A model generated the notes under the pieces. The model made no database searches. It was not told where the DNA came from and worked only from the letters and a program-made list of their open reading frames with translations. Below, piece by piece: positions 1-64,000 of a stretch of DNA of 64,000 nucleotides. The translations under genes were made by a program, and so were the position numbers. This stretch comes from Bacteroidota bacterium (GTDB taxonomy: Bacteria; Bacteroidota; Ignavibacteria; SZUA-365): positions 1 through 64,000 of the forward strand of contig JACZJN010000220.1 in the NCBI GenBank assembly GCA_014860565.1, written 5' to 3'. Position 1 is the stretch's first letter. Every line of letters begins with the position of its first letter.

Positions 1-784
1 GAGGAGGGGGCGGCGCGGCTTTCTCTTCCGAGGGACGATACAGCAAACTGACGCCGAAACGCAGTGTATTCACCTGCCAGTCGAGATCGGAAACCACGGG
101 AGTCAGTCCATAGGAAAACAGTGCCTCCGGTGCAGCGGTGAGGGTGCCGTCGTCATCGAGCGGCACCTCGTAACGCAAGCCCCCCATCAGCGAAGCTGTA
201 AAGCTGGAAGCATCGGGGATGTTGCCCGCGGAAGCATTACGTGTGCGCTGCTGCGTATCGACGAACACGCCACGATCGGCGGGGTCGACGATTGTTTCCA
301 GCTGCGCATAGTCGGCGGTCATAACATACCCCGCCTGGAGTCCGGCAAGCAGCGAGAGCCGGTCGACGAGCTTCCAGGCCAGCATGGGTTCGAGGACGAT
401 GGCGGCGAGTGTGGCATCGACGGTGTGCTCGAACGTGCCCTCGTAGTACGATGGCGCGACGTAGAGCATCTCCTTTTCCTGGGCGGTCAGCAGTCCGCTA
501 TAATCCGCGTATCCAAGCCGCAGGAGCAGCGCAAGCTTTTGCTGCAGGGGAAGTTCATACAGCACTCCCAGCGCGAAGCCCGTGCCATCGCCTGTTTCAA
601 AACGCGGACAGCAATTGGGCACCCCCGGCAGCTGCCGGAAATCGGCGGTGTGATAATTCAGCGAATAATCTCCGAATATCCCGTAGCGAGCCCGGAGCAC
701 CGGGCCGCCCTCATCCGTGTCCTGCGCAGCCAACGGCATTGTCAGGATGGCAACGAACGCGAACCAGAGCAGACTGCGTTTCAC
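1..784 (-). CDS. Probable outer-membrane beta-barrel protein, partial (runs off the left edge), GTG start
   Basis: Manual minus-strand translation from GTG at 784 gives VKRSLLWFAFVAILTMPLAAQDTDEGG (signal peptide) followed by barrel-like alternating strands and a Pro-rich segment at the window edge; no stop before position 1. Confidence 0.65.
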   Translation of the reverse strand, partial: MKRSLLWFAFVAILTMPLAAQDTDEGGPVLRARYGIFGDYSLNYHTADFRQLPGVPNCCPRFETGDGTGFALGVLYELPLQQKLALLLRLGYADYSGLLTAQEKEMLYVAPSYYEGTFEHTVDATLAAIVLEPMLAWKLVDRLSLLAGLQAGYVMTADYAQLETIVDPADRGVFVDTQQRTRNASAGNIPDASSFTASLMGGLRYEVPLDDDGTLTAAPEALFSYGLTPVVSDLDWQVNTLRFGVSLLYRPSEEKAAPPPP

Positions 785-876
785 ATCATACCTCATGCAG
801 CATTGAGAGTCGTCGGGCACACGCGCCCGTTTCTTTTCGCATGCCGGAACCTGGCATGGGATCATACGAGAATCAT

Positions 877-3800
877 TCAGCGGGGAAGCTGCAGCCAGCC
901 GTCGCGAAGACTGCTGCGGATCAATCCCTCGCCCCATTCAACGGACTTCAGGTCCAGGGCGATGCGACGCTTGCCGTCGAGGACAGCCGCGCGCAGCACC
1001 GCGAGCGTCGTGCTCCCCTTCCTGTACTGACCGTCGATGCGGATCAATTGTTCATCCTCCGATTCAGACACGACCTGTCCGCCCGAAATCACGCCCAGCG
1101 TTTTTTTTTTCACCGAGAATATGGCTGTGCAGCTGCCCGCGCCCGCCGCATCGAGTCCAACCGGCTTGACCAACTGCAGCGTGAGAGCGACAGTGTCTCC
1201 GACCCGCGCGTTCAGCCTGGGCAGGCTCACCGTCGCGCTGCCGAAGCGCAGGTCACGTATTTCCGAAAGCGTCTCGCAGCCCGTTTCATTCGAGGTACGC
1301 ACCTGGTAGCGCCCACTGCCTTTGGCGACGAGCACGCGGGCGGTGGCGCCGCGCAGCGACTTGCCGTCTCGCAGCCACTGGTAACGCGGGGCTTCGGAGG
1401 CAATCAGTGTATCTCGTCGCAACTGGATATTCGCGATTGGCATGGGACGCGTCGACGTGGTCACCGGCGTGGCTTCCGCCGCGCAGCCGCCTTCACCCGT
1501 GACAGTCACAGACCACGTCCCGGCCGACCTGACCCCCAGATATCGCCCCGTGGCACCTGTTGACCATCTGTAGGATGCGTAGCCCTTTCCTGCGTCCAGT
1601 ACAACGGAGTCACCTTCGCAGAATGTAAGTGGTCCCAGCGCCGCGATGCGCGGCTGCGGCAGATCGAACACGCGCACGCGGACCGGCGGAGAGGTGGCGC
1701 TGCATCCTTTCGCGTCTTTTACGGTGACGGAATATTCACCTGCTTTTTTCACGAGGAAACTGGGTGAAGTTTCACCGGTCGACCAAGCGTAGGATACGAA
1801 TCCAGGCGTCGCGTTCAGCGTCACAGCCTGCCCGGCACAGAGATCCGTACTACCGTCAGCTGAAATTGCGATTGCAGGCGCGTCAAGCATGTCGACACGA
1901 ACACTGTCGACGAGTTGGCAGCCCTCGGCGTCGGTCACTGTGACGGTATATGTCACATCTCCCACGGGTGTGAGCACGGGTGTCGCAATGGAACGGTTGC
2001 TGAGTCCGCCGGCGGGACTCCAGAAAATCCTGTAGGGCTTCGTTCCTCCGGCGATGTTTCCCCCAATGCCGACGGACTGTCCTTCGCATGCCTCCAGGTT
2101 TCGGGCCATTGCGATTTGCAGCGGTTCGGCGACTGTCACCCGCACCGAATCCACGTCGCGACAACCGCGTGCGTCGGTGAGGGTCAGGCGATAGGTGATG
2201 CTGCGCGATGGACGCGCCTTCGTCGCGGCGCCGGTTGGGTCGACCAGTCCGTCGACCGGTTCCCATGCGTAGCGGTACGGCGGCTGTCCGCCTTTCGCGA
2301 TGGCCTTCAACTCCGTTTCTCCCCCGAAACAGATGCTGCGTCCCTTCCCTGCGTCGACGCTGGGAACGGGGTACACGGTGACGCTCACGGTATCCTTTGT
2401 GACGCAGTCAAAACGGTTGCGCACAGTGAGGACGTATGAGGTTGATTTTACTGGTCGCGCAATCGGTTGGGCGGTTTTCGCGGAACTGAGACCGGTCTCG
2501 GGCGACCATGAATAGCGCGCACCATGACTGGTGTCGACGCGTGCAGGACCGAGTCTCAATTCCCCGCCGAGACAGAGCGCATCGTCTTCCCCGGCATCCG
2601 CCTTATTGCAGGGCTGCACCGTGACGGTGATCGTCGCGTTCACGCGGCATCCGTTCGCATCCGTGACGGTCACGGTGTAGGTCGTCGTCTGGATGGGATT
2701 CGCTACAGGATTCGCAACCGCACCGTCGCTCAGACCTTCGCGCGGCATCCAGTCGTAGCGATATGGCCCGCTTCCGCCGCTGACGCCCAGTTCAATACGG
2801 CGCCCCTGATCGCGGCAGATCGTCATTTCGCGGGGAACGGAGACGATGGGACGCGGATAGACGAACACGGTGATGGCGTCCGTGTCGGTGCAGCCGCGCG
2901 CATCGGTGACTGCGACGGTATACTCGGTGGTCTGGTTGGGACTGGCGACCGGGTTCATCGCCGACGGATTATCGAGCCCGAACGTCGGGGTCCAGCTGTA
3001 GCGGAATGGCGGGGTGCCGCCGGTGGCAGTTCCACCGATCGGGGTACTGGTACCGGCACACATGCGCACGTCTGCACCGGCATGCGCTTCGGGCGAGGGT
3101 GCTACGAGCACGGAGACTTCGTCCGTGGAGACACAGCCGTTCGCATCAGTCACGGTGAGTGTGTACACGCGGGAAGTCGACACGCGCACGGTAGGCGAAA
3201 GTTCGCGCACACTGCTGAGGCCCGCGGCAGGACTCCATAAAATCGTGTACGGGGGACGTCCGCCCGATGCTCGTCCACTCAGGGTCGTCGGAGTCCCGTC
3301 ACAAAGCACGACGTCGTCCCCGGCCTGTGCCACAGGAGGCGCTATCACCTCGACGTCCACCTTCTGCTCGGCCGAACAGCCGGCTGCATCGGTGATGCGC
3401 AGCAAATATGTTGTGCTTATCTGAGGATTGGCGACCGGGTTGGCAATGTTTGGATTGCTCAGTCCGAGCGGCGGCGTCCAGGAATACGCAAACGGCGGGG
3501 AGCCGCTGCTAATGCTGCCGCTGAGTTCCACCTTTGCGCCGGCGCAGATCTGATGCCGATCCTTGTACCGCAGTTCGGGACGCGGCTGTACGGTCACACG
3601 CACGATTCCACTGATGGTGCAGCCATTTGCGTCAGTCACCGTCACGCTATATGTCGTATTCCTCGTCGGTGATGCCTTCGGCATGGCGAGCCCAGCATTG
3701 TCGAGCCCGGCAGAAGGTGCCCACCGATAGCGGTACGGTGCTCTCCCGCCGGTAGCTTCGGCGCCGATCTGCACATCGCGACCGGAACAGACGTTGACGT

Positions 3801-6800
3801 CGCTCGCCATTTGCATCACCGGCTGCGGATGCAGCGTCACGAGCACGGAATCGGTCACCACGCAGCCGTTACCATCTCGCACGGTGAGCACATACACTGC
3901 GCTCTGTTCGGGACGCAGTTCGGGTGCGAGTACAGTCGCCGAACTGAGCCCGGTGCGCGGTGTCCATTCGAACGAGTACGGTTTTTTGCCGCCGCTGACG
4001 CGGGCCTTCAACTGCGACGACTCGCCGGCGCAGAGTGCCAGATCATCGCCCGCATCCACCACGGGTGGATCATACACCGCCACAAGCACCGTGTCGGCAT
4101 CGAAACAGCCGTTGGCATCCGTGACAGTGACGACGTACCTCGCGTCACTGCGCGGAGTCAACACTGGACTCTGCGCCGCGGGATCGTTGAGCCCGATCGT
4201 GGGGGACCAAAGATAGCGATACGGTGCTGTACCTCCGGTGACTTTCGCGAGCAAGGCAGTCGGTGCGTTGGCGCATGCAGTGATGCGTCCCCCCGCATCC
4301 ACTTCGATTCCGGGATAGACACGCACGGTAAGAGAATCCCTTGCAGAACAGCCGAGCGCATCGGTAACCGTAAGCACGTAGCGCGTGGTGTGTGAGGGCG
4401 CAGCAATGGGATTCGGCGCTTCGGGATTGTTGAGTCCGGCCGCTGGCGACCAGAGGAAACGATACGGGCCACGTCCCCCGTTCACCTTCGACTGCAGCAC
4501 GGCGCTGCTTCCGGGACACACGGCGCGATCATTGCCTGCATCTGCGATCGGCGGTTCTGCAACCGTGACGACGACGGTGTCGGTCGTGACAGCACCTTCC
4601 GCGTCGGTGACCGCGAGCACATAGGTCGTTGTGCTGCTGGGCGAGGCGTAGGGACGCGCATCCTGCGGATTCGAGAGCGAAACTGTGGGGCTCCATTCAT
4701 ATTTGTACGGTGGTGTGCCGCCCGTTGCTTCGCCACCGAGTTTGGTGCTGCCGTCGCGGCATATCGTCGTGTCGGGGCCCGCGAATGCGACAGGCTCGTT
4801 GAAAATCACGCGCAGGAGAAATGCGTCTGTCAACCCTGAGAGATCACCCTGAAAGATGTTGCCGACCGTGCGGAAGCCCTTGCTTTCGGTTCCGCCGACG
4901 ACCACGGCATTTCCCTGCGGATCCATCCCGAGGCCGTAGCTGATGTCATGTGTTTCACCACCGTAAAACGTGCCCCACAGGTAGCCGCCGGAAGGCGTGA
5001 ATTGCGAGATGAAAATATCATAGCCGCCTCCCTTCCGATCGAGGAATGGCTTGCCGGCGAGCGGGAAATTGCGGCTTCCCGTAAACCCTGAAAGAAGGAT
5101 GTTGTCGTTTTTATCGATGGCGAGCCCGGTGGCCTTGTCCACTTCCACGCCGCCGAGGTAGCTGCTCCAGCGGAGCGCCCCGTTGGGGTCCATGCTTGCG
5201 ACGAAGGCATCGATCAGTCCGCCGAGCCGCTTCTGCACCGGATTGCCGGCGAGGGGAAACTGCGTACTCGCCGTATAGCCGGTCAGCAGGATGTTTCCTT
5301 CGCTGTCGAGTGCGATGCGCTCCACGCTTTCTTCCTGTTCACCACCGAAATACGTACTCCAGCGGATTCTGCGCTGCTTGCCGTCGAGGCGCATCACGAA
5401 GCCGTCGAAACTGCCGCCGCCGTAGGCCGACTGCCGTTCGAGCGTGATGGCAGGGAGGTTCGTGCTTTCCGTGCGGCCGGCGATATACAGGTCGCCGCCT
5501 CGGTCCACGGCGAGTGCCGCGGCGAAATCCATGCTCCATCCGCCGATATAGGTCGCCCATTCCCGTACGCCCTTCTGGGAAAATCGTGCGAGAAAAATGT
5601 CGTAATCTCCGTTGTTGCTGGTCTGGATCGCATCCGGCGTGACAGGGAAATTCGTGCTGTACGTGCCGCCGGTGATGTACACCGCGCCGTCGGCAGTTAC
5701 GGCGATGTCGCCGCATTCATCGGAATAGCTCCCACCGAAATACGTTGCCCATCGGCGGCGTCCCTTGTCGTCGAGCGCGAGAAGAAAGACATCGTAGCGG
5801 CCTCCGTTGCGGGGCTGCAGTGCGTCCTGCGTCACAGGCAGGTCCGTACTCGAAGTCGAACCGGCTACATACAGCTGCCCATCTCCCGTAAGGGCGATCT
5901 GCGGATTCTCTTCCGAGGCGCTTCCGCCGAAGTACGTTGACCAGAGCTGTCTCCGTTCGCGGGAGAAGGCACTGACGAACACTTCGAAGCTGCCATGGGC
6001 TGTGCTCTGCAGCGCGCCGGGCGAGACCGGAAAATCGGGACTGGCTGAATACCCGGTGACATAAATCGTGCCCTGCCTGTCCACGACCACATCGCGAGCA
6101 TAATCGGACAGCTTTCCGCCAAGGAAGGTGCTCCACTGCAGGAAAGGATCGATGATCAGGGGACGCGCAGGGTCGCGCCCCTCGACGAAGAATCCAAGCC
6201 TGTCGCCATCCGTCAGCCATTGAGACTGCAGCACCTCGCGCCCGCCGTCCTCCGTGCGTTGATACACGAACGGGGCCGCGTCGCGCAACGTACCGGCATC
6301 GTGATGGAATTGCAGTCCTCCGTCGGGCCGCAGCTCCGGGTCGCCCGCGCCAACCATGCGCATTGTGATGCGCGACGCATCCGCGCCGGGCTGAACGATG
6401 AATTCATATTTGATACCATCAGATTCCAGCCTGCACACGAGGTCGATGCCCGGGTACAGGTTCTCGAATGTCACGCCCCCAAACAGCTGCGCGCTTTCAC
6501 TTCCCTCGGCGGCACCAGGAACGTACCAGTGCTGTACCGCGGAGCGCGGCTGTGTCAGCAATGCGCGTCCGGGTGTGCAGCCGTCGAAGGTCAGATCGAC
6601 GCGGTAGCTCGCGAGTCCTTCGGGCGCCGCAGGCATCCGCGCGTCTCGGACGGGCGGCATGGGGGCCGGGAGTCCGTAATAGACGAGACTCAGTCCGCGA
6701 TCGAACACAAAGAGCCGGGCGTGATTGAGGGGAGAGCTGATGGCGCGGAGAGCGCCAGCGGCGGAGCGTATGCTCCATTGCCCGCGGTTTTCCACAAGTG

Positions 6801-6933
6801 AAAAAGGGGCGGACGGGAGGTTCTCCGGTACAATTGCGCCGTGCGTTTCCTGTTCCCCGGTGACTGAAGCAGGGAGAAACGCGAACACCGCCATCGAAAG
6901 GAGAACGGGCAGGAGTAACGTCTTCACATTCAC
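877..6933 (-). CDS. Giant secreted protein (2018 aa): N-terminal SBBP-type beta-propeller repeats followed by about 12 SprB/PKD-like Ig repeats
   Basis: ORF of 2018 aa with N-terminal signal; repeated 'WSTYFGG...D.A.DG..Y..G.T.S..FP' (SBBP) then about 81-aa repeats of type 'C.G....L...GG..PYRY.WSP..GL....P...P...T.Y.VTVTDA.GC...D'. Confidence 0.85.
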   Translation of the reverse strand: MNVKTLLLPVLLSMAVFAFLPASVTGEQETHGAIVPENLPSAPFSLVENRGQWSIRSAAGALRAISSPLNHARLFVFDRGLSLVYYGLPAPMPPVRDARMPAAPEGLASYRVDLTFDGCTPGRALLTQPRSAVQHWYVPGAAEGSESAQLFGGVTFENLYPGIDLVCRLESDGIKYEFIVQPGADASRITMRMVGAGDPELRPDGGLQFHHDAGTLRDAAPFVYQRTEDGGREVLQSQWLTDGDRLGFFVEGRDPARPLIIDPFLQWSTFLGGKLSDYARDVVVDRQGTIYVTGYSASPDFPVSPGALQSTAHGSFEVFVSAFSRERRQLWSTYFGGSASEENPQIALTGDGQLYVAGSTSSTDLPVTQDALQPRNGGRYDVFLLALDDKGRRRWATYFGGSYSDECGDIAVTADGAVYITGGTYSTNFPVTPDAIQTSNNGDYDIFLARFSQKGVREWATYIGGWSMDFAAALAVDRGGDLYIAGRTESTNLPAITLERQSAYGGGSFDGFVMRLDGKQRRIRWSTYFGGEQEESVERIALDSEGNILLTGYTASTQFPLAGNPVQKRLGGLIDAFVASMDPNGALRWSSYLGGVEVDKATGLAIDKNDNILLSGFTGSRNFPLAGKPFLDRKGGGYDIFISQFTPSGGYLWGTFYGGETHDISYGLGMDPQGNAVVVGGTESKGFRTVGNIFQGDLSGLTDAFLLRVIFNEPVAFAGPDTTICRDGSTKLGGEATGGTPPYKYEWSPTVSLSNPQDARPYASPSSTTTYVLAVTDAEGAVTTDTVVVTVAEPPIADAGNDRAVCPGSSAVLQSKVNGGRGPYRFLWSPAAGLNNPEAPNPIAAPSHTTRYVLTVTDALGCSARDSLTVRVYPGIEVDAGGRITACANAPTALLAKVTGGTAPYRYLWSPTIGLNDPAAQSPVLTPRSDARYVVTVTDANGCFDADTVLVAVYDPPVVDAGDDLALCAGESSQLKARVSGGKKPYSFEWTPRTGLSSATVLAPELRPEQSAVYVLTVRDGNGCVVTDSVLVTLHPQPVMQMASDVNVCSGRDVQIGAEATGGRAPYRYRWAPSAGLDNAGLAMPKASPTRNTTYSVTVTDANGCTISGIVRVTVQPRPELRYKDRHQICAGAKVELSGSISSGSPPFAYSWTPPLGLSNPNIANPVANPQISTTYLLRITDAAGCSAEQKVDVEVIAPPVAQAGDDVVLCDGTPTTLSGRASGGRPPYTILWSPAAGLSSVRELSPTVRVSTSRVYTLTVTDANGCVSTDEVSVLVAPSPEAHAGADVRMCAGTSTPIGGTATGGTPPFRYSWTPTFGLDNPSAMNPVASPNQTTEYTVAVTDARGCTDTDAITVFVYPRPIVSVPREMTICRDQGRRIELGVSGGSGPYRYDWMPREGLSDGAVANPVANPIQTTTYTVTVTDANGCRVNATITVTVQPCNKADAGEDDALCLGGELRLGPARVDTSHGARYSWSPETGLSSAKTAQPIARPVKSTSYVLTVRNRFDCVTKDTVSVTVYPVPSVDAGKGRSICFGGETELKAIAKGGQPPYRYAWEPVDGLVDPTGAATKARPSRSITYRLTLTDARGCRDVDSVRVTVAEPLQIAMARNLEACEGQSVGIGGNIAGGTKPYRIFWSPAGGLSNRSIATPVLTPVGDVTYTVTVTDAEGCQLVDSVRVDMLDAPAIAISADGSTDLCAGQAVTLNATPGFVSYAWSTGETSPSFLVKKAGEYSVTVKDAKGCSATSPPVRVRVFDLPQPRIAALGPLTFCEGDSVVLDAGKGYASYRWSTGATGRYLGVRSAGTWSVTVTGEGGCAAEATPVTTSTRPMPIANIQLRRDTLIASEAPRYQWLRDGKSLRGATARVLVAKGSGRYQVRTSNETGCETLSEIRDLRFGSATVSLPRLNARVGDTVALTLQLVKPVGLDAAGAGSCTAIFSVKKKTLGVISGGQVVSESEDEQLIRIDGQYRKGSTTLAVLRAAVLDGKRRIALDLKSVEWGEGLIRSSLRDGWLQLPR
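1880..4803 (-). repeat. Approximately 12 tandem about 81-codon Ig/SprB-like repeats inside the giant CDS (approximate boundaries)
   Basis: Repeat units aligned by eye from EPVAFAGPDTTIC to VRVDMLDAP; each has an N-terminal Cys and, in most units, a 'DA.GC' Cys. Confidence 0.8.
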
Positions 6934-7078
6934 AAGGGTGGCATCAAGTGATTGAAATCACGGAATTATTATATGGAGGAGAAGGTACGAAAAATACAAC
7001 TGAATGACCACACCAACCCATCCGGGCGGAGCGGGATGCTGCGGGGGAGCGTCGTGCCGACGCCCCCCTGCACGATCG

Positions 7079-8134
7079 TCAGCGAAGAATCAACAGCGGC
7101 TTCTGCGAGACGGCATTGCCGCGCGTGAGACGGACAAAGTACATTCCGGCAGGAAGATCCTGCACCGAAAGACGCGTCTGCTGCTGAAGGCCGGGTATGG
7201 CATCCTGCGCGATGCGGCGCAGTTCGCGTCCGCAATTATCATGCAGCGTCAATACGGCGGGTCCATCGGTCTGCCATGCCACGACGGTGCTTCCGCCCGT
7301 AACCGGATGCGGGTACACGGATGCGATGCCGAAACCGTCGGGAGCGGTGACGCTGTGCACGGCGGAAGGAAGCTGAGAGAACGTCAGGCCGGCATCGAGT
7401 ACGCGTGGGTTCCAGCTTGCGGCATCGAGCGTGTCGACGGTGAGCGAAGCGCTCACTCCGCTTTTCGTCAGAAACATGTAGTTGACGCTGCTCGTCATCT
7501 CCTCGCTGACCACCATGCCGGCAAACTCGATGCGGTCGGTGGTCTGCTCGCGATTGCGGATGCACAGCGCGGGCCAGCTTCCCATGGTCGTGGTCAGAAT
7601 ACCTTCCGACACGACTTCAATCTGCATATCCGTTTTATGGAAAAAACCCTCCATGGGCTGCACTTCGTTGCCTGAGTAGCTCCAGGATGCACCGAGCTGG
7701 ACGGGGAACTTGAAGGAGGGCATTTCCGGATCGTATTTCAGAATGTAAGGCACGTCTGATATTTCTGTCGCATAGCCGAGATCATAGTAGCCGATATCGT
7801 CGAGACGGGTATAGCTGAAAAACGTACTCGCGTCTCCGAGAATCTGGGCGTGCGTCGCGGCGGGGAAGTCCATCCCATACGGGGTGACATCCGGTGAGAT
7901 AAATGCCGTCTGATAGGTCGACTGCTGAAAAGTGAATCCGGAAAAATCATACACCTGCCCTCCGCCGGCCGCACCAAGGTTGAAGGTTACACCGGAAAGT
8001 TCGGGTGTCGAAAAGATGGTAAGATCTCTATCGATGAGCTCCCCCTCAATATCCGCGCGTGTAAAGCGCAATTGCGCATGAGCGGAACCGGCAAACAACA
8101 AGCCGGCAAACAACAGAAAGAAGCATCGTTTCAT
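7079..8134 (-). CDS. Secreted protein with C-terminal T9SS type A-like sorting domain
   Basis: Start placed at MKRCFFLLFAGLLFAGSAHAQ (signal peptide); C-terminus VYPHPVTGGSTVVAWQ...LPAGMYFVRLTRGNAVSQKPLLILR resembles a T9SS CTD. Confidence 0.75.
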   Translation of the reverse strand: MKRCFFLLFAGLLFAGSAHAQLRFTRADIEGELIDRDLTIFSTPELSGVTFNLGAAGGGQVYDFSGFTFQQSTYQTAFISPDVTPYGMDFPAATHAQILGDASTFFSYTRLDDIGYYDLGYATEISDVPYILKYDPEMPSFKFPVQLGASWSYSGNEVQPMEGFFHKTDMQIEVVSEGILTTTMGSWPALCIRNREQTTDRIEFAGMVVSEEMTSSVNYMFLTKSGVSASLTVDTLDAASWNPRVLDAGLTFSQLPSAVHSVTAPDGFGIASVYPHPVTGGSTVVAWQTDGPAVLTLHDNCGRELRRIAQDAIPGLQQQTRLSVQDLPAGMYFVRLTRGNAVSQKPLLILR

Positions 8135-8324
8135 CGTTGACTCCATGAGTGGTTGTGTGAACGGAATGATACAAAAAAGCACGGTGAAAAGGGAATGCGC
8201 CTCGCGGGCTTCACTCGAGCCGCGCATGCTGTGTACGGGGCTGTGGGTTGCATTTCGTGGCCCATCTCCGTAGCTTTGTTGATTCTCTGGTTTTCCTCCC
8301 CACCTCACCATATTCGGACCGAGC

Positions 8325-10983
<2,659 letters not shown>

Positions 10984-10991
10984 AGACGAGG

Positions 10992-11116
10992 TTATCCACA
11001 ATATTCCCGAATTCCATCTCCGGACAATACGAATCGCAATTGTCGATACGGAGCTGAATTCAGCGATATTCGCGTTTTCCTCAACATTATCCACAGATTT
11101 TCAGAAGTTATCCACA
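10992..11116 (+). promoter_or_regulatory. Cluster of three perfect DnaA boxes (TTATCCACA)
   Basis: TTATCCACA at 10992-11000, 11087-11095 and 11108-11116, all on the + strand, in the intergenic gap after guaB. Confidence 0.7.
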
Positions 11117-11130
11117 AATCCGCAACACAA

Positions 11131-12252
11131 GTGCCGTCCCGTCGCCTCAGCCGGATTGAACAGACTGCCGACGAACGCAGAAGAGCCGCGGTGCGAACCA
11201 TTCAGCGCCTCCTCCGCGCCGACGGTCCCGATGCCTTAGTCATCTCGCATATGCCTCATGTGCGCTATCTGACCGGCTTCACGGGATCAAACGGCTGGCT
11301 GCTGCTGCGTCCCGGCTCGGCCCTGTTCATGACCGATCCGCGGTATCGGGAACAGGCGTCACAGGAGGTGCGCGGGATGCGCACGCAGGTCATTTTCGGC
11401 CGCACCTTTTCCACCGCCCTGCAGGAGATGCGGCTGCATGAGAAGATCGGGACGCTCGGTTTCGAAGCCGACCACCTGTCCGCCACCATCGCGGCCAATC
11501 TGAAGAAGCTGCTGCGTCCCCTGCGCGTACTGCCCTTGAGCGGACTCGTGGAGGAATTGCGATCCGTCAAGCTCGAAGACGAATTGCATGCCATCCGCAA
11601 GGCCATCGCCATCAGCGAGGCCGTGTACGAAGACGTTGTGCCGCTGCTGCGGCCTGGAGTGACCGAAATCGACATCGCGGCGGAACTCACCTACCGCCAG
11701 CGTCGGCTCGGCGCCGACGGCGACGCCTTTCCGCCCATCGTCCTTTTCGGCAAACGCAGTTCGCTCGTGCACGGACAGCCGACACGCGCGAAGCTCACGC
11801 GCCGTTCGCCGGTGCTGATCGATTTCGGCTGCCGCGTCAACGGCTACGGCAGCGACCTGACACGCACACTTCATTTCGGGCCCGCCCCACGCGCCTTCCG
11901 CAGCGCCTATGAAACGGTACTTGCGGCGCAGCAGGCAGGGTGCGATGCCGTGCAGGCGGGCGTCCCCGCCGCTGAAATCGATGCGCTGGTGCGCAGTCAT
12001 ATCGCGGAGGCGGGCCTCGGTGACTATTTCGAACACGGACTGGGACACGGCATCGGTCTCGAAATGCATGAGACGCCGCTGCTTTCCTGGCGCAATACCG
12101 CGCCGCTCGAAGCCGGCGAGGTCATCACGATCGAACCCGGCGTCTATCTTCCCGGCGCATTCGGCATCCGCATCGAAGACGACCTTCTGGTCACCCTCGA
12201 CGGCTCCATCACTCTTTCCTCATTGCCGCGCGCGCTGCGGGAGCTCGCCTGA
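11131..12252 (+). CDS. M24 family Xaa-Pro aminopeptidase/dipeptidase (GTG start)
   Basis: MPHVRYLTGFTGSNGWLL; metal-ligand motifs VLIDFGCRVNGYGSDLTRT, HGLGHGIGLEMHETP, TIEPGVYLPGAFGIRIEDDLLVT. Confidence 0.92.
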   Translation: MPSRRLSRIEQTADERRRAAVRTIQRLLRADGPDALVISHMPHVRYLTGFTGSNGWLLLRPGSALFMTDPRYREQASQEVRGMRTQVIFGRTFSTALQEMRLHEKIGTLGFEADHLSATIAANLKKLLRPLRVLPLSGLVEELRSVKLEDELHAIRKAIAISEAVYEDVVPLLRPGVTEIDIAAELTYRQRRLGADGDAFPPIVLFGKRSSLVHGQPTRAKLTRRSPVLIDFGCRVNGYGSDLTRTLHFGPAPRAFRSAYETVLAAQQAGCDAVQAGVPAAEIDALVRSHIAEAGLGDYFEHGLGHGIGLEMHETPLLSWRNTAPLEAGEVITIEPGVYLPGAFGIRIEDDLLVTLDGSITLSSLPRALRELA

Positions 12253-13634
12253 TGCCCGAAAGCCGCCCCATCCATCGTGTGCTCGTCATCGCGTATTATT
12301 TCCCACCGCTGGGGCTCAGCGGTGTGCAGCGAACGCTGAAATTCGTCAAGTACCTGCCCGCGCACGGCTGGGAGCCAACGGTGCTCACGGTCGAGGACCG
12401 CGGCTACTTTGCGAAGGACGAGGAGATGCTGCGAGAGCTTGACGGACTGCCTGTCACCATTCTCCGCACACCATCGCTCGACCCGCTGCATTTTTTCCGC
12501 CGCAAAGGCACAGTGCGCATGCCTTCTGCCCGCTCGTTGAATATCCTCGGAAAACTCAGCCAGTCAATCTTCATTCCCGACAACAAGATCGGCTGGAAAA
12601 AACACGCCGTTGAAGAGGCCATGAAGCATCTCGAGGCGCATCCTGTGGATGCGATCTATGCCACGGCGCCTCCGTACACGGATTTTCTCATTGGGCTCGA
12701 AATCAAGCACCGGACCGGACTCCCGCTCATCGTGGATTATCGTGACGCCTGGCTCGAGAATCCGCTGCATTTCTATCTCACTCCCCTCCACAAGGCATTG
12801 CATCACCGGCTGGAACAGCGCGTGCTGCGCCATGCTGATCAGATCATCAGCATCAACCGGCCGATCAAGGAACGCATTCTGCAGGGGAGCAGATTTCTCT
12901 CGCACAACGACGTCACGATCATTTCCCAGGGGTACGATCAGGCTGATTTCGAGGGCGTGCAATCGCAGCGACGACGCGACGGTCGGCTGCGTATTCTTTA
13001 CGCGGGGACATTCTACTACAACCGCAACCCGCGTGCATTCTTCACCGCGCTGCGATCGCTCGCCGACAGTGCACCGGACATCGCCCGCTCGCTCGACGTC
13101 CACATCGTCGGCAGCAAGCGCGATGAAGACGTCGCACTAATGCGCGAACTCCAGCTCGAGGAGATGGTCACCATGCACGGATACCTCCCGCATCGCGAAA
13201 CCATCGCGCAACTCGTCGACGCCGACGTACTGTGGATGGTCATCGGCCACGGGAAGGGAGAAGACATGATGTCGACCGGCAAGCTCTATGAATACCTCGG
13301 TGCCAGGAAACCGGTGCTGGCCTGCGTGCCGGATGGTGCCGCACGTCAGGTGCTGGAAAAAGGCGGCGCAGCGTTTTTCGCTGATCCCGACAGCGCCGAA
13401 GACATCGCGGTACAAATCCGTACCTTGTTTGCACTGCACAAAAATGATAGATTGCCCGCGCCTTCGTACGAATATGTTTCGCAATTCGATCGCAGGGTAC
13501 TCACCGGCCGGCTCGCCTCCCTGTTCGCCACCGCCCTCGAACCCGGACCGCCTGTCACACGAGTTCGCACCAGAGCCGCCGGACATCCGGATGAGGACAC
13601 ATCACACACTCCCATATCTCCTGACGCGTCATGA
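12252..13634 (+). CDS. Glycosyltransferase, GT-B fold, family 4-like
   Basis: VLVIAYYFPPLGLSGVQRTLKFVKYLPAHGWEPTVLT N-terminus; C-terminal KLYEYLGARKPVLACVPDGAARQVLEKGGAAFF. Confidence 0.85.
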   Translation: MPESRPIHRVLVIAYYFPPLGLSGVQRTLKFVKYLPAHGWEPTVLTVEDRGYFAKDEEMLRELDGLPVTILRTPSLDPLHFFRRKGTVRMPSARSLNILGKLSQSIFIPDNKIGWKKHAVEEAMKHLEAHPVDAIYATAPPYTDFLIGLEIKHRTGLPLIVDYRDAWLENPLHFYLTPLHKALHHRLEQRVLRHADQIISINRPIKERILQGSRFLSHNDVTIISQGYDQADFEGVQSQRRRDGRLRILYAGTFYYNRNPRAFFTALRSLADSAPDIARSLDVHIVGSKRDEDVALMRELQLEEMVTMHGYLPHRETIAQLVDADVLWMVIGHGKGEDMMSTGKLYEYLGARKPVLACVPDGAARQVLEKGGAAFFADPDSAEDIAVQIRTLFALHKNDRLPAPSYEYVSQFDRRVLTGRLASLFATALEPGPPVTRVRTRAAGHPDEDTSHTPISPDAS

Positions 13635-14914
13635 ATATTCTCGTCATCGGCAATGGCGGCCGTGAGCACGCCATTTGCTGGAAGCTCAAGCACAGCAAGG
13701 AAGTCAAGCACATCTACTGCGCACCGGGGAACGCCGGCACGGCTGCGATAGGCAGCAACGTGAACATCAAGGCCACGGACATCAAGGCCCTGATGCAGTT
13801 CGTGCGCAAGGAAGCGATCGATCTGACCGTCGTGGGTCCCGAAGCGCCTCTCGCCGAGGGCATCGTGGACGAATTCACGGCCGCGGGATTGCGCGTATTC
13901 GGCCCGACCAAAGCCGCTGCGCAGTTGGAAACCAGCAAGGCGTTTGCCAAGGATTTCATGAAGCGGCATCATATCCCCACCGCCGCCTACATGGTATTTC
14001 ACGCCGGTGAAACTGAGCGCCTGCGCGACTATCTCATGAGCCAGCGCTATCCGCTCGTGCTCAAGGCCGACGGTCTCGCGGCCGGCAAGGGCGTCATCAT
14101 CGCGCAAAGTTTCGACGAAGCGATGCGCAACGGACAGAGCATGCTCGAGGGCAGCGCCTTCGGCGATGCCGGCACGACGCTGGTCGTGGAAGAATTTCTC
14201 AAAGGGCCTGAAGCCTCCGTCTTTGCGCTTACCGACGGCACGCGATTCGTCACTCTGGCCCCTGCGCAGGATCACAAGCGCATTCTCGACAATGATCTGG
14301 GAAAGAACACCGGCGGCATGGGCGCCTTTGCGCCGACACCCTATGTTCCCACAGAGCTGCTCGCCGACGTCAAGATGCGCGTCATCAAGCGCGTGATCGA
14401 CGGCATGCGTGCGGACGGAATTCCGTACTCCGGCGTCCTTTTTGTCGGCCTCATGCTGACGGAAGACGGCCCGAAAGTGCTTGAATTCAACTGCCGTTTC
14501 GGCGATCCCGAGACGCAGGTGGTGCTGCCGCTGATCGACTACGATCTGGGCGTGCTCCTTCGCGACATCGCCGACGGGAAGCTGCAGCTCAACCGCCTTC
14601 CGCTGCACGACGCCAACGCGGTCTGCGTCGTCATGGCCTCGAGCGGCTATCCCGACGCCTACGAAACAGGCAAACCCATTGCGGGTCTCGACGCGATCAA
14701 CGAGGAGGAAGAAGGCGTGCTGGTGTTCCATGCGGGTACCCGAAAGGAGGGTGAGCGCATCGTGACCGCCGGGGGACGTGTGCTCGGCGTCACCGCTCTC
14801 GCACAGGGCTCCGACCTCGCCGCGAGCATCCGCCTCGCCTACAATGCGGTCAACCGCATCCGCTTCGACGGCGCATATTACCGCACGGACATCGGCAGAA
14901 AAGCACTACAATAA
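13631..14914 (+). CDS. purD: Phosphoribosylamine--glycine ligase
   Basis: MNILVIGNGGREHAICWKL, PTKAAAQLETSKAFAKDFM, LKADGLAAGKGVIIA, EFNCRFGDPETQVVLP. Confidence 0.97.
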   Translation: MNILVIGNGGREHAICWKLKHSKEVKHIYCAPGNAGTAAIGSNVNIKATDIKALMQFVRKEAIDLTVVGPEAPLAEGIVDEFTAAGLRVFGPTKAAAQLETSKAFAKDFMKRHHIPTAAYMVFHAGETERLRDYLMSQRYPLVLKADGLAAGKGVIIAQSFDEAMRNGQSMLEGSAFGDAGTTLVVEEFLKGPEASVFALTDGTRFVTLAPAQDHKRILDNDLGKNTGGMGAFAPTPYVPTELLADVKMRVIKRVIDGMRADGIPYSGVLFVGLMLTEDGPKVLEFNCRFGDPETQVVLPLIDYDLGVLLRDIADGKLQLNRLPLHDANAVCVVMASSGYPDAYETGKPIAGLDAINEEEEGVLVFHAGTRKEGERIVTAGGRVLGVTALAQGSDLAASIRLAYNAVNRIRFDGAYYRTDIGRKALQ

Positions 14915-14938
14915 CGCACTACCACGGAAAGCATACGC

Positions 14939-15325
14939 ATGAGCCGGCCGCAGAAACCTCTCGCAGAAAAATGGGGCATCATTCCCTGGCTGAAAATCCG
15001 CATCGACAAGGACCCCGCCTATCTGACGGAGTTGATCATGCCCCTTTGCGACGACAACAAATTCGTCTCCCAGGGCGTATGCGATCTTGCCTTTGTCGCG
15101 CCGAGTTCCGCAGCGGAATGGAAGCAGAAGGCGCGGCGGCTCAAACCCGCGATCGATCCCGACGGAGTCATCTGGGTCATTTATCCCAAGGATGAATTCC
15201 GCGAGAAGTACGACTTCGACGGCAGCCTGCCCGAAATGGTACAGATCGTCAAGGAGCTTGGATTGAAAAACACGAAGCTTGCTTCCGTCAACAGCGAACT
15301 GACCTCGGCTCGCTTCACTCTGTAG
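14939..15325 (+). CDS. Conserved-looking hypothetical protein (128 aa)
   Basis: Intact ORF tightly packed between purD and the epimerase gene on the same strand; no family recognised. Confidence 0.65.
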   Translation: MSRPQKPLAEKWGIIPWLKIRIDKDPAYLTELIMPLCDDNKFVSQGVCDLAFVAPSSAAEWKQKARRLKPAIDPDGVIWVIYPKDEFREKYDFDGSLPEMVQIVKELGLKNTKLASVNSELTSARFTL

Positions 15326-15348
15326 CACGGGACAGGGGAATCCTCCTC

Positions 15349-16440
15349 ATGCGCACGCTGCTGACCGTCATAGGGACACGTCCTCAGTACATCAAGTACG
15401 CCGCGATGGCCGGACGCCTGTCCGCCGATTTCCATGAAATCGTCGTCGACACCGGACAGCATTATGACGCCTCCCTTTCCGGACAATTCAAAAAGGAATT
15501 CCTTTTCGGAGCGGACTTCCGCACACTTTCGACAGAGAAGCTCGACGGCACGGCGCGCTTCGCCGCGATGATGGAGCAACTCGACGCCGCCATGGCCGAA
15601 CTGCGTCCCGACGGCGTTCTGTGTTTCGGCGATACCGACAGCACGCTCGCCGCAGGCATGGCTGCCGTGCGCCGCGGACTCCCGCTCTGCCATGTCGAGG
15701 CCGGCGAACGCAGCAGGCGAGCTGACGGCTTACGCATTCAGGGCTGGACCGTTCCCGAGGAATCCAACCGCATCATCATCGACCATCTCTCCTCCCTCCT
15801 GCTTTGCACGGGGACCGACGCCGCGGAGAATTGTGCCGCGGAAGCCTGCTCCGGCGACATCACGATCACCGGCGACATCATGTACGACCTTTTTCTGAAG
15901 AACCGTGAAGGGAGGCCCAGTGCTTCCGACGTCTTCGCGCGGCTGGGTCTCGCCGAGAGCCCGTATTTCTTTTCCACCATTCATCGCCCGATCAATACCG
16001 ATGACCCAAGCCGACTCTCCTCGTTGATGGACACGCTCAATCGCCTCCCGCACCCGGTGATGCTGCCGCTGCATCCCCGCACCGCAAAGCGCATGCACGC
16101 GTTCGGCATCGAACCCGGCGATGGTGCACTGCGCCTGCTCCCGCCCCTTTCCCATGCGGAAACGCTCGCACTCACCGCGGGAGCGCAGCATGTCCTTACC
16201 GATTCGGGAGGATTGACGCGCGAGGCCTTTTTCTGCGGTGTCCCTTCGCTCTGTCTCGACGATGTCACTGCCTGGCATGGGATCTGCCGCAGCGGTTGGT
16301 GCGCTCTCACCGGCGCGGATCCCGACGCGATACGAAGTGCACTGAACATGCCGCGTCCCACCATCCACGACTCCTCCCTCTTCGGCGACGGCCACGCCGC
16401 GGAAAGGATTGTCGATGCCCTGAAACACTTTCTCATGTAA
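15349..16440 (+). CDS. UDP-N-acetylglucosamine 2-epimerase (non-hydrolysing) family
   Basis: TVIGTRPQYIKYA, DTGQHYDASLS, FGDTDSTLA, CHVEAGERS, ITGDIMYD, LPLHPRT, LTDSGGLTREAFFCGVPSL. Confidence 0.92.
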   Translation: MRTLLTVIGTRPQYIKYAAMAGRLSADFHEIVVDTGQHYDASLSGQFKKEFLFGADFRTLSTEKLDGTARFAAMMEQLDAAMAELRPDGVLCFGDTDSTLAAGMAAVRRGLPLCHVEAGERSRRADGLRIQGWTVPEESNRIIIDHLSSLLLCTGTDAAENCAAEACSGDITITGDIMYDLFLKNREGRPSASDVFARLGLAESPYFFSTIHRPINTDDPSRLSSLMDTLNRLPHPVMLPLHPRTAKRMHAFGIEPGDGALRLLPPLSHAETLALTAGAQHVLTDSGGLTREAFFCGVPSLCLDDVTAWHGICRSGWCALTGADPDAIRSALNMPRPTIHDSSLFGDGHAAERIVDALKHFLM

Positions 16441-16443
16441 CAC

Positions 16444-16580
16444 CCTTCCGTTCCTTCCGCTCCTTCCGCTCCTTCCGCTCCTACCGCTCCTCTCCGTTCC
16501 TCTCCGTTCCTCTCCGTTCCTCCCGTTCCTCCCGCTCCTCTCCGTTCCTCCCGTTCCTACCGCTCCTCCCGCTCTTCCCA
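16444..16580. repeat. Degenerate minisatellite, about 9-bp unit TTCCGCTCC/TTCCGTTCC
   Basis: Direct reading of ttccgctccttccgctcc...tctccgttcctctccgttcc; overlaps the 3' end of the minus-strand CDS. Confidence 0.85.
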
Positions 16581-17108
16581 TTTCGCTTCAAAACGCGATC
16601 GGATCATCTCGAAGAGGATGGAAAGCAGCGTGATGCTGCCGATGACCAGCACTGAAATGATCCATGGCTTCGCGGCGGAGAGCATGTCGTAGCTCCCCCA
16701 GATCAACTCGTGTCCCCACGGGGAATCGTAGCCGAGCCAGATCGTGAGCAGAAAAAGAACCAGCGTGATGGCGCCGTGCAGCGCGAGCATGATCCACCGT
16801 CGGCGCGTGTCCTCGACCAGGTTCATCTGGTATTTATATAAAAAGATGTAAAAGATCAGAATACCTAATATACCGACGGAGATTGCCAGAAGTCCCATGA
16901 TGTCGATATCCCTCGGCCACATCTGAATATAGGCGAGTCCCCAGAGCAGCAGCGCCGTCAGAGGCAGCGAACAGGTAATGGTGAACAGGAACAGGAATTT
17001 GATGATGCGTCCGCGCCTTTCGCTCGTGGAGCGTGCCCGAGTCCCATTCTCCTGAGTCATCTTCTGTTCCTCCATGGCTGATGCCTCCTGCAACTGATTA
17101 CTTCCCAT
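16557..17108 (-). CDS. Small integral membrane protein, unknown function
   Basis: Several hydrophobic segments; C-terminus KWEEREER* is encoded within the minisatellite. Confidence 0.65.
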   Translation of the reverse strand: MGSNQLQEASAMEEQKMTQENGTRARSTSERRGRIIKFLFLFTITCSLPLTALLLWGLAYIQMWPRDIDIMGLLAISVGILGILIFYIFLYKYQMNLVEDTRRRWIMLALHGAITLVLFLLTIWLGYDSPWGHELIWGSYDMLSAAKPWIISVLVIGSITLLSILFEMIRSRFEAKWEEREER

Positions 17109-18396
17109 CGCCGTCGTCGCGTTTGCGCGCCGTGTAGGTTGTATCGGGATTGATGGTTGTCGCGTAGGGACCGTCCCAGCTCATCGCATACTTCTGCTGG
17201 AGCAGTGCGCAGAGCGATGGAGATTGCATGATGAAGCCCGCGTTGCGGGAGAACAGGAAGTAATCGGGCGACCAGTTGTTCGTCCCCACCCAGGCACGAT
17301 CGGCGTCGACGAGCAGATACTTGCAGTGCTCCACTCGCGCGAAGGAGATGAAGCCGCTGCTGTGCGCGGGGATCGCAGTGAACTTCACGGTGACTCCGGG
17401 TGTGCGCTGCAGGCGCTTCAGGTCTTTCTGCTTCGATGATGAGAGCGACCAGTCGGAGACGAGCAGCGAAACGCGCACCCCCCGAGCGGCAGCGCGGAGA
17501 AGGGCGTCCTCCAGCAGCGGATAGCTGCCGTAGCTAAGCACCTGCAGTTTCAGGGAATCCCGCGCACCGTCGAGCAGCGCCGCCAGTGCGGTGCCATCCC
17601 ACCGTGCTCCGTCCGGAAGCAGCGGTCGGGGACTGAACACCGGCGTCAGTGCATGCGTCCCGCTCTCGCAGTCGAGTATGTGCGGGAAGGCGGTCGGCAT
17701 GCTGCCCGCCAGCTGCCGCGCCTGCTGCATTTCCATTCCGCCGGCGAGTGCCCAGTCGAAGGCGAACAGATGAACGAACGCCGCGGCCGTGACGCTGTCG
17801 CGTACGCGAAGCCCGAGTTCGTTGATGTGGGAGAGGGCGCGCCAATCCCAGTTCTGGCTTCCGACGAACACGTCGACATCGTCCACCACGAAGTATTTCG
17901 CATGCTGGACGCCGTCGCCCAGGATCGCCGCGATGTCAAGAATGCGCACTTCCGCGCCGGGAGCGCCACGGAAACGCTCGAGTGTTTCAGGATACGTGGA
18001 TGTGAATTTCTTTTCCGCGATAACACGGACCTTTACGCCGCGGGCCGCGGCCGCCTCCACTTCTCGTATCACGGGTTCGAGAGCGCCGTCGGGTGTGTTT
18101 GCGATGTAGAACTGTTCGATGTCGATGCTGTGGTGCGCGGCGCGCAGCATTTCAATCCATACCACAGTGGTATTCCGGATGGACGCATGATCGAGCACCG
18201 TTTCCTCGGGCACGCTTTCCACGAGTTCGACGAGCTCCGCGGGCCCGTTTTGCTGCGATGCGCCGCGGCCAGGGAAAGCGATGAACAACGCCATGATGAT
18301 CGTGCACAGCACACGGAGCGGGAATCGCGCCCGCTGCCGGGAGGCTTCTGTTCCAGTGTATGGAAGCAATGCGCAAGTCATGGTCAGGCGATCCAC
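17098..18396 (-). CDS. Secreted phospholipase D-superfamily protein resembling PLD3/PLD4
   Basis: Two HKD-type motifs (HAKYFVVDD...GSQNWDWRALSHINELG and EHCKYLLVDADRAWVGTNNWSPDYF); N-terminal hydrophobic signal. True start may be slightly downstream of 18396. Confidence 0.85.
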   Translation of the reverse strand: MDRLTMTCALLPYTGTEASRQRARFPLRVLCTIIMALFIAFPGRGASQQNGPAELVELVESVPEETVLDHASIRNTTVVWIEMLRAAHHSIDIEQFYIANTPDGALEPVIREVEAAAARGVKVRVIAEKKFTSTYPETLERFRGAPGAEVRILDIAAILGDGVQHAKYFVVDDVDVFVGSQNWDWRALSHINELGLRVRDSVTAAAFVHLFAFDWALAGGMEMQQARQLAGSMPTAFPHILDCESGTHALTPVFSPRPLLPDGARWDGTALAALLDGARDSLKLQVLSYGSYPLLEDALLRAAARGVRVSLLVSDWSLSSSKQKDLKRLQRTPGVTVKFTAIPAHSSGFISFARVEHCKYLLVDADRAWVGTNNWSPDYFLFSRNAGFIMQSPSLCALLQQKYAMSWDGPYATTINPDTTYTARKRDDGDGK

Positions 18397-19748
18397 ACGG
18401 TCTTGATGTTGACGAATTCACGGATACCGTAATGCGAGAGTTCGCGTCCGTAGCCCGAGCGCTTGACACCGCCGAAGGGCAGGCGCGGATCCGATTTCAC
18501 GAGTCCGTTGACAAATACGCTGCCTGCCTCAATGCGCGGCGCCAGGCGTTCCGCACGGGCACGGTCTCGCGTCCACAGGCTCGCTCCCAGTCCGAAGGCG
18601 CTGTCGTTGGCAACGGTGATCGCCTCGTCCTCATCGCGCACGACGATCACCGCCGCGACGGGACCGAACGTCTCCTCGTCGAACACGGGCATCCCCTTGC
18701 GCACATTGCCGAGCACGGTCGGCATGTAGAAAGCGCCGGGACCGTCGAGGCGCCGTCCGCCGGTCAGCACCTCGGCGCCGAGCGCGACGGAGGCGCGGAC
18801 CTGCGCATCGAGATCGAGCAGCAAATCCTCACGCGCCATCGCACCAACCTCGGTATCGTCCTGCAGCGGATCTCCGGTCTTCATGCCGGCAACGGCATGC
18901 GTGAAGAGCGCGGTGAACCGTTCCGCCACGCGTTCGGTGACGATGAAGCGCTTGGCGGCGATGCAGCTCTGTCCGGTGTTGATCATGCGCGCCATCGCTC
19001 CCGTGCGCGCCGCCTGGTCAACATCGGCATCATCGAGCACGATGAACGGGTCGCTGCCGCCGAGTTCCAGGACGGTCTTTTTGAGCTCCCTCCCGGCATC
19101 CGAGGCCACATGGCTGCCGGCGGATTCCGAGCCGGTGAGGGTGGCGGCGACGACGGCGGGATGCGTGATCACGGCCTTCACGGCGCCGGAGCCGATGAGC
19201 AGCGTCTGGAAGCACCCTTCCGGGAATCCCGCGCGGCGAAAGACGTCCTCTATCATGAGCGCGCATCCGGGCACGTTCGACGCATGCTTGAGCAGGCCCG
19301 TATTGCCCGCCATCAGAGCGGGCGCGGCGAAGCGAAACACCTGCCAGAACGGAAAATTCCACGGCATCACCGCGAGCACCGGACCGATCGGATCGAAGCG
19401 GACATAGCTCTCGGACGCATCGGACGGCATTACTTCCTTCTGAAGGATGTGTTCCGCGTTCTCTGCGTACCAGTCACAGACGAGCGCGCATTTATCGACT
19501 TCGGCTCGCGCCTGGGTGATCGGCTTGCCCATTTCGTGCGTCATCATGCGGGCGTAATCCTCGCGGCGCGCATGCAGTTCCGCCGCAGCACGGTGCATGA
19601 GGCCGGCCCGATGGGCGAAATCCGTTTCCCGCCACGCGCGGAACGCAGTGGCGGCCAGGTCGATTCTCCGCAGCGTTTCCTCGCTGCTGTGTTCGTCGTA
19701 CTGTTCGAGCACCTCGCCCGTCGCCGGATTCACGGATGCAAACGGCAT
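18384..19748 (-). CDS. NAD(P)-dependent aldehyde dehydrogenase, succinate-semialdehyde dehydrogenase-like
   Basis: Start placed at MPFASVNPATGEVLEQY; MPWNFPFWQVFRFAAPALMAGN, LELGGSDPFIVLDDAD, NTGQSCIAAKRF, PFGGVKRSGYGREL. Confidence 0.9.
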   Translation of the reverse strand: MPFASVNPATGEVLEQYDEHSSEETLRRIDLAATAFRAWRETDFAHRAGLMHRAAAELHARREDYARMMTHEMGKPITQARAEVDKCALVCDWYAENAEHILQKEVMPSDASESYVRFDPIGPVLAVMPWNFPFWQVFRFAAPALMAGNTGLLKHASNVPGCALMIEDVFRRAGFPEGCFQTLLIGSGAVKAVITHPAVVAATLTGSESAGSHVASDAGRELKKTVLELGGSDPFIVLDDADVDQAARTGAMARMINTGQSCIAAKRFIVTERVAERFTALFTHAVAGMKTGDPLQDDTEVGAMAREDLLLDLDAQVRASVALGAEVLTGGRRLDGPGAFYMPTVLGNVRKGMPVFDEETFGPVAAVIVVRDEDEAITVANDSAFGLGASLWTRDRARAERLAPRIEAGSVFVNGLVKSDPRLPFGGVKRSGYGRELSHYGIREFVNIKTVWIA

Positions 19749-19964
19749 GCTATTTTCTCCATATGGATGGTATCGGACAAACCGTAATTTCAGAAAATAC
19801 GCCATGAGGGGCAACCCGCCCTGAAGAAAGGGGCAGGAACCATGTCCGCCCTGTGCCGTATAACCCTTCATGTGCCTATTTCTCACGCTCATGTCGTTTG
19901 TTGCAACTGGCCTCGCAACTCTGTATTTTGACTCTGTTTCGTCATTACTCAATAGCCATCCCCG

Positions 19965-21119
19965 ATGCTCATGAAAACACTCGCCACCTCCCTTCTGATT
20001 CTTGCCGCCCTTTTTTCGCCTGTGTCCAAAGCATCCGCCCAATTCGCCTTCGGCATGCAGTATTCTGTTGCCGCGGAGGATGCATATGCGAAAATCACAC
20101 TTCCCGCATCCGCCCTTGTCGATATCATCAAGGAATCGGGGGATGTCATCAGTGGCAAGGATGTCTGTCTCGGCGACAAGCCGCAGGGCACCCTCACTGG
20201 TTACCAGGCGGATTACGATGGAGACGGCACCGAAGAAATGTGGCTGCTGTATCACACCGGTCCCGACGACGCGGGCTGCAACGTCACGCTGATCATCACA
20301 CCGGCCGGCGGAGGCAAATACCAGCTCATGGATCTGCTCAGCTTCCCCGGCGGCAAGGCGCTGATACGTCCGATTATCGCTCTCGACGGTGGTGTGCAGA
20401 TGTATCTGCAGAACACCCGTACGATGGAAGACGGAAATGTGGAAGTGAAGGGTTCGGTGCTTGCATACACGCAGACCGCCCTCATCATTCTCACGTCATG
20501 GACGCAGAAGGCGGGGATGCGCGACGACACGTTCATCACCGAGCAGGTGGACGCCGTGTTCATCGATTTGAATTTCGACAACGTGAAGGAACTCGTCGTC
20601 CGCTACAACATGCATGAAACCGGTGGTGGTGCGCCCACGTCGAAGAATCTGGTCGACCAGTACATTCTCACGCTTGATTTCCTCCCCAACCATCTCCGCT
20701 ACGGCGTGTACGATTCGGTGGGTTATGAGAAAATCCAGGAAGCGGAAAATCTGGCAAAGACCGGCCGCGGCGAACTCAACCGCGACGAAACCCGCACCGA
20801 AGGCATCGTCAAGATGCAGGAAGCGCTGCAGGCGAATCCGTTCATGACCTGGGCGCGCGTGCGTCTTGGTGAATTCCTCCTCCACGACGGCAAGTACTCG
20901 GATGCGCAGCTGACGCTCGTGCTCGCCCGCTCCTTCGATCCGGAATACAATAAAACATACCGCATTCTCGGCGATACCTATCTCCGGCTCAACGATCTGC
21001 AGAAAGCGCTCGAAGCCTACGAACGCTACATGGCGCTCGGCCCCGAATCCAACTACTACAAGAAGAAAGTCGAGCACAACATCAAGCAGATCACGATCCC
21101 GAAGAATCGGCGCAAATAA
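19965..21119 (+). CDS. Secreted protein with C-terminal TPR-like repeats
   Basis: MLMKTLATSLLILAALFSPVSKASAQ signal; 'YNKTYRILGDTYLRLNDLQKALEAYERYMALGPES' TPR. Confidence 0.75.
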   Translation: MLMKTLATSLLILAALFSPVSKASAQFAFGMQYSVAAEDAYAKITLPASALVDIIKESGDVISGKDVCLGDKPQGTLTGYQADYDGDGTEEMWLLYHTGPDDAGCNVTLIITPAGGGKYQLMDLLSFPGGKALIRPIIALDGGVQMYLQNTRTMEDGNVEVKGSVLAYTQTALIILTSWTQKAGMRDDTFITEQVDAVFIDLNFDNVKELVVRYNMHETGGGAPTSKNLVDQYILTLDFLPNHLRYGVYDSVGYEKIQEAENLAKTGRGELNRDETRTEGIVKMQEALQANPFMTWARVRLGEFLLHDGKYSDAQLTLVLARSFDPEYNKTYRILGDTYLRLNDLQKALEAYERYMALGPESNYYKKKVEHNIKQITIPKNRRK

Positions 21120-21145
21120 CACTATCACAGAGAAGGATTTCGCCC

Positions 21146-22444
21146 GTGCCTGATTTCAATTTCGCGAAAGGAAACAGCAAACGGGAAGAAGAAACGTCCT
21201 CCAGCAGTGCGGGACAGCAGCCAACCGGTCAGCAACGACCGGTTTCTGCACATCCACAGGCAGGACTTTCCGACGATCTGCAGGCCAGCCCAGAGCGCAG
21301 TTCGCACCCGATATCGGGAGCGCCAGTGCAAGGGAGCAGCAATCCCGGCACGGCGGCGCAACGTCCTTCCCCTCCCGCTCCAGGCGCCACGAAGCCAAGA
21401 CGCGGCAGCGTCCTTGACAAATACCCGGAGCGCGATCTCTCGCGTCTCACGGCAACCGGCACTTCGGCATCACCGGCCGACCCTCTCCCCGAAACAGTAC
21501 CGCAACACGACGACACTGCAGATTCAGATTCCGCAGCCGCAGACCAGGCTGAATTCTCTGCCGGGGACACTCCCCCGCCCGTTTCCACTACCGCCACGGA
21601 GGGAAGCATGAGTACATCATCGAGCAAAGGTCCGCTGATCGCGTTCCTTACCATCGCGGCCCTGTTGATCATTGTGGCATTTATCTGGCATGTCAATCCC
21701 TGGCCGGCGCTCAAGGACAGCATCGCCGGTTTCTTCGGCCAGGGCAAGACCGAGGTGCAGAAGCCCGCGAGCGAAGCGCTCGCCCCTGCATCAGAAACGG
21801 AAACCGCGCCGACCATGCGCGCGTGGGATTTCTTCGTGCAGGTTTCTTCGTGGAAAGCACTCGGGCAGGCGGACCTTGACGCGGAGCGCTTTCGTGCCCA
21901 GGGATTCGACGTCGTCGTCGAAAGCGAATTCATTCCCGCCAAAGGCGGCACCTGGTATCGTGTCCGTCTCGGACCGTACGAAAGCAGTAGCGCCGCGCGA
22001 GAGATCCTCGCCTCAGGCGCGGGTGTACTCCCCAAGGGAGTCTATGTTGATAGTGTCCGTCTTACCGAAGATCAGCCGATGACCCCGGCGCCCGCCGCGC
22101 AGAAAGCGAAAACCCGCCGGCCCGGCAGCACCCCGCAGACAGCAGCGGAGAGTGGAAATCCGCGTCTGCCAGGCAGGGATTTTGAAGTGATCGATGAACC
22201 CATGTCCGGATGGGCAGTGAAAGTTTCTTCCCTCAAGAGCGAGGATCTCGCACGGCAGGAAGCCCGCAAGATTCTTGCACAGGGGTATCCTTCATTCATC
22301 ACGCGCAAGAACATCGGTGGAATGACCTGGTACCGCGTGCTGGTCGGGCCATTCTCCGAAAAGCGCGATGCGGATCGTTATCAGCAGCTTCTCAATGTCA
22401 CGTATGGAAACGACGCCTATACCGTGAATCTTTCCATAGACTGA
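21146..22444 (+). CDS. SPOR-domain protein with a single TM segment and long low-complexity N-terminus
   Basis: TM segment GPLIAFLTIAALLIIVAFIWHV; two SPOR-like repeats ('FFVQVSSWK...WYRVRLGPYES' and 'WAVKVSSLK...WYRVLVGPFSEKRDADRYQQLL'). Confidence 0.82.
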   Translation: MPDFNFAKGNSKREEETSSSSAGQQPTGQQRPVSAHPQAGLSDDLQASPERSSHPISGAPVQGSSNPGTAAQRPSPPAPGATKPRRGSVLDKYPERDLSRLTATGTSASPADPLPETVPQHDDTADSDSAAADQAEFSAGDTPPPVSTTATEGSMSTSSSKGPLIAFLTIAALLIIVAFIWHVNPWPALKDSIAGFFGQGKTEVQKPASEALAPASETETAPTMRAWDFFVQVSSWKALGQADLDAERFRAQGFDVVVESEFIPAKGGTWYRVRLGPYESSSAAREILASGAGVLPKGVYVDSVRLTEDQPMTPAPAAQKAKTRRPGSTPQTAAESGNPRLPGRDFEVIDEPMSGWAVKVSSLKSEDLARQEARKILAQGYPSFITRKNIGGMTWYRVLVGPFSEKRDADRYQQLLNVTYGNDAYTVNLSID

Positions 22445-22727
22445 TCACACTACCATACCTTCCGTGCGATCCATTCATTCACGATAATTTTGGGCTTTTG
22501 CCTGAAAACTCGTACATTGTAGAATTAGGCGATTTGTATCGCAGAACTCTGCAAATGCCATACAATCTCGCCTGTGCGTTCCTTCCCGGAAAAATGTTGT
22601 TACCAGATTGCATTTTCAGTGTCTAGTCTGAGAGCATGTACCGCGGGCGGGGGCGATGTGACTTTCGCCACACACACATTGAATGTTACAGAGAAACTCT
22701 TCCACACACCAACAGGAGTTACCCATT

Positions 22728-24770
22728 ATGAAGAAACTGTTTCTGTTGGCCTTCCTGGTGCTTGCCACCGGGATGGCTCAGTCACAGCAGGTGGCCGTCA
22801 AGGCGCCTGAGGCAGCCAGCCCCTTAGCGATTAGCCAGGCGAAGGCCGCTGCCACTGATTACAAAATGCAATTCATGCCCATTGACGAGCGGACCACCAT
22901 CCGCCGCGACAAGAGCGTTGGTCGCCTTCCCAAGACCACCGAGAAACATGGTCTGACCGAAATCGGACTGATGGCGAATACCTACGCCTACATCGGCGAC
23001 AATCGCAATCAAATTGCGTTCGATCCGAATACCGGCAACGTCGCTTCCGTCTTCCGCGGCAACGACCGTTCGACCGGCGGCGACGGCAACACGCTGTATG
23101 TGCGCTACTCGAGCGACAACGGCGTCAACTGGGGTCCCCAGGGCGACAATGTCGCGACCTCCCCCAGCCCCCGCTACCCGAACATTTTCCTTCACTGGGA
23201 TGGCAGCAAGGCCAACACCGCCCTTATGTGGCCGCAGGTCGACCGTTTCAACGACGGCACCAGTGGCTGGCGTGACTTCTACACCATGAAGAGCGACATG
23301 GGCAACGCCAACGCGCAGTACGGCATTTCCCCGAATCCGCCCTACTGGTCGATCCCCTACCTGACCGTTCCCGATCAGAGCACCGGCGACCTCTACAACA
23401 TGGCTCTCGGCATTGACCCTTCATCCGCTGAAGCCTCGACGGGCGAAATCTACCTGCTTCGTTCCACCGACGGCGGCCTGAACTGGGCGGCCGTGACCTT
23501 CGACAATCCGGTGTTCACCGCCGACATGGTGCCCAACGGCTACTTCTCCTCGAACCTCCGTCTCGACATCAGCCCCGACGGCAGCACGATGATCATGGCC
23601 TTCGCGCTCATCATCGAGAGCGAGCCGGGCAGCGCATTCCTCCTCGACGAGAATCACGAAGTCGCATGGAAAATTTCCACCGACAAGGGACTGACCTGGG
23701 GCGACCTCCAGCGCTTCCGTCCTGCCGATATCCAGAACAAGCCGCAGCCCTTCGATGCGAAGTGGACCATGGCATGGGATTTCGACGTCGTTCTTGATTA
23801 TAAGAACCGCCCGCACTTCCTGACGGTCGGTTCCGCCGACATCTATCCGTACAGCCCGTTCTACGACGCACCGACGGATACCACGATCAGCCTCACGGCA
23901 GTTGATTCCACCTTCGCGACGGAAATCACCTATTACGAAGATGGTGGAAATCGCGAATGGCGTATGTTCCCGATCGGCCCGGTCCGCCGCATCCGCACCG
24001 ACCGCATGTCCTTCACCGCCGGCTCGACCACCGACGCCCCTGCCATCTTCCGCGCAGAGCCTAAGTGGGCCCGCAGCTTCGACGGCAAGAAAATCTATGC
24101 AAAATGGATTTCCCCGGTCCTTTCATGGCGCGTCGCCCTCGTGGCAGGCACCCCGACGCTGTTCGCCGACACGCTGCATCAGATCTATGCCAATGGCCGT
24201 CATGTCGACAGCAAGTCCGTCTCCGCATGGACCTACAGCTGGCCGTTCGGTTACCCCGAGCAGGTCACCAATGAAATGGACAGCCTCATGCGCATGACCG
24301 CGATCGAGGAAGTGATGACCAAGTACTCCAAGATCGCCTATTATGCCGGCAACGACGGCACACTGCATATGACCTTCGTGGAATGGGGTATCGGCGAAAC
24401 CGTCGATGATGACCCCGTGAACACCGACCAGGTCGTCTGGTATGTTCAGGATGCGAAGGTCCCCGTTCCCGATGTCGCGGCCGTTGAGGAAATCGACGCC
24501 ACCCCGGGCGATTTCAAACTCGCGCAGAACTATCCCAACCCGTTCAACCCGAGCACGGAAATCACCTTCACATTGCCGCAGGGCGGCCAGACCATGCTCC
24601 GCGTCTACAACCTGCTCGGTCAGGAAGTCGCCACGCTGGTCAACGAGTTCCGCAACGCAGGCACGCACCGCGCGACCTTCGATGCGAGCAACCTGCCCAC
24701 CGGCATGTACATCTATCGCCTCGAGAGCGGTTCCTTCTCCGCCTCGCGCAAGATGATGCTCAGCAAGTAA
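22728..24770 (+). CDS. Secreted BNR/Asp-box (sialidase-like propeller) protein with T9SS type A sorting domain
   Basis: ATG at 22728 (MKKLFLLAFLVLATGMAQSQQ) with AGGAG upstream; Asp-box-like SSDNGVNW, STDGGLNW, STDKGLTW; C-terminus FKLAQNYPNPFNPSTEITF...GMYIYRLESGSFSASRKMMLSK. Confidence 0.88.
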   Translation: MKKLFLLAFLVLATGMAQSQQVAVKAPEAASPLAISQAKAAATDYKMQFMPIDERTTIRRDKSVGRLPKTTEKHGLTEIGLMANTYAYIGDNRNQIAFDPNTGNVASVFRGNDRSTGGDGNTLYVRYSSDNGVNWGPQGDNVATSPSPRYPNIFLHWDGSKANTALMWPQVDRFNDGTSGWRDFYTMKSDMGNANAQYGISPNPPYWSIPYLTVPDQSTGDLYNMALGIDPSSAEASTGEIYLLRSTDGGLNWAAVTFDNPVFTADMVPNGYFSSNLRLDISPDGSTMIMAFALIIESEPGSAFLLDENHEVAWKISTDKGLTWGDLQRFRPADIQNKPQPFDAKWTMAWDFDVVLDYKNRPHFLTVGSADIYPYSPFYDAPTDTTISLTAVDSTFATEITYYEDGGNREWRMFPIGPVRRIRTDRMSFTAGSTTDAPAIFRAEPKWARSFDGKKIYAKWISPVLSWRVALVAGTPTLFADTLHQIYANGRHVDSKSVSAWTYSWPFGYPEQVTNEMDSLMRMTAIEEVMTKYSKIAYYAGNDGTLHMTFVEWGIGETVDDDPVNTDQVVWYVQDAKVPVPDVAAVEEIDATPGDFKLAQNYPNPFNPSTEITFTLPQGGQTMLRVYNLLGQEVATLVNEFRNAGTHRATFDASNLPTGMYIYRLESGSFSASRKMMLSK

Positions 24771-24794
24771 GCGGAACATCTTCCGTTCTTCAAG

Positions 24795-24820
24795 GGCCCC
24801 GGATTCCGGGGCCTTTTTTT
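24795..24820 (+). terminator. Rho-independent terminator
   Basis: GGCCCCGGATTCCGGGGCC followed by TTTTTTT, 24 bp after the stop of the T9SS gene. Confidence 0.88.
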
Positions 24821-24832
24821 CTGCCTCTCCAC

Positions 24833-24925
24833 ACTCCTTCCGCTCCTTCCGCCACTCCCGCCCCTTCCGCCACTCCCGCTCTTTCCGCTCCTTCCGCTCC
24901 TTCCGCTCCTTCCGCTCTTTCCGCG
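24833..24925. repeat. Minisatellite, 9-bp unit TTCCGCTCC (second locus)
   Basis: ctccttccgctccttccgcc...ctttccgctccttccgctccttccgctccttccgctctttccg. Confidence 0.88.
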
Positions 24926-25015
24926 ACACGCTTTCATCTGAAGGTAATTCTTGCGATATTGACGATCCTTTCGGTCTCACCGAAAACAGTGAATGCAATC
25001 AGCTGACGGGTATCA

Positions 25016-25750
25016 ATGATACGTGTTGCGACGATGTTTTTTATTGCTCTGATGTTGCTGACCTCCTGCGGCGGCAAACAGTTGAGCATCGAGGAATTTC
25101 AGAGCATGGCGAAAGAGGCGGAGCAGCAATCCAATTCAATCGCCGCTCAGCAGGAAGAGATGCGCGGGCTGCTCCAGGCATACGATCAGACTGTCCCGGC
25201 CGAACGTCGGCTGCGGTTCGACCTCGAACCGGAATGCGGATTATCATCCGCTGCGTATGAGAAACTCAGCGCACGCATCGACGACGAATCCGATCCCTCC
25301 TGCCTCGGCCTGCTCGAGCAGATTGCCGAGATACAGGAAGATATCCGGAACAAATGCGAACGGCTTCACGAGATCACCGCCCAGCTGCCCGCACCGCATC
25401 GGGTGCAGCCCGGAGAGAACCACTACTCCCTGTGCCTGAAATACCTCACCGCGAAGCATCACCTCTCCGCGAAAACAGCGGATTCCCTCGTGGCCCGGGT
25501 CGGTCTCTCGAGCGACATCATAGAAGGATTCCATGTCTGGTTCTATTACCAGGATGGCATTTTCGGCACATTCGTGACACAGGGCGAGGCACATGTTTCC
25601 CCCACGGTTTTTGCCAAAGTCGTCAAACAGCATCTCCTCGAACAAGCACGGCGGCAGGGTCACGACGAAGCTTTTGAAACCATACTCGACAGCCTGAAAC
25701 GTTCCGGCGCACTCCTGGCGAATATCAAGCACAGCGCAACCGGGCGCTAG
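25016..25750 (+). CDS. Putative lipoprotein, unknown function
   Basis: Signal with lipobox-like LLTSCGG; no family recognised. Confidence 0.65.
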   Translation: MIRVATMFFIALMLLTSCGGKQLSIEEFQSMAKEAEQQSNSIAAQQEEMRGLLQAYDQTVPAERRLRFDLEPECGLSSAAYEKLSARIDDESDPSCLGLLEQIAEIQEDIRNKCERLHEITAQLPAPHRVQPGENHYSLCLKYLTAKHHLSAKTADSLVARVGLSSDIIEGFHVWFYYQDGIFGTFVTQGEAHVSPTVFAKVVKQHLLEQARRQGHDEAFETILDSLKRSGALLANIKHSATGR

Positions 25751-25825
25751 CAGAACCAGCAGGCAGTGCGGTACAACCAGTTGTCGTAGAGCAACCGGAC
25801 TCTCGCACACAAGATGGAGGCAGGC

Positions 25826-26503
25826 ATGCTGAATCTCACCTATCTCAGCCATTCCTCGTTTATTCTGGACGACGGCACACATCGTCTCATCATCGATCCC
25901 TTCATCACAGGCAACCCGACGTGCCCCGTAAGTGTCGATGAAATCGAGGCGCAGTACATCGTGCTCACCCATGCCCATGGCGACCACCTGGGCGACGGAC
26001 TTGAACTCGCGAAAAAACACGGGGCTCTCGTGATTGCCGTCAACGAACTGGCCAATTACGTTGCATCGAAGGGCGCGAAAGCGCACAATATGCACATCGG
26101 AGGCGCCCGAACGTTCCCCTTCGGCCGTTTGAAGTTCACCATCGCGCATCACGGGTCGTCTTCACCCGAAGGACAGTACATGGGCGAACCCGCGGGCGTC
26201 GTCATCACGATGGGCGGCAAGACGGTATATCATACGGGGGATACGGGGTTGTTTCTCGATATGCAGCTTATTGGGCAGCGCGATGCCATCGACTGTATGC
26301 TCGCTCCGATCGGAGATAATTTCACGATGGGGGTCGACGACGCGGTCAAAGCCACCGAATTCGTCCGGCCGGGTTTGGCGATTCCGATGCATTACAACAC
26401 CTTCCCCGTCATCGAGGCGGATCCACATCTCTTTCAGTCGGGAGTGGAAGCGCTCGGACTGCGCGCGCGCGTGTTGCAGTTCGGTGAAACGATCGCGCTC
26501 TGA
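25826..26503 (+). CDS. Metallo-beta-lactamase-fold hydrolase, UPF0173 family
   Basis: MLNLTYLSHSSFIL, LTHAHGDHLGDGLELAKK, YHTGDTGLFLDM, AIPMHYNTFPVIEADPHLF; ATG 25826 preceded by GGAGG. Confidence 0.88.
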   Translation: MLNLTYLSHSSFILDDGTHRLIIDPFITGNPTCPVSVDEIEAQYIVLTHAHGDHLGDGLELAKKHGALVIAVNELANYVASKGAKAHNMHIGGARTFPFGRLKFTIAHHGSSSPEGQYMGEPAGVVITMGGKTVYHTGDTGLFLDMQLIGQRDAIDCMLAPIGDNFTMGVDDAVKATEFVRPGLAIPMHYNTFPVIEADPHLFQSGVEALGLRARVLQFGETIAL

Positions 26504-26528
26504 GTTCGCAGCACACATTCGAGGCACG

Positions 26529-26570
26529 ATTGTCCGCTCTTCTGTTTTAGCGGAGCGGGCTTTTTTTCTC
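26529..26570 (+). terminator. Possible rho-independent terminator
   Basis: gtccgctc...gagcgggc stem with a T-rich tail after the UPF0173 gene. Confidence 0.5.
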
Positions 26571-26624
26571 GCGCGACTGCCATCAATAGCGGTTTTTTTC
26601 TCTATTCGATCTGAATTTCTTTTT

Positions 26625-26652
26625 TTTGGATCAGGAAAATATCGTAATTTTG
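26625..26652 (+). promoter_or_regulatory. Candidate Bacteroidetes-type promoter for the first gdh (TTTG-N16-TAATTTTG)
   Basis: TTTG at 26625 and TAnnTTTG match TAATTTTG at 26645-26652, 60 bp upstream of the ATG. Confidence 0.45.
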
Positions 26653-26711
26653 TGGAAGGGAGTTTTCGTTCTCTTTCACGGTTTTTCAGAAACTTTTGAG
26701 AAGGATTCTCA

Positions 26712-28052
26712 ATGTCTACCGCACTGAACGACTTCATGCAGGAAGTCAAAGCCAAAAACCCGGGCGAAGCCGAGTTCCATCAGGCAGTTGAAGAAGTAGT
26801 CGAAACGCTGATGCCGGTTGTTGAAAAACAGCCGGAATATCGCAAGGCCAAGGTTCTTGAGCGCATGGTCGAACCCGAGCGCACGATTTCTTTCCGCGTT
26901 CCCTGGGTTGCCGACAATGGCGAAGTCCGCGTCAACCGCGGCTATCGCATCGAGTTCAACAGCGCCATCGGTCCGTACAAGGGCGGTCTGCGGTTCCACC
27001 CGAGTGTCACGCTGTCCATTCTGAAGTTCCTCGGTTTCGAGCAGATCTTCAAAAACTCCCTCACCACGCTCCCGATGGGCGGCGGCAAGGGCGGTTCGGA
27101 CTTCGATCCGAAGTTCAAATCGAAAAACGAAATCATGCGTTTCTGCCAGAGTTTCATGAGCGAGCTGTATCGCCACATCGGTCCGAACACCGATGTTCCC
27201 GCCGGTGACATCGGCGTGGGCGGACAGGAAATCGGTTTCATGTTCGGCCAGTACAAAAAACTGAAAAATTCTTTTGACGGCGTGCTGACGGGCAAGGGCC
27301 TGAGCTGGGGCGGCTCCCTCATCCGTCCGGAAGCCACCGGCTTCGGCGTAACCTATTTCGCCAACGAAATGCTCAAGACCAAGGGACAGTCCTTCGAAGG
27401 AAAGACCGTCGCGATCTCCGGTTTCGGCAACGTGGCGTGGGGCGCGGCAATCAAGGTCAATGACATGGGCGGCAAGGTCGTCACCCTCTCCGGTCCCGAC
27501 GGATACGTCTACGATCCTGCCGGCATTTCCGGCGAGAAGATCGAGTACATGCTCGAACTGCGCGCCAGCAACCAGGACATCGTCGAACCGTATGCCGAGC
27601 GCTTTGGCGTGGAATTCATCGCCAACAAGCACCCGTGGGAAGTCAAGTGCGACGTCGCACTCCCCTGCGCAACCCAGAACGAACTCAACGAGGAAGACGC
27701 GAAGAACCTGCTCGCAAACGGCTGCATCTGCGTGTGCGAAGGCGCCAACATGCCGACCACGCCCGAAGGCGCGAAGTTGTTCCTTGACGCTGGCCTGCTC
27801 TATGGTCCTGCCAAGGCGGCGAACGCCGGTGGCGTGGCCGTGTCGGGTCTCGAAATGTCGCAGAACTCCATCCGTATGAGCTGGTCGCGTGAAGAGGTGG
27901 ATCAGCATCTGCACCGTATCATGAAGAATATCCACCAATCCTGCCTCGACGCCAGCGCTCAGTATGGTATGGCAGGGAATTACGTTGCCGGAGCAAACAT
28001 CGCCGGGTTCACGAAAGTGGCCGACGCAATGCTTGCACAGGGCATCGTATAA
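26712..28052 (+). CDS. Glutamate dehydrogenase, hexameric family, paralogue 1 (clostridial NAD-type coenzyme motif)
   Basis: 446 aa; [60 protein letters not shown]...[29 protein letters not shown]. Confidence 0.95.
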   Translation: MSTALNDFMQEVKAKNPGEAEFHQAVEEVVETLMPVVEKQPEYRKAKVLERMVEPERTISFRVPWVADNGEVRVNRGYRIEFNSAIGPYKGGLRFHPSVTLSILKFLGFEQIFKNSLTTLPMGGGKGGSDFDPKFKSKNEIMRFCQSFMSELYRHIGPNTDVPAGDIGVGGQEIGFMFGQYKKLKNSFDGVLTGKGLSWGGSLIRPEATGFGVTYFANEMLKTKGQSFEGKTVAISGFGNVAWGAAIKVNDMGGKVVTLSGPDGYVYDPAGISGEKIEYMLELRASNQDIVEPYAERFGVEFIANKHPWEVKCDVALPCATQNELNEEDAKNLLANGCICVCEGANMPTTPEGAKLFLDAGLLYGPAKAANAGGVAVSGLEMSQNSIRMSWSREEVDQHLHRIMKNIHQSCLDASAQYGMAGNYVAGANIAGFTKVADAMLAQGIV

Positions 28053-28073
28053 TCCTTCTCGCCCAAGGAATGC

Positions 28074-28099
28074 AAAACCCGGCCAACTGGCCGGGTTTT
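28074..28099. terminator. Bidirectional terminator between convergent genes
   Basis: Perfect inverted repeat AAAACCCGGCC-AACT-GGCCGGGTTTT between convergent stops at 28052 and 28196. Confidence 0.88.
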
Positions 28100-28195
28100 G
28101 TGTTTTCAGTCGCTTCCCCATGCCGCTTCGATGCTTCCCGTCTGACGGCATTCCGCGCGTTGCGGAGTGTGCCCGCAGCCGCCGTGCGGCAGGGG

Positions 28196-31100
28196 TTATT
28201 CGTTCATGTTGACGTCAAGCTTATCGTTATCCGGTATCTGCTTGAAAATGACACCCGAGCCGCTCTGCCCGTCCACCAGGATTTCGAGGGGGCGCTGTGC
28301 GCGCACATGGCGCACATACGTGGTCTCCTCGACGACTTCAAGCGTGTCGAGCCAGGCCCAATCGATGGTATCTTCCACCTTGTAATGCCGAGTGGTGAAA
28401 TACGCGATGTGGAACGAGGTAAGATTCTGGAAGAAATGCGAGCCCTGCGAGGGATCTGGCAGCATGTTCGGCAGCGACGTTTCGACGATGGCGTGGGCAC
28501 CGGAGATGCCGGGGAAACGCACAGGGATGCCGAGCCAGGGATCCGCGGAACCCCAGCGTCCCGGTCCCATCAGCAGGTAGGGCCGCTGCTCTCCGACCAG
28601 GTGCTTGTTGAACTCGGCGATCTCGCCGGCCATTTCCTTCGTCTGGGAGTTGTCGAAGGCCTCGGGCTTGACATAGACAATGTCCTGCAGGCGATAGATG
28701 CCGTTGCCGAGCACGTTTTCACTTTTCAACAACAGGTCTTCCCTCTTCAGGCGGTTGAAGTCGATATCCACCGTCCCTTCCTCCTTCACCATAGGACGCA
28801 CCTGCAGAAAATCGAATTCGCTGATGTCGTCGAAGTGCTTGCCGAGTACGCCGGCGAATTCGATTTCCACCGGACAGTTCATCGCGGTCTCGCACAGCTC
28901 CATCAGCAGGCGCAGCACTTTGGCGAGCGGGATGTACTCTGACTGCAGGATGGGTGCGAAGTTGATCACGCGCAATCCCTTGCGGAAGGTTCCCTCGTAC
29001 AGCGAATCGTCATCGGTGCAGAACGTGGATGCGAGGTAATCAACGGTGCCGTATTCCTCGGCAACCTTGATGTCGAGAAAATCGAGATTCTCGTCTTCGC
29101 TCGGTTTCTCCTCCAGCGGCTGCGATTCCAGATTCACCGCGAAAAACTTTTTCTGCGAATTGGAATAGTAGTCCTTGCGCGTGGCGAACTGCGGCATGAT
29201 CGTCGGGTACATGGGACAGAACTGTGCGCTGATGCCGCCGTCGACGATGGTCTTCCCGAGCCCCACTGCCAGATTGACGATGCCGTCTGCCTGTTTCGCG
29301 TCGCCGAATGGATAGTAATTGTATGAACGAGCGACGCCCGAATAATGCGGATAATAATGCTGTTTGTAACGCCTGCCGGCCATTTCCTGAATGATCACCG
29401 CCATCTGCTCTTCCTCGAGCCGATGCCCCGTGGCCTCAATGTAGTTCTTGGCACCACGGAGATAGGTGGATGCATACACATACTTGACCGCCTGCTCGAG
29501 TTCCTGATAGCGCTGATACGGATCGGGATTGCTGTTCGGAAGCATCACCGTCGCATAGATGCCCGCGAAAGGCTGGTACAGGGTGTCTTCGAGTAAACTC
29601 GACGACCGGATGGCGAGCGGGTGCTGGTTTCTCAGCACCACGGCACGGAGGTCCTCCTCAATGGTGTTCGGGAAACGCGCGTTCATGAACAGTCGGACGA
29701 TCTCCTCATCCGCGATGTTCTGTATAACCTGCGGAAGCAGGTTGTTCAACTCCATGAACTGCACGAATACTTCGGTGCAGAGAATGATGCTGCGCGGGAT
29801 CTTGATGCGGACATTCGGGAAATACGATGGGTGCAGATAGTTCTTCAGAATGTTGTCGATGAAAGCCAGTCCGCGTGCCTTGCCCCCGAGCGAACCGCGG
29901 CCGATGCGCAGAAACGTGGCGCGGGAATCGAAGTCCTCGTGCGAAAAATCGGCAATAAGACCCCGCTCATCATAGATCACCAGTTCGTCGATCTTGCGGA
30001 TGATATAGCGCCGCAGTGATTCGATGGTCTTGAATTCGGTGATCTTCACCGGTTTGATTTCCTGCGCGAGCCGGAAGCGCGTACGTGCGAGCAGCCAGTT
30101 GCTGAAATGATCGCGCGATGCGTGGAACAGAAGCGAATCATCGGGAATGGTATGCAGGCGCTGCCGCAACTGCCGGATCGTGCGCGCGCGATCGACTTCC
30201 GTACCGTCGGGCATGCGGAAAATGAATTCACCGAAGCCGAAATTGGTCAGCATGAACTCCCGCACCTCCTGCAGTAGCGTTCGGGAATTTTTATTGGCGA
30301 ACGCCGCGTTGAGGGCATCGACTTCCTCGCGGAGGTCTTCGCGCGACGACTGCACGAGCACGGGAAGTTCCGGGCTGTGCTCCCGCACCCGCCGAATGTA
30401 CTTGAGTCCGGCATGCTCGTCCTCGACATCGTTGATCGGAAACGCCACGTCGGTGATGATTCCCAGCAGTTCGTGGCGGTACTTGTGGTAGTAGCGCCAC
30501 GCCTGCTCGAAATTCGTCGCATGAAGGATCTTGGGCCGGGCGCGCTGGCGCAGCAGTTTTTCCGCGAAGTTTTTCCCCTCCTCGATCAGCATCTGTCCCT
30601 GCTTGATCAGCTCGGTATAAATCAGCGGCAGGAAGGACGAATAGAACTGGGGTGAATCCTCGACGAGAATGATTGCGCGCACACCGAAATCCTTGCAGTC
30701 CACGCGCGCGTTGAGCAGATCCTCCAATTGCTTGATAATCGCGAGAAACAGTTTGCGGTCACCGGACCAGATGAACACGCGGTCGAAGAGGGTCAACGCA
30801 CCCTGGTTCATCAGCACCTGCAATTCGCGGCTCTGGTAGCCGAGGAGAGCAACGGGGAGATCCGGATGCACTTCCTTGACGGCCTGGCAGAAATCCTGCA
30901 GGCGCATGTCGCCGAGGCGCATCATGGTGATAACCAGGTCGAAACGGCTCTCCTCCATCGCAGCCAGGGCGGCTTCGCCGGAGTAAACGCGCGTGATCGA
31001 CGGCGCATAGTGCAGATTCAATTCGAGGTATTCGCTGAAGATCGCCTCGGTGAGCTGGCCGTCGTCAACGAGTGTGTAAAAATCGTAGCGGCTCGATACG

Positions 31101-31234
31101 AGGAGGATATTGTTGACCCGAAAGCGCATCAGGTCCTTGAAATCAAGATCGTGCGGACTGATGTCCTTGTCGGAGAAACCGAAATCGAGAATGAGGTCGC
31201 GGAGTTCGTCGCGTTTTATGCGTTTTCGTTTCAT
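28196..31234 (-). CDS. PEP/pyruvate-binding (PPDK_N-like ATP-grasp) protein with two N-terminal receiver-like domains, paralogue 1
   Basis: 1012 aa; 'GSLGGKARGLAFIDNIL', 'AIRSSSLLEDTLYQPFAGIYATVM', 'VNLAVGLGKTIVDGG', 'FDFLQVRPM' typical of PEP-synthase N-domain; receiver-like 'NNILLVSSRYD' and 'IILVEDSP...GIITDVAFP...VLVQSS...NKNS'; no GG.TSH phosphohistidine motif. Confidence 0.85.
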   Translation of the reverse strand: MKRKRIKRDELRDLILDFGFSDKDISPHDLDFKDLMRFRVNNILLVSSRYDFYTLVDDGQLTEAIFSEYLELNLHYAPSITRVYSGEAALAAMEESRFDLVITMMRLGDMRLQDFCQAVKEVHPDLPVALLGYQSRELQVLMNQGALTLFDRVFIWSGDRKLFLAIIKQLEDLLNARVDCKDFGVRAIILVEDSPQFYSSFLPLIYTELIKQGQMLIEEGKNFAEKLLRQRARPKILHATNFEQAWRYYHKYRHELLGIITDVAFPINDVEDEHAGLKYIRRVREHSPELPVLVQSSREDLREEVDALNAAFANKNSRTLLQEVREFMLTNFGFGEFIFRMPDGTEVDRARTIRQLRQRLHTIPDDSLLFHASRDHFSNWLLARTRFRLAQEIKPVKITEFKTIESLRRYIIRKIDELVIYDERGLIADFSHEDFDSRATFLRIGRGSLGGKARGLAFIDNILKNYLHPSYFPNVRIKIPRSIILCTEVFVQFMELNNLLPQVIQNIADEEIVRLFMNARFPNTIEEDLRAVVLRNQHPLAIRSSSLLEDTLYQPFAGIYATVMLPNSNPDPYQRYQELEQAVKYVYASTYLRGAKNYIEATGHRLEEEQMAVIIQEMAGRRYKQHYYPHYSGVARSYNYYPFGDAKQADGIVNLAVGLGKTIVDGGISAQFCPMYPTIMPQFATRKDYYSNSQKKFFAVNLESQPLEEKPSEDENLDFLDIKVAEEYGTVDYLASTFCTDDDSLYEGTFRKGLRVINFAPILQSEYIPLAKVLRLLMELCETAMNCPVEIEFAGVLGKHFDDISEFDFLQVRPMVKEEGTVDIDFNRLKREDLLLKSENVLGNGIYRLQDIVYVKPEAFDNSQTKEMAGEIAEFNKHLVGEQRPYLLMGPGRWGSADPWLGIPVRFPGISGAHAIVETSLPNMLPDPSQGSHFFQNLTSFHIAYFTTRHYKVEDTIDWAWLDTLEVVEETTYVRHVRAQRPLEILVDGQSGSGVIFKQIPDNDKLDVNMNE

Positions 31235-31371
31235 GCGTACTTCCGTGCGGTGAGCCAGAACGTGTGAATTAATCTACGGATGAGGGCATCGGAGCGCAAG
31301 CGGCGGGACAAAAGATTTTTCCCTGTGATTTATTTTTTGCATTTTTGCGTGACAGCTCAGCAAACATTTCT

Positions 31372-31387
31372 GTAGGGTATTCCCTAC
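31372..31387. promoter_or_regulatory. Inverted repeat GTAGGG-TATT-CCCTAC (candidate operator) between divergent genes
   Basis: Perfect 6-bp arms, with a further CCCCTAC half-site at 31404-31410, in the 391-bp gap between divergent starts 31234(-) and 31626(+). Confidence 0.45.
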
Positions 31388-31544
31388 ACCACTCAGAGCG
31401 CATCCCCTACATCGTGAATTATGGAATGATTGTACTTTTGAGTCACGTAATTTCAAACACCGGGGTCTTAAACCCTTTTTCTTCGAGTCTGACAGCGGAA
31501 CCGGATATCGTCTTTCCCACAATTGACTGCTCTACACTTCATAA

Positions 31545-32969
<1,425 letters not shown>

Positions 32970-32992
32970 GCCGCATCCTCCCTCTCTTTTGA

Positions 32993-33031
32993 GAAAACGC
33001 CCCTTCCCACTCCGTGGGAAGGGGCGTTTTC
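32993..33031. terminator. Bidirectional terminator between convergent genes
   Basis: GAAAACGCCCCTTCCCAC-TCC-GTGGGAAGGGGCGTTTTC, an 18-bp-arm perfect inverted repeat. Confidence 0.9.
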
Positions 33032-33176
33032 TGCTGTATGCGATATCTTTTCTCCTCCCCGCTTCTCCCGTGACCGCGCCGATGGCTCGCCCCGACGGCG
33101 ATCGGGTTCGCCCGTTCATCATGTGAGTTGCGCCGCGCCCGTCGGCTCGGATGCAGATTCTATACTCCTGTTCTTC

Positions 33177-36100
33177 CTATGCTTTCGTCATTGGATGCTT
33201 GAGGACGGCCCCGTTACCTGTCTGTCCGTCGACGAGAATCATGACGTCCTCGGGGGAACGCACGTGGCGCGTGTGCTTCGTCTCCTCCACGCAGTCGAGC
33301 CCCGCCAGCCAGTCCCAGTCGACGGCATGCGCGTCGTTGTAATGGCGCAGCGTAAAATAGGCGATGCGGAAGGAGGTCAGGTTCTGGAAGAAATGCGAGC
33401 CCTGCGACGGATCGATGATCATGTTCGGCAGCGTCGTCTCCACGATTGCGCGGGCGTCGGAGATATCCGAGAAACTGACGGGAATACCCAATGACGGATC
33501 GCTGCTGCCCCAACGTCCGGGGCCGATCAGCAGATACGGACGTCGCTCACGCAGCAGCGCCTGATTGATCGCGCTGATCTCGCGCACCATTTCCCGCGTT
33601 CTCATCGCGTCAAAGCTTTCCGGCTTGATGTACACGATGTCGCGCACACGCGAAATCCCGTTGCCCAATGCCTTTTCGCAGCGGAAAAGCAACTGCGTCG
33701 GGTCGAGTGCCTCGATGTCAACGTTCGCCCCTGCCTCCTGCTTGACCATGGGACGCAGCTGAAGAAAACTGAATTCCGCGGGCAACGGCGTGCCGCTGCC
33801 CAGACGCACCGCGAATTCTATCTCCACGGGAGCGTTGACGGCGGTCTCGCACATGTTCACCAGCAGCTTGATGACCTGGTTCAGAGGGATAACCTCGGAT
33901 TTCAAAATCGGTGCAAACGTGATGATGCGCGTGCCGCTGCGGCTCATCCCTTCGTACAGTCTGTCGTCCTGTCCGGAATATGTGCTCGCGACGTGCGTCA
34001 GCGTACCATGCGCCTCGGCATCCTTCAGCTCGAGCTCCACGAGATTCTGATCTTCGCGTGGATACTTGCGGATGATGTCGGACTGCAGATCAAGCGCGAA
34101 AAACTTCAGCTGGGAATTATGGAACAGGTCCCTCGTTGTCCCGAACTGCGGATACACCGTCGGATAAGCCGGGGAGAACTGCAGGCTCGTCCCGCCGTCG
34201 ACAATGGTTCGCCCCAGTCCGAGTGCGAGATTCACCACGCCGTCTTTTTGCGTCGCCTTGCCGAAAGGGTAGTAGTTGAACGAACGTGCCACGCCGGACA
34301 CCCGCGGATAGAAATAGCGTCCATGCCGCGTCCCGACCATCTCCTGAATGATCACGGCCATCTTCTCCTCTTCGATGCGATTCGAAGTCGCTTCGATGTA
34401 GTTTTTCGCCTGCCGGAAATAGGTGGAAGCGAAAACGTACTTGATGGCCTGCAGCAGGTTGTGGAAGCGCACCGAGATGTCGGGACTGCTGTTCGGTATC
34501 ATCACCGTTGCATAAATACCGGCGAATGGCTGATACATCGCATCCTCGAGCAGGGAGGACGACCGGACGGCCAGGGGGAAGCGGGCCTTGTCGAGAATCG
34601 CCCGCAGATCGCCGAGGATGGTCGGCGGCAGATCGGCATGCAGGAAGGCGCGAAGGATTTCCTGATCGGAAACATTCTGCACCGCGAGCGAGAGCAGATC
34701 GTTCTGTTCGATGAATTCCGCGAACACATCCGTGCCCAGCACGATGGTACGCGGAATCGAGATGCGCATGTTCGGGAAATAATCCGGCTCGAGATACTTG
34801 CGCAGCAGATTGTCGGTGAATGCAAGACCACGCCCCTTGCCGCCGAGCGACCCTGACCCGATACGGAGGAAGGTGTCTTCGGCGTCATAATCCCCTCGCG
34901 CGAAATCGGAGATGACGCCTTTCTGATCCTGCACGAGCTGTTCGTTGATGGCGGCGATCAGATAGGCGCGCAATTCGTCCATCGAAGAAAACTGATTGAC
35001 CTTCACCGGCTTGAGACGGTTCGAGAGTTCAAACCGTGTGCGTGCCTTCAACCAGTTGCTGAAGTGGTCGCGCGAGGCATGGAACTCGAGACAGGCGTCC
35101 GGTACGAGATGCAGGCGCTCTCGCAGTTCGCGCAGATTGCGCGCACGCGTCACCTCGCTTCCGTCGGGCATGCGGAAGAGGAAATCGCCGAAACCGAAAT
35201 TGTCCTTCATGAAATCACTCAGCGACTGCAGCAGCATGCGGGAATTCTTGTCGACGAATGACATGCCTTCCTGCTCGATTTCAAAGCGAAGCTCCGTATT
35301 GGACGATTGCACGAGCACGGGCAGCTCAGGATTGTCGGCGCGCACGAGGCGCGCAAGCTTGAGACCCGCCGGTTCCGCTTCATCGTCGACCCCGGGGAAG
35401 GTCATGTCGGCGATGATGCCGAGCAATGTGTGTCGGTATTTTTTGTAGTAGGTAAGCGCCTCATCGAACGAACGCGCCAGAAAGATTTTCGGGCGCGCGC
35501 GCTGCCGCAGCAGCTTATCGGCAAAGTTTTTTCCCTCCTCGATCAGATCCTGCACCTGCTGGATCAGGTCTGCATACATCAGCGGCAGGTAGGAAGAATA
35601 GAACCAGGGAGAATCCTCGACAAGAAGGATGGTACGGACGCCGAACTCCAGGCAATCCACAGGTGCATTGCGCAGATCCTCAAACAGTTTGATCAGCGCG
35701 AGAAACAGCTTCCGGTCACCCGACCAGACAAACACGTTGTCGAAACAGGCCGTGCTTACTGTTTTCAGGAACAGTTCGAATTCCGCCGACGGGAAGGAAA
35801 GCAGCACCATGGGAATGTCCGGATGCTGCCGTTTGACCGAGGTGCAGAACGATGCCAGATCCATGTCCCCCAGCCGGAGCATGGAAATGACGAGATCGAA
35901 TTCCTGTGATTCGAGCAGTCGTAGCGCCGCCTCGCCCGAATTGACACGGATGATATGCGGAGCGTAATGCAGGTTCAGCTCGGTATACTCGTTGAAGATC
36001 GCCTCGGTCAACTGGCCGTCCTCGACCAGCGTGTAGTAATCGTAGAGGCTGGAAACGAGCAGAATGTTGTTGATGCGAAAACGCATCAGGTCGCGGAAAT

Positions 36101-36191
36101 CCAGCTGACGGATCTGCGGTACCGCCCCACCGACGCCATGGGTCAGGATCAGTTCGGTGACTTCGTCGCTATTGTTCGTGCGTGATTTCAT
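33177..36191 (-). CDS. PEP/pyruvate-binding (PPDK_N-like) protein with two receiver-like domains, paralogue 2
   Basis: 1004 aa, collinear with 28196-31234: 'NNILLVSSLYDYYTLVEDGQL', 'TILLVEDSP', 'GSLGGKGRGLAFTDNLL', 'AVRSSSLLEDAMYQPFAGIYATVM', 'LLIGPGRWGSSDPSLGIPV', 'DPSQGSHFFQNL'. Confidence 0.85.
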   Translation of the reverse strand: MKSRTNNSDEVTELILTHGVGGAVPQIRQLDFRDLMRFRINNILLVSSLYDYYTLVEDGQLTEAIFNEYTELNLHYAPHIIRVNSGEAALRLLESQEFDLVISMLRLGDMDLASFCTSVKRQHPDIPMVLLSFPSAEFELFLKTVSTACFDNVFVWSGDRKLFLALIKLFEDLRNAPVDCLEFGVRTILLVEDSPWFYSSYLPLMYADLIQQVQDLIEEGKNFADKLLRQRARPKIFLARSFDEALTYYKKYRHTLLGIIADMTFPGVDDEAEPAGLKLARLVRADNPELPVLVQSSNTELRFEIEQEGMSFVDKNSRMLLQSLSDFMKDNFGFGDFLFRMPDGSEVTRARNLRELRERLHLVPDACLEFHASRDHFSNWLKARTRFELSNRLKPVKVNQFSSMDELRAYLIAAINEQLVQDQKGVISDFARGDYDAEDTFLRIGSGSLGGKGRGLAFTDNLLRKYLEPDYFPNMRISIPRTIVLGTDVFAEFIEQNDLLSLAVQNVSDQEILRAFLHADLPPTILGDLRAILDKARFPLAVRSSSLLEDAMYQPFAGIYATVMIPNSSPDISVRFHNLLQAIKYVFASTYFRQAKNYIEATSNRIEEEKMAVIIQEMVGTRHGRYFYPRVSGVARSFNYYPFGKATQKDGVVNLALGLGRTIVDGGTSLQFSPAYPTVYPQFGTTRDLFHNSQLKFFALDLQSDIIRKYPREDQNLVELELKDAEAHGTLTHVASTYSGQDDRLYEGMSRSGTRIITFAPILKSEVIPLNQVIKLLVNMCETAVNAPVEIEFAVRLGSGTPLPAEFSFLQLRPMVKQEAGANVDIEALDPTQLLFRCEKALGNGISRVRDIVYIKPESFDAMRTREMVREISAINQALLRERRPYLLIGPGRWGSSDPSLGIPVSFSDISDARAIVETTLPNMIIDPSQGSHFFQNLTSFRIAYFTLRHYNDAHAVDWDWLAGLDCVEETKHTRHVRSPEDVMILVDGQTGNGAVLKHPMTKA

Positions 36192-36261
36192 TCGCCTTTC
36201 CGACGGGTGACGGCTGCATTGCAGGGAACGGTCATGCCGAGGTGCCCGGCCATTCCGCGTA

Positions 36262-37548
36262 TCACACCCATCCTCTCATCTTGCAGGCCTCGGCGACGCG
36301 GGCAATAGCGATCATGTAGGCCGCGTCACGCATAGGGATATTCCGGCGATGCGCCATCTGCGAGACCGCGAAATAGGCGTCGGTCATTTTCGTATCAAGT
36401 TTGGCGATGACTTCGTCGCGGGTCCAGTAGTAATTCATGTTGCTCTGCACCTGCTCGAAATAACTGCACGTCACCCCACCCGCGTTGGCGAGAAAATCAG
36501 GGATGAGCCAGATGCCTTTTTCCCGGATCACCGCATCGGCGGCGGGCGTCGTCGGTCCGTTGGCGCCCTCCGCCACGATGCGCACGCAGCCTTTGATTCC
36601 CTTGACCGTGTCGCGGTTCACCTGGTTCTCCATGGCGGCAGGGATGAGAACGTCCACCTCCTGTTCGATCCAGTCGTCTCCCGGAAGGACCTCGTACCCT
36701 GCATCGGCTGCCTTGTCGCGGTTGATTTCCCCGTAGGAATTCGTCATGCCGCGCAGTTGCTTGAGATCCACGCCGCCTTTTTTTCGGAAAGTGAAGGCGC
36801 TTTGCGCTTTCTGATCCCAGCTCGAGACAGCGATCACCGTGCCGCCATAAGAATGGAACAGGTCGATCGCGTACTGCGCGACATTGCCGAAGCCCTGCAC
36901 CGATGCCGTGCTTTCCTCAATGCGCATGTTGAGTTCGCCAAGCGCCTCGCGTACGGCGTAGATCACTCCGTAGCCAGTGGATTCGGTTCGGCCCAACGAA
37001 CCGCCGAGTCCGATCGGCTTGCCCGTGATGAAGCCCGGCGCATGACGTCCGGTGAGCACTTCATATTCGTCGAGCATCCAGAGCATGTGCTGTGCCGAGG
37101 TCATCACATCGGGTGCGGGTACGTCACGATCGGGGCCGACATTCTCGATGATTTTTCTCACCCACCCGCGGCACAGCGCTTCCTGTTCACGCAGGGAGAG
37201 ATTGTGCGGATCACAGATGACGCCGCCCTTCCCTCCACCGAGCGGAATATCGACGACGGCGGTTTTCCACGTCATCCACATGGCAAGCGCGCGCACCGTA
37301 TCAACCGTCTCCTGCGGATGGAAGCGGATGCCGCCCTTGCATGCACCGCGCGCGTCATTGTGCTGGATGCGAAAACCGCGGAAGACCTGGTATGAACCGT
37401 CGTCCATGCGGATGGGGATGTTGAAATGAAATTCCTTGTCCGGCGTGCGCAGCAGTGCACGCGTCGCTTCGTCAAGTCCGAGTTGCTCCGCGATCGCATC
37501 GAATTGCTGTTGTGCCATGCGGAACGGATTGAATGCTTCACCACTCAT
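36262..37548 (-). CDS. Glu/Leu/Phe/Val dehydrogenase family, paralogue 3 (more divergent glutamate dehydrogenase)
   Basis: Start placed at MSGEAFNPFRMAQQQFDAIAEQLG; 'DDGSYQVFRGFRIQHNDARGACKGGIRFHP', 'DIPLGGGKGGVICDP', 'VQGFGNVAQYAIDLF', 'LANAGGVTCSYFEQVQS'. Confidence 0.93.
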   Translation of the reverse strand: MSGEAFNPFRMAQQQFDAIAEQLGLDEATRALLRTPDKEFHFNIPIRMDDGSYQVFRGFRIQHNDARGACKGGIRFHPQETVDTVRALAMWMTWKTAVVDIPLGGGKGGVICDPHNLSLREQEALCRGWVRKIIENVGPDRDVPAPDVMTSAQHMLWMLDEYEVLTGRHAPGFITGKPIGLGGSLGRTESTGYGVIYAVREALGELNMRIEESTASVQGFGNVAQYAIDLFHSYGGTVIAVSSWDQKAQSAFTFRKKGGVDLKQLRGMTNSYGEINRDKAADAGYEVLPGDDWIEQEVDVLIPAAMENQVNRDTVKGIKGCVRIVAEGANGPTTPAADAVIREKGIWLIPDFLANAGGVTCSYFEQVQSNMNYYWTRDEVIAKLDTKMTDAYFAVSQMAHRRNIPMRDAAYMIAIARVAEACKMRGWV

Positions 37549-37681
37549 GCCTTGTCTCCTGGACAGTACGATATCAGGTGCGATCGGCCGCCTCCCGCGG
37601 TCTGCGGAATACGTCCTGAGCAAGCAAAGTATCATTTTTTCGCTTCCAACTCAATTCGTATCCGTTACTCCGGAATAAGCG

Positions 37682-37771
37682 GGCACAGAGGCACAGAGGG
37701 AAACGGGCAGGCCACTTACCGGGCAGCGGAAACTCTGTGCCTCTGTGCCTCTGTGCCTCTGTGCCTTTGTC
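37682..37771. repeat. Octamer repeat (GCCTCTGT)n with inverted counterpart, a potential hairpin, between divergent gdh paralogue 3 and PPDK_N paralogue 3
   Basis: ggcacagaggcacagaggg (37682-37700) and ctctgtgcctctgtgcctctgtgcctctgtgcctttgtcc (37733-37771). Confidence 0.85.
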
Positions 37772-37821
37772 CACGAATTCGCTATTTTCCTCCTGATATC
37801 CATTTTTTGGGGCGATGCGCA

Positions 37822-40800
37822 ATGAACATGAACAAGAAAGAAAAATCGCTGGGCGATCTGCTGTACGCTCTCGGGGAACGCGCCAAGGAACTCAACTGTC
37901 TGTATCATGTCGAGGAAGTATTGTCGCGGAAAGATGCCGCGGTGGAAGACGTGCTTCAGGGCATCATCGCGGCCATTCCGCCCGGATGGCAGTTTCCCGA
38001 CATCTGCCGCGTGCGCATTCGTCTCGGCAAACGCGCGTACACCTCACCGGAATTTCAACCGACGCAGTGGAAGCTGGCGTCCTCGATCGTCGTGCAGGAC
38101 AAGGTGGAGGGCAGCATCGAAGTCTATTATGAGCGCGAGGTGGGCACCGCGGACGAAGGGCCGTTCCTCCATGACGAACGCAAACTCATCAATACCATCG
38201 CGGAGCGTGTCGGTCATTACCTGCTGCATCAGCAGCTGAAAAACGTCTTCAACGAATGGCAGACGCTCAAGGAGCAGCTTGCGGAGAAAAAGCGGCCCGA
38301 GTGGAAAGTCATTCTGGAAATGCTTCGCCGCACGGACCAGAATCTGTACACACGCATTTCGCGCAAGATGCTCAACCGCCTCTGCTGGTCGGGCATCAAG
38401 ATCGCCTGTCAGCTGATGCAGCGATTCAGTACACGCAACGGCGACAATCAGGAAGTGTTCGGTGAAAGCAACCGCCCCCGGCAGCGCGAGGAGCTTTACA
38501 ACTTCATGTCCTCAAGCGACGAGATCTTCCAGATCGCAGCAGAGCATCTCAGCGAGGAAGAAATCCTTTCCCTGATCCAGAGGTGGATAAAGGATGACAA
38601 GGCCTCCTTCCTCGTCAACACGGTCGAAAATCTCGACACGTCGCTCTCGGAGATCGTCGACGCCATCGGACGCTTCTATCACATCTTCCCCGAGGGCATC
38701 GACATGTCGACGTCCACTGAGAAGGGCCTCCGCGTTTCACTCATCCGCCGCTTCTTCACCGAACAGCTCCCCTATATCAACGTCGCGAAGCACTACCTGG
38801 AGGTGCGGGATTTCGCGGAACTGATTCGCCGTATCATTTTCCACCAGAAGAGCCACGGAAAGCTGGGGGGGAAAAGTTCGGGACTCTTCCTCGCCGGCCA
38901 GATCATCCGCAAGGAATCCGAGGAAAGCGGCCGCTTCAAATCCGTGCGCGTACCGAAAACCTGGTACATCACTTCCGACGGAATCCTGAATTTCATTCAC
39001 TACAACAATCTGGAAGAAGTCTTCAATCAGAAATACCTCGATATCGAGCAGGTGCGTGAAGAGTATCCGTCGATCATCCAGGTGTTCAAGAATTCATACT
39101 TCTCGCCCGAGTTCATCAAGGGACTCACCATGGCGCTGGACGATTTCGGCGACATCCCCCTGATCGTGCGCAGTTCATCGCTGCTTGAAGACAGCATGAA
39201 CGCAGCGTTTTCCGGAAAGTACAAAAGCCTGTTCCTCGCAAACACGGGGACGAAGGCAGAACGAATGGCAGCGCTGCTCGACGCGATCGCTGAAGTGTAC
39301 GCCTCGACGTTCGGACCCGATCCGATCGAATACCGGGCCGAACGCGGACTGCTCGATTTCCACGAGGAAATGGGGATCATGATCCAGGAAGTCGTCGGCG
39401 CACACATGGGCAAATACCTCATGCCGGCATGGTCGGGCGTCGCCTTCAGCCACAACGAGTTCCGCTGGTCTCCGCGCATCAAGCGCGACGACGGGTTGAT
39501 ACGCCTCGTCCCCGGACTCGGGACGCGGGCGGTGGACCGCGTCGGCGACGATTACCCCGTGCTCATCGCGCCGGGGCAGCCCTCATTGCGCGTGAACATA
39601 ACTCCAGATGAGATTGTCCGTTATTCTCCCAAGAAAATCGACGTCATCAACCTGGAGAGCGGCTGTTTCGAAACCATCGACATTCTCGACCTGCTGCGCG
39701 AAACCGGACATTCGTATCCTGGCATCAACAACATCGTGTCGTTTTACGACGGCGATACAATCCGGCAGCCGTTCGGATTCGATCTGGATTTCGAGAACAG
39801 CATTTACGCCGTCACGTTCAACGGCCTGATCGCCAACACGCATTTCCTCAAGGACATCCGCGACATGCTGCTGCTGCTCCAGCAGCGCCTGCAGACGCCT
39901 GTGGATATCGAATTCGCCTCCGACGGGAAGAATCTGTACCTGCTTCAATGCCGGCCGCAGAGCTTCACCCGCCACAACATTCCCGCGCCGATTCCGCAGG
40001 ACATTCCGCGGAGCCGCATGCTGTTCACAGCCAATCGATATATCTCGAACGGGCACGTCCCGAATATCACGCACGTCGTGTATGTGCATCCGGAACGCTA
40101 CGCTGAATTGCCCGACCGGCAGGCGCTGCTTTCGGTGGGACGCTGCGTGGGCCGTCTCAATAAAATTCTACCCAAGCGGCAGTTCATGCTCATGGGTCCC
40201 GGACGCTGGGGCAGCCGCGGCGACATCAAGCTCGGCGTGAATGTCACATACTCCGACATCAACAACACGGCCCTGCTGGTTGAGATCGCGCGCGACCAGG
40301 GCGGCTATCTTCCAGACCTGTCGTTTGGGACACACTTCTTCCAGGATCTCGTGGAGGCATCCATCCGCTATCTGCCGTTGTATCCGGACGAGGCCTCCGT
40401 GTATTTCAACGAACCATTTCTGACACACGGCAAGAATGTTCTTGCCGATATTCTTCCCGACTACGCGTTTCTGGCGGATACTGTTTTCGTCGTCGACGTG
40501 GAGGCGAGCAGCGAAGGGAAAATTCTGCGTGTGTTGATGAACGCGGAAATCGAACAGGCGGTATGTTTCCTCGAAGACCCGGTCAATGTGCAGCCCGAGC
40601 CGCAGGAATTGCCGGCACCCGTGCAACGGACAATCGAGGATCACTGGGAATGGCGTCTCCGCATGGCCGAACGTCTCGCTTCCGATATCAATCTCGAGGA
40701 TTTCGGCGTGAAAGGCCTCTACATTTTTGGAAGTACAAAAAACGGGACAGCCGGTCCGTCCAGCGACATCGATTTGCTGGTCCATCACGACGCGAGCCCC

Positions 40801-41004
40801 GAGCAGATGCAGTGCCTTCAGCACTATTTCCTCGGATGGGGACAGTCATTGGCGGAAGTCAATTTCCTGCGTACGGGCTACCGCATCGAGAATATTCTCG
40901 ACACTCATTTCGTCACTGATGAGGACATCGCGCGCCGCTCCAGCTACGCCGCAAAGATCGATGCCATCACTGACGCCGCGCGTCCGCTACGTGTGCGCAC
41001 GTAA
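37822..41004 (+). CDS. PEP/pyruvate-binding (PPDK_N-like) protein, paralogue 3, with N-terminal GAF-like sensor and C-terminal nucleotidyltransferase domain
   Basis: ATG 37822 (MNMNKKEKSLGDLLYALGERAKELNCLYHVEEVL), in frame with the long ORF; 'LGGKSSGLFLAGQII', 'IVRSSSLLEDSMNAAFSGKYKSLF', 'LYLLQCRPQ', 'LMGPGRWGSRGDIKLGV', 'SFGTHFFQDL'; C-terminal 'LYIFGSTKNGTAGPSSDIDLLVHHD'. Confidence 0.85.
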   Translation: MNMNKKEKSLGDLLYALGERAKELNCLYHVEEVLSRKDAAVEDVLQGIIAAIPPGWQFPDICRVRIRLGKRAYTSPEFQPTQWKLASSIVVQDKVEGSIEVYYEREVGTADEGPFLHDERKLINTIAERVGHYLLHQQLKNVFNEWQTLKEQLAEKKRPEWKVILEMLRRTDQNLYTRISRKMLNRLCWSGIKIACQLMQRFSTRNGDNQEVFGESNRPRQREELYNFMSSSDEIFQIAAEHLSEEEILSLIQRWIKDDKASFLVNTVENLDTSLSEIVDAIGRFYHIFPEGIDMSTSTEKGLRVSLIRRFFTEQLPYINVAKHYLEVRDFAELIRRIIFHQKSHGKLGGKSSGLFLAGQIIRKESEESGRFKSVRVPKTWYITSDGILNFIHYNNLEEVFNQKYLDIEQVREEYPSIIQVFKNSYFSPEFIKGLTMALDDFGDIPLIVRSSSLLEDSMNAAFSGKYKSLFLANTGTKAERMAALLDAIAEVYASTFGPDPIEYRAERGLLDFHEEMGIMIQEVVGAHMGKYLMPAWSGVAFSHNEFRWSPRIKRDDGLIRLVPGLGTRAVDRVGDDYPVLIAPGQPSLRVNITPDEIVRYSPKKIDVINLESGCFETIDILDLLRETGHSYPGINNIVSFYDGDTIRQPFGFDLDFENSIYAVTFNGLIANTHFLKDIRDMLLLLQQRLQTPVDIEFASDGKNLYLLQCRPQSFTRHNIPAPIPQDIPRSRMLFTANRYISNGHVPNITHVVYVHPERYAELPDRQALLSVGRCVGRLNKILPKRQFMLMGPGRWGSRGDIKLGVNVTYSDINNTALLVEIARDQGGYLPDLSFGTHFFQDLVEASIRYLPLYPDEASVYFNEPFLTHGKNVLADILPDYAFLADTVFVVDVEASSEGKILRVLMNAEIEQAVCFLEDPVNVQPEPQELPAPVQRTIEDHWEWRLRMAERLASDINLEDFGVKGLYIFGSTKNGTAGPSSDIDLLVHHDASPEQMQCLQHYFLGWGQSLAEVNFLRTGYRIENILDTHFVTDEDIARRSSYAAKIDAITDAARPLRVRT

Positions 41005-41011
41005 TAACCGT

Positions 41012-41084
41012 TCTCCGGAGGATGAGCCTTCAGGCGCGTCCCTCCCTTTCCTCTCCGGAGGATGAGCCTTCAGGCGCGTCCCTC
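41012..41084. repeat. Two identical 33-bp direct repeats, 40-bp period
   Basis: tctccggaggatgagccttcaggcgcgtccctc at 41012-41044 and 41052-41084. Confidence 0.92.
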
Positions 41085-41094
41085 TAAAAACAAC

Positions 41095-41955
41095 TTAGAG
41101 CAGTTCCCGGGTTGCGTTCTCGGGCGCATTGGGATCAAAACGAACGAGCGCGAGTTCCGGCCCGCGATGCGCCGCGCTGTAGCACCAGCATTCTCCCAGT
41201 TGCTCCTTCCAGTTCCCAGTAATCGAGGCGGATTCGTGAATATGTCCATGCAGCGTGATACGCGGCTGCCGCTGCAGAATGAATTTCCGAATCGCGACGC
41301 TGCCGACATGCACGTCGAGCGGTGCGTGATCGATTTTCCTGCCGTCCAACGCGGCACGGTCGAGCGCCGTGTTATAGGGTGGCGCATGAAAAAGCATGAT
41401 CGCACGGGCAAGGTCCGCATCCGCGGTGAGCGCGGCAAGATCATCCTGTATCGTCGCGTAGCGTGTCTCGGAGAGATCGGCAGGCACACTGCGTCGACCT
41501 TCTTCGGGCGAGATGCAGCCCGGCTCCACATAGCGCGAGACATCGTAACGCTCCCAGTCCTTGAGCTGAAAGGGCGACGGCGGCACGTAGCTGTAGCCGT
41601 ACACGGGATGTTCACCGACAGTATCGCGGCGTCCATGCAGATAGGTCCATAGCGCGGTATGTTCGACACCGAGCAGCGCTGATTCGACGCGCCTCGGATC
41701 GTCGTTGCCGAGGATGAGAAACACGCGTGGATATTCGTCCCCGAGTTCTTCCTGCAGGCTGCGCAACTGTGCCGCAAGGTAATCCTCGATGAAATCAGTC
41801 ACGACGGGGAATTGCGATGCAGTGGCGCGATGCGCTCCGGGGAGGAGGTCACCACCGAGGAGCACCGCATCGGGCCGTTCGCGGCCGATCGCGGCAAAGA
41901 GTTGTTCGTAACGGTGCTGATGTCCGTGGAGATCTGAAACGAAAAAGCAGAGCAT
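41095..41955 (-). CDS. Metallophosphoesterase
   Basis: FFVSDLHGHQHRYEQLF, LLGGDLLPG, LILGNDDPR, MLFHAPPYNTALD, TLHGHIHES. Confidence 0.88.
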   Translation of the reverse strand: MLCFFVSDLHGHQHRYEQLFAAIGRERPDAVLLGGDLLPGAHRATASQFPVVTDFIEDYLAAQLRSLQEELGDEYPRVFLILGNDDPRRVESALLGVEHTALWTYLHGRRDTVGEHPVYGYSYVPPSPFQLKDWERYDVSRYVEPGCISPEEGRRSVPADLSETRYATIQDDLAALTADADLARAIMLFHAPPYNTALDRAALDGRKIDHAPLDVHVGSVAIRKFILQRQPRITLHGHIHESASITGNWKEQLGECWCYSAAHRGPELALVRFDPNAPENATRELL

Positions 41956-41964
41956 GAGAAACGG

Positions 41965-42591
41965 TTACCGCCGGGGAGTGATGTAGTAATGCATGGAGAG
42001 TACGGCGAATGAATAGCCATCCTTGTCGTCGCCGCGCACGATGAGGTCCCACTTGTCTGTGTTCGTGTATGTCACACCGAACAGCGCGCGCACGCCCAAC
42101 CGTCCCCACGACACGACCTCGACACCGGCCGCGCCCGAAAATGTGAGGTATTTCAACGATGAGGATTCGAAAGTGTTGCGTCCCTCGCGGAGTTCCGGAT
42201 CGATGATGACTCCTCCGCCCCGCAGCTGTACGATCGGGAAAACGCTGCCACGCAGGGTTGGGATGCGCAGCTCGAGCACCACGCCGCCGCCCACAAAGCG
42301 TGTGTTCGATTCCATGTCATCCGCCGTCGACCGCATGAAGCCCCCGCCGCCGTAGAGGCCGAACGCGAAATTTTTGTGCGCGATGAAAGCGAGTTCGAGA
42401 TTTGCTATCGGACGAAAGTGGTAATTCCTGGACTCCTTTGTCAGATCGCTCCCCAGCACTCCTACGCCTGCTTCGAGTCCGATACGCCAGGAGCGGACGC
42501 GGGGAGCATACGGATAGCCTCGCAGCTGTGCCTCGGCCGGTGAAACGAGGAGAATGGCAAGGAGGCAGGCAAGAAAGACAAAGCGTTTCAT
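41965..42591 (-). CDS. Putative outer-membrane beta-barrel protein
   Basis: Signal MKRFVFLACLLAILLVSPAEAQ; glycine/aromatic-rich beta pattern. Confidence 0.65.
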   Translation of the reverse strand: MKRFVFLACLLAILLVSPAEAQLRGYPYAPRVRSWRIGLEAGVGVLGSDLTKESRNYHFRPIANLELAFIAHKNFAFGLYGGGGFMRSTADDMESNTRFVGGGVVLELRIPTLRGSVFPIVQLRGGGVIIDPELREGRNTFESSSLKYLTFSGAAGVEVVSWGRLGVRALFGVTYTNTDKWDLIVRGDDKDGYSFAVLSMHYYITPRR

Positions 42592-42702
42592 GAAAAACTC
42601 TTAGATTGGAGGCGAAGGATATGCACAGCGGTTGCGGGCTCGAGCAGCTTTGGAATGCGCATGACTGTGCCGCTAGTATAAGAAAAATACGACAGGACCG
42701 CA

Positions 42703-43368
42703 ATGAACCCTCCCACACACTTTAAAACGGACAGCCCCAGGAAGGCGCGCGCACGTATGAAGCGCATCCTCATTGCCCTGCGAACACGATTCCCCGCTCC
42801 CGAATGCGCACTTCTCCACGAGAATCCGTTTCAACTACTGATTGCGACGATTCTCTCGGCACAATGCACGGACGAGCGTGTCAACATGGTGACGCCGCAA
42901 CTCTTCGCAAAATATCCCACGGCGGAACTCATGGCCGCAGCCCCGGTGGAAATCATTGCAGATATCATACGCAGCACCGGTTTCTTCCAGAACAAATCGA
43001 AAAACATCAAGGCATGCTGCATCTCGCTTGTCGAACACCACGGCGGAAGCGTTCCGCGTACGATGGAAGAATTGACGGCTCTCCCCGGTGTCGGAAGAAA
43101 AACAGCGAACGTGGTGCTGGGCAATGCCTTTGGAGTGCCGGGCTTCCCTGTTGACACCCACGTGCGGCGCATCGCCAATCTGCTCGAATTCACGGATTCC
43201 GAAAATCCGGAGATTATTGAAAAGCATCTCTGTGCCATCACGCCGGAGGCGGAGTGGACAGAAGCGAGCCATCTGTTCATCCTGCATGGCCGCGCCACCT
43301 GCATCGCCCGCCGTCCCCGCTGCACAGAATGCATCATCCTCCGCGACTGCCCCAGCGCCCAGAGGTAG
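42703..43368 (+). CDS. nth: Endonuclease III
   Basis: LSAQCTDERVN, ALPGVGRKTANVVLGNAFG, VDTHVRRIANLL, FILHGRATCIARRPRCTECIILRDC (HhH and 4Fe-4S Cys motif). Confidence 0.95.
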   Translation: MNPPTHFKTDSPRKARARMKRILIALRTRFPAPECALLHENPFQLLIATILSAQCTDERVNMVTPQLFAKYPTAELMAAAPVEIIADIIRSTGFFQNKSKNIKACCISLVEHHGGSVPRTMEELTALPGVGRKTANVVLGNAFGVPGFPVDTHVRRIANLLEFTDSENPEIIEKHLCAITPEAEWTEASHLFILHGRATCIARRPRCTECIILRDCPSAQR

Positions 43369-43375
43369 ATACCTG

Positions 43376-43474
43376 AACACAAAGACACAAAGACACAACA
43401 ACGAAAAAGGCAGCTCACAGCCGCCCTTTCCGTTGTTGTGTCTTCGTGTCTTCGTGTCTTCGTGACTTCGTGTC
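43376..43474. repeat. Octamer repeats (ACACAAAG)n / (CTTCGTGT)n forming an imperfect inverted repeat
   Basis: aacacaaagacacaaagacacaacaacgaaaaagg ... ccctttccgttgttgtgtcttcgtgtcttcgtgtcttcgtg between convergent nth and M20 peptidase genes. Confidence 0.85.
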
Positions 43475-43490
43475 TGAATGTCACCTATCG

Positions 43491-44567
43491 TTATTCCGCG
43501 GAGAGGCGGAGGAGTTCGACGATCATAACCAGCGCTTTTTCCATGTCGGCGACGTAAATGTGCTCGTCCGTCGAATGTTCGAGCCGTGCGCCAATGCCTA
43601 CCACCGCCATTTCGATACCCATGTTGTTGTAGATCGACGCATCGGTAAACCCGGTGATGAACGTCGTGGTCGCGTCCACCCCTGCGATCTTGAGCGCCTT
43701 GACCGCGGTGAGCACCGTCCAGGAATCCGCCGGAATATCCACGGCTTTACAGAGATTGTTCACGATGATTTCCACAGAGGCGCCGTTGCTCTCGACTTCG
43801 CGGCGGATGATGTCCTCCATCTCGTCGGCGAGTAACGCGGCCTTGTCGTGCACAAGACTGCGGCATTCAGCCAGAAAACGCGCGCTGTCGGGAACGCCGT
43901 TGCGTATGATGCCGCCTTCGATCACGCCGACGTTGGCCGTGGTTTCATGATCGAGCCGTCCGAGTCGCAGCGCTGCGATGGCGCGCGCGGCCGCCTGAAT
44001 CGCGTTGATGCCTTTTTCCGGCTCCATGCCCGCATGCGCGGCGCGTCCGGTGATGGCGACGTCGATGGCGAAATAGGATGGTCCGCCGATCACGATGGTA
44101 TCGAGCGTGTCGTTGTCCAGAAGAAAGCCGCGCTTCGCCGTCAGAAGGCTGTAATCCAGGTTTTTCACACCCAGGAGTCCGATTTCCTCCTGGCGGCTGA
44201 TCGCAACCTCGACCGGCGGACGCACGTCCGCGATGCGGAGGGCTTCGAGCATTTCAGCGATGCCGGCCTTGTCGTCGGCAGCGAGGATGGTATTCCCGGC
44301 GGAACGGATCACGCCGTCGGCAAGGACAGGTTCGATGCCGACGCCCGGCTTCACCGTATCGGCATGGCAGGAAAGCAGAATCGGCGTCTTCCCCTCACAC
44401 CCTTTTGCCGGCAGTTTCGCGACCAGATTGCCGTAGGCATCGATCAGCGCCGTGGCGCCCAGCGCTTCGAACTCCGTTTTCAGATATGCGATCATTTCTG
44501 CTTCATTCCCTGATTCGCTGGGAATGCGCACCATTTCCATGAACTGCTGGATCATTCGGTCTGTCAT
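43491..44567 (-). CDS. M20 family metallopeptidase, peptidase T-like
   Basis: Start placed at MTDRMIQQFMEMVRIPSESGNE; LLSCHADTVKPG, ILAADDKAGIAEMLEAL, AISRQEEIGLLGVKNLD. Confidence 0.87.
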   Translation of the reverse strand: MTDRMIQQFMEMVRIPSESGNEAEMIAYLKTEFEALGATALIDAYGNLVAKLPAKGCEGKTPILLSCHADTVKPGVGIEPVLADGVIRSAGNTILAADDKAGIAEMLEALRIADVRPPVEVAISRQEEIGLLGVKNLDYSLLTAKRGFLLDNDTLDTIVIGGPSYFAIDVAITGRAAHAGMEPEKGINAIQAAARAIAALRLGRLDHETTANVGVIEGGIIRNGVPDSARFLAECRSLVHDKAALLADEMEDIIRREVESNGASVEIIVNNLCKAVDIPADSWTVLTAVKALKIAGVDATTTFITGFTDASIYNNMGIEMAVVGIGARLEHSTDEHIYVADMEKALVMIVELLRLSAE

Positions 44568-44652
44568 GCGTTCTTTCCTCAATTGATTCGAACTGCTTCC
44601 TGCGCGCACCACATGCTTCGGACCGGCGCTGTCAGGATGCATTCGCGGGTAC

Positions 44653-45528
44653 TTATTTGAATTTCACGGTGACGGCTTCCTCGGTTTCGACGCGGAGCCC
44701 GGGAATGGACTTGAGCAATTCCTTGGCTGCTTTCGGATCCATCGACTCGGTTTTCTGAAGCTGTTTGAGCATCTCGGGATCATCGATCAGTCGGTTGAAA
44801 TCGATATCCATGATGGTGACCGTCGAACCATCGACGTAGGCCGCATTGGTCTCGGTGATGCTGCCGTCGACGGCTACCTGCACGACGATTTTCATGTCGC
44901 GGAGAAATTCCCTCATCTGCTCGAACAGTTCGTCGCCGCCTTCCTGGTCCGCGTCAGAGCCCGGCTGTCCGTCTTCCAGTTCCCCTGTTTCCGTGCCATC
45001 GGCCGACTCACCGGGAGTCCCCGACGGAGTGCGGATGACGAGCGTCGCAGGATTTCCGCGCGTAAAGGAAAACATCACCTTCTCGCCTTCATCGCTCGTC
45101 CCCTCACCTTCCTCGCCTCCGAGATTCGGTACCGATGCGCCGGGATTCTGATCGACAGTGACGGTGGTGATATCATCGAATTCGAAGACAGCCGTATATC
45201 CTATAAACTGGTCATCGTCGATCCGCTCATGCGAGACGTAGCGCACGCCCGCACCCAGTTTGGCGGCCTGTTCGCGAATTTCCTCGTCCTTGAACGGCTC
45301 CATCAATTCCGTGCTCTGCTCGACCTCCGCGCCGCTCTCATCCGCCGACGCCTGCATCTGCTCGGCCATTTCCTTGAATGGTTCGAGGGCGTGCCGGTTC
45401 ATTTTCACCAGTTCGCGAATCGTGCCGCTGCCGTCTTTTTTCACGGATACAAGCACCTGCGATTCAATGCAGCCGCCAAGCGTGAACGCGGCAGCGATGA
45501 CGATGAGAACGAATATTCTGGACTTCAT
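44653..45528 (-). CDS. Putative lipoprotein, unknown function
   Basis: Signal with lipobox MKSRIFVLIVIAAAFTLGGCIES; acidic linker; no family recognised. Confidence 0.7.
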   Translation of the reverse strand: MKSRIFVLIVIAAAFTLGGCIESQVLVSVKKDGSGTIRELVKMNRHALEPFKEMAEQMQASADESGAEVEQSTELMEPFKDEEIREQAAKLGAGVRYVSHERIDDDQFIGYTAVFEFDDITTVTVDQNPGASVPNLGGEEGEGTSDEGEKVMFSFTRGNPATLVIRTPSGTPGESADGTETGELEDGQPGSDADQEGGDELFEQMREFLRDMKIVVQVAVDGSITETNAAYVDGSTVTIMDIDFNRLIDDPEMLKQLQKTESMDPKAAKELLKSIPGLRVETEEAVTVKFK

Positions 45529-45617
45529 ATATGCTCCGATAATGAATCGTGACGATTCCATAAAGTACGAAATTACCTCCGAGCATGGAACGATCCCGAG
45601 GCAAGAGTTTATTTCCG

Positions 45618-47351
45618 TCAGTGGGTCGAATCTTCCGCGTTCACGAGAAAGCGCTTGATCTTCTGCGTGGTGGTCTTCTCGAATTCTGTTTCCTTGATCT
45701 GCACGCCGCGGATCTGCTTATGCACCGGGAGATGCCGGTTGATCTTGTTGATTTCTTCCTGCAGCAGCGCACGCACCATTTCGGGAGAGACATCCATGCC
45801 ATGGGCCTTTCCGTGATCGTACACGGCATTGGCATCGGGGACGATCAGCACAGCGATGATCTCGTCGTCTTTCGACGAACGGTCGCCATACACCACCGAT
45901 TCGAGCACGAAGGGACTCTTGTTGACATGCTCTTCTATTTCCTCGGGAAACACATTTTCGCCGTTGCGCGCGATGATCACGTTTTTCTTTCGTCCATTGA
46001 TATGAAGGAAGCCGTGTTCGTCGATGGAACCCACATCCCCCGTATGGAACCAGCCGTCGCGAAGCACATCTCGCGTTGCCTTTTCATTGTTGTAGTATCC
46101 GAGCATGACGTTTGGCCCCGACGCCACGATCTCTCCCCTGCCCTCGTGATCCGGATCGTCGATGCGCAGGTTCACGCCCGGCAACGCGAGACCCGCGGCT
46201 TCGTCGCGGAACTTGCGCAGCCGGTTGAGCGCAAGAATGGGCGCGGTTTCAGTCAGGCCATAGCCCTGGATGAAATGGAATCCGAGCGCACGGAATCCAC
46301 GCGCGACTTCGGGATCGGGAGCGGCGCCCCCCACGATGAGGATTCTGATCGCACCTCCGAAACGCTCGTGCACGTCCTTGAACACCTTGCGCCGGACGCC
46401 TTCGACCCCCACGCCTTCCAGCATGGTGATCAGCGCCATCAGTGGCTTCAGCACCGCCGCGGCGATCTTCTTTTCCGCGATCGCCTGCGTGATGCGGCGA
46501 TACATCTTGTCGAAGAGCAGCGGCACCCCAAGGATAATCGTCGGCCGCACGGCGAGCATGTCATCGGCGACCGATTTGAGCGAACGCGCATAATAGACGG
46601 AGGCTCCGGCGACCAGCGGACAGAGGAAGCCGCAGGTACACTCGTACGTGTGGTGCATCGGGAGCACCGAAAGGAAGCGGTCGGACGGGAGAATCTCCAC
46701 CATCTGCAGCATGCCGCGAAGATTGGCGCAGACGTTTTCCTGCGAAATCATCACGCCCTTGGCGGTTCCCATCGAACCCGATGTGAACACGATCACCGAC
46801 ATGGCGCGCGGGTCTAAGGGCGGGAAAGGATTCTGTGCACTGCTGATCGACTCATTCTCGATCATTTCACGCATGCTGTGCAATTCACCGCGCCTCGCCG
46901 GCAGATCCATGTCCACCAGGAACTCGAGCCGACGCACCGTGAGAAGAAAACCCTCGAACATATCGCGGAAGTTTTCCGAGAACACGGCCGCACGCGCCTC
47001 GGAGGCGTGCAGGATGGTCAGGATTTCATTGTCCTTGAGATTCTTGTCGATGGGCACGACGACGAAGTTGTAGCAAGCGGCAGCCAGGTAGGCGATGCCC
47101 CACTGCACGCGATTCTCTGAAATGACCGCGACATGATCGCGCTCTTGCAGTCCCATTCGACGCAGCGCATCTCCGAAGCGCTGAACATGCTGCGCCAGCT
47201 GTACGAAGGTAACCTGCTGCATGGGTGTCGAATTCAGATCCACCAGCGCAAGTGAATCGGGATGTTCGCGTCCTCCGCGCAGGAGCAGGTCCTGCAGCGT
47301 CTTCATCTCCGGCACATCATACAGAGGGTATTCTTCCAGAGGAGTCTTCAT
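45618..47351 (-). CDS. AMP-dependent synthetase, long-chain fatty acyl-CoA ligase-like
   Basis: VIVFTSGSMGTAKGVMISQENV, FIQGYGLTETAPILALN, GWFHTGDVGSIDEHGFLHINGRKKNVI. Confidence 0.92.
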   Translation of the reverse strand: MKTPLEEYPLYDVPEMKTLQDLLLRGGREHPDSLALVDLNSTPMQQVTFVQLAQHVQRFGDALRRMGLQERDHVAVISENRVQWGIAYLAAACYNFVVVPIDKNLKDNEILTILHASEARAAVFSENFRDMFEGFLLTVRRLEFLVDMDLPARRGELHSMREMIENESISSAQNPFPPLDPRAMSVIVFTSGSMGTAKGVMISQENVCANLRGMLQMVEILPSDRFLSVLPMHHTYECTCGFLCPLVAGASVYYARSLKSVADDMLAVRPTIILGVPLLFDKMYRRITQAIAEKKIAAAVLKPLMALITMLEGVGVEGVRRKVFKDVHERFGGAIRILIVGGAAPDPEVARGFRALGFHFIQGYGLTETAPILALNRLRKFRDEAAGLALPGVNLRIDDPDHEGRGEIVASGPNVMLGYYNNEKATRDVLRDGWFHTGDVGSIDEHGFLHINGRKKNVIIARNGENVFPEEIEEHVNKSPFVLESVVYGDRSSKDDEIIAVLIVPDANAVYDHGKAHGMDVSPEMVRALLQEEINKINRHLPVHKQIRGVQIKETEFEKTTTQKIKRFLVNAEDSTH

Positions 47352-47468
47352 TGCATTCTCTCCGTGCTGAATTCCGTGAACCAGATCATTTACTCGTGAA
47401 TCGGATAATACGAATTTACGGCCGGAAAGTCATCGGCCGGGTGCGTCCGGTCGCCACGCTCCACCGCC

Positions 47469-48284
47469 TCAGAGGAAAAGGAGCAGGGAAATCGCCATGA
47501 CACCCATGCCCGCGATCAGACCATAAATTGCCAGATGATGTTCTCCGTATTCCTGGGCGCCGGGCAGAAGTTCGTCAAGTGAAATAAACACCATGATACC
47601 GGCGACGGAGGCGAAGACGATGCCGAAGATGATATCGCTGAAAAACTGCATAAGGATGAAATACCCGATCACTGCACCGACCGGTTCGGCAAGGCCCGAC
47701 GCAAAGGACAGGAGAAAGGCTTTTTTTCGGTTATTCGTCGCGTAGTAGATGGGGATGGAAACGGCGATGCCCTCGGGAATATTGTGGATGGCGATCGCCA
47801 CGGCGATGGGGATGCCGAGCATGGGATCCTGCACGGCGGAGAGAAAAGTCGCCAGTCCTTCGGGGAAATTGTGGATGGCGATGGCAATGGCCGAAAACAA
47901 CCCCGTGCGGTACAGTCCGCTCATGTCCTTGGCGCTCCCGTTCTTCGCCGGAATTTCCTCCACCATGCGCATTTCATGCGGGTTCTCTCCAGATGGAACA
48001 AGCTTGTCGATGATCGCGATGAGCGCGATGCCGCCGAAAAAGCCCGCGACGGTCGTCCAGCTCCCACCCACAGGGCCGAGCGCCACCGTGAGGGAATCAC
48101 GCGCCTTGGCAAAGATTTCCACCATGGAGACGTAGATCATCACGCCGGCGGAGAAGCCCATCGATATGGAGAGGAATTTCGTATTGGTGCGGTTGGCGAA
48201 AAACGCGAGCGCGCTGCCGATACCGGTCGAAAGGCCGGCGAAAAGCGTCAGCCCGAAGGCGAAAAGAATGTGCGGATTATCCAT
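47469..48284 (-). CDS. ZIP family metal transporter, ZupT-like
   Basis: [12 protein letters not shown] and [19 protein letters not shown]-signature helices; [17 protein letters not shown]. Confidence 0.93.
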
Positions 48285-49263
48285 TGCCCCCGGCTCCGTT
48301 GTTCCACGTACTTCCCATGATGCAGTCTTCGTCCTCGAATTCTATCTCAAGCGTGATGTGTTCGATGTCGTTACCGAGCAGCACATCCCTGGCCTGCTGC
48401 TTGATCGCCGCAACCTCCTGCCTGCTAACGCCGCGGTCGACCACGATATGCGCAGTCACGACGTGATGCGCACCGTCGAGCGACCATACATGCAGATGAT
48501 GCACCGAGTGCACGGCGGGAATGTCGCAGAGGTCCTTTTCCATACGATCGGCATCGATGGTGTCGGGCACGGCCTGCAGAAAGAGCTGGATGGTCTTGTT
48601 GATGTTGACCACCACGTTATAGTACAGGATGTAGGAAGCGATGAGAAGCGAGAGAATCGGGTCGAGAATCGGCAGATACCAGAACTGCATGACGATACTC
48701 ACGATGAGGACGGCGACCCAGCCCAGCACGTCCTCAATCAGGTGCCACGATACAACACGGGCATTCATCGACTTCCCACGACGCAGACGCAGCACGGCAA
48801 TGCCGTTGAGCAGCACTCCGATGATTGCAAACCACATCATTCCCTGGGCATTCGGCTCGGCGGGATTCGCCAGCCTGGGAATGGCCTCGAAGATGATGAA
48901 GACCGATCCGCCGATCAGCACCAGGGCGTTGAGCAGTGCCCCCAGCAGGGAAAAACGACGGGAGCCGTAGGAGAATCGTGATGTGCGCTCGCGCCGGGAG
49001 TAGCGCTCCAGCATCCAGCTGAGTCCGAGCATGAGCGCGTCCCCGAAATCATGCAGGGCATCGGAGAGAATCGCGAGACTGTTTGTCCACAATCCCCCGA
49101 AGATTTCGGCGATCGCGAAAAGCAGGTTCAGCCAGAATGCGAAGCTGATGTCGCCGAGACTGTCATGCACATGGCCATGCGCGTGCCCGTGGCGGTGCAC
49201 ATGCGCCCCGTCTTTCGCGTGCGCATGTTCGTTCGGATCGCTATGTGGATGTTGGTTTCCCAT
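48277..49263 (-). CDS. Cation diffusion facilitator (CzcD/ZitB-like) with His-rich N-terminus
   Basis: [75 protein letters not shown]. Confidence 0.92.
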
Positions 49264-49372
49264 GCTGCCGCAGCGCGTTTCCTTCCGGAATTTCTGTATC
49301 GCAATTGGCGAAATGTACGACATCCGCTGTTCGGTCTCAACGGCTGGACGCACTTCCCGCCAAGTCCCGAAG

Positions 49373-50248
49373 CTACCCGATCCCGACGATCATCAACGCA
49401 CCGGCGAGGAGGATGGCAATCGCGACGGCCTTGCGGAGCAGATGGGATTCATTGAAGAGCCGTCCTCCGACCATCGCACCGATGAACACGGAGAGCCTTT
49501 TGACGGCGAGGACAAGCGCGACCGGTGCGACCGCGGTCGCCTCGATCTGTGCGAAGCGGTAGCCGAAGGTGAGGACGGCCACGAGGAGAATCCAACGCCC
49601 GTGGCCATGGGAGGCCGTGCGCAATGTGACGGCGCCGCGGCCTGCGACGAGCGCAAAAAGAATGAAGTAGCCCGCGGTGAAGAGCTGCTGGAAGGCCATC
49701 ATCGGGAGAGGACGCAGTTGTAAGTCGGTGAGCAGCAGCCGATCGAGAACGGAAGTAATGGTGAAGAGCAGCAACGCGGCTGCGATCGGCCAATGGCTGC
49801 GCGAGGTCCAGAATATGCGCAGCGGTGCGAGCGCATCCCCCGCTTTCATTTCGAGTACATATGTCCCTGCCATCAGCAATCCCATTCCGCCCAGCTCCAT
49901 CCCGGACAGCGACTCTCCCAGGAACAGAAAGGCGAAGAGTGCGACGAGTCCGGGCGTGAGTACCATCATAGGCAGCGCGCCGCTGAGTTCGAGATTGCGT
50001 ATGGCCATCATCATGCAGAGAAACGCCAGCGAGCCGAGCAGGTTCTTCGCGCCGAGCACGAGCAATGCTTCTCCGCTCACCGCGCCGAAATCCACGAGCA
50101 GAAACAGCGGCAGAGCAAGCACACCGTTCAGCACCGCCAGCAGCACGGAAAAATCGAGCGCGCGCATTCCGAACAGCGCTTTCTTTTCGGTAATCGAGGC
50201 GGCCGCGGAGAACACCGCCGATGCGAAGGCGAGGAGGAACCAGTTCAT
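49373..50248 (-). CDS. EamA/DMT-superfamily transporter
   Basis: Start placed at MNWFLLAFASAVFSAAASITEKKAL; about 10 hydrophobic helices, internal EamA-like duplication. Confidence 0.8.
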   Translation of the reverse strand: MNWFLLAFASAVFSAAASITEKKALFGMRALDFSVLLAVLNGVLALPLFLLVDFGAVSGEALLVLGAKNLLGSLAFLCMMMAIRNLELSGALPMMVLTPGLVALFAFLFLGESLSGMELGGMGLLMAGTYVLEMKAGDALAPLRIFWTSRSHWPIAAALLLFTITSVLDRLLLTDLQLRPLPMMAFQQLFTAGYFILFALVAGRGAVTLRTASHGHGRWILLVAVLTFGYRFAQIEATAVAPVALVLAVKRLSVFIGAMVGGRLFNESHLLRKAVAIAILLAGALMIVGIG

Positions 50249-50249
50249 T

Positions 50250-52538
50250 TCAAAACAGCAGCTGTAGGCGGAAGAACATATTCCTTCCGGGCTCGGTGAC
50301 GATGAGGCCGCGTAGCGTGGAGAGATGCCGCCGCCAGGAACGGTCAAACACATTGTCGACACCGGCAAAGAGCACTACGCCGAGGCCGGCGATGCGGAAT
50401 GCGTCGGAACGCAGGTGCAGATGCACGAGCGCATAGCCCGGTGTGCGATCCTCCCCGGAAGCGACGGCATCCTGATCGGCAGCAGCGTCGAGCATGAGAT
50501 CCGCGGACATAATTCCGGATACCGGGATCCGTAATCCAAGGCGCCCGCCGAACGGCGGCATCTGCGGAAGATCCGAATCATTGCCGGTATCGCGTCCTCG
50601 CACATATGACACAGCGGTGTGCAGTACCAGTGTGGAAACAGGGTTCCACTCCGCCGACAACTCTCCTCCGTAGAGCAGTGCCTTGCCGACATTGCTTTTC
50701 ACATACAGCGTGTCGCTGCGGCGCTCGTCCACGACGAGATCATTCATCGCGTTCACAAAGGCGTTGCCGCGAATGGCGAGATGTGCATCATGCAGGCGGA
50801 GTCCCAGATCGACCACGCTGCCCTTTTCCGCGGCGAGATTCACGTCGCCGAGGTAGGTTGCTCCCCCGAGTTCTATGTACTGATAGCGTTCCTCGAGTGA
50901 CGGAGCGCGAAAGGAACGCGAGAGATTCAGGGTGGCGTCGAGTGCAGGCAGTATTCGGAGCAGCAATCCGGCGTGTGCGCTCCACGACATCTCGTCCGAT
51001 TGCTGTGCAGGCCAGCGCAGAGTGCGGTTGGCAGGCGCATCGTTGCGTACGCCGTTGCTTTCGACATACAGCAGATCGTACGCCTCATCGTTTTCGACGT
51101 GTATCTGGTCGGCGCGCGCGCCGAGTGTGAGCAACAATCGTTCGTCGGCGAGATGCCATTCATCCTGCACGAACGCACCCAGACTGCGAAAGCGCGCCCG
51201 CGGCAGCGGAAGGTCGGCGATGACCGTGTTGGTGGCCCGGATCTCCCGGAGTCGTCGGCCGTCATACGTGCGTTGCCAGGCGTCGAAACCACCCACCATA
51301 CGATGCTCCCCCAGTGTCCAGTTGCTCTGCAGCAATGCCGCATTCATCGTGTGCTCGGCAGAGGGACGCAGCACGGCGGCAGGACTCGGTATCAATTCCA
51401 CGTTTCGGTCGATGCGTTGATGCGTCACGCGGAAAGAGAGTTGGTCAAGCGCATCGCTGATCTGCACGGCACGATACTCGGCCTGAGCCATTTCCCGACG
51501 CTCATCCGGATAGCGCGCGGATGCCTGATCGGGGAAAGAGGCACCACCGGGAATACCGACATCCTGCGCGTCAAAAAGCTGATAACGTGCGCGCAATTCA
51601 TGCGACGGATGTAGCTGCACGCCGGCGCTGGCGGAGATGCTCCGGTCATGAAAGCGGCTGTCGCGCAGCACTCCCTCGGGCGTGTTCGCGTCGCGGGCGC
51701 TGCGCATGGTTCCGCGCAGGCGAAGAAACCAGACGTCATCGGCCGCCTCGAGCGCGAGGGAACCAGTGCTGCCTTCGTTGACGCTGCTGTAGCTGCCTCC
51801 AAGTGTCCCCTGCAGATGAAAATCGCCGCCGAATTGTCCATCACCGGTAATCACATTCACGACCCCTCCGGTCGCGCCCGTACCATAGAGGGTGGACGCT
51901 GCGCCGCGGATAACTTCGATGCGCTCAATGTCAGTGACATCGATCAGTGAAAGCCCCGCTGCGTGATTCGTCGCAGTTTCAATGCGCGCCCCGTCGACAA
52001 GGGTCACAACATTCGCGCGGCCCAAGCCCCGAATGTTCACGTCTGTTCCCCACACACCGTCGCGCACGAGTGTGATGCCCGGTTCACCGTCGAGTGCATC
52101 GGGAACACTGACCGGGACTGTCCGCTGCAGCTGCGCGGCATCGACGATGCTGAGTGGCAGGGGGACGTTCCGCAGCAATTCCTGCGTGCGCATGGCCGTC
52201 ACCGTGACCGCTCCAAGGTCCACAGGCGCTTCCTGAAGAAGTATGAGAATCGATGACCCCGATTCCTGCGAAGGCAGAACAGTTACCGTGACAGGGACAT
52301 ATCCGAGATGGGTCACGCGAAGCGCCACGGCACTCGATGCTGAGACCGTGAGGCGAAAATTCCCCTGGGCATCCGATACCGCTCCTTGCCGAGTATCCAG
52401 CAGCTGTACATGTGCACCGGCGATGGGAGTGCTGTCAGAACGGACAACCGTTCCACTGATTTGGCTGTTTTGGGCTGACAGGAAAGATGGCAGAATGAGG
52501 GCAACAAGCAGAAGGGCAATCGATCGGGGGCGAAACAT
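50250..52538 (-). CDS. TonB-dependent receptor with N-terminal carboxypeptidase-regulatory-like domain
   Basis: ISGTVVRSDSTPIAGAHVQLLDTRQGAVSDAQGNFRL; plug GEPGITLVRDGVWGTDVNIRGLGRANVVTLVDGARI...IERIEVIRGAASTLYGTGATGGVVNVIT; long beta-barrel. Confidence 0.93.
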   Translation of the reverse strand: MFRPRSIALLLVALILPSFLSAQNSQISGTVVRSDSTPIAGAHVQLLDTRQGAVSDAQGNFRLTVSASSAVALRVTHLGYVPVTVTVLPSQESGSSILILLQEAPVDLGAVTVTAMRTQELLRNVPLPLSIVDAAQLQRTVPVSVPDALDGEPGITLVRDGVWGTDVNIRGLGRANVVTLVDGARIETATNHAAGLSLIDVTDIERIEVIRGAASTLYGTGATGGVVNVITGDGQFGGDFHLQGTLGGSYSSVNEGSTGSLALEAADDVWFLRLRGTMRSARDANTPEGVLRDSRFHDRSISASAGVQLHPSHELRARYQLFDAQDVGIPGGASFPDQASARYPDERREMAQAEYRAVQISDALDQLSFRVTHQRIDRNVELIPSPAAVLRPSAEHTMNAALLQSNWTLGEHRMVGGFDAWQRTYDGRRLREIRATNTVIADLPLPRARFRSLGAFVQDEWHLADERLLLTLGARADQIHVENDEAYDLLYVESNGVRNDAPANRTLRWPAQQSDEMSWSAHAGLLLRILPALDATLNLSRSFRAPSLEERYQYIELGGATYLGDVNLAAEKGSVVDLGLRLHDAHLAIRGNAFVNAMNDLVVDERRSDTLYVKSNVGKALLYGGELSAEWNPVSTLVLHTAVSYVRGRDTGNDSDLPQMPPFGGRLGLRIPVSGIMSADLMLDAAADQDAVASGEDRTPGYALVHLHLRSDAFRIAGLGVVLFAGVDNVFDRSWRRHLSTLRGLIVTEPGRNMFFRLQLLF

Positions 52539-52552
52539 GGAGATTTCCTTTT

Positions 52553-52585
52553 TGCCTATGTGCTTTTGTGCCTCTATGCCTCTAT
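52553..52585. repeat. Degenerate octamer repeat (GCCTCTAT/GCCTATGT)
   Basis: tgcctatgtgcttttgtgcctctatgcctcta, 8-bp periodicity, upstream of the TonB receptor and overlapping the 3' end of the M28 peptidase gene. Confidence 0.6.
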
Positions 52586-54360
52586 TTACTCACCAATGCC
52601 ACGTTCAGAGTCACGTGATCCTCGCCACGAAGGACCACGACGGGGACTTCCTCACCAGGCTTATGGCGGCTGAGTGCGGTCATGTAGTCGTAGATGTTGC
52701 GCACCTCGGTGTCGCCGAATCGCGTGATAATGTCGCCTTCCTTCAGCCCGGCCTTGTCGGCTGGGCTCCCCGGACTCGTACCGTTGATACGGAAGCCGTG
52801 TTCGTTGGCCGAATAATCGGGGATGGTGCCGACATACACGTTGAAACGCGCGACCTGCTGTTCTTCATTCTTCACAACTTTGGTGAAAGGAATCTCGTCC
52901 GCGGCGTCGGCGTCGCTGATGATCTCCGCAACGTAGCGCGTCACCTTCTCTTCACCGGCGTAATCGATCTTGTCGGCATCATCGCTCGGGCGATGGTAGT
53001 CAGTGTGTAATCCGGTAAAGAAAAACAGTACCGGGATGCCTTTGGTATAGAAGGAAGAATGATCACTCGATCCCTGACCGTCGTCGATGAGTGCGAGGTT
53101 GAACTTCTCTGTGTCGTTTTCCTTCTCAACGATGGCTTTCCATATCGGGGACGTCGCGATACCCTGCACATTGAGCTGGCGGGTACTGTCGATCAGCCGG
53201 CCGATCATATCGAGATTGTACATCGCACGGATCTTCGCAAGCGGCACTGTCGGATTGTCAACCCAGTGTCCCGAACCAAGCAACCCCATTTCCTCTCCGC
53301 TGAATGCCATGAACAGCATCGCGTGGCGCTGCGGATGCGCGGCATACCACTGGGCAAGTTCGAGCATGCCGGCGGTGCCCGAGGCATTGTCGTCAGCTCC
53401 GTTGTGAATCATCGGTTCCTCACCGCGATACAGGCTGCCTTCCTGTCCCCACCCCAGATGGTCATAATGCGCACCCACGACAAAATAATCGCTGTATTCG
53501 GTGCCATCGAGCGATGCCAGGACGTTGCGTGTATTTTTCCGTACCAGCGATACTGCGAAATTGCCGGCGACTTCGAGCTGCACATCGTCCTGCGGCATGA
53601 TGATCGTCCCCGGCTCAAGCACTTGCGAACCGATACCCGCCGCATCGAGAATTCTGCGTGCTGCCTCAATGTGAATTTTCCCGACGGGGATGCCCGCATC
53701 ACTCGGGGAACGGTCGTAGCGGAATTCATGCACCTCGCGGTCATCATCATGGATGATCAGCAGCGCCGCCGCTCCGTGTTCCCGCGCTGTCAGCGCTTTC
53801 GCGCGCGCGGAAGCAAGCATGGGAAGACTGCCGTGCGGATCGGCATCCTCCGGATATCCTGCGCGCACCAGCACCACGCGGCCGGTCACATCCTGCCTCC
53901 CGTAATCGTCGCGCTCTCCCGACGGAGCGGTAATGCCGTATCCCACGAACACCGGTCTGCCCTGAAACTCCCCGGAAGCGGAGAAGGTGTAGGGCATGAA
54001 CTGGCCTTCCTCCACAGGGACTTCCCCGCCGTCGAGCCGCAGTGACAGCGTATGCTTGGTGAGCTCCACACCGGTTATCACCTCGAAGGTCTGGAAATAA
54101 CTTCCGTTATCGCCCGCGGGCTTCAGGCCGTAGCGCTTGAACTCACGCGCAATGTAATCAGCCGCGAGATCGATGGAGGGCGTTCCGGTGCCGCGTCCTT
54201 CGAGCGCATCTGATGCGAGCCACGTAATATGCGTCTTCAGTTCCTTCGCGGTGATATCGGGTGAGGAAGGCGAAGGAACGGCCGGAAGCTTGACCGCCTT
54301 CTGGGCATGCAGAGATACGCTCAGAAGCAGGAATGGGAGAATCCATACGATACGTTTCAT
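52582..54360 (-). CDS. M28 family zinc aminopeptidase with PA and C-terminal PDZ domains
   Basis: Start placed at MKRIVWILPFLLLSVSLHAQK; VGAHYDHLGWG, NGADDNASGTAGMLELA, AFSGEEMGLLGSGHWV, DHSSFYTKGIPVLFFFTGLHTDYHRPSDD, PDZ 'GSPADKAGLKEGDIITRFGDTEV'. Confidence 0.93.
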   Translation of the reverse strand: MKRIVWILPFLLLSVSLHAQKAVKLPAVPSPSSPDITAKELKTHITWLASDALEGRGTGTPSIDLAADYIAREFKRYGLKPAGDNGSYFQTFEVITGVELTKHTLSLRLDGGEVPVEEGQFMPYTFSASGEFQGRPVFVGYGITAPSGERDDYGRQDVTGRVVLVRAGYPEDADPHGSLPMLASARAKALTAREHGAAALLIIHDDDREVHEFRYDRSPSDAGIPVGKIHIEAARRILDAAGIGSQVLEPGTIIMPQDDVQLEVAGNFAVSLVRKNTRNVLASLDGTEYSDYFVVGAHYDHLGWGQEGSLYRGEEPMIHNGADDNASGTAGMLELAQWYAAHPQRHAMLFMAFSGEEMGLLGSGHWVDNPTVPLAKIRAMYNLDMIGRLIDSTRQLNVQGIATSPIWKAIVEKENDTEKFNLALIDDGQGSSDHSSFYTKGIPVLFFFTGLHTDYHRPSDDADKIDYAGEEKVTRYVAEIISDADAADEIPFTKVVKNEEQQVARFNVYVGTIPDYSANEHGFRINGTSPGSPADKAGLKEGDIITRFGDTEVRNIYDYMTALSRHKPGEEVPVVVLRGEDHVTLNVALVSK

Positions 54361-54574
54361 ATCTAAATCGTCCGCTATAAGAAGTAAAAGAAGATTGCGA
54401 AAACACCAGGAAAACCTGTCGATCAATAAGATAGTTCCGCGAGGTATCGCGGCGCAATGCCCGAGAATCCCTCCCGTCCGGGAGAAGATGGCGCCTGTTT
54501 TTGCCAACCGATTTTTTTATATTGATCGCATTCGCAACAAGACATTTACACGCATCCAATTTCGGAGGTTTGGT

Positions 54575-55243
54575 ATGGCAGGTATCTTCGCACGCATTAC
54601 GGATATCTTCAAGGCGAATATCAACGACTTGATCGACAAGGCGGAAGATCCCGAGAAAATGATCAAGCAGATGGTGCTCGAAATGGAGGAAGCCGTCAAC
54701 AAGGCGACAACCGCCGTGGGTTCGGCTATCGCCAACGAGAAGCAGCTTGAAAAGCAGTACGAAGAGAAAAAGAAGCTCTCGTCGCAGTGGCAGGAACGCG
54801 CCGTCAAGGCCGTGACCGCGGGGCGGGACGATCTCGCTCGGCAGGCACTCGAGAAAAAGAACATGTTCGAGAAAGCGACCAAGGATCTTGAATCCCCGCT
54901 GGCCGAGGCGCAAAAAACCGCGCTGACCATGCGCTCGCAGCTTGAGCAGCTGAAGGCGAAGCTCGACGAAGCGCGCGTGCGCGAAGGAACATTGATCGCG
55001 CGTCATCAGGCGGCGAAAGCGAAAAAGCAGATTTCTTCGAGTCTCGCGGGTATCGGCGACGGTGCGTTCGCGAACTTCGACAAGTACGAGCAGAAAGTGC
55101 TCAAGGCGGAATCCGAAGCCGAAGCGATGGCAGAGCTTGCGGGAGATACGACGTCGCTGGACGACGAATTCCTGAAGCTCGAAGCCGGCAGTTCGGTCGA
55201 GGACGAGCTCGCCCTGCTGAAAGCCGCGGCCAACAAAGAGTAA
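54575..55243 (+). CDS. pspA: PspA/IM30 (Vipp1) family protein
   Basis: MAGIFARITDIFKANINDLIDKAEDPEKMIKQMVLEMEEAV; ATG 54575 with GGAGG upstream. Confidence 0.93.
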   Translation: MAGIFARITDIFKANINDLIDKAEDPEKMIKQMVLEMEEAVNKATTAVGSAIANEKQLEKQYEEKKKLSSQWQERAVKAVTAGRDDLARQALEKKNMFEKATKDLESPLAEAQKTALTMRSQLEQLKAKLDEARVREGTLIARHQAAKAKKQISSSLAGIGDGAFANFDKYEQKVLKAESEAEAMAELAGDTTSLDDEFLKLEAGSSVEDELALLKAAANKE

Positions 55244-55281
55244 TCCTGAACACGCAATCAAAATCACAAGGAGCATCACGC

Positions 55282-55833
55282 ATGGCCAGCATCGTCATTG
55301 CCACCCGGAAACGGGTCAAGAGCTACCTCAAGGAAATCTACGGCAAGAACTATAAAAACAACGTGCAGGAAGTCGACGACTCCTTCGTCATTCGTCATGG
55401 ATCCGCCGCCGTGAACATTTTCGTTCGTCCCCTCAGCAAGGACGACTGCCTTGTCACTTCGCAGGCCTATGTCGTTCAGGGCGCGAAAATCGGGCCGAAA
55501 ATCCTCGGCATGCTCATGCGGTTGAACGCGACCAATCCCATCGGCGCATTCGGACTGCTGTTCGACGATACGATCGTCTTCCGTCATTCCATCTCCGGAG
55601 CGAATCTCGATCTGAACGAACTGAGGACCAGCATCCGCACGGTCGCGTTTTTCGCTGACGAGTACGACGACGATATTCTGAAAATAGCAGGCGGCTTCCG
55701 GGCCGTCGATGCCCAGCCGCTGATCGCCGGCGACGCCCAACCCGCCGCGAAGACAAGCGGGAAAAAGGCCGCCCCGAAAAAGGCCGCCCCGAAAAAGGCG
55801 CCGGTAAAAACCGCTGCGAAGAAAAAGAAATAA
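55282..55833 (+). CDS. YbjN/T3SS-chaperone-like protein with a Lys/Ala/Pro-rich C-terminal tail
   Basis: 183 aa; compact alpha/beta N-domain (FVRPLSKDDCLVTSQAYVVQGAKIGPKILGMLMRLNATNPIGAFGLLFDDTIVFRHSISGANL) and tail GKKAAPKKAAPKKAPVKTAAKKKK; 38 bp after pspA. Confidence 0.75.
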   Translation: MASIVIATRKRVKSYLKEIYGKNYKNNVQEVDDSFVIRHGSAAVNIFVRPLSKDDCLVTSQAYVVQGAKIGPKILGMLMRLNATNPIGAFGLLFDDTIVFRHSISGANLDLNELRTSIRTVAFFADEYDDDILKIAGGFRAVDAQPLIAGDAQPAAKTSGKKAAPKKAAPKKAPVKTAAKKKK

Positions 55834-55995
55834 CGAATCGCATGCTCGGCCGCCGGAACCGCAACTCCGGCGGCCGAAGCGCGTCGCCCCGCCCATCACC
55901 ACGACGGCGCTTCATTAACTGCGATATTAACGTACACTTGTCCTTCATCCCCTCCCCCGTCCGGCCCTGTCCCTCCTCAACCATCCGGAGGTTCG

Positions 55996-56478
55996 ATGCA
56001 TTTTCGCGATGGCGCCCTTCTCATCCTGATGATGTTACTGTCGTCTTCGCTTGTGGCGCAGCGCTACCCGCGTCACGGGTTTTCGCTTGACTATGCCGGA
56101 CTCGCTCTTTACGGCAGCGTTGGCCTGCACTATGAGTTCATGGCCAGCGACCGCTTCAGTCTGCGTCTCGGCTACGGGGAAACATACGGAGGCATGCTTG
56201 CCTCAGGTGCGGAAGGACGAGGAGCGTCGGCGATGCTGCAATTCATGAGCACGGGCTTCAACAAGGTGGAAGGCGGGATCGGCGTGTCGGTGATGCGATC
56301 CAATTTCTCGGTTATTTTCGACGATCATGACCCTGAGCAGGAGATACATGTCTACCCGGCACTCGCATTCACCTATCGTACCGTTCCACGCCGTGCCGGA
56401 TTCTACTGGCGCATCGGGTTCTCATGGATCTACGGATACGGACTCCCGCTCACCCTCGGCATTGGGTACCTGTTCTGA
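55996..56478 (+). CDS. Putative outer-membrane beta-barrel protein
   Basis: Signal-like N-terminus MHFRDGALLILMMLLSSSLVAQ; beta-strand pattern. Confidence 0.6.
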   Translation: MHFRDGALLILMMLLSSSLVAQRYPRHGFSLDYAGLALYGSVGLHYEFMASDRFSLRLGYGETYGGMLASGAEGRGASAMLQFMSTGFNKVEGGIGVSVMRSNFSVIFDDHDPEQEIHVYPALAFTYRTVPRRAGFYWRIGFSWIYGYGLPLTLGIGYLF

Positions 56479-56612
56479 TACGTTTTCATCGATTTCGAAC
56501 ATCGGAACGCCTTTCTGCCTTTGACTATATGCGGAGAATCTCACATATTAGGTGATACTGATTCACGTGGCCGGGCATCACGCTGGCGGCCGCCGCACGA
56601 AAGGAGAAGTCC

Positions 56613-56870
56613 ATGACGCCAGGGATTCAACAGTGGCCTGACGAAAGTCTGGAACGCCAAGCATACAATGCCGTAAAGCCCGTACCGGTGGTGGAAGAAA
56701 ACGACCGCAACCGTCTCGGTTATCACGTTTTTCTGTATCTCAAGGGCGAGTACCCCACAATTGACGAGGCAATCCATGTAGCCCAGCCGCGCCTGCGCTG
56801 TGGAAAGACAGAGGCCTCCCGCATGATCTCGGAATTGTTGAGCCCTCGCCCGGAAAGCGAAGTGTCATGA
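56613..56870 (+). CDS. Small hypothetical protein (85 aa)
   Basis: ATG with GGAG upstream; stop overlaps the start of the next ORF (ATGA). Confidence 0.6.
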   Translation: MTPGIQQWPDESLERQAYNAVKPVPVVEENDRNRLGYHVFLYLKGEYPTIDEAIHVAQPRLRCGKTEASRMISELLSPRPESEVS

Positions 56871-57085
56871 ACGATGAAGCGGCGCAGATGCTTCAAGAGC
56901 AGTTGCGCCGGGAGCAACGAAGCTGTCCCCGTTGCGGTTATGATATCATGAATCCCCTGACCGACCGCTGTCCGCGTTGTTTCAGTCCCGTCGCACGAAC
57001 GGAAGCACACTGCGGAAGCTGTACCTCGCAGGGGAACTGCGAGTTCGCGCATCTCGTCCAGGATGCAAAGAAAAAAACATCGTAA
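56867..57085 (+). CDS. Small zinc-ribbon protein (72 aa)
   Basis: CPRCGYDIMNPLTDRCPRCFSPVARTEAHCGSC; 4-bp overlap with the upstream ORF. Confidence 0.7.
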   Translation: MNDEAAQMLQEQLRREQRSCPRCGYDIMNPLTDRCPRCFSPVARTEAHCGSCTSQGNCEFAHLVQDAKKKTS

Positions 57086-57111
57086 CTACACATATAAAGC
57101 AGAGGCAAGAA

Positions 57112-57483
57112 ATGCAGATCAAGGAAACTATCGAAGGCGACGTCGTCGTCCTGGCGCTCAAGGGCAACCTGATGGGCGAGCCGGAGACGACCGAGTTCCG
57201 CGAGAAGATCAAAAGCCTCGTCAGGGACGGCTTCCTTAAAATCGTTCTCGACGTCGCGAAGATAAAATGGATCAACAGCTCCGGCCTCGGTGCCCTCATC
57301 GCAGCGCTCGCCACGGTCAACGGCAGCGGCGGCGACATGCGCATTGCCAACGTGACGGATAAAATCAACAGCCTGTTCATGATCACGCAGCTGATCAAGG
57401 TGTTCAAGTCCTTCGACACGATCGAACGCACCGTCGCGAGTTTTCTCGTGGATCCGATTTCCGGGAAACCCGTCGAGGATTAA
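57112..57483 (+). CDS. STAS-domain anti-sigma-factor antagonist-like protein
   Basis: MQIKETIEGDVVVLALKGNLMGEPETTEF...IKWINSSGLGALIAALATVNGSGGDMRIANV. Confidence 0.9.
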   Translation: MQIKETIEGDVVVLALKGNLMGEPETTEFREKIKSLVRDGFLKIVLDVAKIKWINSSGLGALIAALATVNGSGGDMRIANVTDKINSLFMITQLIKVFKSFDTIERTVASFLVDPISGKPVED

Positions 57484-57510
57484 CCCCAACAAACTTCTTC
57501 CTACAAATGC

Positions 57511-57594
57511 GTAGGGCGGATTCATGAATCTGCCCTACGTTCGTTATATCCGATGCCGCATCCCGTCCGCGGTTAGGGCGGATTCATGAATTCG
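57511..57594. repeat. REP-like palindrome (GTAGGGCGGATTCATGAATCTGCCCTAC) plus a diverged half-copy
   Basis: 28-bp near-perfect palindrome at 57511-57538; half-copy TAGGGCGGATTCATGAATTCG at 57574-57594. Confidence 0.85.
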
Positions 57595-59512
57595 TCATAC
57601 CGATGCGATTTTTGCGCAGCCATTCATTCAGCCCGGCATCCCCCGGTGCGAACTCCAAAGCCTGGCGAAAAACCGGATCGGCCTGCGGGAACAGACCGCC
57701 GTTGTACAGATACACACCACGGTTGAGCAGCATGGATGCGTAGAGTTTGCGCATCTCCACCGGCAGGCGCTCATCGCTGGCGAAAGGACGGTACTTCATC
57801 TCGACGGTTTTCGTGGCGGCCGGATCGGGAAGATCTTCCGCCCGATAGAGCCGGAAGGCGAGCCCTTCGGGCACCCGCACGTAACCGGGCGCAAACTGTT
57901 TTTCCATTTCGATCGTCACGTACACCGGACGCTTTCCGTACGCATGGTCGATGATGCTGTTCACCATCCCGTTGTACGTGGATTCGATGGCAGCGGGATC
58001 GTACGGCTGCCCATGCTCGAAACGATCGAGATACGGAAGGAACGCCTCGATCTCCGAACGTGAGGCCTCGTAGATATCAGGGTAATTGTTACGCAGCTGC
58101 TCGAGATACCAGGAACGGCGGAACAGCTCCTTGTCCAGCACCGTCACGTCGCGCCGCTGTCCTTCTACCCGCTGATAGTAATACGATGCCGAAACCCAGA
58201 AATCCCATTGGAAGGAAATTACCAGCGCATCGGGCGAGAGAGACCTGTACATGTTCTGCGTATAGTCCTCTACCAGATAATTATCCGACTGCGAGACCCG
58301 TCCCCATTGCAGAAGCAGCGGAATGAGCACGATTGCCCCGATCAACAGCGGATCGCGCAGCAACCGCTGACCGCGAAGAAATTTCGCTCCGGCCGCATAC
58401 TGCAATCCAAAGGCAGCCCAGCCGGCGAGCATGAAAAACGCGAGCAGAAAGTACGAATCGATGTCGAGGATCTCGTACCCTGCTGCCCATACGAGGCAGG
58501 TCAGAAAAAGAAGCAGAAGGAACGTGCCAAGCTGCCGGCTGCGCCGGAATGCTGCGATGATCCCTGCCACGACAGGCAGCAGTGCGAGCCAGACCAGGTC
58601 CCGGCTGAAGGCTTCGAATGCGTAGGCGAACTGCTTGCCCCAGGCGTCGGCGCTGGAAAACATCCACACGCTGTACTGCTTGCCGCTCAAATGCCAGAAG
58701 AATTTTTCGAAAGTAACGGGATTGCCCCAATTGAGGTACGGATGCGCGGATGCACGCAGGGGAAGATAGAGATACGGCAGCAGTCCCGCGGCGAACGCCG
58801 CCGCGGCATATGCCACGTTTTTCCAGAAGCCGTCGCTGCGGCGATGCGTCATCAGCAGCAGAACGAGCATTGCCGGCATGAGAAATATCGTGCTCATGTG
58901 GTTGGTGAACGAGAGTCCGAGCAGCAGCGCCGTGATCATCATGCGGCGGCGAAGCGTCCCGGCATCCGTCGCCGGGAGGAAGAACAGCCGGGCAGCGCTC
59001 CAGAGCACGAGCGCGAGCATGAGGATATGCAGCGCGTATACCTCGATCGACAGCGCAGTGCGCCAGAAGGTCCCGCTGAATGCGAGCAGCAATGCCCCTG
59101 CAGTTGCGGCTTGCAGTGCATCGAGATCGTCGCCGGGACCTGCGGGCAAGACGGCGGATGTCGCAGGCTTTTTCTTCCCCTGCGCTTTCGGGGATCTTCG
59201 ATGGGACGGCACGCGCAGCAGTTCATAAAAGAACTGCACGGCAACCGCCGCGCCTCCGGCGGAAAGGAAGGCCGCGAACACATTCAGGCGGAAAATGCCG
59301 CTGCCAATCGGCAGCAATGCCCAGAGTCCCGCCAACAGGGTGAACAGCGGATACCCTGTCGGATGTGCGATGCCCCATGTGTGTGCGACCGTGGCGAGTT
59401 CGCCAGCGTCGATGAAGTCGACCGACGGTGCGAGCGTCAGAAGGTACACGACGAACGCGGCGAGGAATACGCCGACGGATGCGAGCAGGCGGAGACGGCG
59501 CGGATCGTTCAT
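57584..59512 (-). CDS. DUF2723 family multi-spanning membrane protein (predicted glycosyltransferase-like)
   Basis: FVVYLLTLAPSVDFIDAGELATVAHTWGIAHPTGYPLFTLLAGLWALLPIG; multiple TM helices. Confidence 0.9.
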   Translation of the reverse strand: MNDPRRLRLLASVGVFLAAFVVYLLTLAPSVDFIDAGELATVAHTWGIAHPTGYPLFTLLAGLWALLPIGSGIFRLNVFAAFLSAGGAAVAVQFFYELLRVPSHRRSPKAQGKKKPATSAVLPAGPGDDLDALQAATAGALLLAFSGTFWRTALSIEVYALHILMLALVLWSAARLFFLPATDAGTLRRRMMITALLLGLSFTNHMSTIFLMPAMLVLLLMTHRRSDGFWKNVAYAAAAFAAGLLPYLYLPLRASAHPYLNWGNPVTFEKFFWHLSGKQYSVWMFSSADAWGKQFAYAFEAFSRDLVWLALLPVVAGIIAAFRRSRQLGTFLLLLFLTCLVWAAGYEILDIDSYFLLAFFMLAGWAAFGLQYAAGAKFLRGQRLLRDPLLIGAIVLIPLLLQWGRVSQSDNYLVEDYTQNMYRSLSPDALVISFQWDFWVSASYYYQRVEGQRRDVTVLDKELFRRSWYLEQLRNNYPDIYEASRSEIEAFLPYLDRFEHGQPYDPAAIESTYNGMVNSIIDHAYGKRPVYVTIEMEKQFAPGYVRVPEGLAFRLYRAEDLPDPAATKTVEMKYRPFASDERLPVEMRKLYASMLLNRGVYLYNGGLFPQADPVFRQALEFAPGDAGLNEWLRKNRIGMTNS

Positions 59513-60444
59513 TCGGACACTTCCTCCTTCTGCTCGGTAATGCCGAGAAAATAATCTTCGAGCGACCGGCGAGGCGAGAAAGACGACACTGCAGTACCCG
59601 CGTTTACCAGCGCGGTATTGGTGCGCGCGAGATCCGCTTCCGCCATGGTGCAGGCGATATGATCGTCGTGACGAGAGATATCCGCGATCCAGTCCATGCC
59701 CTGCAGCAGGACAAAGGCCTCTTCGAGGGGCTCGGCATGGATGCGCACGGCGGTGCGTTCACGGTTCAACAATTCGCGCACCGAGCCCTGCACGACGAGT
59801 GTGCCGTGGTGGAGGATGCACATGCGCGTGGCGACCTGTTCGATCTCGTGGAGGAGATGCGAGGAGAGAAATACGGTCATGCCGTGGTCACGGTTGAGGC
59901 GGAGAATCAGTTCGCGCACTTCCTTCATGCCCTGTGGATCAAGTCCGTTGGTGGGCTCGTCGAGAATGAGAAGTTCCGGATTGGCGACAAGCGCCTGCGC
60001 GATACCGAGACGCTGTTTCATCCCATGCGAATAAGCCTTGACGCGGTCGCGTGCACGGTCGGCGAGCCCGACGATGTCGAGCACTTCCATGATGCGCTTT
60101 TTGTCCACGGCGCCGTAGAGTGCCGAGACGATTTCCATATTCTTCATCGCACTGAGGTAGAGGTAGAAATCCGGGCGTTCCACCAGTCCTCCCACCCGCG
60201 CGAGTGCGCCGCGGTTGCCGTTGACTTCGGTGCCGAACAGTTGCACTGATCCCGACGTCGGAGTGATGAGCGAAAGCACCATGCGGATGGTCGTGCTTTT
60301 TCCCGCGCCGTTGGGGCCGAGAAAACCGTAAATGTCGCCGCGGCGGACCTCGAGATCGAGGTCCCGCACCGCGAGACGCTTTCCGTAGCGCTTGTTCAGC
60401 TGCCGGGTTTGAAGAATGATTTCGGGATCGTTCATGGGGGTCAC
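59509..60444 (-). CDS. ABC transporter ATP-binding protein
   Basis: Walker A GPNGAGKSTT, signature-region YSHGMKQRLGIAQALV, Walker B LLILDEPTNGLDPQGM. Confidence 0.95.
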   Translation of the reverse strand: MTPMNDPEIILQTRQLNKRYGKRLAVRDLDLEVRRGDIYGFLGPNGAGKSTTIRMVLSLITPTSGSVQLFGTEVNGNRGALARVGGLVERPDFYLYLSAMKNMEIVSALYGAVDKKRIMEVLDIVGLADRARDRVKAYSHGMKQRLGIAQALVANPELLILDEPTNGLDPQGMKEVRELILRLNRDHGMTVFLSSHLLHEIEQVATRMCILHHGTLVVQGSVRELLNRERTAVRIHAEPLEEAFVLLQGMDWIADISRHDDHIACTMAEADLARTNTALVNAGTAVSSFSPRRSLEDYFLGITEQKEEVSE

Positions 60445-60457
60445 CCGTTCGTTCGAT

Positions 60458-61021
60458 TTACAGATAGAGCATCAGGAAAACGGCGGGAATGATCAGCCCC
60501 GCCGCCGTCAGCCAGGCCCCGCGTCCGGTGATGCCCTTCTTCCCCTTCAGGATGAAGAGCCCGGAAATCGCGAGCAGAACCAGTGCCCCGGCAAAAATAT
60601 CGGAGAACCAGGTCCAGAGATTCTTGGGGGTGTTGTAATGCAGGTAGTTCATTTCGAAGAACACCGCACGCCGCCGCGCGTGCTCGAGGAGGCCCTCGCC
60701 GGACTCAGCATCCACGGTCAGCGAACCGCCGTCAAGAAAAATCTTGAGAATGCCGGGCTCGGGGAAATAGTGCTTTTTGAAATTGTGCGCCTCGCCGAGC
60801 GGCTCCAGCATCGCCACGGCCATGTCGCGGGTGAAGCCCTCCTGTTCAAAGGGCTTCACCTGCACGTCTTTCTGTGTGATGTTGTAATTCGGGTCCCATT
60901 CCTTGATATGATTCAAGGCAATACCTGAAATGGCATATATCACGGTCATCCCCGCAAAGAAATACCCGAGATCGCGGTGGATCGCCTGGTTCCATTTGCG
61001 GATGCGTTGCGTGGCTTTCAT
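60458..61021 (-). CDS. PepSY-associated TM helix protein
   Basis: IRKWNQAIHRDLGYFFAGMTVIYAISGIALNHIKEWDPNYNI; C-terminal TM helices. Confidence 0.8.
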   Translation of the reverse strand: MKATQRIRKWNQAIHRDLGYFFAGMTVIYAISGIALNHIKEWDPNYNITQKDVQVKPFEQEGFTRDMAVAMLEPLGEAHNFKKHYFPEPGILKIFLDGGSLTVDAESGEGLLEHARRRAVFFEMNYLHYNTPKNLWTWFSDIFAGALVLLAISGLFILKGKKGITGRGAWLTAAGLIIPAVFLMLYL

Positions 61022-61030
61022 CGTACCCCG

Positions 61031-61645
61031 TTACTTTTCTGTTTCGGCGGACTCTTCCGCGGGTTCTTCCTTGGCGACGGGAATGACCGAACCGTCTTTC
61101 ATCTTGTAGCTCACGGCATCAGCGTACCAGTTCGAGAGGTAGGGCTTCCCGCTTGCCTTGAGTTCCGCGCGCTTGGCGTTGACTGCGTCGAGGCCCTGCG
61201 GTTCTACGTGTCCCTCGTTCTCCTCGCCTTCGGCGGTTGCGGACGGGGTGGCGTGATCATGGTTCTCGCGTTCCATTCCTTCGCGCACTTCTGCTTCCCA
61301 CTCGTCGAGATATGCTGCGTCGATGCGGGTCTCGCGAAGGATCGCGGTTACGACGACATCGCTGCCTTCGAGTTCACGCGCGAATGCGGGCATGTTCTCG
61401 GGGGCCTCGATGCGGATTTTAACGTTCGGCTCGAGATCGGTGATGTGAATACGGCGTCCGCCGTGCTTGCAGACGTGCGTCACCGTCCCCTCAAGTGTGA
61501 TTTCCTTGTCGATGTACTGCTCCGGACCTTCCAGCAGCTGCGAGACGGTCATGACGTTGGCGGCTTCGGTGTTTTCTGCTTCCTGCTTCTGTCCGCAAGC
61601 GGTGAAAAGCACGGCGATAAGCGCGAGTGAAAGAATCTGTTTCAT
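61031..61645 (-). CDS. Putative lipoprotein with OB-fold-like domain
   Basis: Lipobox LALIAVLFTACGQ; 'YIDKEITLEGTVTHVCKHGGRRIHITDLEPNVKIRIEAPE' OB-like. Confidence 0.7.
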   Translation of the reverse strand: MKQILSLALIAVLFTACGQKQEAENTEAANVMTVSQLLEGPEQYIDKEITLEGTVTHVCKHGGRRIHITDLEPNVKIRIEAPENMPAFARELEGSDVVVTAILRETRIDAAYLDEWEAEVREGMERENHDHATPSATAEGEENEGHVEPQGLDAVNAKRAELKASGKPYLSNWYADAVSYKMKDGSVIPVAKEEPAEESAETEK

Positions 61646-61683
61646 GTGTGTACTCCTAAACGTGTATCTGGGAAAATGTATGA

Positions 61684-62943
61684 TCAGGCTGATGCGTATG
61701 ATTTTTCCATCACGACTCTTCCCGCCTTCACCACGGTATTGAGATGATTCACTCCGAAATGATAGATGATCCGCTGGTAGTTCGGTGTATCGAACATCAG
61801 CAGATCTGCCTGCTTGCCCTCTTCGATGCTGCCGAGAGCGTCGGAGCGGTCGAGGGCGGCAGCGGCGTTGAGCGTGACGGCGGTGATGATTTCTTCCATG
61901 GTCATGCGCATCTGCGTAGCGGCGAGACTCATCATGAGCTGGATGTTCTCGCTCGTGCAGGAGCCGGGATTTGCGTCGGTGGCGATCGCGACGGCAAGTC
62001 CTGCCTCAATCAGCCGACGCGCATCGGGATATTCCTCGCCGAGAAACAGCGAGACGCCGGGAAGCAGCGTCGCGATTGTGCCGCTGTCGCGCATGCGCGC
62101 AATACCGTCATCGCTGATGTGATCGAGATGGTCGGCCGAGGCGGCGAAAACATCACCGGCGAGTTCCGCGCCCCCGCCCGGTGTGATCTGGTCCGCGTGC
62201 ACGCGGGCTTTCATTCCGAGTTCGCGCGCGCGCATGAAAATGCCACGGGCTTCTTCGAGAGTGAACGCACCTTTTTCGACGAACACGTCGCAGTACTGCG
62301 CGAGGCGCCGCCTGGCGACTTCCGGCAGCATCCGCTCCATGATCAGCTGCAGATACTCTTCGCGCCGGTCTTTGTAATCGAAGGGAATCGTATGCGCGCC
62401 AAGAAAAGTCGGCACGATCTCGATCACATGGAGATCGCGAAGTTCGTTGATGACCTCGAGCATCTTGATTTCGTTTTCGAAATCGAGTCCGTAGCCGCTT
62501 TTGATCTCGACGGTAGTGGAACCGAAGCCGAGGCAGCTGTCGAGCCGATGCAGGGCGTATTCCGTCAGTTCGATCTTGCTGGCCGCCCGTGTGGCTTTCA
62601 CCGTGGTATTGATGCCGCCACCTGCCGCGGCGATTTCCGCGTAGGTCGCCCCGGCGATGCGTCGGGCAAACTCTTCTTCGCGCGCCCCGGCAAAAACCAG
62701 ATGCGTGTGCGAATCAACGAAACCGGGGAGGATGGTCTTTCCAAATGCATTGATGGAGCGCTCGGCCTTTGAAATGTCGATGCCGTCGGAGGGACCGACA
62801 TACTCGATGCGGCCGTTTTTGATCGCCACGGCACCGTCCTCAATCAGACCGATGTCACGCATTTCCGCGCCCCGCTTGAGCCGCGCACCGCCCGATGCGA
62901 CGGTCACTATCTGGCTGGCGTTGTAGAAAATAATATCCATCAT
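61684..62943 (-). CDS. hutI: Imidazolonepropionase
   Basis: GKTILPGFVDSHTHLVFAGAREEEFARRIAGATYAEIAAAGGGINTTVKATR; VHADQITPGGGAELA; ATDANPGSCTSENIQLMMSLA. Confidence 0.95.
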   Translation of the reverse strand: MMDIIFYNASQIVTVASGGARLKRGAEMRDIGLIEDGAVAIKNGRIEYVGPSDGIDISKAERSINAFGKTILPGFVDSHTHLVFAGAREEEFARRIAGATYAEIAAAGGGINTTVKATRAASKIELTEYALHRLDSCLGFGSTTVEIKSGYGLDFENEIKMLEVINELRDLHVIEIVPTFLGAHTIPFDYKDRREEYLQLIMERMLPEVARRRLAQYCDVFVEKGAFTLEEARGIFMRARELGMKARVHADQITPGGGAELAGDVFAASADHLDHISDDGIARMRDSGTIATLLPGVSLFLGEEYPDARRLIEAGLAVAIATDANPGSCTSENIQLMMSLAATQMRMTMEEIITAVTLNAAAALDRSDALGSIEEGKQADLLMFDTPNYQRIIYHFGVNHLNTVVKAGRVVMEKSYASA

Positions 62944-62949
62944 CAGTCG

Positions 62950-64000
62950 TTATTCCTCCGACGAGGGTGACGCGCTGGAGCGTGCCACTCCGATGTGCAA
63001 TTCCTTCAGCTGTGCATCCGAGGCCGGAGAAGGGGACCCGTCCATCAGCGACAGAGCGCTGTTGGTTTTCGGGAAGGCCACGACGTCGCGGATGCTCGAA
63101 AGGCCCGCGAGAATCGTGATGATGCGATCGAGTCCAAGCGCCACACCGCCATGGGGCGGCGCGCCATAGCGGAAGGCGTTGATCAGAAAGCCAAACTTTT
63201 CGTCGATCTCTTCCTGGGAGAGGCCAAGCACGGAAAATATTTTCGACTGCAGGTCGCCGTTGTGGATACGTATGCTGCCGCTGCCGACCTCGTTTCCGTT
63301 CCACACCAGGTCGTAGCAGTCTGCCCGCGCCGCGGCGGGATCGCTGTCGAGCAGCGGGAGGTCCGACGCGCGGGGGGAAGTGAACGGATGGTGTTCGGCA
63401 TAGTATCGCTGCTCATCCTCATCCCACTGGAACAGAGGGAAGTCCGTGACCCACAGCAGTCGATGCGCCGTGCGGTCGATCAGTCCGAGTTCGCGTGCCA
63501 GTTCCAGGCGCAGGGTGCCGAGCGCCTCGAGCGCCTTCTTGCGGCGTGCATCGGCAACGATCAGAATCAGGTCCCCATCCTCCGCCTGCATCGCGGAACG
63601 GATACCCGCAAGAAGTTCGTCGTTGAGGAATTTTGCGACGGGTGACTGCAGTGTATTTTCGGCGGCCTTCATCCATACGAGTCCGCCCATGCCCAGCGTG
63701 CGGGCGCGTTCGGTCAGGTCGTCGAGCTTCTTTCGGCTGAATGCCTCCGCCTTCCCCTTGACGTTGATTCCGGAAATGACGCCCTTCGCCTCGATGACGC
63801 CGCTGAACACCTTGAAATCCGTTGAGGCGAGCGCTGCATTCAGCGTGACCAGTTCCATGTCGAAGCGTAAATCGGGTTTATCCGATCCGTAGCGCTCCAG
63901 AGCTTCGTAGTAATCGAGCCTCGGAATCGGCAGTGTGAGTTCGACGTCGAGCGTTTCCTTGAGAATGCGCTGCGTGAGTCCCTCGATCAGGGCGTAGATA
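62950..64000 (-). CDS. aspS: Aspartyl-tRNA synthetase, C-terminal part (partial, runs off the right edge)
   Basis: LERYGSDKPDLRFDMELV, WVTDFPLFQWDEDEQRYYAEHHPFTSP, NGNEVGSGSIRIHNGDLQSKIF, FGFLINAFRYGAPPHGGVALGLDRI. Confidence 0.95.
   Translation of the reverse strand, partial: IYALIEGLTQRILKETLDVELTLPIPRLDYYEALERYGSDKPDLRFDMELVTLNAALASTDFKVFSGVIEAKGVISGINVKGKAEAFSRKKLDDLTERARTLGMGGLVWMKAAENTLQSPVAKFLNDELLAGIRSAMQAEDGDLILIVADARRKKALEALGTLRLELARELGLIDRTAHRLLWVTDFPLFQWDEDEQRYYAEHHPFTSPRASDLPLLDSDPAAARADCYDLVWNGNEVGSGSIRIHNGDLQSKIFSVLGLSQEEIDEKFGFLINAFRYGAPPHGGVALGLDRIITILAGLSSIRDVVAFPKTNSALSLMDGSPSPASDAQLKELHIGVARSSASPSSEE

Follow-up and report, generated by a model that had tools for sequence, protein, structure and literature searches.

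A PPDK-derived protein with sensor and nucleotidyltransferase domains is encoded beside glutamate dehydrogenase in many bacterial phyla and may modify the enzyme covalently

Main finding

The gene at 37,822-41,004 (+) of the window, by which the whole 64,000-nucleotide stretch of DNA analysed is meant, is an uninterrupted open reading frame whose 1060-aa translation combines a GAF-type sensor, a PPDK_N ATP-grasp, a conserved domain referred to here as GTHFFQ and a nucleotidyltransferase (NTase). With a probability of approximately one half, the protein is devoted to glutamate dehydrogenase (GDH) as a covalent-modification enzyme that depends on ATP and is gated by a signal. Its ATP-grasp is intact and its NTase motifs are largely so, it has a paired paralogue, and its link to GDH genes is near-universal; how the reaction proceeds, which residue is modified and in which direction control runs, as discussed below, are what we infer.

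Domain architecture and orthologs

The GAF-type sensor, with flanking signalling helices (residues ~20-156; 37,879-38,289, +), is followed by a linker that is all-helical in the AlphaFold secondary structure (residues ~157-340; 38,290-38,841, +), the PPDK_N ATP-grasp (residues 347-723; 38,860-39,990, +; Pfam PF01326, E 1e-58), the GTHFFQ domain (residues ~730-920; 40,009-40,581, +) and an MNT/pol-beta-type NTase (residues 941-1056; 40,642-40,989, +). No match to a receiver, a swivel or a PEP-binding/pyruvate domain was given by Pfam anywhere in the protein. An earlier note on this DNA had described the product as the third PPDK_N paralogue, carrying a sensor and a nucleotidyltransferase in place of receivers, and both Pfam and the fold agree with this description, as does the gene content of the genome (exactly three PPDK_N/GTHFFQ proteins and a true PPDK). 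The three parts that it named were correct, while the conserved domain at residues ~730-920 had been missed.

A scan of GTDB genomes yielded at least 581 relatives, the best 80 of which are near full-length, share 52-65% identity with the 1060-aa protein and represent, by their record titles, approximately 16 phylum-level groups, including Bacteroidota, Zixibacteria, Acidobacteriota, Calditrichota, Spirochaetota, Planctomycetota, Gemmatimonadota, Krumholzibacteria, Eisenbacteria, Verrucomicrobiota, Cloacimonadota and others. Within the phylum, a strong match was found in 12 of the 118 genomes sampled. As judged from sequence, the protein is not a local oddity. Searches of the open-licence literature found neither a description of the GAF-PPDK_N-GTHFFQ-NTase architecture or its GDH link nor a biochemically characterised member of the GDH-linked PPDK_N/GTHFFQ proteins. 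The architecture and the undescribed domain are new; PPDK-derived or NTase-based metabolic regulators are of a kind already known.

Genomic linkage to glutamate dehydrogenase

All of the GDHs (exactly three) and all of the PPDK_N/GTHFFQ proteins (exactly three) of this genome are encoded inside one 14-kb cluster, the only other PPDK_N gene being that of PPDK itself. First in order of coordinates is GDH_C (26,712-28,052, +; identified with Pfam), the third GDH, with a computed identity of 72% to GDH_A. Between these two lies a receiver-receiver-PPDK_N-GTHFFQ protein, the second of its kind (28,196-31,234, -; Pfam), and GDH_A itself is of the NADP type (31,626-32,969, +; Pfam and NCBIfam PRK09414). 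The other receiver-receiver-PPDK_N-GTHFFQ protein, of 1004 aa (33,177-36,191, -; Pfam and blast), is encoded just downstream of GDH_B, a 428-aa enzyme (36,262-37,548, -; Pfam) with the likely start MSGEAFNPF, which is divergent from the 1060-aa gene, has orthologs in most loci and is the GDH type of most orthologous clusters. The divergent intergenic region of 273 bp (37,549-37,821) contains an inverted repeat (37,684-37,699 / 37,737-37,766). On the other side, a convergent calcineurin-like metallophosphoesterase (41,095-41,955, -; Pfam) follows the gene, as it does in 40 of 68 testable orthologous loci (~60%). The core of the 1004-aa protein matches the short PPDK_N proteins found in other phyla (43-50% by blast), and the receiver form therefore seems to replace the short PPDK_N partner here.

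Across phyla, a GDH gene adjoins in 58 of the 59 loci having at least 3.4 kb of upstream DNA, and in 54 of these 58 it lies upstream on the same strand within 3 kb. The usual order is gdh, a short PPDK_N gene and the gene of the 1060-aa type, the short gene (~580 aa) being directly upstream, abutting or often overlapping, in 46 of 71 testable loci; approximately 20 loci have GDH next to the gene and no short PPDK_N partner. The linked GDHs are highly conserved, their mean column identity being 80%. With three GDHs per 4.75 Mb, a GDH would fall within 5 kb of a given locus by chance with a probability of ~0.8%, and since the loci share descent, multiplied per-locus chances are only indicative. 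The persistence of this neighbourhood at such divergence of the protein, amid flanks that vary, argues strongly for a shared function; it speaks for that much and not for a particular pairing of activity and target. An apparent GDH-PPDK fusion at one locus (L051) was rejected, being merely a long GC-rich open frame ahead of the real GDH start.

In a comparison of 21 genomes, counted from coordinates, 41 of 42 testable PPDK_N/GTHFFQ genes adjoin GDH. The exception is a complete genome (G007) in which the gene of the 1060-aa type stands alone, far from GDH, and both receiver forms are still found with GDHs. This separated gene would suit the view that the gene order reflects descent or co-transfer with no functional link to GDH, a view which is nevertheless extremely improbable given the 58 of 59 loci, which are spread over ~16 phylum names and vary in orientation and flanks, and given that the paralogous receiver forms adjoin other GDHs too.

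Three variants bear on which part of the protein carries the link. One homolog has lost the NTase motif with GDH still adjoining (L152, in G028), another is without both NTase and GAF (L153, in G127), and a third has lost both catalytic Asp residues with GDH still upstream (L058), which makes the NTase an accessory of a GDH-linked core in some lineages. The GDH link thus follows the PPDK_N/GTHFFQ core and persists where the NTase is decayed or absent.

The ATP-grasp and GTHFFQ domains

Five residues of the ATP-grasp, K351, R450, E697, Q709 and R711, correspond to the catalytic Lys, Arg, Glu, Gln and Arg of PPDK and are 95-100% conserved in all three subtypes compared (the 1060-aa type, the short PPDK_N and the receiver-PPDK_N proteins); D695 is likewise conserved in the comparison with the PPDK of the same genome and the paralogues. 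Such conservation is as expected for catalysis and argues against a non-catalytic GDH binder, in which the ATP-grasp and GAF would serve as nucleotide or metabolite sensors and control would be exerted by binding. This alternative would accommodate the few lineages in which the NTase is decayed or lost and the core stays, and is considered quite improbable.

The GTHFFQ domain follows PPDK_N in all three subtypes and is recognised by the signatures GPGRWGS, replaced by GFGRWGS in most of the short forms, and G[TS]HFF. Its AlphaFold model is of good quality (pLDDT 86.7, pTM 0.85), no Pfam family was matched, and a sequence search against PDB chains returned nothing credible. A recognisable swivel domain at residues 716-935 was considered and rejected, the model being confident and yet Foldseek against the PDB giving no match at E≤0.001. 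Neither the PEP-utilising swivel PF00391 nor a C-terminal PEP/pyruvate TIM-barrel was found in the protein by Pfam, and the GTHFFQ domain may stand in for the phosphohistidine swivel of PPDK-type enzymes. H838 (40,333-40,335, +) is invariant in all three subtypes and is a candidate phosphoacceptor or catalytic residue, conservation being the one line of evidence for this, read in the light of PPDK chemistry. Its assignment as phosphoacceptor is a guess, because no phosphohistidine swivel is recognised and the fold of the GTHFFQ domain was matched by none in the PDB.

The protein resembles PPDK, PEP synthase, rifampin phosphotransferase and HpeHI in its PPDK_N ATP-grasp with the K, R, E, Q and R residues, and differs from them in the absence of the PF00391 swivel and of a substrate domain. 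A metabolic role, as a dikinase or ligase made of two proteins and using a GDH product as its small-molecule substrate, in the manner of HpeHI or rifampin phosphotransferase, might be suggested by the pairing of two PPDK_N genes and by the existence of two-protein small-molecule dikinases in the PPDK_N family (PMC12167813). It is rather unlikely, since each of the two proteins has a complete ATP-grasp, unlike HpeHI, in which the ATP-grasp is split from the swivel part, and since Pfam detects no substrate or swivel domain and the paralogues carry sensor and receiver domains. Regulation is favoured over metabolism because of the GAF sensor, the receivers on the paralogues and the nearby histidine kinases with the same sensor, as well as the lack of a swivel or PEP/pyruvate domain by Pfam.

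The N-terminal sensor

A model of the N-terminal region was built with AlphaFold from 78 orthologs (pLDDT 88.6), and its top Foldseek matches were GAF domains, the best being 4g3k (A. aeolicus NlhI; probability 1.0, E 1e-2, TM 0.62 by target). Further GAF structures, that of NifA included, also appeared among the matches. No Pfam match, to GAF or otherwise, was obtained in the N-terminal third of the 1060-aa protein itself, a sequence search of this domain against PDB chains gave nothing credible, and Pfam GAF was matched weakly in 23 of the 78 orthologs. Histidine kinases encoded in two of the ortholog neighbourhoods (L020 and L041) share residues 16-158 of the N-terminal region at 36% identity. 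The resemblance to the GAF-like sensor of some histidine kinases, previously proposed for this region, is confirmed by the fold.

The C-terminal nucleotidyltransferase

The hG[GS] and DxD motifs of the MNT/pol-beta superfamily are present as G970-S971 and D982-x-D984. NTP_transf_2 (PF01909) was matched at residues 955-995 with E 7e-9 (36 bits, the cut-off being 21), and NTP_transf_2 and Polbeta were matched individually by 76 of 78 orthologous C-termini. Alignment of the NTase profile with bacterial MNTs using hhalign gave 97% probability and E 1e-11, and the profile matched minimal nucleotidyltransferases weakly among solved structures (2rff, E 0.0024). All four motif residues (G970, S971, D982 and D984) are retained by 75 of the 80 sequences that could be tested (~94%), so the NTase match is not by chance; the exceptions are D984N in three sequences (L021, L042 and L075), loss of both Asp in L058 and S971R in L050.

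The Pol-beta/MNT pattern read by the earlier note from the sequence is therefore upheld for GS...DxD, and its third acidic residue, E1012 of LAEVNF, is not: E1012 is present in 67 of 81 sequences, is Q or H elsewhere and is thus unlikely to be essential, while N1014 and D1027 are each found in 79 of 79. Two other placements of the third carboxylate were tried, one at N1014 (MAFFT with MNTs of the same genome) and one near H1029 (hhalign), where D1027 lies two residues before and the register of that stretch is of low confidence; they disagree and neither was trusted. The extra C-terminal region of the NTase has D1027, D1033, D1035, K1045 and D1051 conserved.

GlnE and GlnD are nucleotidyltransferases acting on glutamine synthetase and PII, and MntA-type nucleotidyltransferases modify a partner protein. 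A GlnE-like reading, in which it is the C-terminal NTase that transfers a nucleotide to GDH (or PII), with the ATP-grasp in a secondary role, draws on the high retention of GS...DxD and on GDH being the constant neighbour. It is nonetheless doubtful: the GDH-linked receiver paralogues have no NTase, homologs with a decayed NTase (L152, L058) still adjoin GDH, the third carboxylate position is ambiguous, with E1012 at 67 of 81 and the alignments in disagreement, and no PII-related or GlnE/GlnD-type domain was found among the proteins scanned. The suggestion that a nitrogen-metabolism target is nucleotidylylated is accordingly retained as far as the tie to GDH (58 of 59 loci; 41 of 42 genes in relatives) and not as far as transfer to GDH or PII, the tie following the PPDK_N/GTHFFQ core. 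An MntA-like reading, in which the target of the NTase is the partner PPDK_N protein or the ATP-grasp of its own chain, so that the kinase rather than GDH is tuned, would agree with the closest resemblance being to stand-alone MNTs and with the short PPDK_N gene overlapping or abutting in 46 of 71 loci, and is unlikely in view of the ~20 GDH-adjoining loci that have no such partner.

Comparison with known systems

The 1060-aa protein differs from GlnE and GlnD in having a single small, MNT-like NTase that is joined to GAF and ATP-grasp, and has in common with them a Pol-beta-type NTase tied to an ammonium-assimilation enzyme, here GDH; no GlnE/GlnD, HD or ACT domain was found in it with Pfam and NCBIfam. 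Minimal nucleotidyltransferases (MntA antitoxins, 2rff, 1wot) share the NTase domain by profile, from which the present one differs in not standing alone, in lacking a HEPN partner and in having an extra C-terminal region. EI-Ntr (PtsP) likewise joins a GAF sensor to phosphotransfer chemistry in a nitrogen-related regulator and differs in using PEP and a PTS EI core, the donor domain here being an ATP-grasp with no PTS partners seen. The GAF of Brucella EI-Ntr is described as similar to the GAF of NifA, to which 2-oxoglutarate binds (PMC2937029).

The closest published precedent is VadK (Rv1127c) of Mycobacterium tuberculosis, a truncated PPDK which autophosphorylates on histidine, controls methylcitrate-cycle enzymes, and binds and tunes the prpC and prpD products encoded nearby, its phospho-His422 being located in the central swivel domain (PMC13400623). 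Both proteins have a PPDK ATP-grasp without the PEP/pyruvate domain; VadK is encoded near the metabolic enzymes that it tunes, and the present protein beside GDH (58 of 59 loci), which it may regulate. By comparison with the published description, VadK has the PPDK swivel where the 1060-aa protein has the GTHFFQ domain, and the latter has GAF and NTase in addition. Most likely, the GDH-linked proteins would work like VadK or GlnE while being members of neither.

Proposed mechanism

In the preferred reading, as a covalent-modification enzyme dedicated to GDH, the GAF domain would sense a metabolite, plausibly a reporter of carbon/nitrogen status such as 2-oxoglutarate or glutamine. By analogy with PPDK/PEPS chemistry, the ATP-grasp would use ATP to phosphorylate a histidine, most likely H838, or a residue of the partner, and the NTase may nucleotidylate either GDH or the paired PPDK_N protein. 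This paired protein, short in most phyla and bearing two receivers in this bacterial family, would form the second arm of the device, the output of which would be GDH activity or stability.

A broader proposal, put forward tentatively and with the odds somewhat against it, is that of a widespread and undescribed post-translational control in which two paired PPDK-derived proteins, one with a GAF gate and an NTase, share GTHFFQ as a new phosphotransfer domain and covalently switch GDH. GDH stands where carbon and nitrogen metabolism meet, and such a system, if true, would be the GDH counterpart of the GlnE/PII control of glutamine synthetase. A dedicated modifying enzyme of bacterial GDH was not found in the open-licence literature, whereas glutamine synthetase and PII have theirs in GlnE/GlnD.

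Receiver forms in gut Bacteroidales

Receiver-PPDK_N proteins were identified with tblastn in Parabacteroides distasonis, Phocaeicola massiliensis and a Prevotella. In P. distasonis and P. massiliensis an NADP-type gdh (gdhA) is divergent from the receiver-PPDK_N gene, with another gdh no more than ~4-5 kb away; in the Prevotella record, no gdh occurs within 6 kb of it. The P. distasonis record labels the protein merely as a 'PEP/pyruvate-binding domain-containing protein'. Trans-acting genes affecting GDH activity in Bacteroides thetaiotaomicron were reportedly the subject of a 1996 paper, to go by its title, and the presence of the receiver version in human gut Bacteroidales makes this lead directly testable. 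In B. fragilis, one GDH was observed in three 2-D gel spots (PMC4539542). These spots are compatible with charge variants, but are common in such gels.

Neighbouring genes and related loci

A calcineurin-like metallophosphoesterase gene (window 41095-41955, - strand) lies convergent with the gene of the GAF-PPDK_N-GTHFFQ-NTase protein, an arrangement retained in 40 of the 68 loci in which it was testable. The two genes are still convergent in G007, a relative's genome from which the glutamate dehydrogenase (GDH) gene has moved away, and the metallophosphoesterase could be a component of the system.

The divergent promoter region that separates GDH_B from the gene of the GAF-PPDK_N-GTHFFQ-NTase protein contains an inverted repeat of 'tgtgcctc' units (window 37684-37699 and 37737-37766), which resembles repeats of the kind dispersed through intergenic DNA. 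An ortholog with 78% identity (G005:C3:157855-161019) is intact except for one in-frame TAA, reflecting either a pseudogene or an assembly error. The N-terminal sensor of the GAF-PPDK_N-GTHFFQ-NTase protein also occurs in histidine kinases encoded upstream of the gdh cluster in two related loci (L020, 1571-2785; L041, 2536-3747).

In both receiver-PPDK_N proteins (window 28196-31234 and 33177-36191, - strand), a DUF5752 (PF19027) match scoring around the cut-off was located between the receivers and the ATP-grasp domain. Gut Bacteroidales stretches labelled as plasmids in the deposited records (L183, at 5636-8590 and 4106-5440; L185) carry gdhA with a divergent receiver-PPDK_N gene, and a second gdh nearby.
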